Assembly (NCBI RefSeq): GCF_016065055.1
Contig: NZ_CP065856.1
Location: 1,115,836 to 1,179,835, forward strand
Direction of reading: 5' to 3'
Origin: Halosimplex litoreum
Lineage (GTDB): Archaea > Halobacteriota > Halobacteria > Halobacteriales > Haloarculaceae
DNA length: 64,000 nucleotides
Part shown: positions 1-64,000 of the stretch, in pieces
How the letters are laid out: the number at the start of each line of letters is the position of its first letter
How positions within the stretch are numbered: the stretch's first letter is position 1
Translations under genes and position numbers: made by a program
Notes under the pieces: generated by a model
Database searches by the model: none
What the model saw: the letters and a program-made list of their open reading frames with translations, nothing else
Told to the model about the DNA's origin: nothing

Positions 1-90
1 CGAGAGTACCCGGCCCTGTGCCTCTCCGAACTGAACGTACCGGTCGAGGTACGACGACTCCCGCGCGTAGATCCCCGCCTCCTCGTTCAT
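1..90 (-). CDS. Probable methylated-DNA-protein cysteine methyltransferase, N-terminal fragment
   Basis: The 30 codons from an ATG at 90 down to the window edge are open on the minus strand. They translate to an N-terminus containing AGIYARES and YLDRYVQFGEAQGRVLS. From memory this resembles the start of haloarchaeal O6-alkylguanine-DNA alkyltransferases, which repair alkylated guanine by transfer to a cysteine. The catalytic PCHR region would lie outside the window, so the assignment rests only on this short N-terminal resemblance. The gene is truncated by the window, not necessarily in the genome. Confidence 0.4.
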   Translation of the reverse strand, partial: MNEEAGIYARESSYLDRYVQFGEAQGRVLS

Positions 91-186
91 ACCACCGTCT
101 CCGTCCGGTCGGAACTTGAAGATTTGTTCCGCAGGCGGGGACGGCCAGTCGACGGTCGGTCCACACGTGGGTTCCGAGGGCGCCGA

Positions 187-825
187 TCACCCGGGCAGGT
201 CGGCGTCGGCGTCGACGGTGTGGTCGGGTTCCGGCGGCAGTTCCCAGTCGGTCGTCAGTTCGAGCAGCTGGACGAGCATGTTGGCGGTCGCGCCCCAGAC
301 GGTGAACCCCCCGACGTGGAAGAAGTGCAGGCGGATCTCGCCGTAGTGGGGATGGTCGCGGCGCTCGCTCTCGTAGTTGTCGGCGTCGACGAGCCCGGCG
401 ACGGGAAGGACGGCCACTTCGGCGACTTCCTCGTCGTTCGGGAGATACTCGCGGTCGGCGACGCGAGCGACGAACGGACGGACGAGGTAATCGGTGATCG
501 TCCGGATGTCGTCGAGACGCCCGACGATCTGAGCTTCCTCGGCGCGGAGGCCGACTTCCTCGCCGGCCTCTCGCAACGCGGTCGCGAGCAGGTCGGTGTC
601 CTCGGGCTCGCGGCCGCCACCGGGGAAGCTCATCTGGCCGGGGTGGTCGCTGAGGTGGTCGGCGCGCTTGGTAAACAGGACGTGGTCGGCGCCGTCGCGG
701 GTGACGACCGGCGCCAGGACCGCCGCCTCGCGCTCCTCGCCGGTGAGACGGTCGCTCCCGTCGGCTCGCGACCCGTCGGCCGGCAGGCCGACCGGGTCGC
801 GCTCTCGCACCCGCGACAGGTCCAT
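187..825 (-). CDS. Nudix hydrolase, coenzyme A pyrophosphatase-like
   Basis: A 212-aa cytosolic protein of the Nudix superfamily. The region FTKRADHLSDHPGQMSFPGG (residues 51-70) is the signature preceding the Nudix box in the CoA/acyl-CoA pyrophosphatase subgroup (NUDT7/8, YeaB). It is followed by REAGEEVGL (85-93), the metal-binding core of the box. As in that subgroup, the first glutamate of the canonical box is not conserved (Thr at that position). Family knowledge suggests hydrolysis of CoA or related nucleotides into phosphopantetheine and ADP moieties; substrate is inferred. It stands alone, with about 80 bp to the next gene on the same strand. Confidence 0.85.
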   Translation of the reverse strand: MDLSRVRERDPVGLPADGSRADGSDRLTGEEREAAVLAPVVTRDGADHVLFTKRADHLSDHPGQMSFPGGGREPEDTDLLATALREAGEEVGLRAEEAQIVGRLDDIRTITDYLVRPFVARVADREYLPNDEEVAEVAVLPVAGLVDADNYESERRDHPHYGEIRLHFFHVGGFTVWGATANMLVQLLELTTDWELPPEPDHTVDADADLPG

Positions 826-903
826 ACGCGGAGCAACGGGGCGGGTGGTCTTAACTGACGGGTTACCTTCGAAGGAAGGACCCGACGCGGATCGAGCGCG
901 AGC

Positions 904-1362
904 TCACACGTCGTCGAGTCGCTCGCGCAGCTCGGCGGTGTCGACGCCGGCCCAGCTTTCGAGGTCGTAACAGACTTCGACGAGCGCGTCGGCACGGTCG
1001 CCGTCGCCGGCCTTCGCGACTTCGACGGCCCGGGCGTCGAGCCGCTCTCGAGCGGCCGCCGCGGCGGTCTCGCGGTCGACCGACCGCGCCTCGACGTCCA
1101 TGATGTGCGGGAGGTCCTCGGCGTGGTCGGGCAGCGTCGGGAAGGCCGTCGGTCCCGCGACGAGTAGCGTCGTTTCGTCGCGCTCGACCGGGACGAGGTG
1201 ATAGCGCTCGACGGCCGCCTCGACGGCCGCGGCGACGGCGTCGGGGTCGGGCTCCTCGCCGCGCTTGTACGCCAACTCTTCGAGCGCGCGGTGGAGTTCC
1301 TCGCGGGTGAGCCCCCCGAAGAGGTCGACCACTCCCGCGAGTTCGTCGGCGACGAGACTCAT
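904..1362 (-). CDS. Conserved haloarchaeal protein of unknown function
   Basis: A 152-aa acidic soluble protein starting MSLVADELAGVVDLFGGLTR; an upstream in-frame ATG would add only four residues (MAPG). It is mostly helical by composition, with ELHRALEELAYKRG near the N-terminus and a run of alternating Asp/Arg/Glu at the C-terminus. There are no membrane segments or cysteine motifs. It resembles an uncharacterised family widespread in haloarchaea, but I cannot assign a function. It lies upstream of the Nudix gene on the same strand, with no clear operon signal. Confidence 0.7.
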   Translation of the reverse strand: MSLVADELAGVVDLFGGLTREELHRALEELAYKRGEEPDPDAVAAAVEAAVERYHLVPVERDETTLLVAGPTAFPTLPDHAEDLPHIMDVEARSVDRETAAAAARERLDARAVEVAKAGDGDRADALVEVCYDLESWAGVDTAELRERLDDV

Positions 1363-1507
1363 ACCCGGGGCCACGACGCCGGCCCATTTCAGCGTTCGCC
1401 TCCGCTCGTGTGACGGCGTTCGGTTCGGTGTGCGAGCTGAGCAGTGATCTCTGGTGAACGAGTCGCGAAACGAAGTCGAGCGACAGCGACCGCACTTTCT
1501 GACGACA

Positions 1508-1766
1508 GCAAGCGACGAAAGCCCTCGCCGCGCTCGCCTTGAAACGGATCGACCTCACGCGACAGCAAGCGACGAAAGCCCTCGACGCGCTCGTCTTGAA
1601 ACGGATCGACCTCACGCGACAACAAGCGACGAAAGCCCTCGACGCGCTCGTCTTGAAACGGATCGACCTCACGCGACAGCAAGCGACGAAAGCCCTCGAC
1701 GCGCTCGTCTTGAAACGGATCGACCTCACGCGACAGCAAGCGACGAAAGCCCTCGCCGCGCTCGCG
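1508..1766. repeat. 57-bp tandem repeat, four full units plus a partial fifth
   Basis: Units start at 1508, 1565, 1622, 1679 and 1736, exactly 57 bp apart, each opening with GCAAGCGACGAAAGCCCTCG (ACAAGC in the third). Copies differ at only a few positions (GCCGCGCTCGCC in the first, GACGCGCTCGTC in the middle copies), and the fifth diverges after about 30 bp. Because 57 = 3 x 19, the array reads as a 19-residue repeat in several frames on both strands, so open frames here are not evidence of coding. There are no variable spacers, so it is not a CRISPR array. Confidence 0.9.
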
Positions 1767-1850
1767 GTCGCTGACCGGGATATCCGCGCTCTCCGCACCA
1801 CCCGCGCGGATAGTGCCCGCTCAGGCGACTCACGGCGCGAGCGCGCCTCG

Positions 1851-1969
1851 CCCTTTCAATCCGCCAGGGGCCCCAACCGCTCCGCACAGCACCGTAGACA
1901 GCCACACACCTCCCCAGCCGATTGCGCTCCGCGCGCCTGCGGCGTGCGGTGCTCATCCCTCGCGCGGCT
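1851..1969. repeat. Dispersed intergenic repeat, copy 1
   Basis: This segment closely matches 55070-55179. Both share CCCTTTCA, CGCACAGCACCG, GCCAC-C-CCTCCCCA, CCGATTGCGCT and TGCTCATCCCTCGC in the same order and spacing, with a more variable middle. It lies outside any recognisable gene. I see no terminal inverted repeats or transposase, so it is a non-coding dispersed element of unknown role. Confidence 0.8.
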
Positions 1970-2123
1970 GTTTCGAGCGGTCCGCCAAGAGGCGGACACG
2001 CCCGACAGCACGCGCCACCGCAACCGCCGACCGCTCACTCCATTACCTCTACTGAGCATCCGCGCGCTGAAGGCGCGCGGTTCGACCGAGCGCGACCGGA
2101 GGGAGCGCTCGGCCTTTTTTACC

Positions 2124-2191
2124 CATCTTTTTTGCTCGGGGGTGCCCGCAGCGGCCTTCGGCCGCGAGGACACCCCCGAGTCAAAAAGATG
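2124..2191. other. Large imperfect hairpin upstream of the bifunctional nuclease gene
   Basis: The left arm CATCTTTTTTGCTCGGGGGTG (2124-2144, shown minus its last base in pairing terms) pairs with the right arm at 2171-2191 at about 19 of 21 positions. The loop contains a second inverted repeat, GCGGCC-TTC-GGCCGC. The right arm abuts the TTTTT tract at 2193-2197 that is the likely TATA element of the gene starting at 2223. It could be a terminator, an operator or a palindromic repeat. Confidence 0.7.
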
Positions 2192-2222
2192 GTTTTTGAG
2201 GGTCGCGCTCCAACGCTGTGAC

Positions 2223-2759
2223 ATGGCAACACACGAGGCCACGGTCGAGGGCGTCGGCGTCGGCGTCGGCGACGACGGCCCGGGCCACCCGGTCGTCCTC
2301 CTGCGCGTCCGCGAGGAACTGGTCCCCATCTTCGTCAGCGCCGACCAGGCCCAGTCGATGCAACACGCCCTGGACGGGACGCCCTTCGAGCGACCGCTCA
2401 CCCACGATCTGTTCGTCGACATGGTCGCCGAGTTCGGCGCGGCTATCGATCGCATCCGCATCGACGACCTGGCCGACGGTACCTTCTACGCGAAGGTCGA
2501 CACCGAGCAGTACGGCGACGAGGGGCGTTCGGAGATGGTCTTCGACGCTCGCCCCAGCGACGGCATCGCGCTCGCGCTCCGCGTCGATTGCCCGATCATC
2601 GTCTCCGACGAGGTGATCGACGAGGCCGGCCGCGACCCCGACGAACTCGGCTTCGTCGACGAGGAGGAGGCCCGCCGCGAACACGACATCGGCGAGGAAG
2701 GATTCGACTTCGGCGACGACGAGGACGACCCCGACTTCGGCGACGACGACCCGTTCTGA
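2223..2759 (+). CDS. Bifunctional nuclease family protein (DUF151)
   Basis: A 178-aa cytosolic protein. The core ARPSDGIALALRVDCPIIVS (about residues 107-126) and the preceding beta-rich segment are typical of the DUF151/bifunctional nuclease (BFN) fold, members of which have reported DNase/RNase activity in plants and are broadly conserved in archaea. The C-terminus is an acidic Asp/Glu tail rich in GDDEDDPDFGDDD, a haloarchaeal adaptation. ATG 2223 sits about 27 bp after a TTTTT tract, fitting a leaderless transcript; the frame is open much further upstream only because of the repeats there. Confidence 0.8.
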   Translation: MATHEATVEGVGVGVGDDGPGHPVVLLRVREELVPIFVSADQAQSMQHALDGTPFERPLTHDLFVDMVAEFGAAIDRIRIDDLADGTFYAKVDTEQYGDEGRSEMVFDARPSDGIALALRVDCPIIVSDEVIDEAGRDPDELGFVDEEEARREHDIGEEGFDFGDDEDDPDFGDDDPF

Positions 2760-2874
2760 GACGGAGTATCGCGGGACAGTCCGGGATCGACGCACGCGGT
2801 CGTGCAGTCGACCCGGAAAGCGCTTGCAACAATCCGTATGAGGGGGTTTTCCGTCTCGAACCCCGAAGAGAGGT

Positions 2875-3078
2875 ATGGGATCCGACGGCCTCATCGAACT
2901 CGACCAAGAGACGTGGGTCGTGCTGGCGAAGTACAACCTACTGTTGGCGACGCTGTTCGGTGTCCTCGCGCTCGTCTCGCGGACGATGCTCGACGGGAAC
3001 CAGCCGATGCTCGTCGAGAACGGTGCCCTCGCCGTCCTCTTCGGCGCCGTCCAGACCTACGCCTGGCTGTCGGCGTGA
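2875..3078 (+). CDS. Small two-helix membrane protein
   Basis: A 67-aa protein with two predicted membrane helices: YNLLLATLFGVLALVS (about residues 20-36) and ALAVLFGAVQTYAWLSA at the C-terminus. A short acidic N-terminus precedes them. I do not recognise a family. It lies between the bifunctional nuclease gene and the RND permease on the same strand, and may be a small membrane partner, but nothing in the sequence shows this. Confidence 0.55.
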   Translation: MGSDGLIELDQETWVVLAKYNLLLATLFGVLALVSRTMLDGNQPMLVENGALAVLFGAVQTYAWLSA

Positions 3079-3149
3079 GCGGGGCAGTACTCGGGACAGG
3101 GTCGCCCCTTCTGTAACAGTTATCGGCTCGCCGGTCGAACTCGGATCAG

Positions 3150-5735
3150 ATGGACATCGCAGACCGGTACGCGCGCGTCGTGACCGAGCGGAGCCTGTTG
3201 GTCGTCGTCGTGTTGTTGCTCGCGACGGGCGCCGTGGGGGCCGGCGTGGGGTCGGTCGACACCGGTCTCACGATCGCGAGTTTCGCCAGCGACTCGACGG
3301 AGGCCCAGAAACTCGACTACGCCGAGACGAACTTCACGACCGCAGGCGAGAACACCACCGTCGCGCAGGTCGTCGTCCGCGGCGAGAACGTCCTCTCGAA
3401 GGCGTCGCTGGTCGAGACGCTACGCCTCCAGCGGACGTTCCGCGAGAACGCGACCGTCAACGCCTCGCTCGCGCCCGGCCAGTCGACCGCCGGGATCGAA
3501 AACCTCGTCGCGACGGCCGCGATCCGCGCCGAAGCCGCGAATGGGGGTGGCTCCGCTGCCGGTCGGGCCGGCACCCCGCCCGCGTCGCCGTCGCTCGACG
3601 CCCAGATCGAACAGCTAGAGGGGATGTCACCCGCGGAGGTCGAAGCGGTCGTCGCGCAGGTCCTCGACCCCGAGCGCCAGACCGCGGGGCCGGTCGACCC
3701 GTACACGCTACTGGCGACGAGCTACGAGGCGGGGGCGACGAGCGCCGACGGGCGGGTCACCTTCGTCTTCCAGAACGCGCCCGAGAGCGCCGACGGGCTA
3801 CCCGAGTCGACGGTCGAAGGGCAACTGGCGATGGCGGCGCTGACCGACGAGGGGGTCACCTCGACCGACGCGTTCGTCTTCGGGCCGGCGGTCGTCGACG
3901 AGCGGTCGGGCCAGGCCACCGGCGAGAGCTTCGCGCTCATCTCGCCGGTCGCACTGCTGCTCATCCTGATCGTCCTCGGCGTCGCCTACCGCGACATCGT
4001 CGACGTGCTGCTCGGACTGGTCGGCGTCGCGCTCGTGCTCGTCTGGATGGGCGGGTTCATGGGCTGGGCGGGCATCGGCGTCACGCAGATCCTCATCGCC
4101 GTCCCGTTCCTGCTCATCGGCCTCTCGATCGACTACGCGTTGCACGTCGTGATGCGCTATCGGGAGGCCCAGGCCGACGATCCGGATCGGACGCCTCGGG
4201 AGGCGATGCGCGTCGGGCTGGCCGGCGTCGTCGTCGCCATCGGTGCGGCGACGTTCACGACGGCCGTCGGGTTCAGCGCCAACGCCGTCAGCCCGCTGCA
4301 GTCGATCCGGGAGTTCGGCATCACCAGCGCCGCGGGCATCGTCTCGGCGTTCGTCGTCTTCGGCGCGCTCTTGCCCGCACTCAAGCTGCTGACCGAGCGC
4401 GCGTTCGGTCGGGTGGGTCTGGCGCGCCAGCGACGCGCGTTCGGTCGCGAAGGTCGCGTCGGCGAGGTGCTGCGCGTCGGCGCGACCGTGGCCCGGCGCG
4501 CGCCCGTCGCGGTCGTCCTCGTCGCGCTGCTGGTCAGTGCCGGGGGCGGCTACGCCGCGACGAACATCGACACCTCCATCGACCAGGTCGACTTCCTGCC
4601 GCGGGACTCCCCCGAGTGGATGGACTCGGTGCCCGAACCGTTCCGGCCGGGCGACTACGCCGTCCGCGAGCAGGCGATCTACCTCAACGAGCAGTTCGTC
4701 CGCTCGCAGGACCGCTCGGAGGCGGTCTTCCTCGTCGAGGGACCGGTGACCGACCCCGACACGCTCGAACGGCTCGCCGCCGGCCGCGACCGGCTCGCGA
4801 ACGCCACGACGCCGGTCACGCTGGCGAACGACGAACAGCGGGTCGCCGGGCCGCTGGAGACGATCCGGGCGGTCGCCGAGCGGAACGAGACGGTCGCCGC
4901 ACAGTTGGACGCCAGCGACGGGAACGGCGACGGCGTGCCCGACCGCGACCTCGCCGCGCTGTACGACGCGGTGTACGCCGCCGCGCCGACGGAAGCCAGC
5001 GCCACCGTCTATCGCGAGGGCGGCGAGTACCGCGCGCTCCGGACGACCGTCGCGATCCGCGGCGGCGCCGACACCGGCGTCGTCACCGAGGAGATGCGCG
5101 CGGTCGCCGACACCGTCGAGTCGGGCAGCGCGCTGACGGTGACGGCGACGGGGACGCCGATCGTGCAGGAACTCGTCCAGCGGGGGCTGCTCCGGACGCT
5201 CGTCGAGGGATTCCTCATCACGCTGGGCGTCATCACGCTGTTCCTGACCGGCATCTTCCGGGCGCGCTACGGCGCGGCGTCGCTGGGGGCGGTGGTCGTC
5301 GTCCCGGTCGTGTTCGCGCTCGCGTGGCTCGTCGGGACGATGTACCTGCTGGGTATCTCGTTCAACACCGAGACGGCCATCATCGCCAGCATCGCCATCG
5401 GCCTGGGCGTCGACTACGCCATCCACGTCGGCGAGCGGTTCGTCCACGAACGGGAGACCGCCGGTTCGTCGGAAGCGGCGCTCGACCGCACCCTCCGGGG
5501 GACCGGCGGCGCCCTGCTGGCCAGCGCGGTCACGACCGCCAGCGGCTTCGGCGTCCTCCTGCTCGCCTTGGTCCCCTCGCTCCAGCGGTTCGGCCTCGTG
5601 ACGAGCCTCGCAATCGCCTACTCGTTCGTCGCGAGCGTGCTCGTCCTCCCGAGTCTGCTCGTGCTCTGGGACCGCTACACCGAGGGGTCGGCGGACGTGG
5701 GTGAGGGCGAGGAAGCGGTCGCGGCCGCGGACTGA
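3150..5735 (+). CDS. RND superfamily (MMPL-type) permease
   Basis: An 861-aa integral membrane protein with the two-fold pseudo-repeat of RND/MMPL transporters. Each half has a membrane helix (for example LLVVVVLLLATGAVGAGVGS near residue 15), a large extracytoplasmic domain, then a block of about five helices. Duplicated segments include LIAVPFLLIGLSIDYALHVV (about 310-330) and IIASIAIGLGVDYAIHVGER (about 750), the conserved helix-4 motif of both halves. Family members use the proton gradient to export lipids or hydrophobic compounds; the substrate is unknown. A TTATCG element near 3119 is 26 bp before ATG 3150, consistent with a leaderless start. A hairpin with a T-tract follows the gene. 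Confidence 0.88.
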   Translation: MDIADRYARVVTERSLLVVVVLLLATGAVGAGVGSVDTGLTIASFASDSTEAQKLDYAETNFTTAGENTTVAQVVVRGENVLSKASLVETLRLQRTFRENATVNASLAPGQSTAGIENLVATAAIRAEAANGGGSAAGRAGTPPASPSLDAQIEQLEGMSPAEVEAVVAQVLDPERQTAGPVDPYTLLATSYEAGATSADGRVTFVFQNAPESADGLPESTVEGQLAMAALTDEGVTSTDAFVFGPAVVDERSGQATGESFALISPVALLLILIVLGVAYRDIVDVLLGLVGVALVLVWMGGFMGWAGIGVTQILIAVPFLLIGLSIDYALHVVMRYREAQADDPDRTPREAMRVGLAGVVVAIGAATFTTAVGFSANAVSPLQSIREFGITSAAGIVSAFVVFGALLPALKLLTERAFGRVGLARQRRAFGREGRVGEVLRVGATVARRAPVAVVLVALLVSAGGGYAATNIDTSIDQVDFLPRDSPEWMDSVPEPFRPGDYAVREQAIYLNEQFVRSQDRSEAVFLVEGPVTDPDTLERLAAGRDRLANATTPVTLANDEQRVAGPLETIRAVAERNETVAAQLDASDGNGDGVPDRDLAALYDAVYAAAPTEASATVYREGGEYRALRTTVAIRGGADTGVVTEEMRAVADTVESGSALTVTATGTPIVQELVQRGLLRTLVEGFLITLGVITLFLTGIFRARYGAASLGAVVVVPVVFALAWLVGTMYLLGISFNTETAIIASIAIGLGVDYAIHVGERFVHERETAGSSEAALDRTLRGTGGALLASAVTTASGFGVLLLALVPSLQRFGLVTSLAIAYSFVASVLVLPSLLVLWDRYTEGSADVGEGEEAVAAAD

Positions 5736-6028
5736 GCGGTTGCGGTGCGGTGGCGATGGCTGAGCGGTTGCGGTAGCATCCGGCGCGGAGCGCCGGTTCA
5801 CCGGACGCGAGCGACCGTAGGGAGCGAGCCGTCCGGCAGTCTCGTGAGAGTAGCGAACGAGACCTCGTCAGAGCTTGCTCTGACGGTGTTTTTCCCCACG
5901 TTTTTGTGGTAGCGGGGGACCGGAGGTCCCTCGGACCATGCGAACGGCGCGAAGCGCCGTGAGCAGACGGAGGATCCCCGCAGCGCGCCGGAGGCGTGCG
6001 AGGGGCTCTCCGCCGCAAAAAGTGGGTT
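5736..6028. other. Convergent intergenic region with several short hairpins
   Basis: This 293-bp spacer lies between convergent genes. It contains short inverted repeats: CCGGCGC-GGA-GCGCCGG near 5780, the terminator-like hairpin at 5866-5885, CCAC-GTTTTT-GTGG near 5896 and CGGCGC-GAA-GCGCCG near 5946. I see no gene in it. Confidence 0.6.
5866..5894 (+). terminator. Hairpin plus T-tract downstream of the RND permease
   Basis: A perfect 9-bp stem, CGTCAGAGC-TT-GCTCTGACG (5866-5885), is followed by GTGTTTTTCC. It lies 130 bp after the permease stop codon. Archaeal termination relies mainly on the U-tract, so the T5 run after the stem is the relevant part. Confidence 0.5.
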
Positions 6029-7594
6029 TTAGTCGTCAGCGATGACCCGGTCGTCGCTGGTGGCGACGAGGCGGTCGATGGCGTCGACCATCGCCTCGAC
6101 CGAGGCGCGGGTGATGTCGGAGTCGCTGGCGGTGACGGTCACGTAGTCGTCGCCGCGGGACATCTCCACCTCGACGGTGACGATGGCGTCCGTGCCGCCG
6201 GTGATGGCGTCGACGTGGTAGGACTCGAGATGGGTATCGAACGAATGCCCGAGCGCCGCCTGGACGGCGTTGATCGCGGCGTCGACGGGGCCGGATCCGA
6301 TCTCGGCCTCGGTGCGCTCCTCGCCGTCGACGACGAGGGTGACCGTCGCGGTCGGCGTCGCGCCGCCAGCGACGGTGGTGAGTTCGGTGATCTCGACCCG
6401 CCGGTCGTGCTCGCTGTCGGTCACGTCCTCGGCGATGGTCAACAGATCGGCGTCGGTGACGCGCTTGCCGCGGTCGCCGATCTCCTTGACGCGGGCGACG
6501 ATCTGCGAGAGTTCCTCGTCGGTCACCTCGAAGTCCTTCTCCTCGAGGGCGGCCTGCACGCCGGCGCGGCCGGCGTGCTTGCCGAGGGCGAGCCGGCGCT
6601 CGCGGCCCACCTTCTCGGGCGGGTAGGGCTCGTACATCGCGTCGTCTTTGAGCGTGCCGTCGGTGTGGATGCCCGACTCATGGGTGAAAGTGTTCTGCCC
6701 GACGACCGCCTTGTTCGGCGGCAGCGGGATGCCCGTCGCGTTGGCGACGAGTTCGGCCAGGTCGTAGGCCTCGGTGAGTTCGAGCGTCTCGACGCCGTAG
6801 CCGTGCGAGAGGGCGATCGCCACCTCCTCGATTGCGACGTTGCCCGCCCGCTCGCCGATACCGTTGACGGTCCCGTGGACCACGTCGGCGCCGGCGGCGA
6901 TCGAGGTCAGGGCGTTCATCACTGCCAGTCCGAGGTCGTCGTGGGTGTGAGCGCTCACCGGCCCGAGTTCGGACAGGCGCGAGACCGCTTCGAGGGCGCC
7001 GTCGGGGGTAGCGTGGCCCACCGTGTCGGCCCAGCAGATGCGGTCGGCGCCCGCGTCCAGGGAGGCGCCCAGGAGTTCTTCGAGGTAGTCGAGATCCGCC
7101 CGGGAGCCGTCCTCGCCGATGACCTCGACCCACAGGCCCTGGTCTTTGGCGTACTCGACGAGTTCGACGGTGTCGCGGACGTTGTCCTCGCGGGTCGTGC
7201 CCACCTTGTCGGTGATGTGGCGGTCGCTCGCGGGGACGACGAGGTTGATGCCGTCCACGTCACACTCCAGCGCGAGGTCGATATCGCGCTGGATGCCGCG
7301 ACAGAAACTGGTGACCGTCGCGTCCAGATCGAGTTCGGCGACGCGGGAGATTGTCTCCCGTTCGCCGGGGCCGGTGCAGGCGCTGCCGGCCTCGATGAAC
7401 CCGACGTCGGCGCGGTCGAGCGCGCGTGCGATCCGGGCCTTCTCGTCCGGCGTCAGGGAGATACCCGGGGCTTGCTCGCCGTCGCGCAGCGTCGTGTCGA
7501 GAAACTGTACGTCTCCGACGTCAGAGAGGTGAGTCGTCTCGGGATGGTCGCCGAATAGCGTGGTCCCTTCGCGCTCACCGGAGCCGTCACACAT
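6029..7594 (-). CDS. 2-isopropylmalate synthase / (R)-citramalate synthase family (LeuA/CimA)
   Basis: A 521-aa enzyme condensing acetyl-CoA with a 2-oxoacid (2-oxoisovalerate for leucine, pyruvate for isoleucine via citramalate). The TIM-barrel domain carries the HMGL-like signature FLDTTLRDGEQAPGISLT (about residues 31-48), the metal-site HTHDDLGLAV (about 216) and the second signature VVHGTVNGIGERAGN (about 236-250). A C-terminal regulatory (LeuA dimer) domain follows from about residue 385. It stands alone rather than in an ilv/leu operon, so sequence by eye cannot decide between LeuA and CimA; haloarchaea usually carry two such paralogues. A promoter and palindromic operator candidate lie upstream. 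Confidence 0.88.
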   Translation of the reverse strand: MCDGSGEREGTTLFGDHPETTHLSDVGDVQFLDTTLRDGEQAPGISLTPDEKARIARALDRADVGFIEAGSACTGPGERETISRVAELDLDATVTSFCRGIQRDIDLALECDVDGINLVVPASDRHITDKVGTTREDNVRDTVELVEYAKDQGLWVEVIGEDGSRADLDYLEELLGASLDAGADRICWADTVGHATPDGALEAVSRLSELGPVSAHTHDDLGLAVMNALTSIAAGADVVHGTVNGIGERAGNVAIEEVAIALSHGYGVETLELTEAYDLAELVANATGIPLPPNKAVVGQNTFTHESGIHTDGTLKDDAMYEPYPPEKVGRERRLALGKHAGRAGVQAALEEKDFEVTDEELSQIVARVKEIGDRGKRVTDADLLTIAEDVTDSEHDRRVEITELTTVAGGATPTATVTLVVDGEERTEAEIGSGPVDAAINAVQAALGHSFDTHLESYHVDAITGGTDAIVTVEVEMSRGDDYVTVTASDSDITRASVEAMVDAIDRLVATSDDRVIADD

Positions 7595-7645
7595 GACGGA
7601 GAATTTCGCGGCCAGCCGCCGTGAGGCGACTTCCTCTATCCTCCG

Positions 7646-7699
7646 TGTCGGTATAGTCCGACATCGTACTCCAAGGTGAAGCGAGCGCCCCTAATTAAA
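7646..7699 (-). promoter_or_regulatory. Promoter and palindromic operator candidate of the LeuA/CimA gene
   Basis: On the minus strand a TTTAATTA TATA-like element occupies 7692-7699, placing transcription start near 7669. Just downstream is the perfect inverted repeat TGTCGG-ACTATA-CCGACA (7646-7663), within the expected 5' leader about 55 bp before the ATG. Position suggests a repressor site, for instance for an Lrp-type regulator; the regulator is inferred. Confidence 0.45.
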
Positions 7700-7769
7700 C
7701 CGTCGGGTTCGGCGTCGAGGGCCGCGATCCGTGGGGGCGCCGGCGGTCGCGTCCGTCTCCGGCGGCCGC

Positions 7770-8123
7770 TCACTCCCCGTCGAGGTAGACTCGGTCGCCG
7801 GCTTCGACGCCGGCGGCGGCGCCGCCGGGGAGTTCGACGAACCGATCGGCCTTGGCGACGCCGGTGCCGCGCCACGGGCGGAGCGTCTTCACCTGGACGA
7901 CCTCCTCGTCGCGCAGCCACACCACGTCCAGCGGCGTGCGGACGAACAGCATGTGTACGTCCCGGTAGCTCGTCCGGCCGAAGTCGAACACGAGGGCGTA
8001 CCCCTCGGGCAGCGAGGACTTGCCCATCAGCCCCTTGACCTTCTGCAGTAGCGAGTCCGCCCGCTCTACGTCCGTCGCGAGGGTGCGGGCGTCGCCGTCG
8101 GCCGGCTCGTGGACGAGGCGCAT
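7770..8123 (-). CDS. DUF192 family protein
   Basis: A 117-aa protein. The start MRLVHEPADGDARTLATDVE was preferred over an ATG nine codons upstream because it matches the compact form of the family. The central block KVKGLMGKSSLPEGYALVFD, then DVHMLFVRTPLDVVWL and the C-terminal AGVEAGDRVYL, match DUF192, a small beta-rich domain often found next to surface or secreted proteins in archaea and bacteria. Function is unknown. It has no signal peptide here. It ends 176 bp before the LeuA/CimA gene and follows the transducer gene on the same strand. Confidence 0.8.
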   Translation of the reverse strand: MRLVHEPADGDARTLATDVERADSLLQKVKGLMGKSSLPEGYALVFDFGRTSYRDVHMLFVRTPLDVVWLRDEEVVQVKTLRPWRGTGVAKADRFVELPGGAAAGVEAGDRVYLDGE

Positions 8124-8161
8124 GGCTCCATGCTGGTGAGAGGGGGACAAAACCGTTGCCC

Positions 8162-9901
8162 TCAGTCGTCGGTCGCGGCCGCCGAGGCGCGGCCGTCGGT
8201 CGCGAGCGTCGCGGTCCCGTCGCTCGCGCCGTCGGGCAGGCTGAAGCGATCGAGCGCTGCTCGGAGGTCGTCGGCGCGGTCGGCGACCGACCGCACGTCG
8301 GCCGTGACCGTCGAGACGGAGGCGGTCTGTTGCTCGGCCGCCGCGGCGACCGACTCGGCCTCCTCGCGAGTCTGTTCGCTGATGGTCGCCACCTCGTCGA
8401 CGACGGCGACGACGTCCTGGGTCGTCTCGGCCTGCTGGTCGGTCGCCGCGCTGATCTCGCGGACGCTGTCGTCGAGTTCGTCCACGTCGGCGACGATCTC
8501 CTCGAAGTCCGCGAGCGCGCCCTCGATCGTGGCGACGCTGTCGCCCACCTCGCCGCGCATCTCCCGGACGGTCGCGGCCGTCTCGGCCGATTCGCGCCGG
8601 AGTTCCTCGACGAGGTCGCCCACCTCCTCTGCGGCGTCGCGGGTCTCCTCGGCCAGTCCCTTCACCTCGTCGGCGACGACCGCGAAGCCGTCGCCCGCGT
8701 CGCTCCCGCTCCCGCCCCCGTCGCCGCCGGCGCGGGCGGCCTCGATGCTCGCGTTCAGCGCCAGCATGTTCGTCTCCTCGGCGATCCCGTCGATGAACGA
8801 GACGATCTCGTCGACGTCGGCCATGCGGTCGGCCAACCCCTCGACGGCGTCGGCGGTCCGTTCGATCCGCCCCTCCAGATCGTCGAGTGCCGCGATGGCG
8901 TCGGTCGCGGCGTCACGCCCGGACCGGCCGCGCTCGGCGGTGGTCCCCGCGGTGTCGGCCACTTCGTCGGCCGAAGCGGCGATCTGTTCGACCGTCGCCG
9001 AGAGGTCGTTCAGCCGCTCTGCGACCGACCGGACCTGCTCGCTCTGGCGGGTCGCGCCCGCGGAGATTTCCCCGGTCGAGGTCGCGACCTCGTCGCTGGC
9101 CCGGTCGAGTTCGTCCATACTCGCGGCCACGTCGTCGCTGGCCGCCGAGACCTCGTCGGCGAACGCGCGCACGTCACCGACCGTCGCCCCCAGCGTCTCG
9201 ACCAGCCGGTTGTAGTTCTCGCAGATCTCTCGGTACTGTGCGTCGTCGCCGGCGATGTCGTCGGCGTCGAGCCGTGCGGTCAGGTCGCCGTCGGCGGCGC
9301 GGTCGGCCGCGTCCCCGAACGCCGCGACCAGCGTCTCCAGCCGCTCGGAGCGCCGTTCCAGATCGGCGGTCATCGACTCCAGTTCGGCGGTGTGCTCGCG
9401 GAGGTTGTCGGCCATCCGCGAGAGCGACTCCCCGAAGGCGCCGGGCACCTGCTCGTCGAGGACGGGTGCGTCGAACTCCTGTTCGGCCAGCGCGTCCGCC
9501 TGCGCCGCGACGAGCTCGATGTGGGAACTCATCTCGGCGAACGAGCGCGTCAGACTCCCGACCTCCGAGGGGTCGTCGCTCCGTGGCACCGGCACGTCGA
9601 CCTCGCCGTCGGCGATCCGGTCGGCCGCTGCCTCCAGTCGCCGGACGGGGACCACCACGTCCTCGCGCGTGATCCACACCGTGTTCGCGAGCGCCAGCGC
9701 CGCCCCGACGAACAGGACCGCACTCAGCGCCACCCTGGCGACCCCCGTCGTCACGAACGGGACGAGCGCCTGCGAGACCGATATCAGAAATTGAATCCCG
9801 GCCGCCGCGAGGACCGTCCGCTGGACCGACCGGTCGACCCCCATGGTCGTTATCCACCGTCGTATGAACTGTTTGTACCACGCCACAGCGCGATCGTACA
9901 T
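8162..9901 (-). CDS. Methyl-accepting chemotaxis-type transducer (Htr) without an extracellular sensor domain
   Basis: A 579-aa signal transducer. Two membrane helices (about residues 28-48 and 54-76) are joined by only a few residues, so there is no extracellular ligand domain. HAMP segments follow (VVPVRRLEAAADRIADGEVD, and a second near DAADRAADGDLTARLD). The long coiled-coil signalling domain has its tip at EETNMLALNASIEAARAG (about 374-391), the site that contacts CheW/CheA. The start at 9901 is chosen because a TTTTATAC element at 9925-9932 lies about 26 bp upstream, fitting leaderless transcription; ATGs at 9943 and 9844 are alternatives. Signals could come from the cytoplasm or from a membrane partner such as a sensory rhodopsin; none is encoded nearby. 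Confidence 0.88.
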   Translation of the reverse strand: MYDRAVAWYKQFIRRWITTMGVDRSVQRTVLAAAGIQFLISVSQALVPFVTTGVARVALSAVLFVGAALALANTVWITREDVVVPVRRLEAAADRIADGEVDVPVPRSDDPSEVGSLTRSFAEMSSHIELVAAQADALAEQEFDAPVLDEQVPGAFGESLSRMADNLREHTAELESMTADLERRSERLETLVAAFGDAADRAADGDLTARLDADDIAGDDAQYREICENYNRLVETLGATVGDVRAFADEVSAASDDVAASMDELDRASDEVATSTGEISAGATRQSEQVRSVAERLNDLSATVEQIAASADEVADTAGTTAERGRSGRDAATDAIAALDDLEGRIERTADAVEGLADRMADVDEIVSFIDGIAEETNMLALNASIEAARAGGDGGGSGSDAGDGFAVVADEVKGLAEETRDAAEEVGDLVEELRRESAETAATVREMRGEVGDSVATIEGALADFEEIVADVDELDDSVREISAATDQQAETTQDVVAVVDEVATISEQTREEAESVAAAAEQQTASVSTVTADVRSVADRADDLRAALDRFSLPDGASDGTATLATDGRASAAATDD

Positions 9902-9924
9902 GTGCGATCGGTCGATCAGCGGGC

Positions 9925-9932
9925 GTATAAAA
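9925..9932 (-). promoter_or_regulatory. TATA box of the transducer gene
   Basis: TTTTATAC on the minus strand, centred about 27 bp before the ATG at 9901, which is typical spacing for a leaderless archaeal transcript. Confidence 0.55.
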
Positions 9933-9983
9933 GCGGCAACCAAGTTTCAGCATCTGAGAACGCGAGGTGGTCCGCCGCGGCGG

Positions 9984-10907
9984 TCACGAGGCCCGGTCGA
10001 CGACCGCCGCTTCGAACTCGACGATCTCCGGGCTCGTGATCCCGACGCCGACGATGCCGTCGGCGCCGGTTCGGTACCGGGGCTCGGCTGCGCCGACCGC
10101 CGTCACGGTCACGTTCGCCGGCGCGCCGTCGCGAGTCACCCGGACGGTCATCTCGCCGTCGGCCACGCTGCCGCCCGTCGAGAGCGCGTAGCGGACCGGC
10201 GAATCGCCGGTCTCGGGCTCGAACTCGCTCGACCCGACCTCGTAGGAGCTATCGGGGTGCGGTCGCGGGTTCGGCCGCGGCGTCGCCCCGGGCGGCCGGT
10301 CGTCGAGGTCGATCTCGACGCCGTACGCCGAGCTATCGGCGTTCCTGACGGTGTGTGCCCTGAATTGTTCCGCGTAGACGTCCTCGACGACGGTACCGTC
10401 GTCCAGAGTCACGGTCACGTCGCGGACGACCAGCGCGTACTCGTCGACGGCCGACCGCGGGACCGAGAACGCGCCCAGCGACCGCGAGCCGTTCAGGTCC
10501 GCGAGGTCGACCGTCAGCCCGCCGTAGCGGAGACAGTCCAGATCGTGGTCCAGGTCGGGAGTGGGGGTCGGCGTCCCGAAGCCGCCGCCCGAGCCGAAGT
10601 CGCCGTCGCAGTGGTAGACGTTGGTCTCTGCGAACGCGACCGCCATCGTGGCGTTCGCCGACGCGACCCCCTCGGGGAGCTCGCCCGCGCGGACGACGTA
10701 CTCGACGGTCGTGGTCTCGCCGCCGAGCGCCGGCGTCGGCGTCCCGCGGTCGGGCGTCGCGGTCGTCGGCGTGTCCGTCGTCGAGGGGCGGTCCGGCGCG
10801 GGCGTGTCGGTCGGTTCCGGCGTCTCCGCGTCGGCCCCGGGGCCACCGAGACAGCCCGCGAACGCGACGAACAGTGCCAGCCCGACCGCGACGATGCGCG
10901 CGTCCAT
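9984..10907 (-). CDS. Secreted lipoprotein with Thr/Pro linker
   Basis: A 307-aa protein starting MDARIVAVGLALFVAFAGCLGG: a hydrophobic signal segment ending in lipobox AGC, so it is probably lipid-anchored at the outer membrane face. A Thr/Pro-rich linker (about residues 28-60) is typical of haloarchaeal lipoproteins. The rest is a beta-rich extracellular domain, with Cys residues around YHCDGD and LDCLRYG that could pair. I do not recognise the domain. The frame stays open upstream, but only this start gives a signal peptide. Confidence 0.75.
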   Translation of the reverse strand: MDARIVAVGLALFVAFAGCLGGPGADAETPEPTDTPAPDRPSTTDTPTTATPDRGTPTPALGGETTTVEYVVRAGELPEGVASANATMAVAFAETNVYHCDGDFGSGGGFGTPTPTPDLDHDLDCLRYGGLTVDLADLNGSRSLGAFSVPRSAVDEYALVVRDVTVTLDDGTVVEDVYAEQFRAHTVRNADSSAYGVEIDLDDRPPGATPRPNPRPHPDSSYEVGSSEFEPETGDSPVRYALSTGGSVADGEMTVRVTRDGAPANVTVTAVGAAEPRYRTGADGIVGVGITSPEIVEFEAAVVDRAS

Positions 10908-10995
10908 GCCTGCCGATCGAGAGGGGACCGGCACAAATCTTCTGCTCGTGTCGACGGCTCGAAAATCTCTAACGGCTCGCCGCCCTGGCCGGACC

Positions 10996-11616
10996 ATGGA
11001 GAAGACGCCTTCCGGCACGTCGGTCGGCGTGGACGACCCCTACGCGCACGTCGACCGGTGCGACCACTGCACCGACGGGGGCCGATGCCGGTTCGCCGTC
11101 GAACAGGGCGAGCGCGACCCCGAGTTCGCGAACGCGCGCAGCCGCGAGGAGTTCCGCTGTCCGGTCGTGGGTGCGCTCGACGAGGAGGGGCTGACCGGCC
11201 CCTGGGAGTGGGCCGACTGCCCGCACTTCCGCTGTCGCAACAGGGACCGGGAATGCGAACGCTGCGGCCTCGAAGAGCACCGAATGGCCCACGACGACGA
11301 GCGACCGCTGCTGGAGGAACACCACCTCTCGTATCGCTCGGGGTCCGGCGACGAGGACGATCCGAGCCACGAGATTTCCGTCTTCCTCTGTCGGTGGTGT
11401 CACGCGAAGGTTCACGACTCGTGGGCGAGCGTCGACGAGGACGCCAATCCCGACCCCGAAGCCATCGCGGAGCGCGAGGGGCGACGCTCCCGCGAGCAGT
11501 CCGAGCTCGGCTTCCAGTCCGCGGCCGACCGGTTCGACGTCGACGGGAGCCAGGCGGGTGTCGACGACGGCGGCGAGGGGGCGTCGGACGACGGCGCGGA
11601 CCAGTTCGAGCGCTGA
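10996..11616 (+). CDS. Cysteine-rich haloarchaeal protein with an HNH-like zinc motif
   Basis: A 206-aa acidic cytosolic protein from ATG 10996. It has several metal-binding pairs: CDHC (about residue 22), CPHFRC and CERCG (about 74-90). Then EEHHLSYR (about 108) and CRWCHAKVHD (about 133-142) together look like a degenerate HNH/treble-clef finger (H-H ... C-x2-C-H-x3-H). HNH proteins are often nucleases, but here the motif could be structural only. The C-terminal 50 residues are a low-complexity acidic tail. It is followed 43 bp downstream by a same-strand membrane protein gene. Confidence 0.65.
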   Translation: MEKTPSGTSVGVDDPYAHVDRCDHCTDGGRCRFAVEQGERDPEFANARSREEFRCPVVGALDEEGLTGPWEWADCPHFRCRNRDRECERCGLEEHRMAHDDERPLLEEHHLSYRSGSGDEDDPSHEISVFLCRWCHAKVHDSWASVDEDANPDPEAIAEREGRRSREQSELGFQSAADRFDVDGSQAGVDDGGEGASDDGADQFER

Positions 11617-11659
11617 CACGCGGAGCGCTTATTTCTCTGCCGCCACCAGTGTCGATAGG

Positions 11660-12157
11660 ATGGCCCTCCGCGAGTACACCGACGACGAGTACGAACGGCT
11701 CCAGCGGAGCGAACGCGAACTCACCGGCAATCGCGAGCGGGCGGACGTGACGGACGTGGCCGTCGTCGACGACACGGCCACGCTCACCCTCGGGTTCGAG
11801 TGGACGTCCGAATCGGACTCGGTCAGTTACGACCTCGACGACGCCCGGGACGTGATGGAGCTGAAGGCGGTCGCGGCCGACGCGGGCTACGAGTACGACC
11901 AGCTGTTCCACCTCGAGGGCGAGACGATCCCGGTCGTCTACCTCGAGAACGGCTGGGTGCCGGCGGCAGCGCTCCCCGGCGGCGGCCCGGGCACCGCGGA
12001 CGAACCTACCCAGCAGGGCCCTTCGCTCGTCGACAGCGCCTACCGCCGGCTCAGCGAGCGAGTGGACGACATCACGGCCCGGTCGGTCGTCCTCGGGGTC
12101 ATCGTCACCAAGAAACTCCTCATCGTCTCCGCGCTCGTCTATCTCCTCGTCACCTGA
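11660..12157 (+). CDS. Membrane-tethered protein of unknown function
   Basis: A 165-aa protein starting MALREYTDDEYERLQRSERE. A soluble acidic N-terminal domain of about 100 residues includes a beta-rich stretch (TATLTLGFEW). After a Gly/Pro linker, a single C-terminal membrane helix (VLGVIVTKKLLIVSALVYLL) would anchor it with the domain in the cytosol. ATG 11660 follows a GCTTATTT element by about 28 bp. I do not recognise the family beyond its haloarchaeal character. Confidence 0.65.
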   Translation: MALREYTDDEYERLQRSERELTGNRERADVTDVAVVDDTATLTLGFEWTSESDSVSYDLDDARDVMELKAVAADAGYEYDQLFHLEGETIPVVYLENGWVPAAALPGGGPGTADEPTQQGPSLVDSAYRRLSERVDDITARSVVLGVIVTKKLLIVSALVYLLVT

Positions 12158-12216
12158 CCGTCGGTCGCCCGACCCCCGACAGCGACCACTCGGGACGGCG
12201 GTCCAACGCTCGCGAC

Positions 12217-13281
12217 TCAGACCCCCTCGTCGTCCTCGACGGGAACGATCGGCGGCGGGTCGCTCACCCGCACCGACAGCGACGCCGCGGCCAGCCCGCC
12301 CAGCAGAACGACGAACCAGTAGTTCGACAGCCGGAAGAGGAAGACGGCGGCGGTCGCCGTCGGCAGGTCGACGGGCGCGATCGCGGCGGTCACGCCCGCC
12401 AGTGCCACCTCGAACCCACCGAGGCCGCCGGGGAGCGGTACGACGTTCAGCAGAGTGACGACCGGGACGACGAACACGACCATCGCGTAGGGCACGGGCT
12501 CGCCGATGGCGTGGAAGCTCGTGTACATCGGCAGGAGAAAGCAACACCAGCCGACGACGGCGAGCGCGACGGCCGTTCCGACTCGGCGCCGGTCACCCGT
12601 CAGGTCGTCGACCGCACCGGCGAACCGCTCGACTGCGTCCTCGATCGGTTCCGGTGCGAGCGCCGTCTCGGCTCGGGCCGAGACGCGTCCGACGGTCCGG
12701 CGGAGACCGGCGGCTACCCCGAGCGCGATGCGTTCGAGGGTCGCCCGTCGGTAGGCCGCGAGGGAGGTGAGCGCGAGGACGACGGCGGTCACCGCGACCA
12801 TCGCGACGAGGACGGTGCGGAGCACCGTCCCGCTCGGGCCGCGCCGGGTCGCGACCAGCAGCGCCAGCCCGGCGACCGCGAGGACGAGCGACGCGACGAC
12901 GTTGAGGAAGGCGAACACCGACGCCGCGGCCAGCGTCGATTCGTAGGGCGCCGCCGTCTCGCGGCTGAGCGTGTACGACATGAGGACGGGCCCGCCGCTC
13001 TGGCCCATCGGCAGCACCTGTTTGAGGAACTCGCCGCTCAGGTACGCCGAGCGGTAACGCCGGCCGCGAACGGAGTGGCCGGTGCTCGCCAGCAGGCGCC
13101 GCACCGCCTCGCTCCAGGCCGCGAGGGCGGCGACGACACCGAGGAACCCGACCGACAGCACCGCGAGATCCGCCGACGCCAGCTCCGCCAGTACCGCCTC
13201 GGGTCCCACCGCCCAGAGGAAGCCACCGACGGCCAGGAGCGCGACCGCGAACCCGGCTATCAGGCGGGCGCGACGTGACAC
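12217..13281 (-). CDS. Flippase-like / lysylphosphatidylglycerol synthase transmembrane-domain protein
   Basis: A protein of about 354 aa with roughly eight membrane helices, of the UPF0104/TIGR00374 family (the membrane domain of MprF; also the C-terminal part of archaeal AglD). Diagnostic segments are LPMGQSGGPVLMSYTLSRET in the middle and VTLLNVVPLPGGLGGFEVAL near the C-terminus. The GTG at 13281 (VSRRARLIAGFAVALL) is preferred: it places the first helix near the N-terminus and lies about 30 bp after a TTTTTA element. An ATG at 13359 would add 26 basic residues. Family members handle polar lipids or lipid-linked sugars; the substrate here is unknown. Confidence 0.78.
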   Translation of the reverse strand: MSRRARLIAGFAVALLAVGGFLWAVGPEAVLAELASADLAVLSVGFLGVVAALAAWSEAVRRLLASTGHSVRGRRYRSAYLSGEFLKQVLPMGQSGGPVLMSYTLSRETAAPYESTLAAASVFAFLNVVASLVLAVAGLALLVATRRGPSGTVLRTVLVAMVAVTAVVLALTSLAAYRRATLERIALGVAAGLRRTVGRVSARAETALAPEPIEDAVERFAGAVDDLTGDRRRVGTAVALAVVGWCCFLLPMYTSFHAIGEPVPYAMVVFVVPVVTLLNVVPLPGGLGGFEVALAGVTAAIAPVDLPTATAAVFLFRLSNYWFVVLLGGLAAASLSVRVSDPPPIVPVEDDEGV

Positions 13282-13427
13282 GAGGGGAACGGACGTGACC
13301 GACCGGTAAAAATCGTCCGGCGGGAGCCGGCGTCGGGAGCGAGCGGCCGAGTGTCGCAACCGACACTGGCCGGCCAGTCCTGCGCGTTCCGGACGGCTTT
13401 TACCGGCCGGCGAGTTACGGGCCCCTA

Positions 13428-13976
13428 ATGACCCGCATCGACGTGATCGACAACCACGGCCAGTTCACACACCTGGAGCAGCGCGCGCTCCGGGACATGG
13501 GCGTGGACGTGGAGATCGTGGACAACGAGACGCCGCCAGAGGGGATCGACGCCGACGGCCTCGTCCTCTCGGGCGGCCCCTCGATCGACCGTATCGGCAA
13601 CTGCCCCGACTACCTCGACCTCGATATCCCGGTGTTGGGCATCTGCCTGGGCCACCAGGTCATCGCGACGGAGCTCGGCGGCGAGGTCGGCGAGGGCGAC
13701 TACGGTGGTTACGCCGACGTGACCGTCGACGTGCTCGACGACGCCGACCCCCTGATCGGGTCGCTCGCACCGAGCACGCGCGTCTGGGCCAGCCACGCCG
13801 ACGAGGTCGTCCGCGTCCCCGACGGCTTCGCCCGCACCGCCGAGAGCGACGTCTGCGGCGTCGAGGCGATGAGCGACACCGACCGCGATCTGTACGGCGT
13901 CCAGTGGCACCCCGAGGTCGCCCACACCGAACGCGGCGAAGAGGTCTTCGAGAACTTCCTCGCGATCTGCGAGTGA
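13428..13976 (+). CDS. guaAA: GMP synthase, glutamine amidotransferase subunit A
   Basis: A 182-aa class-I glutamine amidotransferase that feeds ammonia to the separate ATP-pyrophosphatase subunit (GuaAB) to convert XMP to GMP. The triad is visible: nucleophile Cys73 in GICLGHQ, His161 and Glu163 in WHPEVAHTE. The compact length and the absence of a fused synthetase domain are typical of the split archaeal enzyme. A CTTTTACC element centred near 13400 is about 27 bp upstream of ATG 13428, so the transcript is probably leaderless. The GuaAB gene is not in this window. Confidence 0.93.
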   Translation: MTRIDVIDNHGQFTHLEQRALRDMGVDVEIVDNETPPEGIDADGLVLSGGPSIDRIGNCPDYLDLDIPVLGICLGHQVIATELGGEVGEGDYGGYADVTVDVLDDADPLIGSLAPSTRVWASHADEVVRVPDGFARTAESDVCGVEAMSDTDRDLYGVQWHPEVAHTERGEEVFENFLAICE

Positions 13977-14158
13977 CCCCGCGGGCGAGCCTGCCGGGAG
14001 CCGCCGGTCGCGGGACGCCGGCGTGCCATGTCGTCGCACGGACGTGTGTTTCTGTCGAGAATATCGGCCCGCAAGCGCCTGATCGGGGCGCTGACGGGCG
14101 TCTGACGGAACTCCCACGTTTGAAGTGATCGTACGGTCATTGATGGATCAGGTTAGCC

Positions 14159-16033
14159 ATGACGACAACTCAGGGCAATCTCGCGAGCCTGTCGCGGTTC
14201 GTCTTCCGCGCGCCCAGCTGGTACTCCAGCATCGGCTTCGCCCTGCTCATCGCGGCGGTGGCCGGCGTCGCGGCGTTCGACTCCCGGTTCGTCTTCGAGG
14301 ACGCCTGGGAGGGGCTGTTCTACATCGGCGTCCCGACCGTCGCGGCGAGCGTGTTCACGCCGTACGTCGACCGCAAACTCGGCGGCCAGCTCTCGCGCAA
14401 CCAGGCGTCGCTACTGGCGCTTGCCTGCGAGCTCATCACGATCGCCGTGTTGACCGCCGCGGCGTTCGTCGCGTTCGTGACGCCGCTGGGCCAGGAGTTC
14501 GTCGTCGACGCCCTGCTGGTCGCGCTGGCGTCGATCTTCGCCCTGCGGCTGTTCGTCATCATGGCCGTCTCGCGCCAGCGACTCCCCGTCGCGTCCGCCG
14601 CCGCCAGCATCCAGACCGTCTCCGCAGCGCTGTTGCTGTTCGTCTACAGCGGCACGATGCGGTACATGGAGTTCGGCGGCGGGCCGATCGCCCGCGCGTT
14701 CCTCTTTCGCCCCGACGAGGCGCCCGCGCGCATCGCCGAGATGCAGTACGTCGACCCCGGCAAGTTCGGCCTGCTCGCGCTCATCTGCGTCGTCTACGCC
14801 GCCTGCGTCTGGCTCTTCCTCACCGTCATCGACCAGCCCTGGAAGCGCAGTCTCGGCGTCAGCGTCCTCGACTTCGTTCGCGGGTTCATCGGTCACGTCG
14901 CCGAGGGGAGCCGCGAACTGGAGGCGTTCTTCGAGGACATCGGCGAGGACGCCATCGTGCCCGTCTCCGTGCTCTCGGTCCGCCGGTCGGGGGGCGGCGA
15001 GAAGGCGCGGTTCGTCCTCCCGATGCTCCACCCCGGCCCGATGGGCGACATCGGCGGCGGCAACCTCCCCCGGCGGATCGCCGAGCAGGCCGACGGGCTG
15101 GCGTTCCCGCCCCACGCGACCGCCGGCCACGACTTCAACCTCGTCACCGAGCGCGAGGTCGAGACCGTCATCGGCACGGCCGAGACCGCCTACCGGCGCA
15201 TCGAGTACGACGCGACGGCGACTGAGTCCGTGCGAGTCGAACAGGGCGAGGCCACCCTGACCGGCCAGGCCTTCGGCGACAGCGCCTTCCTCGCGTCGAC
15301 GTTCGCGCCGGGGTTCGCCGACGACGTGGAGTACGCCGTCGGCCTCTCGGCGGTCGCCGAGGCCCGCACCGGCGACCTGTCGGAGGTGATGCTCGCCGAC
15401 GCTCACAACTGTAACAACGGCCTGGCCGGCGAGGACCTCGGCCACGTGGTCCCCGGCAGCCAGCGCTCGTTCGACATGATCGACGGCGCCGGCGAGGTCG
15501 GCTCCCGGCTCGCCGCCGCGACGCGCAAGCCATTCGAGTGCGGCGTCGCCTGGGACGAGACCGACTGGGAGCCCGAGGAGGGGATCGGCCCGCTGGGCAT
15601 CCGCGTCGCCGTCTTCTCGGTCGACGGCCAGCAGACCGCCTACGTCTTCGTCGACGGCAACAACATGGTCCCCGGCCTGCGCGATCGGATCGTCGACGCC
15701 GTCGACGCCGTCGACCGCGTCGAAGTGCTCACCACCGACACCCACGTCGTCAACACGATGGAGGCCGAAAATCAGGTCGGCGACGTCCTCCCCGAGGCGG
15801 AGGTCGTCTCGGCCATCGAGGACCTGGTCGACGAAGCGAAGGCCGACCTCGAACCCGTCGAGGCTGGTATGGAGACCGAGAGCGCCGAGGTGACCGTCTT
15901 CGGGAACGACCGCACGGAGATGCTCGCCTCGACGGCCAACGCCGCCGTCTCGATGGGCGCGCCGCTGGCCGGCGCCATCATCACCGCCGCGCTGTCGATG
16001 TCGGCGTTCATCTTCCTCGTCGCGCGGCTCTGA
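14159..16033 (+). CDS. DUF2070 family membrane protein
   Basis: A 624-aa archaeal protein. The N-terminal 230 residues contain about seven membrane helices. A large soluble domain follows, with FVLPMLHPGPMGDIGGGNLP (about residues 285-304), HDFNLVTERE and ADAHNCNNG (about 415), which is the conserved His/Asp-rich core of DUF2070. A last membrane helix closes the protein (AAVSMGAPLAGAIITAALSM). Function is unknown; the conserved polar motifs suggest an enzymatic, possibly metal-dependent, domain. It begins 182 bp after guaAA on the same strand, with no sign of co-transcription. Confidence 0.88.
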   Translation: MTTTQGNLASLSRFVFRAPSWYSSIGFALLIAAVAGVAAFDSRFVFEDAWEGLFYIGVPTVAASVFTPYVDRKLGGQLSRNQASLLALACELITIAVLTAAAFVAFVTPLGQEFVVDALLVALASIFALRLFVIMAVSRQRLPVASAAASIQTVSAALLLFVYSGTMRYMEFGGGPIARAFLFRPDEAPARIAEMQYVDPGKFGLLALICVVYAACVWLFLTVIDQPWKRSLGVSVLDFVRGFIGHVAEGSRELEAFFEDIGEDAIVPVSVLSVRRSGGGEKARFVLPMLHPGPMGDIGGGNLPRRIAEQADGLAFPPHATAGHDFNLVTEREVETVIGTAETAYRRIEYDATATESVRVEQGEATLTGQAFGDSAFLASTFAPGFADDVEYAVGLSAVAEARTGDLSEVMLADAHNCNNGLAGEDLGHVVPGSQRSFDMIDGAGEVGSRLAAATRKPFECGVAWDETDWEPEEGIGPLGIRVAVFSVDGQQTAYVFVDGNNMVPGLRDRIVDAVDAVDRVEVLTTDTHVVNTMEAENQVGDVLPEAEVVSAIEDLVDEAKADLEPVEAGMETESAEVTVFGNDRTEMLASTANAAVSMGAPLAGAIITAALSMSAFIFLVARL

Positions 16034-16138
16034 GCGGACGCAGCAAGCCCTCGCGATGGTGTCCGCTCCGCCGTCAGCGCTCGCGACTCCGCAGGCGAGA
16101 CCGAAACGACGAACACGGAGTCGGCCGTAGTCGCCGGC

Positions 16139-16660
16139 GTGAGCCGTTCGCTGACAGACGTCGCTCCCGCCGCCCTCGTCCCGGCCGCCTGGGTCCTGAC
16201 GCTGGGCGCCCACGTCTCGCCGCTCGTGTCGCGTCACGTGCTGTTGATCGGCCTCTCGGTGATGACGGTCATCCTCGGGGCCTTCGCCGTCGTCGCCCGG
16301 GAGAAGATGACCGGTCCGGTCCTCGCGGTCTGGCAGGGGGTGATCGTCGTCGGATTCGTGATCACCCTCGTCGGCGCCGTCGACCTGGCGCTCACGCCCG
16401 ACGCCGACCCCGCCCTCGCGGTGACGCTGTACGGCTGGATGGCCGTCCCGGCGCTGGCCTACGTCGCGACCGCCGCCGAGATGGAGCCGCCGTTCAACCG
16501 GATCTACCTCGGCGGTGCTATCCTCGCACTGGCCGGCGCGGCCACCTACGGGCTGGCCGGCTCCGGCGTGGACGCCGCCGTCGGCATCGCCGCCGTCGGC
16601 CTCGGCCAGACCGCCGGTATCGTCACCGCCGTCTACCAGAACCCCGGCACCGGCGGTTGA
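16139..16660 (+). CDS. Small multi-pass membrane protein
   Basis: A 173-aa protein from a GTG at 16139, with about six hydrophobic helices (for example VLLIGLSVMTVILGAFAVVA and VIVVGFVITLVGAVDLAL) and hardly any soluble region. I do not recognise a characterised family. It lies 105 bp after the DUF2070 gene and 65 bp before the sulfatase gene, on the same strand. Confidence 0.65.
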   Translation: MSRSLTDVAPAALVPAAWVLTLGAHVSPLVSRHVLLIGLSVMTVILGAFAVVAREKMTGPVLAVWQGVIVVGFVITLVGAVDLALTPDADPALAVTLYGWMAVPALAYVATAAEMEPPFNRIYLGGAILALAGAATYGLAGSGVDAAVGIAAVGLGQTAGIVTAVYQNPGTGG

Positions 16661-16725
16661 GCGCGAGTGGCGGTGCGAGCTTCCGGCGTCCGAACGCTTT
16701 TGCGACTCACTCGCGCCACACGAGT

Positions 16726-18246
16726 ATGCGGATCCTGTACGTCGACTGCGACTCACTCAGACCGGATCATCTCGGCTGTTACGGCTACCACCGCGACACC
16801 TCGCCGACGATCGACCGGATCGCCGCCGAGGGCCGCCGGTTCACCAACTACTACGTCTCCGACGCGCCGTGTCTCCCCTCGCGGACGGCGTTTTTTACCG
16901 GCCGCTTCGGCCGTCACACCGGCGTCGTCAACCACTCGGGGGTCAACGCCGACGTACGCCACCGCGGCAGCGCCCGCGGCACCTCGACCGACGGTCGCTA
17001 CCGCACGCTCCCGCGCGAACTCCTGAACCGGGGACACACGACCGCCCTGGTCAGCCCGTTCCCACAGCGCCACGGCGCCTTCCACGTCCTCGACGGGTTC
17101 GAGACGTGGCACGACACCGGCGGCGGCGGCGCCGAGCGCGCCGAGGTCGTCGCGCCTTACGCCGAGTCGTGGCTCGACGACCACGCGACCGACGAGGACT
17201 GGTACCTCCACGTCAACTTCTGGGACCCCCACACCCCCTACGACACCCCCCAGGAGTACGGTAACCCCTTCGAAGACGATCCCGCGCCGGCGTGGCTCAC
17301 CGACGAGCGCATCGCCGAGCAGTACGAGAGCTACGGCCCACACAGCGCCCGCGACCTCCACCACGGCTACCTCTACGGCCGCGGCCCCCAGAAGCTGGAA
17401 CGAACGCCGGACGAGATCGCCGACCGCGAGGACTTCCGTCGCTGGGTCGACGGCTACGACGTGGGCGTCCGCTACATGGACGACTACATCGGCGGGCTCG
17501 TCGACCGGCTGAAAGCGGCTGGCGTCTACGAGGAGACGCTGGTCGTGATCTCCGCCGACCACGGCGAGAACCTCGGCGAACGCAACGTCTACGGCGACCA
17601 CCAGACCGCCGACGACAAGACCTGCCGCGTCCCGCTGATCGTTTCCGGTCCCGACGTGGAGCCGGGCGTCGACGACGACCTCCACTACCACCTCGACTTC
17701 GCGGCGACGCTCGTCGACCTCGTGGGCGGCGAGGTCCCCGCGGGGTGGGACGGCGAGTCGTTCCTCCGCGCGCTGGTCGACGGCGAGTCCGACGGGCGAG
17801 AGTACCTCGTCACCAGCCAGGGCGCCTGGGCCTGCCAGCGCGGCGTCCGCTTCGACGACTGGCTGCTCGTTCGCACCTACCACGACGGCTGGAAGGCGTT
17901 CGACCCCGTCGAACTCTACGACCTCGACGTCGACCCCCACGAGACCGAGAACCTCGCGCGCGACCGCCCCGAAGTTGCCGAGCGCGGCATGGCCCTGCTG
18001 GAGCAGTGGCTCGCCCAGCGAGGGATCGACGCCGCTACCGGCCGAAACGGTGGGAACCCGGACGCGCCGCGGGCGCTCGCCGACCCGCTCCTCGAGGAGA
18101 TGCGGGAAGGCGGGCCGACCTACCTGCGCGACGCGACGGACAGCTACGCCGAGCGCCTGCGCGAGACCGGCCGCGAGGGCCACGCCGACGAGATCGAGCG
18201 CCGCGACGGCGTCGTCGAGCAGTCGCCCGCCGAGTACCTGCGGTAG
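16726..18246 (+). CDS. Sulfatase (alkaline phosphatase superfamily)
   Basis: A 506-aa cytosolic-looking enzyme without signal peptide. The N-terminal YVDCDSLRPDHLGCYGYHR supplies metal-binding Asp7 and Asp9. CLPSR (residues 49-53) is the CxPxR motif whose cysteine becomes formylglycine in type I sulfatases, and VVISADHGENLGE holds further metal ligands. The C-terminal ELYDLDVDPHETENLA is the usual sulfatase tail. The substrate, probably a sulfated glycan or sulfate ester, is unknown. ATG 16726 lies 26 bp after a GCTTTTGC element, so it is probably leaderless. Confidence 0.9.
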   Translation: MRILYVDCDSLRPDHLGCYGYHRDTSPTIDRIAAEGRRFTNYYVSDAPCLPSRTAFFTGRFGRHTGVVNHSGVNADVRHRGSARGTSTDGRYRTLPRELLNRGHTTALVSPFPQRHGAFHVLDGFETWHDTGGGGAERAEVVAPYAESWLDDHATDEDWYLHVNFWDPHTPYDTPQEYGNPFEDDPAPAWLTDERIAEQYESYGPHSARDLHHGYLYGRGPQKLERTPDEIADREDFRRWVDGYDVGVRYMDDYIGGLVDRLKAAGVYEETLVVISADHGENLGERNVYGDHQTADDKTCRVPLIVSGPDVEPGVDDDLHYHLDFAATLVDLVGGEVPAGWDGESFLRALVDGESDGREYLVTSQGAWACQRGVRFDDWLLVRTYHDGWKAFDPVELYDLDVDPHETENLARDRPEVAERGMALLEQWLAQRGIDAATGRNGGNPDAPRALADPLLEEMREGGPTYLRDATDSYAERLRETGREGHADEIERRDGVVEQSPAEYLR

Positions 18247-18350
18247 GGGCCCCTCGCCGCCCGGACCGACACCTGGCCGCTCGGACCGGCTCCGCGTCGG
18301 CCCAACCAGTTGGTGTGGCTGGCTTTGACGGTCCGGTGCGCAGATCCGAT

Positions 18351-18821
18351 ATGACGGCCGGAACGCTGACGATAAACTGGCTGCCGGTCGGCCTGCTCGC
18401 CGGCGCGGCGGTCGGGCTAGTCGCGACGCTTGCCATGGACCTACCGATGAACCGTCTCCCGGAGGGCCCGACCGCCCCGCGGGTGGCCGCCGGGACGCTC
18501 TCGGACGCGTCGCTCGAATCGGCTCCCGACGGCGTCGCGACCGCCGCCCACTACGGCGCCGGCGTCGGGACCGGCGTCCTCTTCCTCGCCGCCGTGAGCG
18601 CCGCTCGGTGGCTGCTCGACGGGACCGCCCTCGCCGTCGTCGCGGCCGCCGCCGCACTCGGCGTCCTGATGAACTGGTTTTTCTCGTTCGTCGTCGTCCC
18701 GACCTACGGCCGGGTACCCGACGACCGGGTCGGTCGCGTGCGCCGCGACTGGGCGCTGTCGGCCGCCGCGTACCTCGTGGTCGCGAGCGCGCTCGTCGCC
18801 GGTGGGTTCGCTACTCTCTGA
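18351..18821 (+). CDS. Multi-pass membrane protein of unknown function
   Basis: A 156-aa protein with about four membrane helices (LPVGLLAGAAVGLVATLAMD, VGTGVLFLAAVSAARWLL, ALAVVAAAAALGVLMNWFF, ALSAAAYLVVASALVAGGFA). Polar loops between the helices carry PEGPTAPRVAAGTLS. It reads toward, and ends 26 bp from, the convergent M48 protease gene. I do not recognise a family. Confidence 0.65.
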   Translation: MTAGTLTINWLPVGLLAGAAVGLVATLAMDLPMNRLPEGPTAPRVAAGTLSDASLESAPDGVATAAHYGAGVGTGVLFLAAVSAARWLLDGTALAVVAAAAALGVLMNWFFSFVVVPTYGRVPDDRVGRVRRDWALSAAAYLVVASALVAGGFATL

Positions 18822-18847
18822 GAACCGCGCCCGACCGATCGACCGTT

Positions 18848-20320
18848 TCAGCGGCGCTCTCGGTCGTCCATGGCCGTCCGGAGTCGTTCGATCCGTCGTT
18901 CGGTCGGCGGATGCGTCCCGAGCAGCCGGCGGTAGATCAGCCGTCGCGTCCGGTCGAAAAAGCGGTGTTCCTCCCACGGCGGCGGGACGATCGAGAAGGC
19001 GGCGGCCGAGGACGCCCGCAGGTCTCGGTCGGGACGGTGACGGAGTTCGGCGTCGAGCGTCTCCAGCGCCGTCGCGAGCGCAACGGGGTCGCCCGTCATC
19101 GCCGCGGCGCCGTCGTCGGCCGCGTACTCCCGGGCGCGAGCGACGACCGCCGTACAGACTCTGCTGATCGCCGCCACGAACCCCGCGAACAGCGTCACGA
19201 CCGGGTTGAGACCGTACCGCCTGAACACGCGGTGGGCTCGCGCCCGCGGGAACGACAGCGCCGTCAGCACCGCGGCGTCGTAGTTGGCGACGTGCGATAG
19301 CTCGTGGGCCAGGACGGCGTCGAGTTGCGCCTCGTCGAGCGCGTCGACCAGCCCCGTCGAGACGACCAGCGTCGACCGCGAGGGCAGGTATCCGACCGCC
19401 GCGGCGGTCGGCGTCGGCGACTCGGCGAGCCGCACGTCGGGCGCCGGCACGTCGGCCTGCGCGGCCAGCCGGGCGACGCGCCGCTCCAGCGTCCGCAGGC
19501 GCTCGTCGTCGACGGCGTCGGCGACCGCTTCGAGGTCGTCGAGGACGGCGGCGCTCGACAGCTCGTCCCGCGCGGTCACGACGAGGTGGAAGCCGGCGGT
19601 GACCGCCCCGCCCGCCCAGGCGAAGGCCGGCAGCAGCGTCGCCCACCGGTACGCGCCGGCCAGGACGGACACGCCGACGAGCCCGCCGGCCGCCGCCGCG
19701 ACGACGACCGCCGAGCCGACGAGACCGAGACGGTCGGCGGCCGCCCGCAGCGTCCGCGCAGTCTCCAGGGTAACGACGCGCGCGACGGCGATCCAGCCGA
19801 CCGAGCCGTGGGCCACGTCGTCGGCGTCGGCGTCGAAGTCGGTCGCGCTCCAGCCGCCGCCCTCCTCGCGGTCGCGCGCGACCGCCAGCAGCGCCAGTGG
19901 GTACGCCGACGCGATCAGCACCACGAGCACGAGGACGAACGTCCACCGAGGGAGCCCCGACCGGACGATCGCTCGATAGGTGACGAACAGCGACGCGATC
20001 ACGACCGCACCCGACGCGTACAGCCTGACGAGCGCCGTCCCGTCCGCGTCGACGGGGTCGCCCCGCGCCCCGCGGTAGACCGACAGCGCCGCCAGCCCGA
20101 CGAGCGCGCAGACGCAGACCGCGAGCGTGACCCGCGTCGCCGGGTCGGCGACGACCGGCCGCAGAAACGTCTCCGCGGCGGCAAGCACGCTGTAGGCGAC
20201 GACCGCGAACACGACGACTTCCAGCGCGACCGCGACCAGGGCCACGACCGCGAGCACCGCGACCACCGCGACCATCCGCGACGTTACCCGGAACCGTGAT
20301 CGGAACGTCGTGGAGGGCAT
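18848..20320 (-). CDS. M48 family membrane zinc metalloprotease (HtpX-like)
   Basis: A 490-aa integral membrane protease. The N-terminal half has about six membrane helices. A coiled-coil stretch (DDLEAVADAVDDERLRTLER) precedes the zinc site HELSH (about residues 338-342), where the two histidines bind zinc and the glutamate is catalytic. The third ligand is probably the glutamate in REYAADDGA (about 398). HtpX-type proteases degrade misfolded membrane proteins; a specific target cannot be inferred. It lies between a convergent membrane protein gene and the tRNA-Ser gene. Confidence 0.88.
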   Translation of the reverse strand: MPSTTFRSRFRVTSRMVAVVAVLAVVALVAVALEVVVFAVVAYSVLAAAETFLRPVVADPATRVTLAVCVCALVGLAALSVYRGARGDPVDADGTALVRLYASGAVVIASLFVTYRAIVRSGLPRWTFVLVLVVLIASAYPLALLAVARDREEGGGWSATDFDADADDVAHGSVGWIAVARVVTLETARTLRAAADRLGLVGSAVVVAAAAGGLVGVSVLAGAYRWATLLPAFAWAGGAVTAGFHLVVTARDELSSAAVLDDLEAVADAVDDERLRTLERRVARLAAQADVPAPDVRLAESPTPTAAAVGYLPSRSTLVVSTGLVDALDEAQLDAVLAHELSHVANYDAAVLTALSFPRARAHRVFRRYGLNPVVTLFAGFVAAISRVCTAVVARAREYAADDGAAAMTGDPVALATALETLDAELRHRPDRDLRASSAAAFSIVPPPWEEHRFFDRTRRLIYRRLLGTHPPTERRIERLRTAMDDRERR

Positions 20321-20409
20321 CGTCGGAGGTTGTATCGGCTGTCACTTCAACGGCCGGGGCCGAGTCGGACCGCGTAGCGGCGACTGGTCGAGTTCGCGTC
20401 GACGGAAAC

Positions 20410-20493
20410 GCCGAGGAGGAGATTTGAACTCCTGAGTCCTTGCGGAGACCTGCTCTCGAAGCAGGCGCCTTGGCCAGGCTAGGCTACCTCGGC
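20410..20493 (-). tRNA. tRNA-Ser (anticodon CGA)
   Basis: The minus strand folds as a class II tRNA of 84 nt. The acceptor stem GCCGAGG pairs with CCTCGGC; the anticodon arm CCTGC-TTCGAGA-GCAGG gives anticodon CGA. A long variable arm contains TCCGCAAGGA, and the T-arm is GGAG-TTCAAAT-CTCC. CCA is not encoded and no intron is apparent. It marks the left border of the accessory island, whose last remnant starts only about 30 bp from the 5' end of the tRNA. Confidence 0.95.
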
Positions 20494-20520
20494 TCACTTC
20501 CCGCTACACGCAGGTCGACT

Positions 20521-21060
20521 TTATCCGTTACGGTTCGTCCCGCTCGCGTCGGGGAGTCGGCGAGCGTGAGCAGGCGGACGGTCGCCGGGGCTTGCGCGAC
20601 TCCGAGGGCCTCGCGAGATCGACTGTCTGCCGGTTCCGCCGTTTCCACTCGCACCACCGCGCTGGCCACCCTTTCGCCGTTCACCACTCCCACCGCCACC
20701 GACGGTACCGACCAACTGCAGGACCGCCACCACCACGCCGAAGACGCCCAAGCCCGCGACCGTCAGGAACACGACCTGAGCCACCGTGTCCTGGATCGAC
20801 CCGCCGCTGCTCGCCGCCAGCACTCCACCGCGCACGACCGCCGACTCGCTCCCCGCCGACGCCACGACCGACTGTGCGGTCGCCGCCTCGCCGCCCACGG
20901 TCCCGCCTGCCAGCAACGCCAGCGACGCGTTCATCATTCCGGCCCCTCGGTCAGTGGCGTCTCCGTTCGCTGTAGATCCCGAGGCGGACGTGTTGCCGAC
21001 TGCCTGACCGCAGGGGGGCTCGTAGCTACGAGCGTCGAACCCCTCACGATTCTATTTCCC
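20521..21060 (-). pseudogene. Shuffled remnant of a TrbL/VirB6-like toxin gene
   Basis: Read on the minus strand, the upstream part encodes SYEPPCGQAVGNTSASGSTA, matching residues near 640-660 (the STS region) of the ADP-ribosyltransferase-tailed protein at 27652-30159. It is joined in frame to MNASLALLAGGTVGGEAATA and GVFGVVVAVLQLVGTVGGGG, which match residues near 260-360 of the same protein. The order is therefore reversed relative to the parent, the membrane and catalytic parts are missing, and the reading frame runs into low-complexity sequence before the tRNA. This looks like recombination debris at the island edge. An expressed fusion peptide from the internal ATG at 20937 is possible but unlikely to be functional. 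Confidence 0.7.
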
Positions 21061-21066
21061 AGACTG

Positions 21067-22515
21067 TCACACGACGGACGCGTCCCGGAACTTCTGGTGG
21101 AAGTAGCCGTCGAGTTCACTCGCTTCGGTGAGAGCTAACACGACCACGTACGGCCGATGGGTCGGTCGCGCGACGATGAGGTGTCGTGCGGGCATGTCTG
21201 TCGTCGACAGCTCGTCGAAGAGGTTCTCCATCGTCAGGTCGACACGGAGAATCGCCTCGTATATCGTTCCCTTGTCGGCACTCGTCGGCGACGCGTGCGC
21301 TTCGAAACTCGCCTCGTCGTCGTCCACGTCGGTGATGAACGTCGACGCGATGCCCCAAGAGTCCTCGCCGGCCGCGTCGTAGGCGCCGTCGGCTATCTCG
21401 GGGACCCAGTCGACGGCGTCGAAGAAGGCGAGCACCGCATCGTCGACGCGCTCGACGGCGTCGAATGCCCAGCACTCCTCAGGATCGGGCGGCGTGATCG
21501 TCCGCTCGCACGTGCCGTCGTCGGAGAAGTCCGCGCGAACGACGTTCCCCCTCACGAAGTCCGACATATTTTTTGCCTGGCTCGGGGCAAAGTCGTCGTA
21601 CCGCACCCACCGCGGCCCTTCGTCTTCGTTGAACCAGAGCATTACTTGCTCTTCCGGGTGGATACGAATGATCCGAAACTCCGGTGCATCGTCTGGAACG
21701 TCGACGGCGTCACCGGCCGAAGCAGCCGACCGATTCGCGCTCGCTGGCGCGGTTGGCGACGGACCACCTTCCGCTCTCGGTGGGGACGTGTCGCCGGTCT
21801 CGAGTCGGTCTGCAACCAGTGGTTGCTGGTCGAGCGAGACGGCGTCGGCCAGCCCGATCCCCGAAACGCGGTACGCGAGCGGTGGCCGCTGGGCCATCTT
21901 GTAGTAGAGATCCCGCATCTGACAGGAGAGTTGCCGACAGACGCGTCGACGAAACTGGTCGTCACACGGGATATCGAGCGTCTCCGGGAGCAACTGGATC
22001 TTGACGTCGTAGTCTTCGAGGCGGTCGCCTCGCGATTCCATGACGGGACCGTCTTCCGACTGGTAGACCACCAGCGGTGCCGAGGTCTCGGTGACGGCGG
22101 AAACGCCGGGGGAGAACCTGACGCGGTACACGATCGATTCGATGGCACTGGGCGGGCAATCGATTGGCGGGTCCTGCACCGCGTCGTAGAACGGCCGAAA
22201 GTGCTCGGCGAACGCGTCCTCGGAGCGGTCTTTCAGGCAGTCGATGGCGTCTCTGAGGTACTCCGGGTCTTTCTGGGTCGGGACGAACTCGGCGTCAGTC
22301 TCCCAGTGGACTTCGTAGAGCGCGCGACGGTGGAGTCGCTGCACGTGCTCGACTGTCGCGTCGTCACACTCTCCCTGTGGTGGAAACCGCTCTTGCAGGT
22401 GGCGTTCGATCGTGCCGTCCCAGCTCACCAACACGTGATGCGTTTCGTCGGCGTGGTCGACGAGCTGTACCAGTGCACCGTCCTCCCCCGTGTCTTCGAT
22501 CGAAGCGCGCAACAT
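21067..22515 (-). CDS. Two-domain partner protein: Y-type domain fused to domain X
   Basis: A 482-aa acidic soluble protein; MLRASIEDTGEDGALVQLVD is preferred as start because it aligns with the short starts of its paralogues. Residues 1 to about 235 belong to the family here called Y, found also at 22747, 36297, 37825 and 39549 and characterised by a beta-rich N-terminus (VSWDGTIERH) and a RDLYYKM-PP motif. After a Ser/Ala linker, residues about 276-482 form domain X (FRIIRIHPEEQVMLW, PDPEECWAFD, VVVLALTEASELDGYF), shared with the partner of the ADP-ribosyltransferase toxin (25880) and the core-operon protein at 31260. A role as immunity protein or secretion adaptor is inferred from position; no enzymatic motif is visible. 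Confidence 0.7.
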   Translation of the reverse strand: MLRASIEDTGEDGALVQLVDHADETHHVLVSWDGTIERHLQERFPPQGECDDATVEHVQRLHRRALYEVHWETDAEFVPTQKDPEYLRDAIDCLKDRSEDAFAEHFRPFYDAVQDPPIDCPPSAIESIVYRVRFSPGVSAVTETSAPLVVYQSEDGPVMESRGDRLEDYDVKIQLLPETLDIPCDDQFRRRVCRQLSCQMRDLYYKMAQRPPLAYRVSGIGLADAVSLDQQPLVADRLETGDTSPPRAEGGPSPTAPASANRSAASAGDAVDVPDDAPEFRIIRIHPEEQVMLWFNEDEGPRWVRYDDFAPSQAKNMSDFVRGNVVRADFSDDGTCERTITPPDPEECWAFDAVERVDDAVLAFFDAVDWVPEIADGAYDAAGEDSWGIASTFITDVDDDEASFEAHASPTSADKGTIYEAILRVDLTMENLFDELSTTDMPARHLIVARPTHRPYVVVLALTEASELDGYFHQKFRDASVV

Positions 22516-22746
22516 GTAGTATCTCCCTACCGTTGAGTCGTGTATCCGGAGTCCTCGGTCGTGACGATTGGCGACCCGTGGATTCCCCATTGGTTTCCAG
22601 GCCGCGGTGGGTGCCGAGGAACACGTTCCCATCCCACTTGGTATCCGCTTCACCTGTAGATAGTTTCACATTACGTATTCTACGTAATATGTATTTTGAA
22701 ATGAATTCTCTCGGGCCGGAATCCGACAACCCCCTCGACGGCAGAA

Positions 22747-23484
22747 TCACTCGTCTGGCCGACTGATCAGGCCATCTGCCAACGTCGTGGGTTTCCCGTA
22801 GCCTTCAATGTCCACGTCGGCCGGTGGCTCTTCGCCCATGTTGCGGTAAATATCCCGGGTCTGGCAGATGAGGTTGTTCACGCAGAGGTCGCGGAAGTCC
22901 TCTGGGTAGTCGAACTCACGATTTATTTCTCTAATAGGGGCCATCACGAGTGTCATTCTGGTAGTGTTTGGGGGGCATTCGAATTCCGCCCCGGATTTAT
23001 TCGTCTCACCATCCTCCCGATAGTATAGACGGACATCTGGATCAACGTGCGGGATCGACAACTCTTCGTCGTAGCAAAATGACTTCATTACCATAACTAC
23101 ATTTCCGCAGATATTCTCTTCATTTTTGAACTCGTCTGTGTGAACGAGGGCCTTGTAGAAATCACGGAACTGTTCGGTAAACTCCTGGATTGGCAGATTC
23201 TCTAGTGCTTCAATTGCTCGCGGTATCTCTTCGGGGTTCCACGCGGCTGAGAGTACGTCGCAGTCGGTTTCCCGGTGGACATGATACTTTGCACGAGCTT
23301 CCACCTGTTGAAAAATCCGCTCCTGCTCGTCGGTTCGATTCTCCGATCCTAATGGGTAGTCGTTTTGACGGTGTGTCTCGATCGACCCGTCCGGTTTGAT
23401 TTCGACGCGATGGAGTGAGCCTGAGTTGTCGATGACTTCGACGACGATACAGTCTTCTTGCCGTTCGTAGAGTTCAGCTTTCAC
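22747..23484 (-). CDS. Y-type partner (putative immunity) protein
   Basis: A 245-aa acidic cytosolic protein. The N-terminus MKAELYERQEDCIVVEVIDN starts a small beta domain, followed by TDEQERIFQQVEARAKYHVH and a helical stretch. The C-terminal RDIYRNMGEEPPADVDIEGY is the family's most conserved motif. It is paralogous to 36297, 37825, 39549 and the N-terminal half of 21067, and closest to the broken copy at 23577-24313, from which it seems to have arisen by tandem duplication. Its DNA is more AT-rich than the flanking chromosome. Such genes always lie directly behind toxin-tail genes here, which is why immunity is suggested; the biochemical role is unknown. Confidence 0.7.
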   Translation of the reverse strand: MKAELYERQEDCIVVEVIDNSGSLHRVEIKPDGSIETHRQNDYPLGSENRTDEQERIFQQVEARAKYHVHRETDCDVLSAAWNPEEIPRAIEALENLPIQEFTEQFRDFYKALVHTDEFKNEENICGNVVMVMKSFCYDEELSIPHVDPDVRLYYREDGETNKSGAEFECPPNTTRMTLVMAPIREINREFDYPEDFRDLCVNNLICQTRDIYRNMGEEPPADVDIEGYGKPTTLADGLISRPDE

Positions 23485-23576
23485 GGTTAGTGTTGATTAC
23501 AGCCATCAGCTCAGTTGATGGCTCTGAAATGGGCACATCTGAGTGAACGGTACCCCGGATATAGCTCGGATTGATC

Positions 23577-24313
23577 TTATTGGTCTGGCCGACTGATCAG
23601 GCCGTCTGCCAACGTCATGGATTTTCCGTGTCCCTCCATATCGACATCCGTTGGTGGCTCTTCGCCCATGTTGCGGTAGATGTCCCGGATCTGGCAGATG
23701 AGGTTGTTCACGCATAGATCGCGGAAATCTTCGGGGTACTCAATCTCACGGTTGACCGCTTCTATGAGGGTAGGCAGGGTACCATCTTGGTGGTGTCAGA
23801 CGGGCAGTCTGTGGAACCGCCAACAGTATTGGTTTCTCCATTTTGACGGTAGGTCACCCCGACCTCTGAATTTACGTGTGTGATTTCCAGTTGTTCGTTG
23901 TAACAGTATGCTTTAGTGACGAAAATGACGTTACCGGTGAAACTGTACTTCTCTTTGGCGACATCCGGATCCAGTAGAATGTCGTAGAAATCACGGAACT
24001 GCTCGGCGAATTCGTCGATCGGGAGATTCTCCAGCGCTTCGATACCCTCGACAATCTTGTCAGGGGCCCACATCGGTGGGAGGGTGTCGTATTCGGTCGC
24101 TTGATGAGCGTGAAATTTCGCGCGGGCCTAGACCTGCTGGAGGATTCGTTGTTGTTCGTCAGTGAGTTCCTCAGATTCGAACGGGTAATCATTATAACGG
24201 TGCATACCGATAGATCCATCGGGATACACTTCGACTCGGTGAAGCGACCCACTATTGTCCACTACTTCGATCACAACCCGGTCTTCCTGCCGTTCGTACA
24301 GTTCAGCTTGCAT
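23577..24313 (-). pseudogene. Broken copy of a Y-type partner gene (nonsense codon plus frameshift)
   Basis: Aligned with the intact neighbour at 22747, the frame starts MQAELYERQEDRVVIEVVDN. It meets an in-frame TAG at 24128-24130, where the neighbour has GAG (QQV-E-ARAK). Coding similarity continues through ENLPIDEFAEQFRDFYDI. Near 23780 the frame shifts by one base (TTKMVPCLPS-stop versus the expected TTRMTLVMAPI), and resumes as EAVNREIEYPEDFRDLCVNN to the end. Two independent lesions argue against sequencing error as the sole cause. It sits 57 bp behind the orphan tail at 24370, whose partner it would have been. Confidence 0.8.
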
Positions 24314-24369
24314 AATTCTGTTTCAATTCTCTGTTGCAGTGCTTAATATCATAACGACACTCATTCGAA

Positions 24370-25194
24370 CTATCCATCGTCTTCAGTTTCCAGGTCTGTA
24401 TTTTCGTGTTCTTCCCCGTGCGGATTTGGAGGTTTGCTAATATTTTCATCGTTGTCGTCGGCACCAGATTTGGTCTCCTCTCCACCACCTTCGGCCGAAT
24501 CCAGATAGGACTCTTCGATGTGTTTCTTCCGTTCTGAAGCCCAGTCAACAGCTTCTCCTACGTGCTCCTCACCATCCTTTTTATCCCAGACATGTTCTAC
24601 CGCGGCCTCTGCTGCAGCGTCAGTCCCGCCTTTTTTAACACCACTCGAGAGAGCGCGGACTGGATCGTCTTTGATCGATTCCGCCCCAGCTTTCACAATT
24701 CCAGAGATACCGCCGCTCTTTGCTCCGGATTTCAAGTGCTCTTCGGGACCAGATTCGTCTCCGACGTCATTCCGGTCGAGATCACCTAACTTTCCATAGA
24801 GCGCCTTATCTAATTCGTCGTTCGCAGAGAGGGTATCGATGAGTTCGTGTTTCCGCTCGCGGTCCAGTTCCATCCATTCTCCGCTGTCCATCTTTTCGAC
24901 ATCCCCAAGAGAGAAATTCTCAGCCTCATCGTCAATTTCTCCGATCCCTTCGGGCCCCTTCTCACCAGCTCTGGAAACATCCGCGTCATCTGCTTCACCA
25001 CTGCCCAACGCGTCCGAAACTGTATTGGAGACGACCTCCGGCGACTCCTTGACGAACTCGACGGCACCGCCGATGCTGGCGTACTCGCCGAGCGGTTTCT
25101 CCGTCCGTTCGTCGAGTTCGTGGGAGGCCTTCTCGTTCACCGGAGCGACCGAACCCCTCTCGATTCCGCCGAGGACCCCGCCAACCACTGTCAC
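24370..25194 (-). CDS. Orphan toxin-tail cassette, distal part
   Basis: A 274-aa acidic, mostly helical protein from a GTG overlapping the stop of 25191-25625 (GTGA). It begins MTVVGGVLGGIERGSVAPVN, continues with KASHELDERTEKPLGEYASI and GISGIVKAGAESIKDDPVRA, and ends in a very acidic tail. No catalytic motif is recognisable. Together with the preceding frame it looks like the C-terminal extension of a TrbL-type toxin that lost its membrane part. The two frames may be one gene split by a frameshift near 25200, or translationally coupled. Its natural partner at 23577 is broken. Confidence 0.5.
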   Translation of the reverse strand: MTVVGGVLGGIERGSVAPVNEKASHELDERTEKPLGEYASIGGAVEFVKESPEVVSNTVSDALGSGEADDADVSRAGEKGPEGIGEIDDEAENFSLGDVEKMDSGEWMELDRERKHELIDTLSANDELDKALYGKLGDLDRNDVGDESGPEEHLKSGAKSGGISGIVKAGAESIKDDPVRALSSGVKKGGTDAAAEAAVEHVWDKKDGEEHVGEAVDWASERKKHIEESYLDSAEGGGEETKSGADDNDENISKPPNPHGEEHENTDLETEDDG

Positions 25195-25625
25195 CTCGGG
25201 ATCGCCGCCGAAGCAACACCCCCTAACACGTCCCCCGAGATGACACCGCTCGCTGTCTTTTTCGCACCCTCCGAGACGTAGTCTTCGGCGTCGGGGCCGC
25301 CGTAGGCGTCGATGGACTCCGCGATGATCTCTTCGCCGCCCTCGTCCTTGACGAAGTCGACGACATCTTTGATCTCGTCCGTCTCCATCGCCTCCAGCGA
25401 GGACCGACCGTATCCTTCCACACGGTCCCAGGTCATCTCGTTCTTGCCGTACCCGCCTCCGATTTCTGGGTCCGCTTGGTCCACGTCGCTCCAGTCCATC
25501 TCGATATCGCGCAGGTCGATGCCGTCGGTCCCGCCGATGGACGAGGGAGATGGCTCGTCGGTCTCACCGCCTCCGGTCGAACCGAGTCCGACCGCCGCTC
25601 CCAGGCCCCCAGTTCCGTCTGGCAT
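25191..25625 (-). CDS. Orphan toxin-tail cassette, proximal part (linker side)
   Basis: A 144-aa frame. The Gly-rich beginning, and the open codons just before it (GLDRVGMPDGTGGLG), resemble the linker of the intact toxin at 27652 (LADRVGLSGGLVGG). This indicates a displaced copy of the region after the membrane domain. It continues as an acidic helical segment (EIKDVVDFVKDEGGEEIIAE) and stops at TGA 25191, overlapping the GTG of 24370-25194. No membrane segment or secretion domain remains in front of it, so it would need recombination with a TrbL-type gene to be delivered. Coding as an independent protein is uncertain. Confidence 0.45.
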   Translation of the reverse strand: MPDGTGGLGAAVGLGSTGGGETDEPSPSSIGGTDGIDLRDIEMDWSDVDQADPEIGGGYGKNEMTWDRVEGYGRSSLEAMETDEIKDVVDFVKDEGGEEIIAESIDAYGGPDAEDYVSEGAKKTASGVISGDVLGGVASAAIPR

Positions 25626-25879
25626 CCCGACCCTGTCGAGACCTGGCTCGGCGTCTCCCCTACCCCGTCCGATCGGAGAGAGACCATCGGGACAGCGACC
25701 GTCCCCGAGGAACTACGCTTTCTCACCAATGGCGACCTACGAGGGACTCGTAGGGTTAGTCACCAACGATGGATCTATGGTTTGACGCGTTCTGATAAGC
25801 CAGAGAACGGTTCCCTGCCGATCAATTGCTGTCCCACGAACGCGATCGGCACTTCGCAGACGATGGATCGTCACCGTGC
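25626..25879. other. Spacer with residual linker coding sequence and a hairpin
   Basis: From 25625 back to about 25715 the frame of the orphan tail stays open without a start codon (GLSPIGRGRGDAEPGLDRVG), a remnant of a longer parent. A perfect 8-bp hairpin, CCTACGAG-GGA-CTCGTAGG, lies at 25736-25754. I see no other feature. Confidence 0.5.
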
Positions 25880-27643
25880 TTACTGCTTGACGCTCTCTTC
25901 CTGGAAGTCCCGGTGGAAATTGTCGACACGCTCGCTCGCTTCTGTGAACGCCAGCACGGCGACGTAGGGTTCGTCGACTGGTCGGACGACCATAATATCT
26001 TGTGCCGGGTCCTCAGACGTTCCAAGTTCCTCGAAAAGACCCTCCAGGCTCCGCTCCGCCCGGAGGAACTCGTAGAACACCTCGTCTTTGTCAGCAGTGG
26101 CTGGTGAGACTCTGACCTCTACTCGGTGAGGGTCGTCTTCGGGGTCCGCTTCGAGCGAGGTCCCAATGCCCCACTGGTCCGCGCCCGGGGCGTGTTCGAA
26201 CGCGCCGTGGACGATGTTGGGTACCCACGCTACGTTCGCGTAGAACGTCAGCGTCGTATCGGCTTTCAGCTTCGCGACTTCGATCTCCCAACAGTCCTCG
26301 GGTGCTGGCGGTTCCAGTGTCGCTTCGCTCGAACCGCCGCCCACCAGCGTCGCGAACACCAGATTTCCCGGGACGAACTGCTCGAACGATCGGAGTTGGT
26401 TGGACTCCACCGTATCCATCCGCACCCACAACCGAGCGTTAGCCTCGACGTCGACCCACAGCATCGCGTCGTAGTCGGGACAGACGCGGATGATTCGATA
26501 CGTGCCGGCCGCCGTTTCGGAGCCGTCAGTTGCTTCCGTCCCGGTGGCATCGGCGCCGGCTGTGGATCGTTCGTCGTCAGATCCGTCGGCTGGGGAGGTA
26601 CCGTTGGTATCGTCGTCCTGTTCGGCAGGCTGGCCGGACGCGGGTGGTCGCGGCTGGTCGTCGTCCTTGCGATAGCCGCGATACTGGCGGACGTACCTGG
26701 GTAGGACTGGGAGATCCCAGTCAGGCCACTCGCCTTCGACGAGTTGCGTCGCACGCTCTTTGAGGTCGTCGTCGAGGACGACTTCGGAAATGTCGATGGC
26801 TTCGACGTCGACGCTGGCGACCTCGCGGGCGATCTCATGAACCCGGTCGCGGCCAACTTCTGCGAGCATGTCCGCAGAGATGTACGGTTCTGGCTCGTCG
26901 GGCCCGAGGTTTTCGAGCGCTTCTTTCCCCCCCTCTTCGATGCGTTCGAACGTCTCTTGGTCGATTTCCAGTAAGACGTGGTCGACGGTGGCGTCTTTTT
27001 GCGCCTGCGAGAGGTCGAGGTCGTCCGGCACCCAGTCGTCGAGCGAATAGCCGTGTTCGGGGTCGTCGTCGGCCATCAGGGAGTGCCAGCGCTTGAATTC
27101 GCGCCCGCGCAATCGTCGGAAAATTTTTTCACCCTCGTACAGTGGCGCGTCCTCGTCGCGGATTGCGTCAAAGCGGCGAAGCAGGGCGTGACCAAATTCG
27201 GTAGGCTCACCGGTTCGACGGACGTGGGCGATGATCCCCTGAACACGAGCGTGTCCTAGATCGTTATAGATATTCGATATCAGATGTTCTGCCGTTTTCT
27301 TGCCTTTATGCACCCCTTCATCGGAAATCTGTCGGTATTTCTCTTCGCCTTTTGTGTTGTACTGCTCGTACCCGTATTCACCGACCAGCGAATATGCAAT
27401 TAAATACAAATCGATATCGTCATCTGAAATGTCTGCAATATCGTGTTGCCGAAGAAGGTTTGCCACGGCAGGGGCGACTCGGCGTTTGAAGTGACTCATT
27501 CGGCGTTGCTTTCGCTCGAATTCGTCGAGGTCACCGTCATCGGAGAGGCTATTTGCTATGGAACGAGCATGATGCGCGACGAGATCTTCATCTATGAACT
27601 CGGAAAAGTCCGTATGGACCAATCGATATGGATGATAATACAT
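25880..27643 (-). CDS. Partner (putative immunity/adaptor) of the ADP-ribosyltransferase toxin; C-terminal domain X
   Basis: A 587-aa acidic soluble protein starting 8 bp after the stop of the toxin gene, so the pair is surely co-transcribed. Residues 1 to about 340 form a unique, helix-rich region (HARSIANSLSDDGDLDEFER, LLRRFDAIRDEDAPLYEGEK) not shared with other partners here, as expected if it recognises this particular toxin. A low-complexity linker (about 340-378) leads to domain X (about 380-587; TYRIIRVCPDYDAMLWVDVE, PAPEDCWEIEVAK, VAVLAFTEASERVDNFH), also present in 21067 and 31260. Inference: the N-terminal part neutralises or chaperones the toxin and domain X docks it to the secretion machine. 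Confidence 0.72.
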   Translation of the reverse strand: MYYHPYRLVHTDFSEFIDEDLVAHHARSIANSLSDDGDLDEFERKQRRMSHFKRRVAPAVANLLRQHDIADISDDDIDLYLIAYSLVGEYGYEQYNTKGEEKYRQISDEGVHKGKKTAEHLISNIYNDLGHARVQGIIAHVRRTGEPTEFGHALLRRFDAIRDEDAPLYEGEKIFRRLRGREFKRWHSLMADDDPEHGYSLDDWVPDDLDLSQAQKDATVDHVLLEIDQETFERIEEGGKEALENLGPDEPEPYISADMLAEVGRDRVHEIAREVASVDVEAIDISEVVLDDDLKERATQLVEGEWPDWDLPVLPRYVRQYRGYRKDDDQPRPPASGQPAEQDDDTNGTSPADGSDDERSTAGADATGTEATDGSETAAGTYRIIRVCPDYDAMLWVDVEANARLWVRMDTVESNQLRSFEQFVPGNLVFATLVGGGSSEATLEPPAPEDCWEIEVAKLKADTTLTFYANVAWVPNIVHGAFEHAPGADQWGIGTSLEADPEDDPHRVEVRVSPATADKDEVFYEFLRAERSLEGLFEELGTSEDPAQDIMVVRPVDEPYVAVLAFTEASERVDNFHRDFQEESVKQ

Positions 27644-27651
27644 CGTTTTAA

Positions 27652-30159
27652 TTAAACATCTGCACCGAGTTTACGTAGGTCGGATTTGAGTTCCTCTTCC
27701 CATGCTTCTTTGGTTTCGCTGTCATCGATCCATCCCCTCTCACCTTCACCGGTTTGGTTTCTGCCCATCTCCTCTTTAGGTGAGTTTTTATACCAATCTT
27801 CGATACAATCTTTTGCTACATCATCAACTTCCACGCGATCGTGATCATCGGCAACTTTTTGAAGTGTTTTTGCCGTGTGTTGGTGTCCTTCGACTGTTAA
27901 TTGATCAGGATTTTTGAGTGCGTCTTTGAACGTGGATTGTCCGTCGCCATCTGTGAGCTTGACACCAGATTCGTCCTCCCTCCCGGAGATAGTCCCAATG
28001 GCTCCACCGGGAACTTGATACTCGTCATCACCCATTACGACACCTTCCTCGGGATCAAACCTGTCGTCGCACATCCCGTTTTTCTTGACGGTACGGATCG
28101 CATCCGAAATGACGATTTCGTCTTTGTCGACGGTTTTTTCCACAACCATTCCAGTCCCCCACTCGGTGGCGTATCCTTCCGCGGTAGATTTCGAGGCGGA
28201 CGTGTTACTGACTGCCTGATTGCGCGGGAGTTCGTAGCTCTCGGCATCGAAATCTTCGAGGACCTGCCGTGCCATGTCACCGGTGCGGTGAGTGAGTCCT
28301 CGCTGGAGATCCAGCGTGATCTCGCCGGTTTCCTCGTCGACGCTGGCGGCGTCTATTTTCTCGTGGTTCTCTTCGATAAACCTGTGACTCGCCTGCTGAT
28401 ACACGTCGAGGGCTTCTTCGGCTTCATCCGATAGCTCCATTCCCTTACCGAAGTCGTGCTCTTCATAGGGCGTATATCCCTCCATACCGCCCGATTGCAC
28501 TGGTATTGCCCCGCTTGGCTTTTCATCGATATCGTGGTGTTCTCGGACCATCTTTTCCCAGAGCTGTCCCCCGGGATGACTGCTCCCGTCGGATTTCCAG
28601 ACCTCGTGTGCTAACTGCATGTCCTTGGCCGTGAGTTCCCCGTCTATCTCGATGTACCCGTCGTCGTCCAGTGCGAGTCGTCGACCCTCGTCTGTATCCA
28701 CGGTCCTCAGAGCCATCTCGCTATCGTCTGGGTCGAGTGTGCGGATCTGTTGGTCCAGCTTCTTCCGTTCCGCTTCCGCAAGTGCCGGATACGTCGTTTC
28801 ACTCACCACCTCCTTTTGGGTATGTTCATTTGTGGGCAGCTCGACAGTGTCGCTGAATTCGATGTTGGTGAGTGCCTCGTGACGGCCACCCTCACCGACC
28901 ACCGAAGGATTGTCGAAACCATCACCGTTACCCCCGGAATCAATACCCATCGCGATGCTACCGCTATCGAGCACTGACGACCGTTCGTCGTCGCCGAATC
29001 GCCCGCCGACGAGCCCACCACTTAGCCCGACACGATCGGCGAGCGTTCCCGGCATCGATTGGCCGCTACTGGTCCCCCGGCTTGTCGCGTCTCCTCGTCT
29101 TTCCGCCCCACTGCCACCCCCGCCACCACCGTCACCGACCGAACTGAACAACTGCAGGACCGCCACCACCAGCACGCCGAAGACACCGAATCCGGACACC
29201 ATCAGGAACATCATCTCCGCGATCATTCCCTGAATCGACCCGCCGGGATCGGCAGCCAACGCCCCGCCGCGAACGACGCCCAACTCGCTCCCCGAACCGG
29301 GTTGGGTCTGGGACTGGTCGACGACTGCCCGGGCGGTGGCAGCCTCGCCGCCGACCGTCCCACCAGCCAGCAGTCCAAGCGAGGCGTTCAGCATCCCCGC
29401 GATGAGCACGCCCGCGACCAGCAACACGACCGCCAACTGGAAGGCGATCTCCGCGATCTGCCGGGCGTACTTGAGCGGGCCGATGTCGACGAGCCAGAAC
29501 GAGAGCAACAGCGGGAACAGCGCGTAGATCGACACCAGGACGAACTGCCGCAGCGCCAGCGCCAGCTGTCCCAGTAGCAGCGAGAGGAGAAGGAGTATCG
29601 AGACGAGGCCGCCGGTCAGCGCCGCCCGGAGGACCGACGAGAGCGACTCCGTCGGGGACCCCAGGTTCACCGTCACGTCGAGCGAGGCCAGGTCGGCCAG
29701 CAAGTAGTCCTGCAGGGCGTTGACCAGTTCGAACGCCCACGCGAACAGGCCCCTGGCGAACAGCGTCCCGTCGCCCGGCGGGTTCACGACGTAGATGAGG
29801 ACGATAGCGACGAACGTCCGCTCGGTGAACCGGTGCAGGTCCGTCGCGGACGACCGCGGGAACAGCTGGCCGAGCGCGAGCTGCGACAGCGCGAGCTGCG
29901 ACAGCGCCATCACGGCGAGCAACGCGAAGAACAGCCCGGTCGAAAGCTGATACACGCCCTCGACGGACGCGAGCATGTCCGGGTCGAGCGTGAGCGCCTC
30001 CCGTAGCACGGCCGCGTAGATGTCGAGGAGCACGTCGAGTCCCCGCCTGGCCGCGTCGAGATACACCGACGCGTACCACGTGAAGGCCTCCTTCACGTAG
30101 CCCGCGATATCGATATCGAGGAGACCGCCGAACTGGAGGAGGACCGAGGACGGGCTCAT
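27652..30159 (-). CDS. TrbL/VirB6-like membrane protein fused to a putative ADP-ribosyltransferase toxin domain
   Basis: An 835-aa protein; ATG 30159 is preceded by GGAGGGGGAG. Residues 1 to about 340 contain six or more membrane helices with ALFPLLLSFWLVDIGPLKYA (about 215-235), a motif shared with the TrbL-like proteins at 30230 and 40298, and VNPPGDGTLFARGLFAWAFE. A Gly/Ser linker follows. The soluble tail ends in a region ordered like R-S-E class ADP-ribosyltransferases: GLTHRTGDM (Arg near 622), SNTSASKSTAEGYAT (near 650), then VVEKTVDKDEIVI and MGDDEYQVPGG (near 711). Such enzymes modify host proteins with ADP-ribose from NAD. The catalytic assignment is by motif order only. It follows the secretion core genes and precedes its own partner gene. 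Confidence 0.75.
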   Translation of the reverse strand: MSPSSVLLQFGGLLDIDIAGYVKEAFTWYASVYLDAARRGLDVLLDIYAAVLREALTLDPDMLASVEGVYQLSTGLFFALLAVMALSQLALSQLALGQLFPRSSATDLHRFTERTFVAIVLIYVVNPPGDGTLFARGLFAWAFELVNALQDYLLADLASLDVTVNLGSPTESLSSVLRAALTGGLVSILLLLSLLLGQLALALRQFVLVSIYALFPLLLSFWLVDIGPLKYARQIAEIAFQLAVVLLVAGVLIAGMLNASLGLLAGGTVGGEAATARAVVDQSQTQPGSGSELGVVRGGALAADPGGSIQGMIAEMMFLMVSGFGVFGVLVVAVLQLFSSVGDGGGGGGSGAERRGDATSRGTSSGQSMPGTLADRVGLSGGLVGGRFGDDERSSVLDSGSIAMGIDSGGNGDGFDNPSVVGEGGRHEALTNIEFSDTVELPTNEHTQKEVVSETTYPALAEAERKKLDQQIRTLDPDDSEMALRTVDTDEGRRLALDDDGYIEIDGELTAKDMQLAHEVWKSDGSSHPGGQLWEKMVREHHDIDEKPSGAIPVQSGGMEGYTPYEEHDFGKGMELSDEAEEALDVYQQASHRFIEENHEKIDAASVDEETGEITLDLQRGLTHRTGDMARQVLEDFDAESYELPRNQAVSNTSASKSTAEGYATEWGTGMVVEKTVDKDEIVISDAIRTVKKNGMCDDRFDPEEGVVMGDDEYQVPGGAIGTISGREDESGVKLTDGDGQSTFKDALKNPDQLTVEGHQHTAKTLQKVADDHDRVEVDDVAKDCIEDWYKNSPKEEMGRNQTGEGERGWIDDSETKEAWEEELKSDLRKLGADV

Positions 30160-30229
30160 CTCTCCCCCTCCGCGACCGTCGACGGTCGGGCCGAGCGGTC
30201 GTGCCCGGCGAGCGTGGTCTCGCACATCG

Positions 30230-31270
30230 TCAGGTCGCCCCCCGCACGACCGCGAGGACGCTGACAGCCAGCGCCGTGCCGATCGTCCCGAGGAACGTCA
30301 CGAGGTCCGAGAGCGCGCTCCTGAACCGGTCCCCGTCGACGGTCGCGGGACCGCTCCCGTCGTCGAACGAGAGGTCCGCCCCGGACGCGTCGCCGGGCGT
30401 CCCCCCGTCGAGGTCTGCGATGACGACGCCGATGGAGAGGACCGCAGTGAGCACGATCCCGGCCAGGAGGAGATGGGCCGTGACGGAGAACAGTTGCTCG
30501 GCCAGCGCTTTCGCGTGTTCGGCCGGCCCGACGTCGACGACCCAGAGAGCCATCAACAGCGGGAAGACGGCGTACACCACGTAGACGAGGTACATCCGGA
30601 CGGCGAGGACGAACAGCAGCCCGAGGCCGAACAGCAGGAGCACCACGACGACGGGCGTGAGCGCGAGCGAGACGAACAGTGACCCGCTGTCGAAGAGTCG
30701 CGCGACTAGCTCGGCACCCAGGCGCATCCGGAAGGGATACCGATAGAACTCACCGGCGATCGCGTTCGTGAGCGCGACGGCGAAGCCGATCAGTTCCCGG
30801 GAGACGAGGACCGCGACGAATCCGAGGAGCACGCGGCGTAGCCAGCGCTGGACGCCCGCACCTTCGCTCTGCGGTCGCAGCTCGGCGGTCAGCAACTGGC
30901 CGAACGTCGCGACCAGAACGATCGCGAGATAGAGGCCGAGCGTCGTCCACCACGTCCCGTTCAGCGCCGCCACGTACGTCGGATTCCTGAAAAAGAGGAA
31001 CCACTCGAGGCCGACGCTAAAGACGGCGTCGAGCGATCCGAGGACGGCCCGGAGAACCTGTTCGAGGGACCACTCGATAGCGGACCGAAACGCTCCGAAG
31101 ATATCGATCCCCGGTATCTGGAGCGGCGCGACCCCGACGGGTATCGCGACGGCCGTGCGACCAGATCCGCGGGGAGCGGGCGGCTGTCGCGGGACCGCTG
31201 GAGCGTCGCCGAGACACCGACTGCGGGCGAGAGCCGCGCGGACGACGCGGCGTAGCCGGTCACGCCCCAC
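30230..31270 (-). CDS. TrbL/VirB6-like polytopic membrane protein of the secretion core
   Basis: A 346-aa frame from a GTG overlapping the end of 31260-31886. The first 45 residues are basic, and the true start may be a later codon near PVGVAPLQIPGIDIF. About seven membrane helices follow. VVYAVFPLLMALWVVDVGPA (about 240-259) matches the motif in the two toxin-bearing TrbL-like proteins, but this copy lacks the long soluble tail, ending SVLAVVRGAT. VirB6/TrbL proteins form the inner-membrane channel of type IV secretion systems. As the tail-less version inside the core operon, it is the likely structural channel subunit. Confidence 0.72.
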   Translation of the reverse strand: MGRDRLRRVVRAALARSRCLGDAPAVPRQPPAPRGSGRTAVAIPVGVAPLQIPGIDIFGAFRSAIEWSLEQVLRAVLGSLDAVFSVGLEWFLFFRNPTYVAALNGTWWTTLGLYLAIVLVATFGQLLTAELRPQSEGAGVQRWLRRVLLGFVAVLVSRELIGFAVALTNAIAGEFYRYPFRMRLGAELVARLFDSGSLFVSLALTPVVVVLLLFGLGLLFVLAVRMYLVYVVYAVFPLLMALWVVDVGPAEHAKALAEQLFSVTAHLLLAGIVLTAVLSIGVVIADLDGGTPGDASGADLSFDDGSGPATVDGDRFRSALSDLVTFLGTIGTALAVSVLAVVRGAT

Positions 31271-31886
31271 GTTCGCTCACCCCGGTACCGAGCGCGTCTC
31301 GCAGACGGGCCAGCGCGTGGCCTTCGGACGGAACGGCGTAGAGAGCGACGAACGGGCGCTCCATGACGTTCACGAATACGAGGTGGACGGGTGCTACCGC
31401 GACCGTGTCGGTCCCGTCGTACCAGCGTTCGAGCGACTGCGCTCCCGCTCGCAACGCTTCCCAGCGGTCGAGGCCCTCGACCCACTGTGGAATCGTCTGT
31501 AGCTCACAGACCGGATCGCCGGACGAGTCCCGCCGGAGACTGACACCGACCCCGGTGTTCGAATCCCGGGCGAGCCACGTGTCGACGACCGGCCCCGGCG
31601 GCGCGCCGTGGGTAACGAACGCGAGCGTCGTCTCTCGGACCGTCGACACGGACCGGAGCGCCCAGGGTTCACCGCCGTCGGCTGCCGGTTCGAGCGTCGC
31701 TTCGACTACCGCCCCGGGCGAGAGCGACCCCGTCAGCGGCACCTGTTCGTCGTCCCCCGGACAGGTCCACCGAGGGACACCGGCGTCCACGTCTCGGAGG
31801 AGCGCGGTCCGTTCCCCGTCGAATCCGAAGACCCGGAACTGGCCGTGACGAGCGTCGCCGTCTCCGTCGGTATCTCCGTCTCTCAT
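31260..31886 (-). CDS. Stand-alone domain X protein (secretion-core adaptor candidate)
   Basis: A 208-aa soluble protein consisting of one domain. QFRVFGFDGERTALLRDVDA, VVEATLEPAADGGEPWALRS, TTLAFVTHGAPPGPVVDTWL and RPFVALYAVPSEG align in order with the C-terminal domain X of the partner proteins at 21067 and 25880. It lies between the VirB4 ATPase gene and the TrbL-like gene and overlaps the latter by 11 bp, so it belongs to the machine rather than to one toxin. I know no named family for it. A natural guess is a scaffold or docking subunit that partner proteins mimic or compete with. Confidence 0.6.
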   Translation of the reverse strand: MRDGDTDGDGDARHGQFRVFGFDGERTALLRDVDAGVPRWTCPGDDEQVPLTGSLSPGAVVEATLEPAADGGEPWALRSVSTVRETTLAFVTHGAPPGPVVDTWLARDSNTGVGVSLRRDSSGDPVCELQTIPQWVEGLDRWEALRAGAQSLERWYDGTDTVAVAPVHLVFVNVMERPFVALYAVPSEGHALARLRDALGTGVSERGA

Positions 31887-31970
31887 GCGTGAGTCGTGCT
31901 CGACCGCAGTCGGTTCGCTCGCGCCGGGACGGGGGCGCCCCGTCTCCGACCGCTCGTCCCGACAGATCGT

Positions 31971-34376
31971 TCAGTCCAGCTGGCCACGTTCGCTCCGCGG
32001 ACCTCGGGGAGGCGGTCCCGTCGACTCGTGCGCGGGGACGTCGTCGGGGTCGACGATCTCGTTGTCCACGAGGAACCGCCACGCGTCCAGGTCGCCGTCG
32101 ACGACGTGGTGTTCGAAGTCGTTCGACAGGACGCGCATCCGTAGCTTCCCGATGCCGGTGACGTAGAGCAGCGACTCGGAGTAGCTGGCGGAGTTCCCCG
32201 CCTGTGCCTGGAGCACGAAGTTGCGCTCCCGCTCGGTGAATCCGAGCGCCTCACACGCCTCCTCGCTGAGGTCCTGGTGGCGCATCAGCGCGCGGATGTC
32301 GCACTGGTCGTAGATCTCCTTGGCCTTCTCGCTGTGCATGAACTCGTCGACGGTCTGACTGATGAGCGTCAGCCCGCTCCCGTAGTGGCGGCTGTGACGG
32401 ACGAAGAGGTTCAGCATATCCAGCGACTGGTCGTGGCCGAGCATGTAGTGCGCTTCGTCGATGACGACGATCATGTTGCCGTCGTTGTTCTTCGCACGCT
32501 GGAAGAGCCAGTCCAGAACGATGTGCATCAACAGCCCTTCGTTCCGTCCGTCCGCGACGTTCGACAGGTCGAACTGAACGACGCGTTCGTTGAGCCTGAC
32601 GTTCGTCTCACCGTTGAGGTTGGCCCGCTGTCCGCCCTGCTGGAAGTCTTCGAGCCCCAGCAAGACGCTCTGGGCGTACTCTGCGATCCGCTTTTGACTC
32701 TCCGCTGACCGGCGTTGATCCCGGGACGCCGAGAGCGAAGCCAGAACTGACTCGCTTTCGGGTGGAGGGTCGATGAACTCCTCCGGTGAGAGCCCGTCGG
32801 CCAGGTTCCGGAGCACGTCCAGGACGTCGTCGAGGGTCGGGCTCTCGTTACCGTGCGTCTCCGGGTCCTTCGTGATCCCGTACCGAAGGTACGCCAGCCG
32901 GATCGCACGGCGGAGGACCCCCTCCTCTTCTTTGTTGAGTTCGCGCCTGCCCTCGAAATGCGACTCGAACATCCCCATGACGCTGCGGATCTTCTCGTCG
33001 TAGGGGTTGCTGTCGGTCGCCTCTAGATTGTCGGCCGCCTTGATCTCCAGCGGATTGATGATAGTGCTACTGTTGATCGTCACTTTCTGGCCGTCGACCG
33101 CGTCGACGATATCGCCGAACCCTCCCACGGGGTCGATGATGAGCACTTCGGCGTCGGGGTCGATCATCAGCCGTCGCCACATCGCCAGCTTCGCGAGGTA
33201 GGACTTCCCCGACCCGATCTTGCCGGTGATGAGCATGTTGTGGCCCGACCGCTGGAAGCGGTCGACGACGACAGGGCTGTTCGTCGCCGAGTGGAAGCCG
33301 AGCAACACGCCCGACGGTTCGACGACGGTCGGGTCGGTGAACGGGAACGCCGTCGCCAGCGCCCGCTGGTCCATCACCTGTGTTTTCCGTATGGGGTCGT
33401 CGGCTAGCGGTGCGATGGCTCGCTGTGACTGGCGCTGTCTGTCGAACAGCGTCGCCAACCTCGCGTTCGACTGGGCGAGGTGTTGTTTGAGTTCCTGGGT
33501 CCCCTCGTCGAGGGCGTCTTCGTCTTGCGCGACGACCTCGAAGTACAGGCCGAAGTCGAAGAGTTTCGCCGACCCCGCGGTCAGCTCGTCCCGGAGGCGA
33601 TTGATGTGTTCGAGTTTCTTCTCCTCTTCGAGTGTGTTGACCTTCCCTTTCTCCCGTTTCTCCTGGAGTTTCGTCGACAGCCGTGTGGCACGGACGTTGA
33701 GTTTCTGTTTCATCGTCTGGCTGTCCCGGGGCCAGATCTGCTGGGACACCCGCACCTCGGCGCCTTTCGTCGAGAGTCCGGTGGTAAAGAGCGTATCGAG
33801 CCACCCGTTCGCGACTCGACTCGGATAGTCCGAGATGATCAGCACGCGCGCAAGTTTCTCGTTCCTGTTCCCCCCGAGACGCTTGATGTAACTTTTCGAT
33901 TCGACGATCCGGTTCGGGGCGACGCTGAGACGTGTCGATTCGCTCCTGTCGTCGGCGTCCGGAACTGCCCCGGTGGTCGCCCGTTGGTCCATCGACCGCT
34001 CGTATTCGATCTCCTCGAGTTCGTCCCGGAGCGCCTCCCCCGAGACGTCTTCGCCCCTCCGTTGTAGCCGTCGCACGGCCTCGCTTACGAACTCGTTTTC
34101 GGCGTCTCGAACCCCTTCGGCCGTGCCGTCAGACGCCGACGCCCGAGTGCCCGACACCCCCTCCGATCGGCCGACGGTATCCGCGATCCGTCGTCGGATC
34201 GCTCCGGGGGACGCGTTCAGAAAGATCGGTGTCGAACCGAGTATCATAAAGACGGACACGAGCAGCACCAGCGACGGGAGCGCGCCGTAGGTCTCGACGA
34301 ACTCCCCCATTCCGAACAGGTCGTAAATGCCTCTGACGAACGACGCCTGAAGCGGCCACGCGACCGCCTCACTCAT
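31971..34376 (-). CDS. VirB4-type secretion ATPase (C-terminal ATPase half of a split VirB4)
   Basis: An 801-aa protein with one N-terminal membrane helix (about residues 33-53: LPSLVLLVSVFMILGSTPIF). The HerA/FtsK-type ATPase core has Walker A ITGKIGSGKSYLAK (about 383-396), Walker B MIVVIDEAHYML (about 632-643) and SRHYGSGLTLISQTVDEF (about 655-675), the sensor/arginine-finger region typical of VirB4/TraC. A charged helical stretch (about 220-290) precedes the core. It overlaps the VirB4 N-terminal-domain gene by 8 bp. VirB4 powers pilus assembly and substrate translocation. No VirD4-type coupling ATPase is encoded in the island. Confidence 0.85.
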   Translation of the reverse strand: MSEAVAWPLQASFVRGIYDLFGMGEFVETYGALPSLVLLVSVFMILGSTPIFLNASPGAIRRRIADTVGRSEGVSGTRASASDGTAEGVRDAENEFVSEAVRRLQRRGEDVSGEALRDELEEIEYERSMDQRATTGAVPDADDRSESTRLSVAPNRIVESKSYIKRLGGNRNEKLARVLIISDYPSRVANGWLDTLFTTGLSTKGAEVRVSQQIWPRDSQTMKQKLNVRATRLSTKLQEKREKGKVNTLEEEKKLEHINRLRDELTAGSAKLFDFGLYFEVVAQDEDALDEGTQELKQHLAQSNARLATLFDRQRQSQRAIAPLADDPIRKTQVMDQRALATAFPFTDPTVVEPSGVLLGFHSATNSPVVVDRFQRSGHNMLITGKIGSGKSYLAKLAMWRRLMIDPDAEVLIIDPVGGFGDIVDAVDGQKVTINSSTIINPLEIKAADNLEATDSNPYDEKIRSVMGMFESHFEGRRELNKEEEGVLRRAIRLAYLRYGITKDPETHGNESPTLDDVLDVLRNLADGLSPEEFIDPPPESESVLASLSASRDQRRSAESQKRIAEYAQSVLLGLEDFQQGGQRANLNGETNVRLNERVVQFDLSNVADGRNEGLLMHIVLDWLFQRAKNNDGNMIVVIDEAHYMLGHDQSLDMLNLFVRHSRHYGSGLTLISQTVDEFMHSEKAKEIYDQCDIRALMRHQDLSEEACEALGFTERERNFVLQAQAGNSASYSESLLYVTGIGKLRMRVLSNDFEHHVVDGDLDAWRFLVDNEIVDPDDVPAHESTGPPPRGPRSERGQLD

Positions 34377-35547
34377 TCGCGACCCCTCCGGTCGACGCCG
34401 ACGGATCGTAGTAGCTGCGCGACGACCGTCTGTCGAAGCCGGGGCGAACCGGTTGCTGGTTGTTGTAGTAGTGATAGAGGACGCTCAGGACCTCGTCTCG
34501 GTCCCGGAGCCGTTCGGCCTGGATGTCCAGTCGCTGAAGCGAACCCTGAATTCGACCGAGTCGCGCGTTCAGTTCGCGAACACATTGCGTTCGAGTTACG
34601 TCCGCCCCGTCGTCGCCACCGAGGAACTCCATCACCGACGCCAACGGCGGGAATCGGTCGGCCAGGTCCGTCAGAACCCCTCCCGAATCTGCCTGTAATT
34701 CCTGTATCATGTCTACCGAGACGGGTGCGACGACGTAGAACCGCCGCTGTTTCATGTCGTTTTTCGTGATGAACTCGTCGAGCCAGCGAGGGTAGATGCT
34801 CCGACCGACGTCTATCAACTCGCTGGCGGCGCGCGCGTCCTCTTTTCGCTCGCGGATCTCGTCCAGCCGCTGGACGTGGTCGGAAATGTCGAACCGAGTC
34901 GGATACGAGACGATCTGGATCGGGAAATCGAGCGCCCCCAGAAACGCCGACTGGTACGTCTCCGCGATCTGGCTCTTCTTCTCGGCCGTGTGGATCGACC
35001 AGCTCCTGGGCTCGACTCGGAGTATCGCGACGTACTTCTGTTCGTCGACGACCACCATCCCAGCGCCGTCGACGCCTTCGGGGACCCAGTCGTCGTCCGC
35101 TTCCAGGACGAATTCGAAGTTCAGCATGTCCTGCGTATAGTTCGGAACTTCGAACACGCCCCGTTCGGTCGGGTCCGTGGCCTGTGCCGGCGGCCGAGTG
35201 TCCCGATGCGCATCCGGGTCCCCTTTCGGCGACTCGGGACTCCCGTCGTCTGCGGACCCGACGCTCTCGTCGGACCGCGCGTCGTCTCCCCCGACGGTGT
35301 CCTCCGCGTCGGCGTCACCCCCGAACGACGGCGTCACACCGACGAAGGCGCCGTCGGTCTCGTTCCCCGCTTGCCCCCTCGTCTGGCCGTCCTCGTCCGA
35401 TTCCCCTCGGTCCTCGTCCTGCTGTGTGCTATCTCTTCGGTCCGGCATAGTTCGATCCCGTTGCAGGTCCCGCTCGGTGTTCCGCTCCGTGCTACGTTCG
35501 GTCGTCGTCCGCTTCGGAGGCGACCAGCGTTTCCGCGTACGCGACAT
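34369..35547 (-). CDS. VirB4/TraC N-terminal domain protein (separate polypeptide)
   Basis: A 392-aa protein. The first 140 residues are a low-complexity charged region; an internal ATG at 35448 is a plausible alternative start. The folded part (about 145-390) has VVVDEQKYVAILRVEPRSWS, IAETYQSAFLGALDFPIQIV and a long helical segment ending in RDEVLSVLYHYYNNQQPVRP. This corresponds to the N-terminal domain found in front of the ATPase in VirB4/TraC/TrbE of conjugation systems. In most bacterial systems it is fused to the ATPase; here it is a separate upstream gene overlapping the ATPase gene by 8 bp. Confidence 0.65.
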   Translation of the reverse strand: MSRTRKRWSPPKRTTTERSTERNTERDLQRDRTMPDRRDSTQQDEDRGESDEDGQTRGQAGNETDGAFVGVTPSFGGDADAEDTVGGDDARSDESVGSADDGSPESPKGDPDAHRDTRPPAQATDPTERGVFEVPNYTQDMLNFEFVLEADDDWVPEGVDGAGMVVVDEQKYVAILRVEPRSWSIHTAEKKSQIAETYQSAFLGALDFPIQIVSYPTRFDISDHVQRLDEIRERKEDARAASELIDVGRSIYPRWLDEFITKNDMKQRRFYVVAPVSVDMIQELQADSGGVLTDLADRFPPLASVMEFLGGDDGADVTRTQCVRELNARLGRIQGSLQRLDIQAERLRDRDEVLSVLYHYYNNQQPVRPGFDRRSSRSYYDPSASTGGVANE

Positions 35548-35911
35548 CGTCGCCGGGGGACTCCTGTCGGATCTGCTCGTGCGTGTGGATCCGGTCTCGA
35601 TACGTGACTGGGCCCCTGTTTCGCTCCGCCGGCTTGAGATAGTACACCGACGGCATCAATCGCCGCCGAGCGGCCGCCGGAGCCCATTCGACCGGCGTTT
35701 GCCCTTCCGGCGTTCGGACCGCGACGACGACGACACCGACAGCGGCCACCCCGATCAGCAACAGCGACCACACGAACGATATCTCCTCGATGTAGAGCGT
35801 CGGCAACACCAGCACCATCGGTACCGACCCCAACACGACGAGTTCGTCGAACGTCAGCCCCAGCATCACGGTCGTCCTGAGGATTTTCCCCGGCACCCTC
35901 GCGGTTTTCAT
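35492..35911 (-). CDS. PrgI-like small membrane protein of the secretion core
   Basis: A 139-aa protein starting MKTARVPGKILRTTVMLGLT. The segment GLTFDELVVLGSVPMVLVLP plus a second helix (VWSLLLIGVAAVGVVVVAVR), followed by PEGQTPVEWAPAAARRR, is the layout of PrgI/VirB3-like proteins that sit directly upstream of VirB4 in Gram-positive-type type IV systems. A TATA-like ATATATATC centred near 35932 lies about 24 bp before ATG 35911, which favours this start over an ATG at 35992. It is the first gene of the core operon and overlaps the next gene by up to 56 bp. Confidence 0.65.
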   Translation of the reverse strand: MKTARVPGKILRTTVMLGLTFDELVVLGSVPMVLVLPTLYIEEISFVWSLLLIGVAAVGVVVVAVRTPEGQTPVEWAPAAARRRLMPSVYYLKPAERNRGPVTYRDRIHTHEQIRQESPGDDVAYAETLVASEADDDRT

Positions 35912-35927
35912 CGTCTCTACCACATCG

Positions 35928-35936
35928 ATATATATT
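35928..35936 (-). promoter_or_regulatory. TATA element of the secretion core operon
   Basis: GAATATATATC on the minus strand within an AT-rich stretch (35925-35955) in otherwise GC-rich DNA. Spacing to ATG 35911 fits a near-leaderless mRNA covering the genes from 35911 to 27652 or further. Confidence 0.5.
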
Positions 35937-35988
35937 CTCTCTAATATTTCTTTGGATGTCGAACGGACGAACTCTCTCGAAGTGCATT

Positions 35989-36296
35989 TCACGGCGACTT
36001 ACGAGCTCGCTGTCGTTCGTGCGAGCGGCCGACGGGAGGACAGCCGCGCCTTCCGAAAGAACGGCGTTTCACGAACGTACGGGGCGAACGGCCACGCTTT
36101 TCCCCGCAGAGTCTCCGACGTAGCCCGCGTCGATTCGGCCGAACTGCGGTCGGGTGCGGTCCCGCTGTCGGCCGGTGAATCGGTACCCGGCCGAACTGAC
36201 CGCGGCGGTGGTCGGATCGGCGCTCTCGTCCCCCGCTGCCGGCCACGGCTTTCGCGGCGCCGCCGACCGCACCGTCAGAGCCCACCATCGGTCGAG
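35989..36296. other. Spacer containing a fragment of a glycine-zipper tail
   Basis: Upstream of the core promoter and downstream of 36297-37058. On the minus strand SDGAVGGAAKAVAGSGG is encoded at about 36235-36285, resembling SGAVGGAAKGLAGSG of the orphan tail at 37116. This is a short remnant of another tail cassette. The rest shows nothing recognisable. Confidence 0.45.
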
Positions 36297-37058
36297 TCAA
36301 AAGTCGTCGTCGTAGTACTCTTTATCTTCGGTTGTCAACAACTTCCCCGGCAGCTCCTCGTCGATGTCGGCGTAGGGTTCGGGCGGTTCTTCACCGACGT
36401 GACGGTAGATATCACGGATCTTCGCCATCATGTGCTCGACGAGGAACACCTGAAAGCCGTCGGGAAACTCGTAGTCACCCTCCCGGAACTCCATGGGCGG
36501 CAACGTGATCGTGAATTTCTTCGCTGGATATCCCGGTGACGTGTCGTACTTCGACATCCGCGAGTCTCGGTGGGTCGTCTGGACCTCACCGTCTTTCCGA
36601 TACTGGATGATCGGCGTCGGCACGAACTCGATGTCGTTGTCCTCGTCGACGATGTATGGCTGAGTGATGATCTGCGCAGTCTCTTCGGTCACGTCCTCGA
36701 ATCGTTCCGGCGCAGTCACCATCTCGTAGCACGTCTCGAACTGCTCGGCAAAGTCGTCGACGTGCATGGTTTGCAGCGCTTCGATCCCGCGTTCGACCTC
36801 TTCGGGAATCCACTCCGGATTCACGATCTCCGCCTCGGGGAACTCCCGCTGGGCAGCCAGTTTCGCCCGCGCTTCGACCTGCGTCATGATCCGTTGTTGT
36901 TCGAACGTCCGCCCCTCGCGATATTTCGGGTAATCATCCGCGTAATGTTTTTTAATTTCACCGTCCCACCCGACGTGTACTACGTGACCAATCTGTCTTC
37001 CATCAAATATTTCCACACCAACTTCTGTATCGTTCTGGCCGAGAATTTCTACTTCCAT
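36297..37058 (-). CDS. Y-type partner (putative immunity) protein
   Basis: A 253-aa acidic soluble protein. MEVEILGQNDTEVGVEIFDG begins the small beta domain; FEQQRIMTQVEARAKLAAQR and RDIYRHVGEEPPEPYADIDE are the family's hallmark segments. It differs strongly from its paralogues in the middle (about residues 110-170), the part that would be expected to vary if it recognises a specific tail. The start has GGACC nine bases upstream and matches the paralogues. It follows the orphan tail 37116-37775 by 57 bp and is probably co-transcribed with it. Confidence 0.7.
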   Translation of the reverse strand: MEVEILGQNDTEVGVEIFDGRQIGHVVHVGWDGEIKKHYADDYPKYREGRTFEQQRIMTQVEARAKLAAQREFPEAEIVNPEWIPEEVERGIEALQTMHVDDFAEQFETCYEMVTAPERFEDVTEETAQIITQPYIVDEDNDIEFVPTPIIQYRKDGEVQTTHRDSRMSKYDTSPGYPAKKFTITLPPMEFREGDYEFPDGFQVFLVEHMMAKIRDIYRHVGEEPPEPYADIDEELPGKLLTTEDKEYYDDDF

Positions 37059-37115
37059 AATAGGTCCTTTCTGCTTAGTTTTCGCGCTATCACTCGTTTC
37101 ATTCTGTACCACGGG

Positions 37116-37775
37116 TTAGTCGTCGTTTCTTTGTTTGAATTCACTATCATCCATAGTCCCATCACGAGTGTCCGCCCCACCACTCTCACCGAGACTGAAG
37201 TCGAGGTCGTACCACTCTTCGCGCATTTCGCTGGTGAACGAGTCGACGGTGGCTCGCCCGGCTTCGCCCAGACTCCCGGTCTCCCGGAGTTTTCGCGTGA
37301 AACTCGCCGCGCCACTCCCCGCCAGCCCTTTCGCGGCGCCGCCGACCGCCCCGCTGACCGCGCCGACGCCCGCACCGACCACAGTCCCGACCGGGCCGGC
37401 GACCGTCCCGGCCGCACCGCCCGACACCGCGCCGGTGATCGCGCCTTTGACCGCGTCGCCGGCTGCCGACTCCAGGTGCTTGTTTTCGGTATTCCCGCCG
37501 GCCTGCTCGTAAATCTGCTGGAGGTCGTCCACCTGCTCGTCCGACCACTCGTCGGACAGCGCGTCCTCGAAGTCGTCGGCGGAGTCGGCCTCCGACAGCG
37601 AGATGTCCTGCTGGTCCGGCGTCGGCTGACTCGACGGTGTCGACACTTTGTCGTCGGTCGCTGGCGTCGCGTCGCCGCTGGGCCCGCTGGACGACTCCGA
37701 TTCGCCGCCCGACCCACCGGCCGTGCAAGCGGTCGATTTCACCCTCCCACCGAAGCGCGACGCGACTACCGACAT
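37116..37775 (-). CDS. Orphan toxin-tail cassette with a glycine-zipper segment
   Basis: A 219-aa protein without membrane-channel or secretion part. It starts MSVVASRFGG, matching an internal methionine (MSMAASLSGVGG) just after the last membrane helix of the TrbL-type protein at 40298. A Ser/Thr/Gly linker follows, then a helical acidic segment (DDLQQIYEQAGGNTENKHLE). A 45-residue small-residue stretch comes next (about 105-155: GAITGAVSGGAAGTVAGPVG and continuation) with GxxxG spacing that could insert into membranes. The C-terminus is acidic. Inference: a displaced alternative tail, possibly membrane-acting. The partner gene is 36297-37058. Confidence 0.6.
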   Translation of the reverse strand: MSVVASRFGGRVKSTACTAGGSGGESESSSGPSGDATPATDDKVSTPSSQPTPDQQDISLSEADSADDFEDALSDEWSDEQVDDLQQIYEQAGGNTENKHLESAAGDAVKGAITGAVSGGAAGTVAGPVGTVVGAGVGAVSGAVGGAAKGLAGSGAASFTRKLRETGSLGEAGRATVDSFTSEMREEWYDLDFSLGESGGADTRDGTMDDSEFKQRNDD

Positions 37776-37824
37776 TGCTCACCGCGTCCCGTCGTCCAGC
37801 CACCAGGAATCGCTCGTTCGGGTG

Positions 37825-38565
37825 TCATCCTGTCGTCGATTGGCGCTCCATCCAGCCCTCGTCGCCGACAATATGCAACTTCCCGATACCCTCGACACGG
37901 TACTCCTCGGGCGGGTCCTCACCCATGTTGAGGTAGATATCCCGGATTTGAGCCATGACGTGCGAGACGACGACGTCTTCCATCTGATCTTCGTAGACGA
38001 AGTCCTCAGCCAACTCCACTTTGGGGAGATGGAGCACTAGCGTTTCCTCTGTGGGCCAGGACGGATACGACCCCACGACACGATCCTGGCCGGTCTCGAG
38101 CTGGTACTCGACGACGAGATCCGCGACATCAACCAGTTGGTCGTCGCTGAACCGGAGTGGCTTGTTGACGACCGCCGTCGGCTCGTCCATCTCCGGATCC
38201 TGAACGTACTCTTTGGGGTCCTGGATCGCTTCGTAGAACTCCCTGAACTCCTCGTGGAACGCTTCGACGTCGTAGGAGGCCAGCGAGCGTAATCCCGCTT
38301 CGACGTGGGCCGGATCCCACATCGGATGGAGGATCTCTGCGTCCGGGAACTCCTGTTGCGCCGCGTACTTAGCTCGTTCTTCGACCTGGGTCATGATCCG
38401 CTGCTCGTCCGGTGTGCGATTCTCGGGCTGAAGAGGATAATTCTCGGTAGAGTGCTTATGAATTGTCCCACCCCAATTAATTGATATAGAGTGGCGGTTG
38501 TTGTTCTCGTCGAAGACTTCAACGCCACAGCCTTGATCATCTTGGCCGAGAATATTGGCTTCCAT
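37825..38565 (-). CDS. Y-type partner (putative immunity) protein
   Basis: A 246-aa acidic soluble protein, very similar to 39549-40295 from about residue 55 to the end (TPDEQRIMTQVEERAKYAAQ, LVLHLPKVELAEDFVYEDQM, RDIYLNMGEDPPEEYRVEGI are common to both). They diverge in the first 50 residues (MEANILGQDDQGCGVEVFDE here). It starts two bases after the orphan tail gene 38568-39499. Its stop codon overlaps an ATG in ATGA form, opening a 20-codon frame that runs into the next tail gene. The pair of near-identical partners matches the pair of near-identical tails. Confidence 0.7.
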   Translation of the reverse strand: MEANILGQDDQGCGVEVFDENNNRHSISINWGGTIHKHSTENYPLQPENRTPDEQRIMTQVEERAKYAAQQEFPDAEILHPMWDPAHVEAGLRSLASYDVEAFHEEFREFYEAIQDPKEYVQDPEMDEPTAVVNKPLRFSDDQLVDVADLVVEYQLETGQDRVVGSYPSWPTEETLVLHLPKVELAEDFVYEDQMEDVVVSHVMAQIRDIYLNMGEDPPEEYRVEGIGKLHIVGDEGWMERQSTTG

Positions 38566-38567
38566 TG

Positions 38568-39499
38568 TTAATCGAACCTCGTTCCGTCGTCAACAGCATC
38601 TCCTGAGTCGGTGGCGGTCTGGTAGGACTCCCGCCCCAGCGTCTCGACCTTCTCGAGTCCGGTCTGTGTGAGGTCAGCGCCAGCTTTGAGCGTGTCCGCG
38701 GCCCCTTCGCGGACGCTTCCCTGCTGAATCGCCCGCTTGCCAGTATAGGCGACGGTCCCCGCCATGCCAACGGTGGCGAGGGCACCTGCGACCGGCAACG
38801 AACCCAGACCCGCCGCCGCTACGGCCGCCCCGCCGACTGCGCCGCCCGCCGGACCCATCATCTCCGAGAGTAGTTTCCGACCGCTACTCTTGTCGATGCT
38901 CCGGTCGGCCACGTTCGCGTCCCACATCGCCTCCATCATCGTCTCGTTCGCGTCGTCGTAGCCGTGGTTGTTCATGAAGTCTTCCTTGTCTTCGGCCGCC
39001 TCGAAGGGGTTGACGTCCTCGGACGCGTAGCGCTGGCGGCTCTGATCAGGGTCCGGGTCGCGGCCACCAGCGAACGCCGCAGTGTCGGGCTGGCTCCCGT
39101 CTTCGTACTGCGAGATCGCCGTTTGATCCGGCTCCGACGCTCGCTCCCCGCGCCGCTGAAGCCGGCGACCGGCCCGCTCGTCCCCGGCGTGTCCCGTCCG
39201 TACTCGTCGATGCCGGGATTATCGAGCCGGTCACCACTGGTGGTGTCGGGCAACTCCCGCGAGTCCGTACCGGACTGGCTCCGTGTCGCCTCGCCGGCCG
39301 AGCCGGATCTGGAACTGGCCGTCCCACCGGCCGGCTCGGGACTCCCGGCCGCTGTCCCCGAGTTCGACCCGCTGGACTTGCCACCGCTCCCGCTCCCGCG
39401 ACCGACCACCTGCTTGCCCTTGCCGACCGCACCGCCGATGCCGCTCTTGATCGCGCCGCCCACGCCGCCGACGCCCGACATCGACGCCGCCACTGTCAT
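38568..39499 (-). pseudogene. Orphan copy of the 40298 toxin tail, frameshifted
   Basis: It starts MTVAASMSGVGGVGGAIKSG, the equivalent of the region just after the last membrane helix of 40298-42229. It runs through a Gly/Ser linker in one frame to about 39165 (GTSGPVAGFS), where the frame shifts; the homologous sequence continues in the other frame (RGERASEPDQTAISQYEDGS). The last 135 codons (from ATG 38975, MNNHGYDDANETMMEAMWDA) are nearly identical to the 40298 tail, including GGAVGGAAVAAAGLGSLPVA. They could still be translated alone from that ATG. DNA identity to 40386-40865 is very high at an offset of 1745 bp, indicating recent duplication. Confidence 0.7.
38641..39120. repeat. Duplicated toxin-tail DNA, copy 1
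   Basis: About 480 bp nearly identical to 40386-40865 at a constant offset of 1745 bp, with only scattered substitutions. It encodes the C-terminal tail of the orphan cassette. The flanking partner genes are also duplicated but more diverged. Confidence 0.85.
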
Positions 39500-39548
39500 T
39501 GCTCACCGTGTCGCGTTACCCAGTCGAAAAAGGTCGCTCGTTCGAGAG

Positions 39549-40295
39549 TCATCCAGATGTCGTCGGTTGGGCCTCCATCCACCCCTCGTCGCCGACGATG
39601 TGCAATTTCCCGATCCCTTCGACGCGATACTCCTCGGGCGGATCCTCGCCCATGTTGAGGTAGATGTCCCTGATCTGTGCCATGACGTGCGAGACGACGA
39701 CGTCTTCCATCTGGTCTTCGTAGACAAAGTCCTCGGCCAACTCGACTTTCGGCAGGTGGAGCACCAGCGTTTCTTCGTCCGGCCAGGATGGATACGAGCC
39801 GGCGACCCGGTCTTGTCCGTTCTCCCGCTGGTACTCGACGACGAGATCTGCAACGTCCACGACTCGGTCCTCGCTGAACCGTATCGTCTTGTTGACTACC
39901 GCCGTCGCCTCGTCCATCTCCGGATCCTGGACGTACTCTTTGGGGGCCTGAATCGCTTTGTAAAACTCCCTGAACTCCTCGTGGAACGCTTCGACATCGT
40001 AGGAGGACAGCGAGCGTAATCCCGCTTCGACGTGATCGGGGTCCCACATCGGGTAGAGGATATCCGCGTCTGGGAACTCCTGCTGGGCCGCGTATTTAGC
40101 CCGTTCTTCGACCTGAGTCATGATCCGCTGCTCGTCCGGTGTGCGGTCCGCTGGATTATGTGAGTATGCTTCTTGTTGATGTTCTCTAACACCGCCATCC
40201 CAGTTTAGCGCAAGCCAGTGACGGTTTGTTCGCTCATCAAAGACATTAATGCCGATTCCTTGCTCTCCATCTGCACCCGTGATTTCTGTTTCCAT
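39549..40295 (-). CDS. Y-type partner (putative immunity) of the glycine-zipper toxin
   Basis: A 248-aa acidic soluble protein starting two bases after the stop of the toxin gene 40298-42229. METEITGADGEQGIGINVFD starts the variable N-terminal portion; from about residue 50 it matches 37825-38565 almost throughout, ending in RDIYLNMGEDPPEEYRVEGI. Since the toxin tail here and the orphan tail at 38568 are also near-identical, both partners probably recognise the same tail. The stop overlaps an ATG that opens an 18-codon frame (39552-39496) ending on the start of the next tail gene. Confidence 0.72.
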   Translation of the reverse strand: METEITGADGEQGIGINVFDERTNRHWLALNWDGGVREHQQEAYSHNPADRTPDEQRIMTQVEERAKYAAQQEFPDADILYPMWDPDHVEAGLRSLSSYDVEAFHEEFREFYKAIQAPKEYVQDPEMDEATAVVNKTIRFSEDRVVDVADLVVEYQRENGQDRVAGSYPSWPDEETLVLHLPKVELAEDFVYEDQMEDVVVSHVMAQIRDIYLNMGEDPPEEYRVEGIGKLHIVGDEGWMEAQPTTSG

Positions 40296-40297
40296 CG

Positions 40298-42229
40298 TTA
40301 TTTGATGTTGTCATTCGAGGAATCAGTGCTAAAGCCGCTCGACTCCTCAGATCCGCTGACCGTTTCGTATGACTGCCGACCCAACGTCTCGACCTTCTCG
40401 AGTCCGGTCTGTGTGAGGTTAGCGCCAGCTTTGAGCGTGTCCGCGGCCCCTTCGCGGACGCTTCCCTGCTGAATCGCCCGCTTACCAGTGTAGGCGACGG
40501 TCCCCGCCATGCCAACGGTGGCGAGGGCACCTGCGACCGGCAACGAACCCAGACCCGCCGCCGCTACGGCCGCCCCGCCGACTGCGCCACCCGCCGGACC
40601 CATCATCTCCGAGAGTAGTTTCCGACCGCTACTCTTGTCGATGCTCCGGTCGGCCACGTTCGCGTCCCACATCGCCTCCATCATCGTCTCGTTCGCGTCG
40701 TCGTAGCCGTGGTTGTTCATGAAGTCTTCCTTGTCTTCGGCCGCCTCGAAGGGGTTGACGTCCTCGGACGCGTAGCGCTGGCGGCTCCGGTCGGGGTCCG
40801 GATCGCGGCCGCCAGCGAACGCCGCAGTGTCGGGCTGGCTCCCGTCTTCGTACTGGGGGATCGCGGTTTGAGCCGGGGTGGACCCCGACGCGCCGTTGGG
40901 CGACTCCTCGCCCCGACTGGCCGCAGGAGTGTCCCGAGACGGAGTGCCGGTTTCGGGCGGGACGGTCGGTCCGCTCGTCCCGGTGGGCGACGGCGACGTG
41001 ACGCTATCGCGGACGCCGTCGAGACTCCCGACCGACGGGTTCTCCGGCGTGTCCGCCCCGCCGTGGTTCAACGGGTCGGCGGAATCGCGGTCGGGCGTGG
41101 TTCCGCCACCGGCGTCCTCGCCGCCCGCGGCGGCCCCACCGGCGGCGGCTCCCGCGGCCGACCCGGAACTGCCACCGGAGCCGGACCCGCTTCCGATTCG
41201 CTTGCCGAGCGCGCCCTTCCCCTTGCTCGCGACGCTGCTGCTCGCGCGCTTCACCGCGCTGCCGACGCCGCCGACGCCCGACAGCGACGCGGCCATCGAC
41301 ATCACGAGGGCGCCGCCGAACAGGACCGCGACGACCGCGACGGTCTGGGTTATCGCGTTCCGGACCGTGTCCGTCAGGCTCGCCGACGCGCCGAGCGTCC
41401 CCCCCTCGGCGGCGCCGGCTCCGAGTGACGCGTTCGCGGCGGCCGTCGCGGCTTCGCCACCGCCGCCGCCCATGGCGATCTGGACGGACACCGCCATAAT
41501 CCCGGCGACGACGACCCCCGCGACGAGCATCAGTCCCGCGGCTTTGAACACCAGCGCCGACAGCTGCTTGCCGTACTTCAGCGGCCCGACGTCGACCACC
41601 CACATCGCGATCAGCAACGGGTACAGCGCGAAGGCCACGTACACCAGGATCTCGCGCACGACCAGCAGCATGAGAAACCCGATGAGGACCATCAGTATCG
41701 AGATCGAGGAGAACAGCCCGATCACGACGACGACGACGAGACCCGCGATGCCGCTCCCGGCCGACGCCAGCGAGATGGTCCCGAAACAGGAGTCCGGACC
41801 GCTGAAACAGCTGGCGTTGCTCAGTAGGGCGTTCTGGATCGAGTTGACCACCGTCACCGCCCAGGCGATCAGCCCCTTCGAGAACAGTCCGGAGTCGCCC
41901 GGCGGGTTGACGACCACCAGCGAGACCGTCGCGGCGAAGCCCCGCCCGGCGAACCGGTAGGGGTCGACCCGCTCGGACTCCGGGAACAGCTGGACCATCC
42001 CCAGCACCCCCATCGCGAGGATCGACAACAGCGCGAAGTAGATGGTCATCGAGAGCTCCCAGATCGGCTGGAGGTCGCTCATCGGGTCGAGCCCGATCTC
42101 CAGGAACGCGCCGACCAGCTCGACGACGCTGCTGATCAGGACCTGGAGGAGGGTGTTGATCCCCTCCAGGAGTTTCTCGAACGCCCACTCGAAGACCGCT
42201 TTCAGCGGCCCGAGAACGTCTATCTGCAT
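40298..42229 (-). CDS. TrbL/VirB6-like membrane protein with a glycine-zipper C-terminal tail
   Basis: A 643-aa protein starting MQIDVLGPLKAVFEWAFEKL. Residues 1 to about 310 carry seven or so membrane helices with VVNPPGDSGLFSKGLIAWAV and ALYPLLIAMWVVDVGPLKYG, the motifs shared with 27652 and 30230. A long Gly/Ser/Thr/Pro linker (about 340-490) follows. The tail (about 505-643) contains NNHGYDDANETMMEAMWDAN, then GPAGGAVGGAAVAAAGLGSL and a second hydrophobic stretch, then a helical end. Inference: a type IV channel-type carrier delivering a membrane-active tail. The partner gene follows two bases downstream, and an orphan copy of the tail lies next to that. Confidence 0.72.
   Translation of the reverse strand: MQIDVLGPLKAVFEWAFEKLLEGINTLLQVLISSVVELVGAFLEIGLDPMSDLQPIWELSMTIYFALLSILAMGVLGMVQLFPESERVDPYRFAGRGFAATVSLVVVNPPGDSGLFSKGLIAWAVTVVNSIQNALLSNASCFSGPDSCFGTISLASAGSGIAGLVVVVVIGLFSSISILMVLIGFLMLLVVREILVYVAFALYPLLIAMWVVDVGPLKYGKQLSALVFKAAGLMLVAGVVVAGIMAVSVQIAMGGGGGEAATAAANASLGAGAAEGGTLGASASLTDTVRNAITQTVAVVAVLFGGALVMSMAASLSGVGGVGSAVKRASSSVASKGKGALGKRIGSGSGSGGSSGSAAGAAAGGAAAGGEDAGGGTTPDRDSADPLNHGGADTPENPSVGSLDGVRDSVTSPSPTGTSGPTVPPETGTPSRDTPAASRGEESPNGASGSTPAQTAIPQYEDGSQPDTAAFAGGRDPDPDRSRQRYASEDVNPFEAAEDKEDFMNNHGYDDANETMMEAMWDANVADRSIDKSSGRKLLSEMMGPAGGAVGGAAVAAAGLGSLPVAGALATVGMAGTVAYTGKRAIQQGSVREGAADTLKAGANLTQTGLEKVETLGRQSYETVSGSEESSGFSTDSSNDNIK
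40386..40865. repeat. Duplicated toxin-tail DNA, copy 2
   Basis: The counterpart of 38641-39120, here in frame at the 3' end of the full-length TrbL-type toxin gene. Identity drops sharply upstream (linker) and at the last 15 codons (CGSEESSGF-type end here, TDSGDAVDDG-type end in the orphan). Confidence 0.85.
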
Positions 42230-42516
42230 CCGTCGACACACCCCGTTTCTCCCCGGAGCCCCGAGTCGACGATGGAGTCGCTCCCGGGACTGTGCGTGGC
42301 GTTCACTCGACACTCGTCTCGGACGGTCGCCCCGGGACTGCGGCGTAGACCGGCGGACGACTGCCTCCGTGGGGCACGGGTTCCCCGTTCGCCCGAGCGA
42401 ACGGGGACTCCGCCGACCACCTCGGCCCGACCGGGACACCGCCGCTGGCGCCCATCTCTCCATGGGCCCGCGTCGAGCGGTCGACGGCGTCTGGTAGGGT
42501 CCGTGCTGGTCATCTG
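42230..42516. other. Spacer with a strong hairpin between surface protein and toxin genes
   Basis: This 287-bp gap on an otherwise tightly packed strand contains the inverted repeat TCCCCGTTCG-CCCGAG-CGAACGGGGA at 42382-42407 (10-bp perfect stem), without a T-tract. It could separate transcription of the surface module from the toxin module. No start-proximal TATA element is obvious. Confidence 0.5.
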
Positions 42517-44406
42517 TCAGAGTTCGAGTTCGATCGTTCTGAGCCAGAAGTAAATGAGGACGACCGGTGACGCGAAGACGCCGGCGAAGACGAGGTCCTG
42601 GGCGTGTCGGAGGACGGCCGTCTCCGGCAGGAACGTCCGTGATTCGGTCGCCCGACCGTGAAAGACGGCGCCGGGATTTCGCCAGGAGTCACGCTGGGCG
42701 GTCACCCGAACGAAACTGCCCGTGAGTTCGGTCTCGACCACGCCGTTCGTGTCGGTCGTCGCTTGGGAGTCGCCGAGGCCGAACAGTGACAGGTCCACGC
42801 CCGAGAGCGGCGCGCCCGTCTCCGGGTCGGTCACGGTGACTCTGATCCCGTCGGAGCCAACCGCTTCGATGTCGATCGCCGGCCGAACGTAGGGGACCTC
42901 CGAGTCCACGTCGACCGTGATCGAGTTTCCGTGGATCGTCTCCAGTTCGGTCGCGGGCGAGGCGGCTCGTCTGACCACGATAGTCCCGTAGAACAGGGGT
43001 CGGCGCTGTTCGAACGCGAAGTTCGAGCCCAGCGACGCGGTTCGCATCTCGCCCAGATAGGACTCGTGGCCGACGACCTCCGGGTCCGTCTCGGCGCCGT
43101 CCGACGACCGTATCACCGGTCCCGGACGCCCGCCCGAGGAGTCGACCGCGGGACCCGGTACGTCGGGGACGAGCGACGCCCGAAGGACGTTCTTCGGGCG
43201 ATCGTTCACCGAGGTTCCGTCTTTCGAGACTCTGTAGGTCCGGCTGTACTGTCGGTGCGTGAACACCTGCCAGGACCCTGCGATTCGGTGCTCGCTCCCG
43301 AACCGGACCGACGACAGCAGGGGGCGGCTGCGGAGATCCGACCGGGAAACCGACTCCCCCGACCGCGCCCCGTCGAACGACAGCACGACGGCTTGCGTTT
43401 CCTCGCCCGTGTTGACGACGGTCTGGTCCACGTCGATTCCCCCGCTGTCCGTGACCTGGACGTCCCGCCGATCGGTCGCGATGGTGGTGAACGTCCGGTT
43501 GGCTTCCCTGAAGGAGACGACGTCCCAGTCACCTGCGGACTTGGTCTCCGACCCGTCCCCGGTGTCGGGGTCCCAGTCCCCCCGAGTCACGTTCACCGTC
43601 CGGACGACGGTGAAATTCCCCTTCAGAGTGAGCGTGCGCTCACCGTGAATCCCGGAGAGGTCGTATTCGAACGTCTCGCTTCCGGGGTTCGAGCGCCCGG
43701 TGTAGTTCTCTTTCGCGAGCGGCTCCCGCCTCCCGTCGAGTTCCAGCGTCCGCGTCTCGACGAACGTGCGACTGTAGGAGTAACACGTCCGCTCCCCGTC
43801 GACGTATTCGGTCTCGTTGTCGCTGTCGACGTCCGCCTCCGAGAACGACGTATCGGTACACTCCCCGTCGTCGTACGGCGTGTGCGGGACGAAGAGATAG
43901 TCCGCGAAGTACCGGATCTGTCCCCGGGCGGCGATGTAGTACGGGTAGTTGCCGCCGGTCAATCGTGGTTTCGCGCCGCTGTCGAATCCCATAAACGTCG
44001 CGTGGGCCTGCTTGAATCGGCGACCGGACCTCGGCGAGCTATGGGGAAACACCAGCGAGGAACCGACCCGGCGGCTCAGTGACGCGTGCTGGTCGGCCCG
44101 GTACTCCTGGAACCGGCCCGTGGTCGTCGAAAACCCCATGTCGGCGACTTCGGCGTATCTCGCCGGATCGATGGTACCCCTGTTCGGGTCGGGTTCCTCG
44201 GGCATGTCCGGGTCCCGGTCGGCGTCGTCGGAGTAGTACAGTCGCTCCGGGCCACCGGGGATATCGGGCGCACTCGTGGGGAGCGCCCCGACGACCACGA
44301 CGGGCGTGACGACTAAGACGGCGAGAACTCCGACGGCGGACCACTTGTATCCGGATGATCGACGCATCGGCGAGTGTGGAAAGCGGGGATCCGTTGCCCG
44401 ACTCAC
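42517..44406 (-). CDS. Large membrane-anchored surface protein of the secretion island
   Basis: A 629-aa protein from a GTG overlapping the stop of the pilin gene (GTGA); ATG 44367 (MRRSSGYKWSAVGVLAVLVV) is an alternative. One N-terminal membrane helix (about residues 21-43) and one C-terminal helix (about 605-625) frame a large extracellular beta-rich region. That region has several N-glycosylation sequons (NYTG, NFTV, NVTR, NRTF), two cysteines near 180-210, and an Ig-like end domain with VTVTDPETGAPLSGVDLSLF. It may be the outer part of the secretion apparatus or an adhesin; I recognise no named family. Confidence 0.6.
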   Translation of the reverse strand: MSRATDPRFPHSPMRRSSGYKWSAVGVLAVLVVTPVVVVGALPTSAPDIPGGPERLYYSDDADRDPDMPEEPDPNRGTIDPARYAEVADMGFSTTTGRFQEYRADQHASLSRRVGSSLVFPHSSPRSGRRFKQAHATFMGFDSGAKPRLTGGNYPYYIAARGQIRYFADYLFVPHTPYDDGECTDTSFSEADVDSDNETEYVDGERTCYSYSRTFVETRTLELDGRREPLAKENYTGRSNPGSETFEYDLSGIHGERTLTLKGNFTVVRTVNVTRGDWDPDTGDGSETKSAGDWDVVSFREANRTFTTIATDRRDVQVTDSGGIDVDQTVVNTGEETQAVVLSFDGARSGESVSRSDLRSRPLLSSVRFGSEHRIAGSWQVFTHRQYSRTYRVSKDGTSVNDRPKNVLRASLVPDVPGPAVDSSGGRPGPVIRSSDGAETDPEVVGHESYLGEMRTASLGSNFAFEQRRPLFYGTIVVRRAASPATELETIHGNSITVDVDSEVPYVRPAIDIEAVGSDGIRVTVTDPETGAPLSGVDLSLFGLGDSQATTDTNGVVETELTGSFVRVTAQRDSWRNPGAVFHGRATESRTFLPETAVLRHAQDLVFAGVFASPVVLIYFWLRTIELEL

Positions 44407-44798
44407 GCGGTCAGACCGAGGAGCGACCCCAGGAACCGCACTGCCACCTGGATCACGCCCACGCCGGCGACTGCGACGAACGAGTTCCGGATGCGCTTTT
44501 TCCCTTTTTGTGTCGACTCCGTGTCCGTTCCTGCGGTCATGTACTCGAAGAGCCCGTACGCACCGTTCGGAACGGCCACGGCGAAGATGACCACCGAGAG
44601 GAAGTCCGCGATCTGCCTGATCTGGTTCGTGAGTTCATCTTCCGCCGACGTGTCGTCCTCGCTGTCCCCGCTGTCCCCGCTGTCCCCGCTGTCCTGTGCA
44701 GCGGCGGCTCCCGTCAGCACGAAGAGGGCGACCGCTGCGATCAACACGTACTGTAACCACGTTCTGCCCCTGCCCGACCCCTGTTTTGCAGCGAACAT
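44403..44798 (-). CDS. VirB2/TrbC-like pilin candidate
   Basis: A 131-aa protein. A signal-like N-terminus (WLQYVLIAAVALFVLTGAAA, then AQ) is followed by a short Asp/Ser repeat (GDSGDSGDS) and two membrane helices (FLSVVIFAVAVPNGAYGLFE and SFVAVAGVGVIQVAVRFLGS) separated by a basic loop (QKGKKRIRN). This is the size and topology of VirB2/TrbC pilins and of the related membrane subunits in Gram-positive type IV systems. ATG 44798 lies about 30 bp after an AATTTTAAATTA element, and the gene overlaps the surface protein gene. Confidence 0.6.
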   Translation of the reverse strand: MFAAKQGSGRGRTWLQYVLIAAVALFVLTGAAAAQDSGDSGDSGDSEDDTSAEDELTNQIRQIADFLSVVIFAVAVPNGAYGLFEYMTAGTDTESTQKGKKRIRNSFVAVAGVGVIQVAVRFLGSLLGLTA

Positions 44799-44824
44799 AC
44801 GTCACTGACCGATCGTTGCGTGTC

Positions 44825-44836
44825 TAATTTAAAATT
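44825..44836 (-). promoter_or_regulatory. TATA element upstream of the pilin gene
   Basis: AATTTTAAATTA on the minus strand, centred about 32 bp before ATG 44798; predicted transcription start is near 44804. It probably drives the pilin and surface protein genes. Confidence 0.45.
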
Positions 44837-44930
44837 GTTGTCTTGTGTTCGCCGAGTGAATGTCACGCCAGCCGCCACGAACGGCGTCGGCCGACCGTCG
44901 CGGCTGTGCCCGACGGATCCGGGACCAGTC

Positions 44931-45860
44931 TCAGTCACCGAGGGGGAGTGTCCGATCGCAGGGCCCTCCGGACGGGTCGACGAGCCCGTGTTCGACCGCA
45001 GCAGAGAGGTTCGCGACGGGGACGGTTTCGATTTCACCCCGTGTCCGCCGCTGGCCCGGTGGGACCAGCAACGTGGCGCGCCCTGTCGTTACGGCGGCGT
45101 CCACTTTCGCACCGAGCCGCCGCACTCGTTCGATAGATCCGTCCTCGTCGAGCCGACCGGTCGCGGCGACGCTCCCGTTCAGCCGACACTCCGTCCGGAG
45201 GGCGACGAAACCGAGTGCGACCGGCAGTCCGCCGCTCTCCCCGGAGAGGTACTGCCACGCGTCCGGGACGATGGGTTCGACGTAGTACCCGCCCGCCCCG
45301 CCGTCACCGGCGACGAGCCCCCTCGCGCTCCGGAGCGAACGCTGGAACCCCCGCCCGTAGTCGAGTTCGGTCACGTCGACGTGGATGCCGCTCGCCGGAA
45401 CACGAGTCACGGAGATGTGAACCAACCTCCCGGCGGCGGATTCCGTATCGTACGCGAGTAGCGGAACGATCGCCGTCCGGTTCAGGGCACGGGTCGAAGC
45501 GGTGACGCTGCTCACCTCCCGCAGGTCTCGGACGTCGGTCGCCACCCCCTCCACGTCCCGTTCGACGGAACCGACCCGGTGGTCGACAGCGGCCGTCCAG
45601 CTCGCGTTCGCCACCACGAGGAGAGCGAGGAGGTATCCGAGACGGTTCCGGTCCACGTTCGCCACGGAACTTTCCCGACGAGCAACAAATGCGTTTTGGG
45701 AAGCGGCTCGGTCCTGGCCCGAGACCTCGTACCTCCCGCCGGTCTGCACTGAACGGAGTTCACCCGGTCGCAGCTGGTCGCTCGAACCACCCGGTCGTTC
45801 CCCGTCAGCGGACGGAACCGGACTCGACGCGGAACCGCCTGTGAACGAGATACGCCACAC
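44931..45860 (-). CDS. Membrane-anchored Lon-like serine protease domain protein
   Basis: A 309-aa frame; the real start may be downstream of ATG 45860, because the first 55 residues overlap the preceding gene. One membrane helix (LGYLLALLVVANASWTAAVD, about residues 74-93) is followed by an S16-like domain. LSGESGGLPVALGFVAL (about 210-226) carries the candidate catalytic serine in the GxSxG-type context of Lon. TGRLDEDGSIERVRRLGAKV (about 238-257) matches the Lon segment with the catalytic lysine. There is no AAA ATPase domain. With the proteolytic domain probably outside the membrane, it could process pilin or release toxin tails; that role is inferred. Confidence 0.6.
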   Translation of the reverse strand: MWRISFTGGSASSPVPSADGERPGGSSDQLRPGELRSVQTGGRYEVSGQDRAASQNAFVARRESSVANVDRNRLGYLLALLVVANASWTAAVDHRVGSVERDVEGVATDVRDLREVSSVTASTRALNRTAIVPLLAYDTESAAGRLVHISVTRVPASGIHVDVTELDYGRGFQRSLRSARGLVAGDGGAGGYYVEPIVPDAWQYLSGESGGLPVALGFVALRTECRLNGSVAATGRLDEDGSIERVRRLGAKVDAAVTTGRATLLVPPGQRRTRGEIETVPVANLSAAVEHGLVDPSGGPCDRTLPLGD

Positions 45861-46302
45861 CTGTGACCTCGGCCAAACCGGGTGGGGTCACCGCCGAAGC
45901 GACGACGTAGATCCAGACCAACTGTGCCCGGTCGCTGTCGCCCGACCACACCGTACTCCCGTCCCGATAGAGGAGGACTGGCAGGGTCAGCCGGCAACCG
46001 ACGTATCCGACTCCCAACCCGACCGCGACGAGGAAGAGTCGAGCGGAGCCGTTGTTCGTCGCGAGCAGAAGCGTCCCGAGGGCACCCAGCCCTGTCACTG
46101 CGAGCGCGGCCAGTAGCGTGACGATCAGCCGCCCGTCACTTGGATCGGTGGCGCCGGACCGTCCCGAGCGGTCGTCGGGCGAAGGGGGACGACCGGCGGA
46201 GTGCTCCGGCGCGGCGGAGATTCCGAACCCCGTCGGCTGGACGCCGATCTCCCAGGCTTCGTCGCGGTCGAGACCGCTCTCGCCCTCGTCGCGCCCGCTC
46301 AT
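45805..46302 (-). CDS. Island membrane protein of unknown function
   Basis: A 165-aa protein. An acidic soluble N-terminus of about 55 residues is followed by about four membrane helices (LIVTLLAALAVTGLGALGTL, LFLVAVGLGVGYVGCRLTL, LVWIYVVASAVTPPGLAEVT, with a short basic end). It overlaps the genes on both sides (4 bp with 46299 and up to 56 bp with 44931), so it belongs to the same operon. No family recognised. Confidence 0.6.
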   Translation of the reverse strand: MSGRDEGESGLDRDEAWEIGVQPTGFGISAAPEHSAGRPPSPDDRSGRSGATDPSDGRLIVTLLAALAVTGLGALGTLLLATNNGSARLFLVAVGLGVGYVGCRLTLPVLLYRDGSTVWSGDSDRAQLVWIYVVASAVTPPGLAEVTGVAYLVHRRFRVESGSVR

Positions 46303-46646
46303 AGCACCGTGATTGCACCCAGGTGATCGAGGCCGACGACCAGAAACAGGAACGCGTACGCGACGCCGCGCCGTTCCCTACTGGTCGACGCCGCCCGGTT
46401 CGCGTACCCGAGGACCGCGCTCGTGCACAGAAAGAACAGGCCGAGCGCGCCGTAGAAGCCGATTACGACGCTGATACCGGCGAACGCCCCGACTGCTACG
46501 AGTCCGGCCAGCAGCTCGGACGCGTACGGTCGCCGATCTCGGTCACGGCCGGACGACCGATGCGACGCTGTCGACGACAACGGCGCGTCGACCTGTCGCC
46601 GCCGTTCGCGCGACGGGCGCTCACGTTTCCCGCGTTCCTCGCCCAT
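46299..46646 (-). CDS. Small island membrane protein, first gene of the surface module
   Basis: A 115-aa protein: a very basic N-terminus of about 40 residues (GEERGKRERPSRERRRQ), then three membrane helices (LLAGLVAVGAFAGISVVIGF, GALGLFFLCTSAVLGYANRA, VAYAFLFLVVGLDHLGAITV). It overlaps the next gene by 4 bp. It is the outermost gene of the island on the right and points away from the divergent MoxR gene. No family recognised. Confidence 0.6.
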   Translation of the reverse strand: MGEERGKRERPSRERRRQVDAPLSSTASHRSSGRDRDRRPYASELLAGLVAVGAFAGISVVIGFYGALGLFFLCTSAVLGYANRAASTSRERRGVAYAFLFLVVGLDHLGAITVL

Positions 46647-46880
46647 CACTCGTGCGACGGGATACTTCGGACGGGTTGAAAAAACGACGGGATAGCCGCG
46701 GCGTCACCGACTCGGGCGCGCTCGCGCGATTCGAATCCGGGCCGGCACCAGCGGTCGTCGAGAGCGGCGGTTCCCGCCGGAGACGGTGGAGAGACCACGC
46801 GTCTCGCCCTCCGTGCGGAACCTGACACGGCCGCGGCGTCAGACCCAACGCCTAACTTGTCGGCGAACTCACGGGAGTCC

Positions 46881-47828
46881 ATGGACGTAAGCGAAGCGAA
46901 CGCGGAGTGCGACCGGGTCCTCGACGAGATCGGTTCGGCCGTCATCGCCGACCGGGAGTTCCTCGAGACGGTGCTCCTGGGATTCGTCGGCCGCGGCCAC
47001 GTCCTCATGGAGGACGTGCCGGGGACCGGGAAGACGCTCACCGCCCGCAGCATGGCCACCGCGCTCGGCCTCGACTTTTCCCGCGTGCAGTTCACCCCCG
47101 ATCTGCTCCCCGCCGACATCACCGGCACCCACGTGTTCAACGAGCGCGAACGCGAGTTCGAGTTCAACGAGGGCCCCCTCTTTGCCAACGTCGTGCTGGC
47201 CGACGAGATCAACCGCGCGCCGCCCAAGACCCAGTCCGCCCTCCTCGAAGCGATGGAGGAGGAACAGGTCACCGTCGACGGCGACACCTACGAACTCCCG
47301 TCGCCCTTCTTCGTCCTCGCGACGCAGAACCCCGTCGAGATGGAGGGCACCTTCGAACTCCCCGAGGCGCAGGTCGACCGCTTCCTCGTCAAGTCCTCGA
47401 TCGGCTACCCCGACGAGGCCGGCGAGGAGGAACTACTGCACCGCCGGCTGGGCCGCAGCGAGCAGAGTCCCTCGGTCTCGCCCGTGCTGGACCAGGACCT
47501 GGTGACCGACCTGCGCGACGCGCCCGAGTCCGTCCGCGTCGACGACGACCTGGTGACCTACGTCTCGGCTATCGCCCGCGCGACCCGTCAGGATCGGCGC
47601 GTCGAGGTCGGCGTCTCTCCCCGTGGGACCCAGCGCCTGCTGGAGGCGACCCGCGCCCGCGCCGCCATGGTCGGCCGCGAGTACGTCACGCCCGACGACG
47701 TGAAACGCGTCGCCCAGCCCGTGATGGCCCACCGGGTCGTCCTCACACCCGACGCCCGCGTCGACGAGGTGCGGAAGTCGACCGTCGTCGACGCCGTGCT
47801 CGACGAGGTGCCCGTCCCGACTGTCTAA
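46881..47828 (+). CDS. MoxR-family AAA+ ATPase
   Basis: A 315-aa ATPase. Walker A VLMEDVPGTGKTLTARSMAT lies near residues 40-60, Walker B-like LADEINRAPPKTQSALLEAM near 110, and ATQNPVEMEGTFELPEAQVD near 145, the MoxR signature. It ends with the typical lid domain. MoxR proteins act as chaperone-like ATPases with DUF58 and VWA proteins. Here the DUF58 and DUF4129 genes are nearby but on the opposite strand (50097-53161). ATG 46881 is preferred to an upstream TTG. Confidence 0.9.
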   Translation: MDVSEANAECDRVLDEIGSAVIADREFLETVLLGFVGRGHVLMEDVPGTGKTLTARSMATALGLDFSRVQFTPDLLPADITGTHVFNEREREFEFNEGPLFANVVLADEINRAPPKTQSALLEAMEEEQVTVDGDTYELPSPFFVLATQNPVEMEGTFELPEAQVDRFLVKSSIGYPDEAGEEELLHRRLGRSEQSPSVSPVLDQDLVTDLRDAPESVRVDDDLVTYVSAIARATRQDRRVEVGVSPRGTQRLLEATRARAAMVGREYVTPDDVKRVAQPVMAHRVVLTPDARVDEVRKSTVVDAVLDEVPVPTV

Positions 47829-47849
47829 TCGGTCTGTCTATTTCGTAAC

Positions 47850-47857
47850 GTATTTTC
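47850..47857 (+). promoter_or_regulatory. TATA element of the Tat lipoprotein gene
   Basis: GTATTTTC, centred about 26 bp before ATG 47879, predicts a leaderless transcript. Confidence 0.45.
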
Positions 47858-47878
47858 GAGATTGCCTTATCGGCTTAG

Positions 47879-48949
47879 ATGATGCCACCATCGCGACGAC
47901 GACTGCTGCGACGCGCCGGGGCGGCGCTCCTGGCCGCGTCGGCGAGTGGGTGCCTGGACAGTGGTAGCGATCCGACCGCGAGCGACCCGTCGGCCGGCGA
48001 GCCCGACGACGCCACCAGCCCCACGCCGACGGCCACGTCCGCGCCGGGAGAACTGACGTCGACGCCGACGGCCGGTTCGGTGGGAGCCGAGACCGCGACG
48101 ACGCCGACGGCGTCGTCGTTCGAGACGACGAACGAGAGCTACGGGAAGTGGTTACCGACCCCCGCGGCCGCGGGGATATTCAGACGGGAGGACTACATCT
48201 TCACGTCGGTCGCACCGGGGCCGCTGCTGGCCAACCGAGACCGCGTCAGCGAATCGCTCGTCTCGCGTGCCGAGTTCGACTCGTTCGTCCCGGGCGTCGA
48301 TTCGAGCGAGGACATCACCGCCGGAACGCGCGTTCTCAAGGGCTGGACCGTCGTCGAGACGACCTACGACCGCGACGGGGCCGTCGCGACTGCCGAGGAA
48401 CGCGGGTACACGCGGGACGAGCCCCACCGCGGGTTCGCGATTCGCTCGAACGACAGCGGTGCGACGCTGGCGTTCGGAGACGGTGTCATCGTCGTCTCGG
48501 GCGTCTCCGGGACGGCCTACGAGGGCGAGAAGCGACCGCGGATCGAGGCGGTGATCGACGCTGGAACCGGCAACGCACCCCGGTACGGGGAGGACGTCGA
48601 CGGCTGTGGACGCCTGCTCGACGCGCTCGGGCCCGCCCACCTCGCGACGGGCGCCCCTCACCGGCGCGGCGCGAGCTTCGAGGGCGCCGTCGCCGTCGGG
48701 AAGTCCGCCCGGCTCGGTCCCGAGCGGACGCTGCTTCGCGCGCCGGTCGTGTTCGCCGAGGGCGCCGTCGACCGGGAGGCCGTCGGCGAGTGGGCCGCGA
48801 ACGCCGGACTGTTCGACGACGCCGAGCCGACGACGGCGGTCGACGGCCGCACGGTCGTCGCTCGCGCGCTCGTGCCGACCGAGTCGTTCACCGGCTTCAC
48901 CAGCACGCTCCCCGCCCACGGATCGGAGCGAACGGCGACCCCCGAGTGA
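47879..48949 (+). CDS. Tat-exported lipoprotein of unknown function
   Basis: A 356-aa protein. RRRLLRRAGAALLAASASGC (about residues 6-25) combines a twin-arginine motif with a lipobox cysteine, so it should be exported folded and lipid-anchored. A Thr/Pro linker (about 35-85) leads to an extracellular domain with mixed alpha/beta composition (TRVLKGWTVVETTYDRDGAV; EAVGEWAANAGLFDDAEPTT). I know no function. It ends immediately before the convergent DUF5789-like gene. Confidence 0.78.
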   Translation: MMPPSRRRLLRRAGAALLAASASGCLDSGSDPTASDPSAGEPDDATSPTPTATSAPGELTSTPTAGSVGAETATTPTASSFETTNESYGKWLPTPAAAGIFRREDYIFTSVAPGPLLANRDRVSESLVSRAEFDSFVPGVDSSEDITAGTRVLKGWTVVETTYDRDGAVATAEERGYTRDEPHRGFAIRSNDSGATLAFGDGVIVVSGVSGTAYEGEKRPRIEAVIDAGTGNAPRYGEDVDGCGRLLDALGPAHLATGAPHRRGASFEGAVAVGKSARLGPERTLLRAPVVFAEGAVDREAVGEWAANAGLFDDAEPTTAVDGRTVVARALVPTESFTGFTSTLPAHGSERTATPE

Positions 48950-49270
48950 TCACTCCTCCGTCCCTTCGTCGGTCACCTCGTTCCCTTCGGAGCCGCCGCG
49001 GTCGGAGTAGCGCTGGCGACCGACCGACTCGGCGGGCATCATGTTGAGCATCCCCTGGCGTAGCTCCTCGTCGGACTCGAACGACTGGTCGCCCGCGCCG
49101 GCGAACAGGTTCCGGATGGCGATCGGGTCGGCGCTGGTGCGACCGATCTCCCGGTCGCCGTACTCGGAGACGAGTTCCCCCGCAGTCACCGGGTAGGACA
49201 CCGCCTCGAAGACCGACTCGATCGACCCGAACTCGACGCCCTGGTCGTGATCCTCGTCGCTCTCGGACAT
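48950..49270 (-). CDS. DUF5789-like small haloarchaeal protein
   Basis: A 106-aa acidic protein starting MSESDEDHDQGVEFGSIESV. YPVTAGELVSEYGDREIG (about residues 26-43) is the characteristic core of small haloarchaeal DUF5789-type proteins, as I recall the family. The C-terminal half is low-complexity and charged. The next upstream in-frame start would add 15 basic residues not typical of the family. Confidence 0.6.
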   Translation of the reverse strand: MSESDEDHDQGVEFGSIESVFEAVSYPVTAGELVSEYGDREIGRTSADPIAIRNLFAGAGDQSFESDEELRQGMLNMMPAESVGRQRYSDRGGSEGNEVTDEGTEE

Positions 49271-49360
49271 ACCCGTGTTCCGATCGGCCCGCGCAACTGC
49301 CTTGACCTTGCACACGAACGGGTGCGAGCCGTCGTGCCGAGCGCTCCGGACCGGTCGCCG

Positions 49361-49531
49361 TCAGAACGATGCCTCGGCGAAGACGGTCTCGACGGCGACG
49401 TACGCCACGGCGGCGACGACCAAGACGCCTGCCCACAGCGGACTGTACCAGTGGACCAGCCCGCCGAGGGCCGCCAGGAGACCGATCCCCGCGAGCGTCG
49501 CGACGACTGCCGGGCGAGTAGCGGGTACCAT
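49361..49531 (-). CDS. Small two-helix membrane protein
   Basis: A 56-aa protein, MVPATRPAVVATLAGIGLLA..., with two membrane helices (VVATLAGIGLLAALGGLVHW and WAGVLVVAAVAYVAVETVF). Similar tiny membrane proteins are common in haloarchaea. It is too short for a functional call. Confidence 0.5.
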   Translation of the reverse strand: MVPATRPAVVATLAGIGLLAALGGLVHWYSPLWAGVLVVAAVAYVAVETVFAEASF

Positions 49532-49608
49532 GGTGTCACCCAACTGGTTCGACTGGAGGGCTGGAAACTCTTGTGGTGCGGCGAGTCGGGAGCGCGGGTG
49601 TGCCCGGC

Positions 49609-50100
49609 TCAGGGTTCCAGCGCGTACAGCAACAGCGCGCTGCCGACCAGCAGGAAGACGAGGACGCCGGGCGTGAGCGTGGCGGTCGAGAACAGGAAGA
49701 CGCCCAGCGCGATACCGCCGGCGACCAGCGTCGTGAGCGTGGCGCCGCCGAGGTGGACGAGGATCGCCCGCTGGACGGGCGCGTCGCGACCCAGGTGGTC
49801 GGCGAGGCCGACGACCTGCTCGGCGGTCGTCCAGGTGACGACCGTGGCGGCGGTCACGAGCAACAGGACGGCCGGCGGGGCGCCGCGGGCCCCGGCGTTG
49901 AGGACGCCGGCGAAGATCAGGCCGCTGCCGGCGGTCACGAGCGAGCGGGAGGCCCGGTCGGTCCCGAAGCCGACGACGGCGAGTCCGGCCGCGGCGACGG
50001 CGAACGAGACGAGGTTGACCGCGAGTCCGAGGACGGCGACGACGCCCGGCGCGAGCGCGATCAACACCGACTCGCGGGCGGGGCGACGGACGACGCTCAC
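49609..50100 (-). CDS. Polytopic membrane protein in the DUF58/DUF4129 operon
   Basis: A 163-aa protein with about five helices (for example VLIALAPGVVAVLGLAVNLV and LTPGVLVFLLVGSALLLYAL), starting at a GTG that overlaps the stop of the DUF58 gene (GTGA). It is the last gene of the three-gene operon. Equivalent small membrane proteins follow DUF58 genes in other haloarchaea (I recall DUF7519), but the family name is not certain. Confidence 0.6.
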   Translation of the reverse strand: MSVVRRPARESVLIALAPGVVAVLGLAVNLVSFAVAAAGLAVVGFGTDRASRSLVTAGSGLIFAGVLNAGARGAPPAVLLLVTAATVVTWTTAEQVVGLADHLGRDAPVQRAILVHLGGATLTTLVAGGIALGVFLFSTATLTPGVLVFLLVGSALLLYALEP

Positions 50101-52157
50101 GCCGACCACCGCCGTTGAGCGGCGTCGATGGCCGTCTCCAGCGGGTTCGTGGTGTCCCAGTCGACGACGCGGACGCCTGCGCGGCGCAGCCGGGAGATCC
50201 GCATCGCCCGCTCGATGGCCGCCAGCCGCTGGCCGGTCGAGGCGCTCGCGGTCACGTCGGGGCTGAGGACCGTGACCGGGAACCCGCGGGCGTGTAGCTG
50301 GCGGACGATGTCGACGGCGTCGTCGTCGGCCAGCGGCGAACAGAGGACGAGCTGGGCGTCGCTGGGGAGCTCTCGGCGGAGCCGACGCTCGGCGAACTCG
50401 CCGTAGAACGTGCCCTCGGGTCGGTTCCCGTCGAAGGCGGGGTGGCGTTCGAGCAGGCTGCGGGCGCGGGCGGCCTGGGTGGCGCCGCCGCGGGGTTCGA
50501 GCCAGCAGCGCTCGGGCGAGAGGGCGGCCAGTCCCACCGAATCGCCGGCGCCGACGAGCGAGGCGACGACCACGTCCGCAGCGGCGATCCCGTGGTCGAC
50601 CGCCGAGGGGGCGTCGACGCGTGGGGCGACGTACGCCTCCGCACGGGCGTCGACGAGGACGACCACCGTCGCGGCGTGTTCCTCGCGGAAGAGGAGGGTC
50701 GCGAACTCCCCCGAGCGGGCGACTCGGTTCCAGTCGATCCGCGAGAGGGGGTCCCCGCGCTGGTACTCCCGTACCGAGTGGAGTTCGACGCCGCTGCCGC
50801 CGGTGTCGGTGACGACGCGGCCCACCCGGCGAGCGGTCTGGGGGTGGACCGGGATCTCCTCGTCGGCGCTCAGGTCGAGCGCGCAGGACAGCACGGTTTC
50901 GCCCTCTCCCCGGACGTGCCGTTCGCGTTCCAGCGCGCCGCTGAAGTCGCGGGCGACGACGTGGACCGAGTCGAAGGGGTGGTCACCTCGCACCGCCTCG
51001 ACGGTGTAGGAGAAGCGCACGGTCTCGCCGGCCCGGAGCGCGGTCGCGAACCGGGGCGAGCCGTCGACGACGCGGACGGCGGGCGGGACGCCGTCGACGA
51101 GGCGCAGGTCCGGCAGGAGGTCGTCGCTCTCGTTGGTGACGCGGACGGTCACGGTGACGGACTCGCCGGGTTCGGGGTCGGTCGCGGAGAGGTCGCGCTC
51201 GACGGCCAGCGCGACGGGCGGGGGCGAGGAGAGGTAGACGTAGCCGGCGGCGCCGACGACGGTCGCGGCGGCGACCATCAGCGACGGCGGAACCGCCGAG
51301 TGGCCCGCCCAGATACCGACGCCGACGGCGAGCAGTCCCAGCCCGGTCAGCCCCGTCCAGCGGTTCGTCCGTCGGTCGACCTGGCGACGCCGTCGGTCGG
51401 TCGTCCGGACCGTCGCGGGACGGGACTCGTCGGTCGTCGCCGCTTCCCAGTCGGCGGCGTCGAGGCCGGGCGCGAGGGCGGCCAGCTCGGCCAGCACGCG
51501 GTCGGTATCGGTCGAGAGCTTCGTCCGGCGGCCGACGAGCGACCGGACCTGGTCGCCCGTCGCGGAGACCGCCGACTCCGCCGAGAGGAATCGTGCGGCG
51601 ACGGGGTCGTCGGTCCACGTCCCCGCGGTGACGGCCTCGCGGGCGTCGGCCTCGGAGATCCGTTCGGCCTGGGCGTAGATCGAGGTCGCCGCGCGCCGGA
51701 GGCGCTCGGTCGCGTCGCGGCGGGCGTCGATCCGCGTCCGGCTCAGCCCGTGGATCGCGCCGGCGAGCGTGTCGTCGAACGCCGACCCGGGGACGGTGAC
51801 GGACTCGCGGTACTCCACGTCGGCCGTCTCGGCCGTCTCGTAGTCGGTGAACAGCCGCCGGACGAGCGCGATCAGCCCCGTCAGTATCGCCGAGACGGAG
51901 AGCCCGGCGACCACGCCGTTCCCGAACGGGAGCGCGGGCACCACGTCGAAGCCGACGACCGCCGCCAGCCCCGCCACGACGACGACCAAACCGAGGGCCG
52001 TCCTGGCCGGGTTGTCGCGCACCGACGGCGCCTGGAAGTCGATATCGCCCGTCACCCCCGTGTCGACGGTCTCCATGGTCCGCCCCATGGCCTGGCCCTG
52101 CTGGAGCCGCTGGTCGGTGACGGTCCCGGGGTCCCGGTCCACGTCGTCGGGACTCAC
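50097..52157 (-). CDS. DUF58 protein fused to an N-terminal membrane region (DUF7269-like)
   Basis: A 686-aa protein. The first 220 residues have two membrane helices (ALGLVVVVAGLAAVVGFDVV; VVAGLSVSAILTGLIALVRR) and a helical soluble part resembling the separate DUF7269 protein of other haloarchaea. Two more helices lie near 265-305. A DUF11-like beta domain (SVTVTVRVTNESDDLLPDLR) follows, and then the DUF58 domain with VREYQRGDPLSRIDWNRVAR (about 470-490), which is its defining motif. DUF58 proteins work with MoxR ATPases. It overlaps both operon neighbours by 4 bp (GTGA). The fusion itself is unusual. Confidence 0.82.
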   Translation of the reverse strand: MSPDDVDRDPGTVTDQRLQQGQAMGRTMETVDTGVTGDIDFQAPSVRDNPARTALGLVVVVAGLAAVVGFDVVPALPFGNGVVAGLSVSAILTGLIALVRRLFTDYETAETADVEYRESVTVPGSAFDDTLAGAIHGLSRTRIDARRDATERLRRAATSIYAQAERISEADAREAVTAGTWTDDPVAARFLSAESAVSATGDQVRSLVGRRTKLSTDTDRVLAELAALAPGLDAADWEAATTDESRPATVRTTDRRRRQVDRRTNRWTGLTGLGLLAVGVGIWAGHSAVPPSLMVAAATVVGAAGYVYLSSPPPVALAVERDLSATDPEPGESVTVTVRVTNESDDLLPDLRLVDGVPPAVRVVDGSPRFATALRAGETVRFSYTVEAVRGDHPFDSVHVVARDFSGALERERHVRGEGETVLSCALDLSADEEIPVHPQTARRVGRVVTDTGGSGVELHSVREYQRGDPLSRIDWNRVARSGEFATLLFREEHAATVVVLVDARAEAYVAPRVDAPSAVDHGIAAADVVVASLVGAGDSVGLAALSPERCWLEPRGGATQAARARSLLERHPAFDGNRPEGTFYGEFAERRLRRELPSDAQLVLCSPLADDDAVDIVRQLHARGFPVTVLSPDVTASASTGQRLAAIERAMRISRLRRAGVRVVDWDTTNPLETAIDAAQRRWSA

Positions 52158-53161
52158 GTCCGATCACCCGACTCGGCGGGCGCGTCGACCTCGCTGCCCG
52201 TGCCGTCGGCCACCGGTGACCCGCCGTCGGACTCGGCGGCCGCCGCCGCGACCGAATCGGCGTCGACGCCCTCGTGCGCCGCCTGGATCGCCCGCAGCGT
52301 CTCGACCGCGTGCCGTTCGTGGTCGGCGGTGACCGGCTCCGAGCCGTAGCGGGCCCGCTCGAAGAGGTCGGTCAGCTCGGCGACGCGGGCCTCGTCCATC
52401 CCGGCGGCGGTCGCGGCGTCGGCGAACTCGCCGGGCGTGCTCGTCGCGGGGTCGGGCACGTCCAGCGCCGTCGTCATCTCGACCCAGGCCTCGTAGACGG
52501 CGTTCTCGGCGTCGCCCTCGTGGTCGTCGATGCGCTCGGCCGCGCGGGCCGCCGCGGCACCCACCGCCTCGCGGTCGGGCGCGTCGGGCTCGGGCGGCGG
52601 CGACGGGTCGACCGACGCGTCGACGCTGGCGCTGGCGTAGTAGATCAGCCCCAGCGCGGCGACCAGCGCGAACCCGACGACACCGAACGTCACCAGCGAG
52701 GGCAGGTCGCGCTCGTTGTCCGCCGCGCTCTCGTCGACGCTTCCCCTGTCACCGCCACCGCCGAGCGGGTCCCCGGTCGCGTTCGGCAGCGCCTGGTCGA
52801 CCGCGGTCCCGTCGAGCGTGCCGGAAAGCAGCAACAGCAGTCCGAACAACCCGACGAACACTACGAGAGCGACGGCGATGCCCAGCGCCCGGTCGTAGCC
52901 CATCAACAGCGCCGACGGGATCGCCAGCGCGACCGCCGCCGCGACGAGGAGCGCCACCCAGTCGCCGGGGAGTCCCGGCGCGTCGGGCGCGCTCTGGTTG
53001 GTCGGCGTCGACTGACCCAGCGGTTCGTCGTCGACCCCGACCGATTCGCCCTCGCCCGAGCCCCGCTGGTTGCTCGACGTGGCCGAGAGCGTCGACGCCG
53101 TCAGCGCCAGTGCGACGACACACAACACCACCACCACGGCGGCGGCCGCTCGGTCTGCCAT
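52154..53161 (-). CDS. DUF4129 domain membrane protein
   Basis: A 335-aa protein with an N-terminal signal-like helix, two further membrane segments (WVALLVAAAVALAIPSALLM; GIAVALVVFVGLFGLLLLLS) and a fourth near residue 165. The C-terminal cytosolic domain (about 205-300) has NAVYEAWVEMTTALDVPDPA, STPGEFADAATAAGMDEARV and LFERARYGSEPVT, the DUF4129 pattern. DUF4129 proteins commonly accompany MoxR-DUF58 systems and some transglutaminase-like proteins. It is the first gene of the operon with 50097 and 49609. Confidence 0.82.
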   Translation of the reverse strand: MADRAAAAVVVVLCVVALALTASTLSATSSNQRGSGEGESVGVDDEPLGQSTPTNQSAPDAPGLPGDWVALLVAAAVALAIPSALLMGYDRALGIAVALVVFVGLFGLLLLLSGTLDGTAVDQALPNATGDPLGGGGDRGSVDESAADNERDLPSLVTFGVVGFALVAALGLIYYASASVDASVDPSPPPEPDAPDREAVGAAAARAAERIDDHEGDAENAVYEAWVEMTTALDVPDPATSTPGEFADAATAAGMDEARVAELTDLFERARYGSEPVTADHERHAVETLRAIQAAHEGVDADSVAAAAAESDGGSPVADGTGSEVDAPAESGDRT

Positions 53162-53250
53162 GACCTGACCAAACAGTCAGGAGGAACTTAAGGCTCCCGT
53201 CACGTCGATCGACCGACAACGGTCGGTCACTTCGGTTCGGTTACCGTCGG

Positions 53251-54888
53251 TCACGCCCGGTCTGCGGAGCCGTCGTCCGCGGAGCTGTCGTCCGTCGAGT
53301 CGGTATCCGCCGAGTCGTCGTCCGCCGGGATCGCCGGCTCCCCGTGACCGCCGCCGCCGGGCGTCTCGACCGTGACGGTCGTCCCGGCCGCCACCTCCCG
53401 GGTGACCTTCGCCGGGACGCGCTCGCCGTCGATCCGGTTGATTCCCGGCCGACCGTCCGCGCCACCAGCGGTCCCCCGCGGGGCGCGTCGACGCCGTTCG
53501 GTCAACAGCGAGACGGTCGCGTCGGTCTCGACCCGCACCTCTCGGACGAGACCGTCGCCGCCGCGGTATCGACCGTCACCGCCGCTGCCCTCGCGGAGCG
53601 CGTAGCGCTCGACCCGCAGCGGATACGCCGCTTCGAGCGCCTCGACCGGCGTGTTCAGCGTGTTCGTCATCCCGACCTGCACCCCCGAGAGCCCGTCGCT
53701 GTCCGGATTCGCACCGGCGCCGCCGCCGACGGTCTCGTAGTAGGCGAACTCGGCGTCGCCGACGACGAGGTTGTTCATCGTCCCCTGTCCCCCCGCAGGG
53801 ACTCGACCGGGCGCCGCCTCGGCCAGCGCCGCGAAGACGACGTCGGTCACCCGCTGGCTCGTCTCCACGTTCCCGCCGACGACCGCCGCCGGCGGCTCGG
53901 GGTTCAACAGCGATCCCATCGGCGCGCCGACCGTGACCGGGTCGTAACACCCCTGGTTCGGCGGTATCTCGGGGTCAGTAATACACCTGATCACGAAGTA
54001 TACAGCACTCTTGGCGACGGTCAGCGGGGCGTTGACGTTGCCGTCGGCCTGGTCCGCGGTGCCGGCGAAGTCCACGTCGACGGTCGCGCCGTCGAGGGTG
54101 ACCGCGACCTCGATCGGAACGTCTTCGTCGGTGACGCCGTCTCCCTCGAGGGCGTCCGTCGCGCGGTAGGTCCCGTCGGGTAGCTCGCGGAGTTCGGCTT
54201 CGACGCGTTCGCGGGAGTAGTCGATCACGGCGTCGAACGCCGCGAGCAGGCGGTCGCCGTGGGCGGCGAGCAGGTCGCCGATCCGCTCGTCGGCGCGGTC
54301 GTTGGCGGCGATCTGCGCCCGCAGGTCCGCCCGGCGTTCGGCGGGGTCGCGGACGTTCGCGAGGACGAGCGACTCGATCTCGTCGTCGACCTCCCCGTCC
54401 GCGACCAGCCGGACCGGCGGGATTCGCAGCCCCTCCTGGTGGATGTCCCGAGCGCCGGCTGGCATGCTCCCCGGCGCCATCCCGCCCACGTCGGCGTGGT
54501 GCGCCCGCGAGACCGCGTAGCCGAGGATATCGTCGTCTCGTTCGTCGACGAGCGCGTCCGTCTCGGGCGCGATCGGCGAGACCAGCGTCACGTCCGGGAG
54601 GTGGGTCCCGCCTTCGAAGGGGTCGTTCAGCGCGAACACGTCGCCCGGTTCGGGGTCGCAGTCGAGCACCGCGTCGACCGCTTCTGGCATCGCACCCAGG
54701 TGGACCGGTATGTGTTCGGCCTGGGCGACCAGCCGCCCCTCGGCGTCGAAGATCGCCGTCGAGCAGTCCCGCCGCTCGGTGATGTTCGGCGAGTAGGCGC
54801 CGCGGATCAGCACCTGGCCCATCTCCTCGGCGACGCTTTCGAGTTGATTTCTGAGTATTTCGAGTTCGACCGGGTCGAGGGCTACCAT
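53251..54888 (-). CDS. hyuB: Hydantoinase B / 5-oxoprolinase family subunit
   Basis: A 545-aa enzyme subunit. [20 protein letters not shown] opens the protein, as in HyuB proteins; [20 protein letters not shown] and [20 protein letters not shown] are further family blocks. A glycine-rich end region ([11 protein letters not shown]) precedes an acidic tail. HyuA/HyuB complexes hydrolyse hydantoins, 5-oxoproline or related amides with ATP; which one cannot be told. It lies downstream of hyuA on the same strand but is separated from it by 352 bp holding a dispersed repeat. Confidence 0.88.
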
Positions 54889-55240
54889 CGGTCGTCACCT
54901 CCGTCGGCGTTGCGTCGGTTGGTGTCGTGGGCGGCTGCGAGCGGGCCGACGGGAACGAGTGTCGAAAGCCCCCGCTCGCTCCGGTCCCGGGACTCGCTGC
55001 GCGCCTCGGTCGCTCGCTTCGCTCGCTCCCTGCGGTGCTTACGTCGTCCGGGTTCCCGGAGCGAGCGGCCCCTTTCAGTCCGCCCGGACCGACCGCACAG
55101 CACCGCAGACGGCCACGCGCCTCCCCAACCGATTGCGCTTCTCGACTTGCGGTCTGCGATGCTCATCCCTCGCACGGCTACGTCGCGCGCACGAGAGCGC
55201 GCTCCAGCGCGCGCCACGCGGCTGGTCACTCCGTCGCGAC
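54889..55240. other. 352-bp spacer between hyuA and hyuB
   Basis: It contains the dispersed repeat at 55070-55179, flanked by short inverted GC-rich segments (for example GAGCGCGCTCCAGCGCGCGC near 55195). There is no gene. The interruption of an otherwise usually adjacent gene pair is worth noting. Confidence 0.6.
55070..55179. repeat. Dispersed intergenic repeat, copy 2
   Basis: This matches 1851-1969 in order and spacing of the blocks CCCTTTCAG, CGCACAGCACCGCAGACGGC, CCTCCCCAACCGATTGCGCT and TGCTCATCCCTCGCACGGCT. The left flank also shares a CGAGCG-rich stretch. No coding potential is convincing. Confidence 0.8.
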
Positions 55241-57280
55241 TCATTCCTCACCCGCCTCCAGCACGAGCGTGCCCTGCTCGTCGGCGCGGGCGGTCCACTG
55301 CGGCGGGAGGACGACCGTGCTCTCACCCCCGGCGAAGACGGCCGGGCCGTCGACGGTCACGTCGAGCGGGACGCGAGCGCGGTCGTACACCGGTGCGCGG
55401 TAGAACCCCGACTCGAAGAAGACGTCCCGCTTGCCGACCAGCGGGTCGCCCTCGGGGTCGGCGGACAGTTCTGGCGGGTCGCCGGGGACCGTCGCGGTGA
55501 CCCGACAGGTGATCAGGTCGACCGGTTCGTCCATGCGGTAGCCCCGGGCGCGCTCGTGGGTGTCGTGGAAACGCTCGCGTACGGTCTCGGGATCGAACGG
55601 GTCGGGGACGCCGACGGCGAGTTCGAAACTCTGGCCCGCGTAGCGGCACTCGGCCTCGCGCTCGACCGTCGCCGCCCCGGGATCGGCCGTCTCGGCGAGG
55701 GCGTCGTCGGCCAGTTCGTCGAAGACGGACTCGACCGCCCCGGCGTCGGTCTCGGCGAGGCCGGTGCGGTAGGTCCGGGTCGCGTCGTGGCGTTCGTCGG
55801 CGGCCAGCAGCCCCAGTGCCGAGAGGACGCCGTTACCGGGCGGGACGAGCACCGTCTCGATCCCCAGCCGGTCGGCCAGCGTCGCGGCGTGCATCGGCCC
55901 GGCACCGCCGAACGCCGCGAGGGCGAACGCTCGGGGGTCGTGCCCTCGCTCGACGGTCACGCCGCGGATCGCCCGCGCCATCGTGGCGTTGGCCACCCGG
56001 TAGACGCCCTGTGCGGCGTCGACGACCGTGTCCAGGCCGGCCGCGTCCGCGAGGGCCTCCATCACCGCTTCGGCGCGGTCGGCATCGAGTTCGAGCCCCT
56101 CGCCGAGCGTCGTGTCGGCACCGAGATACCCCAGCACGACCGCCGCGTCGGTGACCGTGGGTTCGTCGCCGCCCGTCCCGTAGCAGGCCGGGCCGGGCTC
56201 GGCGCCCGCGGATTCCGGTCCCACCCGAAGCGCACCCCCCTCGTCGACGCGGGCGATCGAGCCGCCGCCCGCGCCGACGGTGTGGACGTCGACCATCGGC
56301 ACACCGACGGGGTGACCCGCGATCTCGGCGTCGGTCGTCCGTTCGGCGCTCCCGTCGCGAACGAGGCTCACGTCCGAGGAGGTGCCGCCCATGTCGAACG
56401 TCACGAGCCCGGTATCGTCCGCCCGTTCGAACCGCCCGGCGCCGACGACGCCCGCCGCCGGCCCCGACAGCAGCGTCGTGACCGCGCGCTCGCGCACCGT
56501 CCCGGCGTCGGCGATCCCGCCGTTGGACTGCATGACTCGCGGAGCCGGGATCCCCAGGTCCGCCGCCCGCTCGGTCAGTCGGGCGAGGTAGTCGTCGACC
56601 ACGGGCGTCACGTACGCGTCGGCGACGGTCGTCGCCGTTCGCTCGTACTCGCGGAACTCGGCGAGCACCTCGTGGCTCGTCGACACCGGAACGGACAGTT
56701 CCTCCCGGAGAACCTCGGCCGCCCGCCGCTCGTCGTCCGGATGGGCGTAGGCGTGCAGGAACGAGACGGCGACGCTCTCGCAATGTCCGTCGAGAGAATC
56801 GGCGATCTCGCGGACTTCCTCGGGGTCGACCGGTGTCTCGATCCCCGCGGTAGTGGCGCGCTCGGTCACCTCGAACCGGCGCTCGGCCGGGACGAGCGGG
56901 GCGGGCTTGCGCGCCGAGAGGTCGTAGAGGTCCGGGCGGTCCTGACGACCGATCGCGACGGTATCGGCAAATCCTTCGGTCGCGACCAGCGCCGTCTCGG
57001 CGCCGTCCCCTTCGAGGACGGCGTTGACGGCGGCGGTCGTGGCGTGGCGAAACCCGACGACCGCGTCCGGGTCGACACCGGCAGCGTCGCAGGCCGCCTC
57101 GATCCCGTCGAGCACCCCGCGGGACTGGTCGTCGGTCGTCGGGACCTTCGCGGTCGTCAGGTCGCCGTCGACCACCACCGCCACGTCGGTGAAGGTGCCG
57201 CCCACGTCGACGCCCAGGCGAGCAGCAGTGGCGTGGCGTGCGTCGGCGGCGTCGCGGGCGGCGTCGTCGGCTGCGTCCAT
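55241..57280 (-). CDS. hyuA: Hydantoinase A / 5-oxoprolinase family subunit
   Basis: A 679-aa ATP-dependent subunit. LGVDVGGTFTDVAVVVDG (about residues 22-39) is the sugar-kinase/Hsp70-like phosphate-binding loop. DTGLVTFDMGGTSSDVSLVR (about 290-310) is the second nucleotide motif, and the adjacent GGGSIARVDEGGALRVGPES and GAEPGPACYG are typical of the family. It acts with HyuB. ATG 57280 is chosen because it places the phosphate loop near the N-terminus as in homologues; the frame is open further upstream without family resemblance. Confidence 0.88.
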   Translation of the reverse strand: MDAADDAARDAADARHATAARLGVDVGGTFTDVAVVVDGDLTTAKVPTTDDQSRGVLDGIEAACDAAGVDPDAVVGFRHATTAAVNAVLEGDGAETALVATEGFADTVAIGRQDRPDLYDLSARKPAPLVPAERRFEVTERATTAGIETPVDPEEVREIADSLDGHCESVAVSFLHAYAHPDDERRAAEVLREELSVPVSTSHEVLAEFREYERTATTVADAYVTPVVDDYLARLTERAADLGIPAPRVMQSNGGIADAGTVRERAVTTLLSGPAAGVVGAGRFERADDTGLVTFDMGGTSSDVSLVRDGSAERTTDAEIAGHPVGVPMVDVHTVGAGGGSIARVDEGGALRVGPESAGAEPGPACYGTGGDEPTVTDAAVVLGYLGADTTLGEGLELDADRAEAVMEALADAAGLDTVVDAAQGVYRVANATMARAIRGVTVERGHDPRAFALAAFGGAGPMHAATLADRLGIETVLVPPGNGVLSALGLLAADERHDATRTYRTGLAETDAGAVESVFDELADDALAETADPGAATVEREAECRYAGQSFELAVGVPDPFDPETVRERFHDTHERARGYRMDEPVDLITCRVTATVPGDPPELSADPEGDPLVGKRDVFFESGFYRAPVYDRARVPLDVTVDGPAVFAGGESTVVLPPQWTARADEQGTLVLEAGEE

Positions 57281-57423
57281 ACCGACTCCAGCGGCGGCGC
57301 GCCGATAAGCCTGCCCCGTCCGGGCGGGTCGTGGACGCGCGTCCACCGGTCCCGCCGTCGAACCGTGGGTCCCCGGGAGGAGCCGTGCGTAGGTTTTTGC
57401 GGGTCGACTCCTCAGTGGGGAGC

Positions 57424-58446
57424 GTGCATCGACGTACCGTCGTCGTCGCGCTGCTGGTCGTCCTCGCCGGCTGCAACGCCTTCGGTGGCGCGAGCGGGAC
57501 GGACCGTTCCGAGGCGGCGACGCTGACCCCCGTCGAGGTCCCGACCGCCGAGTCGCTGCGGACGGCGACGCCGACGCCGACGGAGTGTCTCGCCCCACGG
57601 GTCGCGGCCGACGACCGGACGCCCGCGCCGACGCCGGCCACGCCGGTCCCGCTCGCGACGACCGACGGGGCCGTGGCCGGCGGCGACATCGTCGCCGGCC
57701 ACGGGGCGGCGCTGGACGATCTCAGTTTCTCCCTCCGGATGGACGGGACGCGGGTGCGAGCCATGCCGGGCGCCAGCGCGTTCACCTACGAGGGAGTCAC
57801 GCTGGGCTTCCGGTCGGTTCGCGTGTTCGCCGTCGCCGGGACGATCTACCGGCTCCGACAGGTCGAGGACGGCGTCGCCGTCGCCCAGCAGGCCTACGAC
57901 CCCGACTCGCCCGAGTCGGCCTGGTACCGCGACGCCCTGACCGGCGAGAACTGGCTCGACGAGCGGATCGGCGACTACAACTACACCCAGGTCGGCACGC
58001 GCACCTGGAACGGCACCGAGGTGCGCGTCTTCGAGGAGGCTCGCGACATCGAGGTCCTCGTCGGGTCGGGCGAGGCGCTGACCGTCGAGTCGACGGTGCT
58101 GGTCGACCGTCGGGGGGTCGTCCGCCACGTCCGACAGGTCCGGACGCTCCAGCGCGACACCATCGACGGCATCGTCAACACTACAGAAGTCGAGACGTTC
58201 ACCGTCGGCGAAGTCGGCACCGTCACCGTCGGCCGGCCCGACGCGTTCTGCGTCCCCGGCTCCGAGGCGGTCACCGTCACGACCCCGGCACCGACCGCGA
58301 CCGACACCGCCGTCGACCGAGCACCGACCGGCACTACCACGACACCGACCCCCGTCGGCACCGAGTCCGCGCCGTCGGCGGTCGGCTCGGCCGCCGCCGG
58401 ACCGTCGACCCGCTCGCCCACCGTCGCGGCGTCGAGGCCCGGCTAG
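57424..58446 (+). CDS. Secreted lipoprotein with Thr/Pro-rich ends
   Basis: A 340-aa protein from GTG 57424 (a GTG three codons upstream at 57415 is also possible). The start VHRRTVVVALLVVLAGCNAF has a signal helix with lipobox AGC. The extracellular domain (about residues 80-270) is beta-rich with NYTQVGTRTWNGTEVRVFEE, and resembles the general plan of haloarchaeal surface lipoproteins of unknown function. The C-terminal 70 residues are Thr/Pro/Ala-rich. It converges on the phosphoesterase gene, 14 bp away. Confidence 0.7.
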   Translation: MHRRTVVVALLVVLAGCNAFGGASGTDRSEAATLTPVEVPTAESLRTATPTPTECLAPRVAADDRTPAPTPATPVPLATTDGAVAGGDIVAGHGAALDDLSFSLRMDGTRVRAMPGASAFTYEGVTLGFRSVRVFAVAGTIYRLRQVEDGVAVAQQAYDPDSPESAWYRDALTGENWLDERIGDYNYTQVGTRTWNGTEVRVFEEARDIEVLVGSGEALTVESTVLVDRRGVVRHVRQVRTLQRDTIDGIVNTTEVETFTVGEVGTVTVGRPDAFCVPGSEAVTVTTPAPTATDTAVDRAPTGTTTTPTPVGTESAPSAVGSAAAGPSTRSPTVAASRPG

Positions 58447-58460
58447 TGCCCGCGAGTCGC

Positions 58461-59795
58461 TCACTTCCCGGGGGGTTCGGTCGGCTCCTCCTCCGGCGGG
58501 AGTGACGAGACGGGGGCGTCGACGACGGTCGTCTCGGGGATCCGCGCCTCCGGCTCCGGCGGCCTGGTGAGCAGTCGCTGGAGGAGCGTCTCGTCGTCCG
58601 GGTCCGGCTTGTCGACCACCTCGTAGTCGACGCGAACGCCGCCGTCGTCGGTCGCGGTGAGCCGGAAGTAGTTGAGTCGATAGGACGCGTAGTACACCGG
58701 CGGGAGGAGCCCGATTCGGGGGTCGACGCGATGCAGGCGTTTGAGCCACGTCCCGGTGTTGATCACGAGCCGGTCGCCCACGTCGGTCGCCGACGGACGG
58801 TGGGTGTGACCGTAGACGTAGACGGCGACGGCCGGGTCGGCCCGAAAGACCGCCCGCGCCCGGTCGAGGTACTTCTCGACGGGGTCCTCGTCGTTTCCCT
58901 CGTGGACGAGCCCGAACCGCCGGAGCGTCTTGCGCACGTCCCTGAAGAAGACGTACAGCGGGACCGCGATCACGGCCAGCAAGCCGATGAGGACCAGATT
59001 CGCCGTCAGCACGACGTCGACCAGATATCCCACCGGACCGAACAGCGCGAGGGCGTCCTGCACGAGGGCCATCGGGAACGACCAGACCCCGGTCGCGTCG
59101 AGAGCGACGACCCCGACGTACCACAACGCCGCGTTGAACAGGGCCAGGAAGGGGACGACCGCGAACCGCAGCCAGGCGCTCATCTCCCGGTAGAAGTAGT
59201 TCGAGGCGATCCAGTCGGGGATCTGCGTCATCGGCGTCACCGCCTGGATGTCCCTGAGCCAGTTGTACGTGCCCCGACCCGAGAGCCGGCCGGCTCGGCT
59301 CGTGATCTGGCGGTTGACGAAGTAGCCCGGCGGGTTCGCGTAGGGGTTCCCGAAGTCGGGGATCCGGTTGTTCGGGTCCTGTTGCATCCCGTGTTCGACG
59401 TGGACGACCGCGTCGCCCAGCTCGCGGGTGAGCGACACCGACTGGTCGAGCGTGACGTTGTACTCGGCGAGCCCGTCGACGTACTCGTCGTGAGCGGCGA
59501 GTTCGTAGTCGTGGTTGCCCGGGATGAGCGTGATCGGGACTCGCTCGCCGGTCGCTCGCAACTGCGCGAACAGCTCCGGGTAGTCGGCGACCAGCGCGTC
59601 GAGCTTCGCCGGGCCCTCGACCTCGGTGAACTCCCACAGCCCGAACGCGTCGCCGTTGATCAACAGCTCCGCGTCCTCCTCGCCGTCTTCCAGGTCTTGG
59701 AGAAAGTCGATCAGCTCCTCGTGGAATTCGACGTGTCGCAACTGCTCGTCGCCGCCGATGTGGAGGTCACTGATCAGATAGTACGTGTCGGTCAT
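58461..59795 (-). CDS. Calcineurin-like phosphoesterase with membrane segments inside the catalytic domain
   Basis: A 444-aa protein starting MTDTYYLISDLHIGG. Metallophosphoesterase motifs are DLH (Asp10, His12), NGD (48-50), GNHD (93-96), HVEHG (132-136) and GHTH (329-332). Between the fourth and fifth motifs two or three membrane helices are inserted (about residues 209-230 and 255-285: FAVVPFLALFNAALWYVGVV; LVDVVLTANLVLIGLLAVIA). The enzyme is therefore membrane-bound, with its active site built from segments on either side of the insertion. The substrate is unknown, possibly a lipid-linked or nucleotide phosphate. Confidence 0.82.
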   Translation of the reverse strand: MTDTYYLISDLHIGGDEQLRHVEFHEELIDFLQDLEDGEEDAELLINGDAFGLWEFTEVEGPAKLDALVADYPELFAQLRATGERVPITLIPGNHDYELAAHDEYVDGLAEYNVTLDQSVSLTRELGDAVVHVEHGMQQDPNNRIPDFGNPYANPPGYFVNRQITSRAGRLSGRGTYNWLRDIQAVTPMTQIPDWIASNYFYREMSAWLRFAVVPFLALFNAALWYVGVVALDATGVWSFPMALVQDALALFGPVGYLVDVVLTANLVLIGLLAVIAVPLYVFFRDVRKTLRRFGLVHEGNDEDPVEKYLDRARAVFRADPAVAVYVYGHTHRPSATDVGDRLVINTGTWLKRLHRVDPRIGLLPPVYYASYRLNYFRLTATDDGGVRVDYEVVDKPDPDDETLLQRLLTRPPEPEARIPETTVVDAPVSSLPPEEEPTEPPGK

Positions 59796-60136
59796 CCGAC
59801 TCCGTCCCCCCGGTGGACCGCCGACTCGATCCCGGCCGCGACGGACGGCCGGGCAACCGCGGGGCTCGCGAGCGGCGACGAAACCCGTGCCATCTCGTCT
59901 CGGAGCGAGGGGCGAGGCGGACAAGTCGGTTGTTTCCACTTGGAACCGGCTCTGTGGCCAGCCGCCGAGGCGCCGTCGCGTCCCGCCGCCGGACGGGCGC
60001 CGTGGCTCCGGTAAGCTCCCCGTTCCCCGGTAGCCGTACGCAACCGCTCCCGACGGTGTGCGGATTGGCCACAATATCAAAACAATATCACGAATACGGT
60101 TATGCCGGGGGTCGACGTAGCTCCGATCGAGAGACA
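59796..60136. other. 341-bp divergent intergenic region
   Basis: It lies between the phosphoesterase and HdeD-like genes. An AT-rich stretch (about 60070-60100: CACAATATCAAAACAATATC and following) stands out and probably holds the HdeD-gene promoter. I see no gene. Confidence 0.55.
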
Positions 60137-60730
60137 ATGAGCACAGACACATCCTCGGTCGTATCGGCGGACACACAGCGGAGCTGGCGGTATCTGTTGG
60201 GTGCCGGTGTCCTGATCACGGTCCTCGGACTGATCGCGATCGCCGCGCCGTTCGTGACGGGCGTCGCGGTCTCGGTCCTGCTGGGCGCGTTGCTGGTCGT
60301 CGGCGCGCTCGGGCACGCCGTCAACGCCTTCTCGGCGGGCGGGGTCGCCGGAACCGTCTGGCAGGTCGCGCTCGCGGCCATCTACGCGGTCGCCGGGATC
60401 TCGCTGCTGGCGAACCCGGTGCTCGGCCTGACGACCGTGACGATCCTGCTCATCGTCTACTTCGCCGTGGAAGGCCTCGTCGAGGTCGCGATGGGCGTCG
60501 GGACGCGCTCGGACCCCAACTGGCCCTGGTACGTCGTGAGCGGGACTGTCTCGGTGGGGCTGGCCGTCCTGTTGTGGGCCGGCTTCCCGAGCACGGCCGC
60601 GTGGGCGGTCGGACTCCTGACCGGGGTGCACCTGCTGTCGACCGGCCTCCTGTTGGCGTACGTCGGCTACACGGGCCGGCGGAACGTCGCCGCGAGCGGC
60701 GAGGCGACGGGCGAAGCCAGAGCCGGGTGA
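60137..60730 (+). CDS. HdeD/DUF308 family membrane protein
   Basis: A 197-aa protein with six membrane helices in three pairs (LLGAGVLITVLGLIAIAAPF, VSVLLGALLVVGALGHAVNA, VALAAIYAVAGISLLANPVL and so on), the layout of HdeD (DUF308). The pattern GxxLLxxPxxxL after helix pairs is visible (GISLLANPVLGLTTVTILLI). HdeD is linked to acid resistance in enterobacteria; in haloarchaea the role is unknown. Confidence 0.82.
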   Translation: MSTDTSSVVSADTQRSWRYLLGAGVLITVLGLIAIAAPFVTGVAVSVLLGALLVVGALGHAVNAFSAGGVAGTVWQVALAAIYAVAGISLLANPVLGLTTVTILLIVYFAVEGLVEVAMGVGTRSDPNWPWYVVSGTVSVGLAVLLWAGFPSTAAWAVGLLTGVHLLSTGLLLAYVGYTGRRNVAASGEATGEARAG

Positions 60731-60900
60731 CCGGCCGGCTCGACACGGGTTCGAACCGATTTCCCGGGTGCTCCGGGGACCATCGCCACGGGAACGGCAC
60801 CCCTTACTCCGCTTCTCCGGGAGATTACTCGCGGTTCGGCGACCTTTCTCGTCGTTGGCGCGTCTATTACTATGTGTGAACTCCACTCACGGTCGGACGT

Positions 60901-61398
60901 ATGAGTTCACTCGTCGTACTGGCGTTCGACACCGAAGACGGCGCCGAGCAGATGCGCGAGAAGATGTACGACTTCCAGCGGCGGGAGCTGATCACACTCG
61001 ACGACGCCGCGGTGATGGTCCGAAAGGAGAACGGTCGCGCGAAGGTCAAACAGGCCCATAGCCTCGTCGGCGCGGGCGCCCTCGGCGGTGCCTTCTGGGG
61101 CATGCTGATCGGGCTGCTGTTTTTCGCTCCGTGGGCGGGGTTGCTCGCGGGTGCCGCCGCCGGCGCGGTCTCCGGAAAGCTCGGTGACATCGGGATCGAC
61201 GACTCGTTCATCGAGGAGGTCAGCGAGACCGTCGAGCCGGGTCACTCGGCACTGTTCCTCCTCACTCGCGACGCCAACCTGGAGCGCATCGCCGAGGAGA
61301 CCGGGGACGTGGACTTCGAGGTCATCGAGACCAACCTCTCTCCCGACGAGGAGACGCAGCTACGCGAGACGTTCGCCGCAGAAGAGGTCGCTGGATGA
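60901..61398 (+). CDS. DUF1269 family protein
   Basis: A 165-aa protein. MSSLVVLAFDTEDGAEQMRE starts a ferredoxin-like domain. A hydrophobic Gly-rich hairpin follows (GALGGAFWGMLIGLLFFAPW, then GLLAGAAAGAVSGKLGDIGI), and then an ending domain with EVSETVEPGHSALFLLTRDA. This is the DUF1269 plan. Function is unknown; it is associated with membranes. A TATTAC element near 60867 may be its TATA box. Confidence 0.8.
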   Translation: MSSLVVLAFDTEDGAEQMREKMYDFQRRELITLDDAAVMVRKENGRAKVKQAHSLVGAGALGGAFWGMLIGLLFFAPWAGLLAGAAAGAVSGKLGDIGIDDSFIEEVSETVEPGHSALFLLTRDANLERIAEETGDVDFEVIETNLSPDEETQLRETFAAEEVAG

Positions 61399-61535
61399 AG
61401 CGACAGCCGCCGCGGCGCGACCGGTCGCGCCGCAGACCAGTCGGAGCGTAGCACACTCATACTGCCGGCGGTCGTCGCTCGGGTCGGCCGCCCGACGACC
61501 CCGGTTCGATTCGCGACGGAGACCACCCGAGATAG

Positions 61536-63029
61536 ATGCGACTCGTTCAGGTCCTGATCCCGGAAGGGAATCGCGCGCCCGTCCTCGACGCGCTCGACGA
61601 GGAGGGCATCGACTACGCCGTGTTCGACGAGGTCGGCCGCGGCGACTTCGAGGCGATGGCACAGTTCCCGGTCCCGCCGGGCGGGGTCGAACCGGTGCTG
61701 GAGGACCTCGTGGCCGCCGGTATCCGCGAGGACTCCTACACTATCGTCGTGCCCACGGAGACGGTCGTCTCCCAGCGGCTCTCGGCGCTCGCCGAGAAGT
61801 TCCCCGGACTCCGGATCTCCCGCGAGGAGCTGTACGCCCGGGCTCAAGATCTGGCACCCGCCAATTCGACGTTTTTCGCCTTCCTCCTGCTGAGTACCGT
61901 CATCGCGACGACCGGGCTGTTGCTCGATTCCGCGGCGACGATCATCGGCGCGATGGTCGTCGCTCCGCTGATGGGACCGGCGATCTCCGCCTCGGTGGGA
62001 ACGATCCTCGACGAGCCGAAGATGGCCCGTCGGGGCGCCGTGTTGCAGGCGACGGGGCTCGTCGCAGCGATCGCGACGGCGGCCGTCATGGGACTGGTCC
62101 TCCAGCAGACCATCCTCGTTCCACCCGGACTCGACATCACGACCATCCCGCAGGTCGCCGAACGGACGAGCCCGAACTTCCTGTCGCTGTTTCTCGCGCT
62201 CGGGTCCGGGCTCGCCGGGTCGATCAGCATCATGCGCGGGTCGGGTTCGACCCTGGTCGGCGTCGCGATCGCCGTCGCGCTCGTCCCGCCCGCGGCGACC
62301 GCCGGGCTCGGCATCGCCTTCGGCCCGCCCGGCGTCGTCGTCGCGGCGACCGTCCTCGTCGTCGTCAACCTGCTCGCGATCAACGTCTCGGCGCTCGTCC
62401 TGTTCTATCTCTCGGGGTTCAAACCGATCGACGCGGGACAGTTCGAAGGCGTCCGCGCCTCGGTGTTCTCCCGCGTCGTCGTCCTCGCCGTCGCGATCGC
62501 CGTCCTCTCGATCGCACTCGGCGCCGTCACGTGGACGACCTACCAGACTCAGTCGTTCGAACAGCGCGTCTCGGGCGAACTGCAACAGCGCTTCGACGAG
62601 GCCGACGTCGAAGGGGTCGAACTCCTCTCGGTCGGCGTCGACTACGAACCGATCGACCTGATCCTCGGGAACGAGGCGCGGGTGAACGTACTGGTCGGCC
62701 TCCCGCGCAACGAGACGGCCCCGCCCGACCTCGCCCAGCGGTGGGACGATCAGCTGTCCGCCGAGTTCGACCGCGAGATGGTCGTTCGCGTCGGCTTCGT
62801 CGAGGAGCAACTCTCCGAAGGCGACGTCGCCGGGTCCGAACCGGCGACCGGCGACGGCACGACGTTCGGCGGCGGAACGTTGTCGGAGAGCGAGAGCGGG
62901 TTCGGGCCCGACGCACCCACCGCTGGTCTCCGACCCGGACGATCCGAACCGCGGGGTGACGGCGAGTCCGTGGCCGGTCGACCGTCCGTCGATCGAACTG
63001 TGTGGGTACCCTCTCTATTGTGCCAGTGA
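61536..63029 (+). CDS. DUF389 / TIGR00341 family membrane protein
   Basis: A 497-aa protein. MRLVQVLIPEGNRAPVLDAL starts a small regulatory-type domain of about 100 residues. The membrane domain follows with about eight helices, including TIIGAMVVAPLMGPAISASV (about residues 145-165), SIMRGSGSTLVGVAIAVALV and ATVLVVVNLLAINVSALVLF, all diagnostic of DUF389. The C-terminal soluble part ends in a low-complexity acidic tail. Function is unknown. Confidence 0.88.
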   Translation: MRLVQVLIPEGNRAPVLDALDEEGIDYAVFDEVGRGDFEAMAQFPVPPGGVEPVLEDLVAAGIREDSYTIVVPTETVVSQRLSALAEKFPGLRISREELYARAQDLAPANSTFFAFLLLSTVIATTGLLLDSAATIIGAMVVAPLMGPAISASVGTILDEPKMARRGAVLQATGLVAAIATAAVMGLVLQQTILVPPGLDITTIPQVAERTSPNFLSLFLALGSGLAGSISIMRGSGSTLVGVAIAVALVPPAATAGLGIAFGPPGVVVAATVLVVVNLLAINVSALVLFYLSGFKPIDAGQFEGVRASVFSRVVVLAVAIAVLSIALGAVTWTTYQTQSFEQRVSGELQQRFDEADVEGVELLSVGVDYEPIDLILGNEARVNVLVGLPRNETAPPDLAQRWDDQLSAEFDREMVVRVGFVEEQLSEGDVAGSEPATGDGTTFGGGTLSESESGFGPDAPTAGLRPGRSEPRGDGESVAGRPSVDRTVWVPSLLCQ

Positions 63030-63060
63030 TCGTACCCCGTATATCGGCCCCGTCTCCGCC

Positions 63061-64000
63061 ATGACACAGCTACGCCCGGTCGTCGGCACCCCCGACGAAT
63101 ACGATCTTGACGACTCGAACCGCGTCCCGTGGATCCTCGGGACCCACCTCCACCCCGAGGTCGGGCCGCTCGATCGCGCGCCCTCGGGATCGCGCGTCTG
63201 CATGATCGAAGCCCACGGGTTCGCCCGTCGCAAGCCCTACCACCACCACAAGCTCACACTCGTCTTCGCCGCGATGCGTCACGTCCGCGACGAACTCCGC
63301 GAGGCTGGCTACGAGGTCGAGTACGTGCGGACCGAAACCTTCCGCGAGGGTCTCGCGACGTACTTCGACCGCCACCCCGACGACACGCTCGTCGCCATGC
63401 GCTCGCCGAGCCACCGCAGCGGCGACCGCTTCGCCGATCTGGTCGACGCCGTCGGCGGCGACCTCGAACTCGTCGGCAACGAACTGTTCTGCTCCACCCG
63501 CGCCGCCTTCGACGAGTGGGCCGACGGCGAGACCGACGCCTTCCGCCACGAGGGGTTCTACCGGTGGCTGCGCAGCGAGAGCGGCGTTCTCCTGCGCGAG
63601 GACGGGAGCCCGGTCGGCGGCGAGTGGAACTTGGACGAGGACAATCGCGAGTTCCCGCCCGACGACTGGGCGGCCCCGCCGGTCTACGAGCCCGAACTCG
63701 ACGATCTGACCGCGGAAGTGAGCGAGTGGGTCGCCGCGGAGTTCGACACCTGGGGGTCGACGTCGGACTTTCCCTGGTCGGTCACCCGCGAGGACGCGCT
63801 CGCCGCCCTCGACCACTTCGTCACCGAGCGCTTGCCCGAATTCGGCCCCTATCAGGACGCGATGCGCGCCGACGACCCCGCGATGGCCCACGCGCTGTTG
63901 TCGCCCGCGGTCAACCTCGGCCTGCTCCATCCCTGGGAGGCGGTCACCGCGATCGAGGACGCCTACCGGTCCCGCGACGACGTGCCACTCAACTCCGCAG
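63061..64000 (+). CDS. FeS-type photolyase/cryptochrome, 5' part
   Basis: The first 313 codons are present; the gene continues beyond the window. WILGTHLHPEVGPLD (about residues 24-38), RKPYHHHKLTLVFAAMRHVR (about 57-76), VAMRSPSH and GEWNLDEDNREFPPDDW (about 192-208) are characteristic of the deoxyribodipyrimidine photolyase-related group (bacterial/archaeal (6-4) photolyases with an iron-sulfur cluster). Such proteins repair UV lesions using FAD and a deazaflavin-type antenna, which suits a sunlit hypersaline habitat. The cluster-binding cysteines would be in the missing C-terminal half. Confidence 0.85.
   Translation, partial: MTQLRPVVGTPDEYDLDDSNRVPWILGTHLHPEVGPLDRAPSGSRVCMIEAHGFARRKPYHHHKLTLVFAAMRHVRDELREAGYEVEYVRTETFREGLATYFDRHPDDTLVAMRSPSHRSGDRFADLVDAVGGDLELVGNELFCSTRAAFDEWADGETDAFRHEGFYRWLRSESGVLLREDGSPVGGEWNLDEDNREFPPDDWAAPPVYEPELDDLTAEVSEWVAAEFDTWGSTSDFPWSVTREDALAALDHFVTERLPEFGPYQDAMRADDPAMAHALLSPAVNLGLLHPWEAVTAIEDAYRSRDDVPLNSA

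What the first reader, a model, noticed from the sequence alone, without database searches (positions are those of the whole stretch)
31971..35911. VirB4 split into two polypeptides with no coupling ATPase or relaxase nearby
The VirB4 N-terminal domain (34369-35547) and the ATPase (31971-34376) are separate overlapping genes, preceded by a PrgI-like gene. No TraG/VirD4 ATPase, relaxase or integrase is recognisable in the island, so DNA transfer is unlikely to be its main task.
Basis: partly seen in the sequence, partly recalled or inferred. Interest (0 to 1): 0.6.

Follow-up and report, generated by a model that had tools for sequence, protein, structure and literature searches.

The report
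Haloarchaeal secretion machine carrying swappable toxins
A salt-loving archaeon carries a conjugation-like secretion machine that has lost its DNA-loading motor and whose membrane-channel proteins end in swappable toxin-like tails paired with protector genes, so it probably attacks neighbouring cells rather than moving DNA.

Summary
VirB4 is encoded by two overlapping genes behind a PrgI-like gene, and the split is conserved, not an error: it recurs in every near homologue and most distant ones, and a fused homologue (G218, 1028 aa) carries PrgI, VirB4-N and VirB4-C in that order. But split VirB4 is common in haloarchaea, including loci with a giant TrwB/DUF87-type coupling ATPase, so the split itself does not argue against DNA transfer. 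What sets this island apart is that the coupling ATPase is missing and the VirB6-like membrane proteins carry variable C-terminal tails, mostly Gly-zipper hydrophobic segments. Each tail is followed by a ~245-aa partner gene, and displaced tail-partner cassettes lie nearby. Partner and tail types covary (Mantel r 0.69; 0 of 5000 permutations). The same partner family follows eCIS_core (DUF4157) effectors in other haloarchaea (29 of 42) and lies inside contractile-injection clusters; in another haloarchaeon DUF4157-partner pairs were shown to be toxin-immunity pairs. Best explanation: a VirD4-less T4SS-like machine delivering polymorphic toxins. Delivery, toxicity and immunity here are inferred. 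One key earlier survey of archaeal polymorphic toxins was not readable, so novelty is tentative.

The parts
45805..46302 (-). small membrane protein (2 TM), possible first gene of the operon
   Evidence: ORF and TM scan; no Pfam match
44931..45860 (-). Lon-like S16 protease-like membrane protein, conserved machine component
   Evidence: weak ChlI/Lon_C; PADLOC CARF-Lon 1.5e-6 over the Lon part; homologues in 6 effector loci and in Salinibaculum, where it is annotated S16 protease
44403..44798 (-). T4SS pilin (VirB2-like)
   Evidence: PF18895 4.1e-8; conserved
42517..44406 (-). 629-aa surface protein with N- and C-terminal TM, conserved T4SS-associated component
40298..42463 (-). VirB6-like polytopic protein with C-terminal Gly-zipper tail (candidate effector 1)
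   Evidence: 6-7 TM; family alignment A5; tail
39549..40295 (-). partner (putative immunity) of effector 1
   Evidence: partner family A4
38568..39499 (-). displaced tail cassette, near-copy of the effector 1 tail, frame-shifted in its linker (ORFs 38972-39499 and 38568-38975)
   Evidence: DNA repeat 39482-40876 vs 37758-39131, 84.5% over 1401 bp; ORFs
37825..38565 (-). partner of the displaced cassette; AF2 model pLDDT 90
37116..37775 (-). displaced Gly-zipper tail cassette of a second type
   Evidence: Gly-zipper and RTX-N matches, sub-threshold
36297..37112 (-). partner of the second tail type
35492..35992 (-). PrgI-like (VirB3-type) membrane protein
   Evidence: PF12666 0.0036; PrgI-like segment heads a fused VirB4
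34369..35547 (-). VirB4 N-terminal half
31971..34376 (-). VirB4 C-terminal half: TM, rest of the N-terminal region, HerA/TraG-type ATPase
31260..31886 (-). 208-aa soluble protein related to the C-terminal domain of 21067-22653
   Evidence: BLASTP 4.6e-6
30230..31270 (-). VirB6-like protein without tail
   Evidence: 7 TM; virB6a profile
27652..30225 (-). VirB6-like protein with a ~430-aa soluble C-terminal domain unlike the other tails (candidate effector 2)
25880..27643 (-). putative immunity protein of effector 2 (different N-terminal half)
   Evidence: C-terminal half 41% identical to 21067-22653
24370..25625 (-). possible displaced tail cassette (two overlapping ORFs 25191-25625 and 24370-25194)
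   Evidence: ORFs; position; function inferred
23583..24313 (-). decayed partner gene (broken frame)
   Evidence: 68.6% DNA identity to 22753-23483; 1 TAG inside
22747..23484 (-). partner family member
21067..22653 (-). partner-family domain fused to a second domain shared with 25880-27643 and 31260-31886
20521..21048 (-). remnant of an effector-2-like gene at the island end, beside tRNA-Ser
   Evidence: DNA repeats 29126-29400 vs 20690-20943 and 28147-28239 vs 20935-21027; tail remnant

Best explanation
The island encodes a VirB4-powered, T4SS-like membrane machine (pilin, S16-like protein, large surface protein, PrgI, two-piece VirB4, VirB6-like platform proteins) without a VirD4-type coupling ATPase. 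It has been turned into a polymorphic-toxin delivery system. VirB6-like proteins act as both channel subunit or delivery leader and carrier of a C-terminal warhead: usually a Gly-zipper hydrophobic domain that would insert into and permeabilise the target membrane, and in 27652-30225 a soluble, possibly enzymatic domain. The ~245-aa soluble gene after each tail protects producer and kin. Displaced tail-partner cassettes can be recombined behind the VirB6 leader, changing specificity. Shown by sequence: machine genes, VirB4 halves, missing coupling ATPase, tail-partner pairing and covariation, cassette duplication, and sharing of the partner family with DUF4157 effectors. Inferred: toxicity, immunity, export by this machine, pore formation, target identity.
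For: Same gene set (PrgI-VirB4N-VirB4C, pilin, VirB6-like with tail, partner) in 8 loci across several genera; none carries a coupling ATPase of its own, whereas most related VirB4 loci have a cpA-family ATPase or a cpB-type one. Partner family in 47 of 292 genomes. Outside VirB4 loci it directly follows eCIS_core/DUF4157 proteins (29 of 42) and lies within +-10 kb of the sheath gene in 13 of 22 haloarchaeal CIS loci, e.g. inside the Haloferax larsenii CIS cluster. In Halogeometricum borinquense several DUF4157 proteins are toxic in Hfx. volcanii and the downstream gene relieves it (PMC11566945). None of the nine genomes with VirB6-tail/partner loci has an eCIS_core protein, so there the partners cannot serve a CIS. 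Tail type and partner type covary, Mantel r 0.69, 0 of 5000, also when shuffled only within loci. Tandem arrays of partner genes with no toxin between them fit immunity. Cassette duplication and decay in the window.
Against: No experiment on this locus. VirB6 identity rests on TM pattern and position, no profile match. The partner fold has no confident match among solved structures (inconclusive). Tail similarity between VirB6-type and eCIS-type proteins is weak (best 30 bits, shuffled best 22). The AF2 model of effector 2's tail failed (pLDDT 33). Whether the immunity genes tested in H. borinquense belong to this partner family could not be checked.
Confidence: 0.68

Rival explanations
1. A DNA transfer or DNA import machine (conjugative or Ced-like), with the toxin-partner genes as cargo or addiction modules.
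For: Closest VirB4 relatives sit in loci with TrwB/DUF87-type coupling ATPases; Salinibaculum sp. KK48 (58% VirB4-C) even nests inside the effector clade. Ced-type systems use a VirB4/HerA ATPase.
Against: No coupling ATPase, relaxase or integrase in the island; no PF03432 relaxase or PF02534 in the genome. Tails are fused to the VirB6-like machine proteins themselves, not just neighbours.
Confidence: 0.15
2. The partner family consists of chaperones or adaptors that shield the hydrophobic tails and load them on the machine (as Eag proteins do in T6SS), rather than immunity proteins.
For: One homologous soluble family serves many different tails and two delivery machines; hydrophobic tails would need shielding; one partner-family gene has an extra domain shared with a protein encoded between VirB4 and VirB6.
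Against: Partner-only tandem arrays without toxins (e.g. L104); strong tail-partner type covariation; downstream genes of DUF4157 toxins relieve toxicity in H. borinquense (PMC11566945). Both roles may coexist.
Confidence: 0.2
3. Decaying remnants of a conjugative element with accumulated hypothetical genes and no current function.
For: Broken partner copy and frame-shifted cassette; remnant at the island end.
Against: All machine genes are intact and the gene set is conserved in at least 7 other genomes; only displaced cassettes are broken, as expected of polymorphic toxin loci.
Confidence: 0.07

Closest known systems
Haloarchaeal contractile injection system effectors (DUF4157/eCIS_core) with downstream immunity genes, e.g. 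Halogeometricum borinquense (PMC11566945) and the Haloferax larsenii CIS cluster
   Same: Same downstream partner family (shown for Hfx. larsenii and others, not checked for H. borinquense); C-terminus often hydrophobic and Gly-rich; gene-pair layout
   Different: Leader is a VirB6-like membrane protein, machine is VirB4/pilin/PrgI; no eCIS_core proteins in these genomes
Haloarchaeal conjugation-like VirB4 loci with giant DUF87/TrwB-type coupling ATPase (Haloterrigena turkmenica, Natronosalvus, Halorientalis, Salinibaculum sp. KK48 plasmids)
   Same: VirB4 in two pieces, PrgI, pilin, surface protein, VirB6-like genes in similar order
   Different: Those carry a coupling ATPase of 1300-1700 aa and no tail-partner cassettes
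Bacterial polymorphic toxin systems (PMC3482391)
   Same: Variable C-terminal module, downstream immunity gene, displaced cassettes
   Different: That survey names no VirB6/TrbL leader in the text held; the partner family matches no Pfam family
VirD4-independent T4SS protein exporters such as Bordetella Ptl and Brucella VirB (from memory)
   Same: VirB4-type machine exporting protein without VirD4
   Different: Substrates there are separate proteins, not fused to VirB6

Membership tests
Type IV secretion system (VirB4 type) | VirB4 ATPase | tested here: met
Type IV secretion system (VirB4 type) | VirB2-like pilin, VirB3/PrgI, VirB6-like polytopic protein | tested here: inconclusive
   pilin PF18895 4e-8 met; PrgI sub-threshold but a PrgI-like segment is fused to VirB4 in a relative; VirB6 by topology and position only
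Conjugative element | VirD4/TraG coupling ATPase | tested here: not met
Conjugative element | relaxase | tested here: not met
   no match among island proteins or for PF03432 in the genome; unknown archaeal relaxases would be missed
Ced/Ted DNA import | CedA-type membrane proteins and CedB-type ATPase, by phylogeny | not tested
   no Ced sequences were compared
Polymorphic toxin system | conserved N-terminal delivery part with variable C-terminal modules | tested here: met
Polymorphic toxin system | cognate gene directly downstream, covarying with the module | tested here: met
Polymorphic toxin system | displaced tail-partner cassettes | tested here: met
Polymorphic toxin system | toxicity and immunity | not testable with these tools
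   needs expression assays; analogous DUF4157 pairs tested in PMC11566945
Haloarchaeal CIS effector | eCIS_core (DUF4157) leader | tested here: not met
   none in G000 or the other eight genomes with VirB6-tail loci

The most novel reading that the evidence does not exclude
A toxin-delivery T4SS in archaea in which the VirB6-like channel subunit is itself the exchangeable warhead carrier, working without any coupling ATPase, and sharing a toxin-immunity repertoire with contractile injection systems: one arsenal, two interchangeable delivery machines.
Probability: 0.4. Interest if true: 0.85.

Novelty: new variant of a known kind. Interest (0 to 1): 0.7.

Why it matters
Contact-dependent killing in archaea has, in the literature read here, been shown for the contractile (T6SS-like) machine. 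This would add a second, conjugation-derived delivery route in haloarchaea, show that a cargo-partner family moves between unrelated machines, and give a way to recognise VirD4-less VirB4 loci as weapons rather than transfer systems. It is directly testable in cultivable haloarchaea.

Tried and rejected
Split as a sequencing or assembly error: rejected, conserved. Split as a sign of non-DNA function: rejected, also in loci with coupling ATPases. Solved-structure relatives of VirB4-N, VirB6 and partner families by profile: none convincing. Partner fold by Foldseek/VIA: no confident match, inconclusive. Effector 2 tail as an ADP-ribosyltransferase: an RG, a Ser/Thr-rich SASKST and a DDEYQ motif, and a weak relative (L200, Pfam DRAT E 0.17), suggested it, but the AF2 model failed (pLDDT 33) and no significant family matched; left as a lead only. 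tRNA-Ser as integration site: no direct repeat of the tRNA end found and the island is on its 5' side. Genome-contig scan with VirB4: nothing. H. borinquense plasmid records were not in the collection, so membership of its tested immunity genes in the partner family could not be checked. The 2019 mBio survey of archaeal polymorphic toxins was not held.

Full report
Check of the observation. Both ORFs and the PrgI-like gene are where stated. The 801-aa product is a VirB4-type ATPase. The 392-aa product has no Pfam match, but a profile of its family (alignment A3) matches residues 108-312 of a fused 1028-aa haloarchaeal homologue, preceded by a PrgI-like segment (26-98, weak) and followed by the VirB4-C match at 372-1018; three other fused homologues give weaker matches in the same order. 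So it is a true VirB4 N-terminal segment. The break lies inside the N-terminal region: about 350 residues, with a TM segment, precede the ATPase domain in the second polypeptide.

The split is not special. PrgI / VirB4-N / VirB4-C as separate genes is found in all near homologues (57-63% identity) and in the 41% and 33-38% groups. Most of these distant loci have, close by, a giant ATPase with TrwB_AAD_bind, DUF87 or TraG-D_C matches. The split alone therefore says nothing about function.

What is special. In eight loci (this window, G076, G084, G102, G115, G140, G145, G088) no such ATPase belongs to the module; G102 has a separate module with its own fused VirB4 and TraG on the other strand, and G084 a short stand-alone TraG-like fragment about 16 kb away. 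Two of these contigs are short or end near the locus (G115, G145). Instead, the VirB6-like proteins carry C-terminal tails, and each tail is followed by a gene of one ~245-aa family. Most tails hold a ~50-residue Gly/Ala-rich hydrophobic segment. In the window the tail plus partner of 40298-42463 is duplicated at 84.5% DNA identity as a displaced, frame-shifted cassette; another partner copy is decayed, and remnants of an effector lie at the island end.

Partner family. It occurs in 47 of 292 haloarchaeal genomes. Away from VirB4 loci its members follow proteins with an eCIS_core domain, 29 of 42 such proteins in the loci examined, and lie within +-10 kb of the sheath gene in 13 of 22 CIS loci; in Haloferax larsenii one sits inside the CIS cluster right after a DUF4157 gene. 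In Halogeometricum borinquense DUF4157 proteins were toxic in Haloferax volcanii and the downstream gene relieved toxicity (PMC11566945). Whether those tested genes belong to this family could not be checked. None of the nine genomes with VirB6-tail/partner loci has an eCIS_core protein. Tail and partner similarities covary (32 pairs, Mantel r 0.69; 0 of 5000 shuffles, also within loci); shared descent of pairs contributes to this, so it shows linked evolution, not binding. Direct tail similarity between the two leader types is only suggestive.

Evolution. In the VirB4-C tree the eight effector loci and Salinibaculum sp. KK48 form a clade (100/100); Salinibaculum, with a coupling ATPase and no partner genes, nests inside, so the switch happened twice or was reversed once. 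The island is 54-69% G+C between flanks of mostly 68-75%, flanked by ordinary chromosomal genes.

Mechanism. Most likely the two-piece VirB4 drives assembly or export through a pilin/PrgI/VirB6 complex, the VirB6-borne tails reach and damage a neighbouring cell, and the partner protects kin. Sequence shows the parts and their pairing; export, toxicity and immunity are inferred. A chaperone role of the partner and a residual DNA role are not excluded.

Novelty. The delivery leader (VirB6-like) and the absence of the coupling ATPase differ from the haloarchaeal systems found in the readable literature (PMC11566945, PMC3482391, PMC4158269). The 2019 survey of archaeal polymorphic toxins was not available, so the claim is a new variant, tentatively.

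Noticed in passing
L002 / L068-L069 (own genome C1:2484611-2486386): Second, 33% identical VirB4 in the same genome with its own membrane-protein neighbours; no coupling ATPase profile matched nearby.
   Followed up: partly
window 27652-28941: Effector 2 tail has no clear relatives in about 390 haloarchaeal genomes except a weak one (L200); ADP-ribosyltransferase-like motifs by eye only.
   Followed up: partly
window 31260-31886, 21067-22653, 25880-27643: A shared ~200-residue domain links a gene between VirB4 and VirB6 with two putative immunity proteins; it may be an adaptor.
   Followed up: partly
L104, L105, L119: Tandem arrays of 4-7 partner-family genes with no toxin between them in G104, G064 and G105 (family f3); in L104 the array starts after an eCIS_core gene.
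   Followed up: no
L130:19158-24317 and L048, L050, L051: Giant (1300-1700 aa) DUF87/TrwB-like coupling ATPase family of haloarchaeal plasmids, one with a bacterial PH domain match.
   Followed up: partly
L114, L046 (G002): Several tail-partner cassette arrays with only a truncated VirB4 left: probably a decayed version of the system.
   Followed up: no
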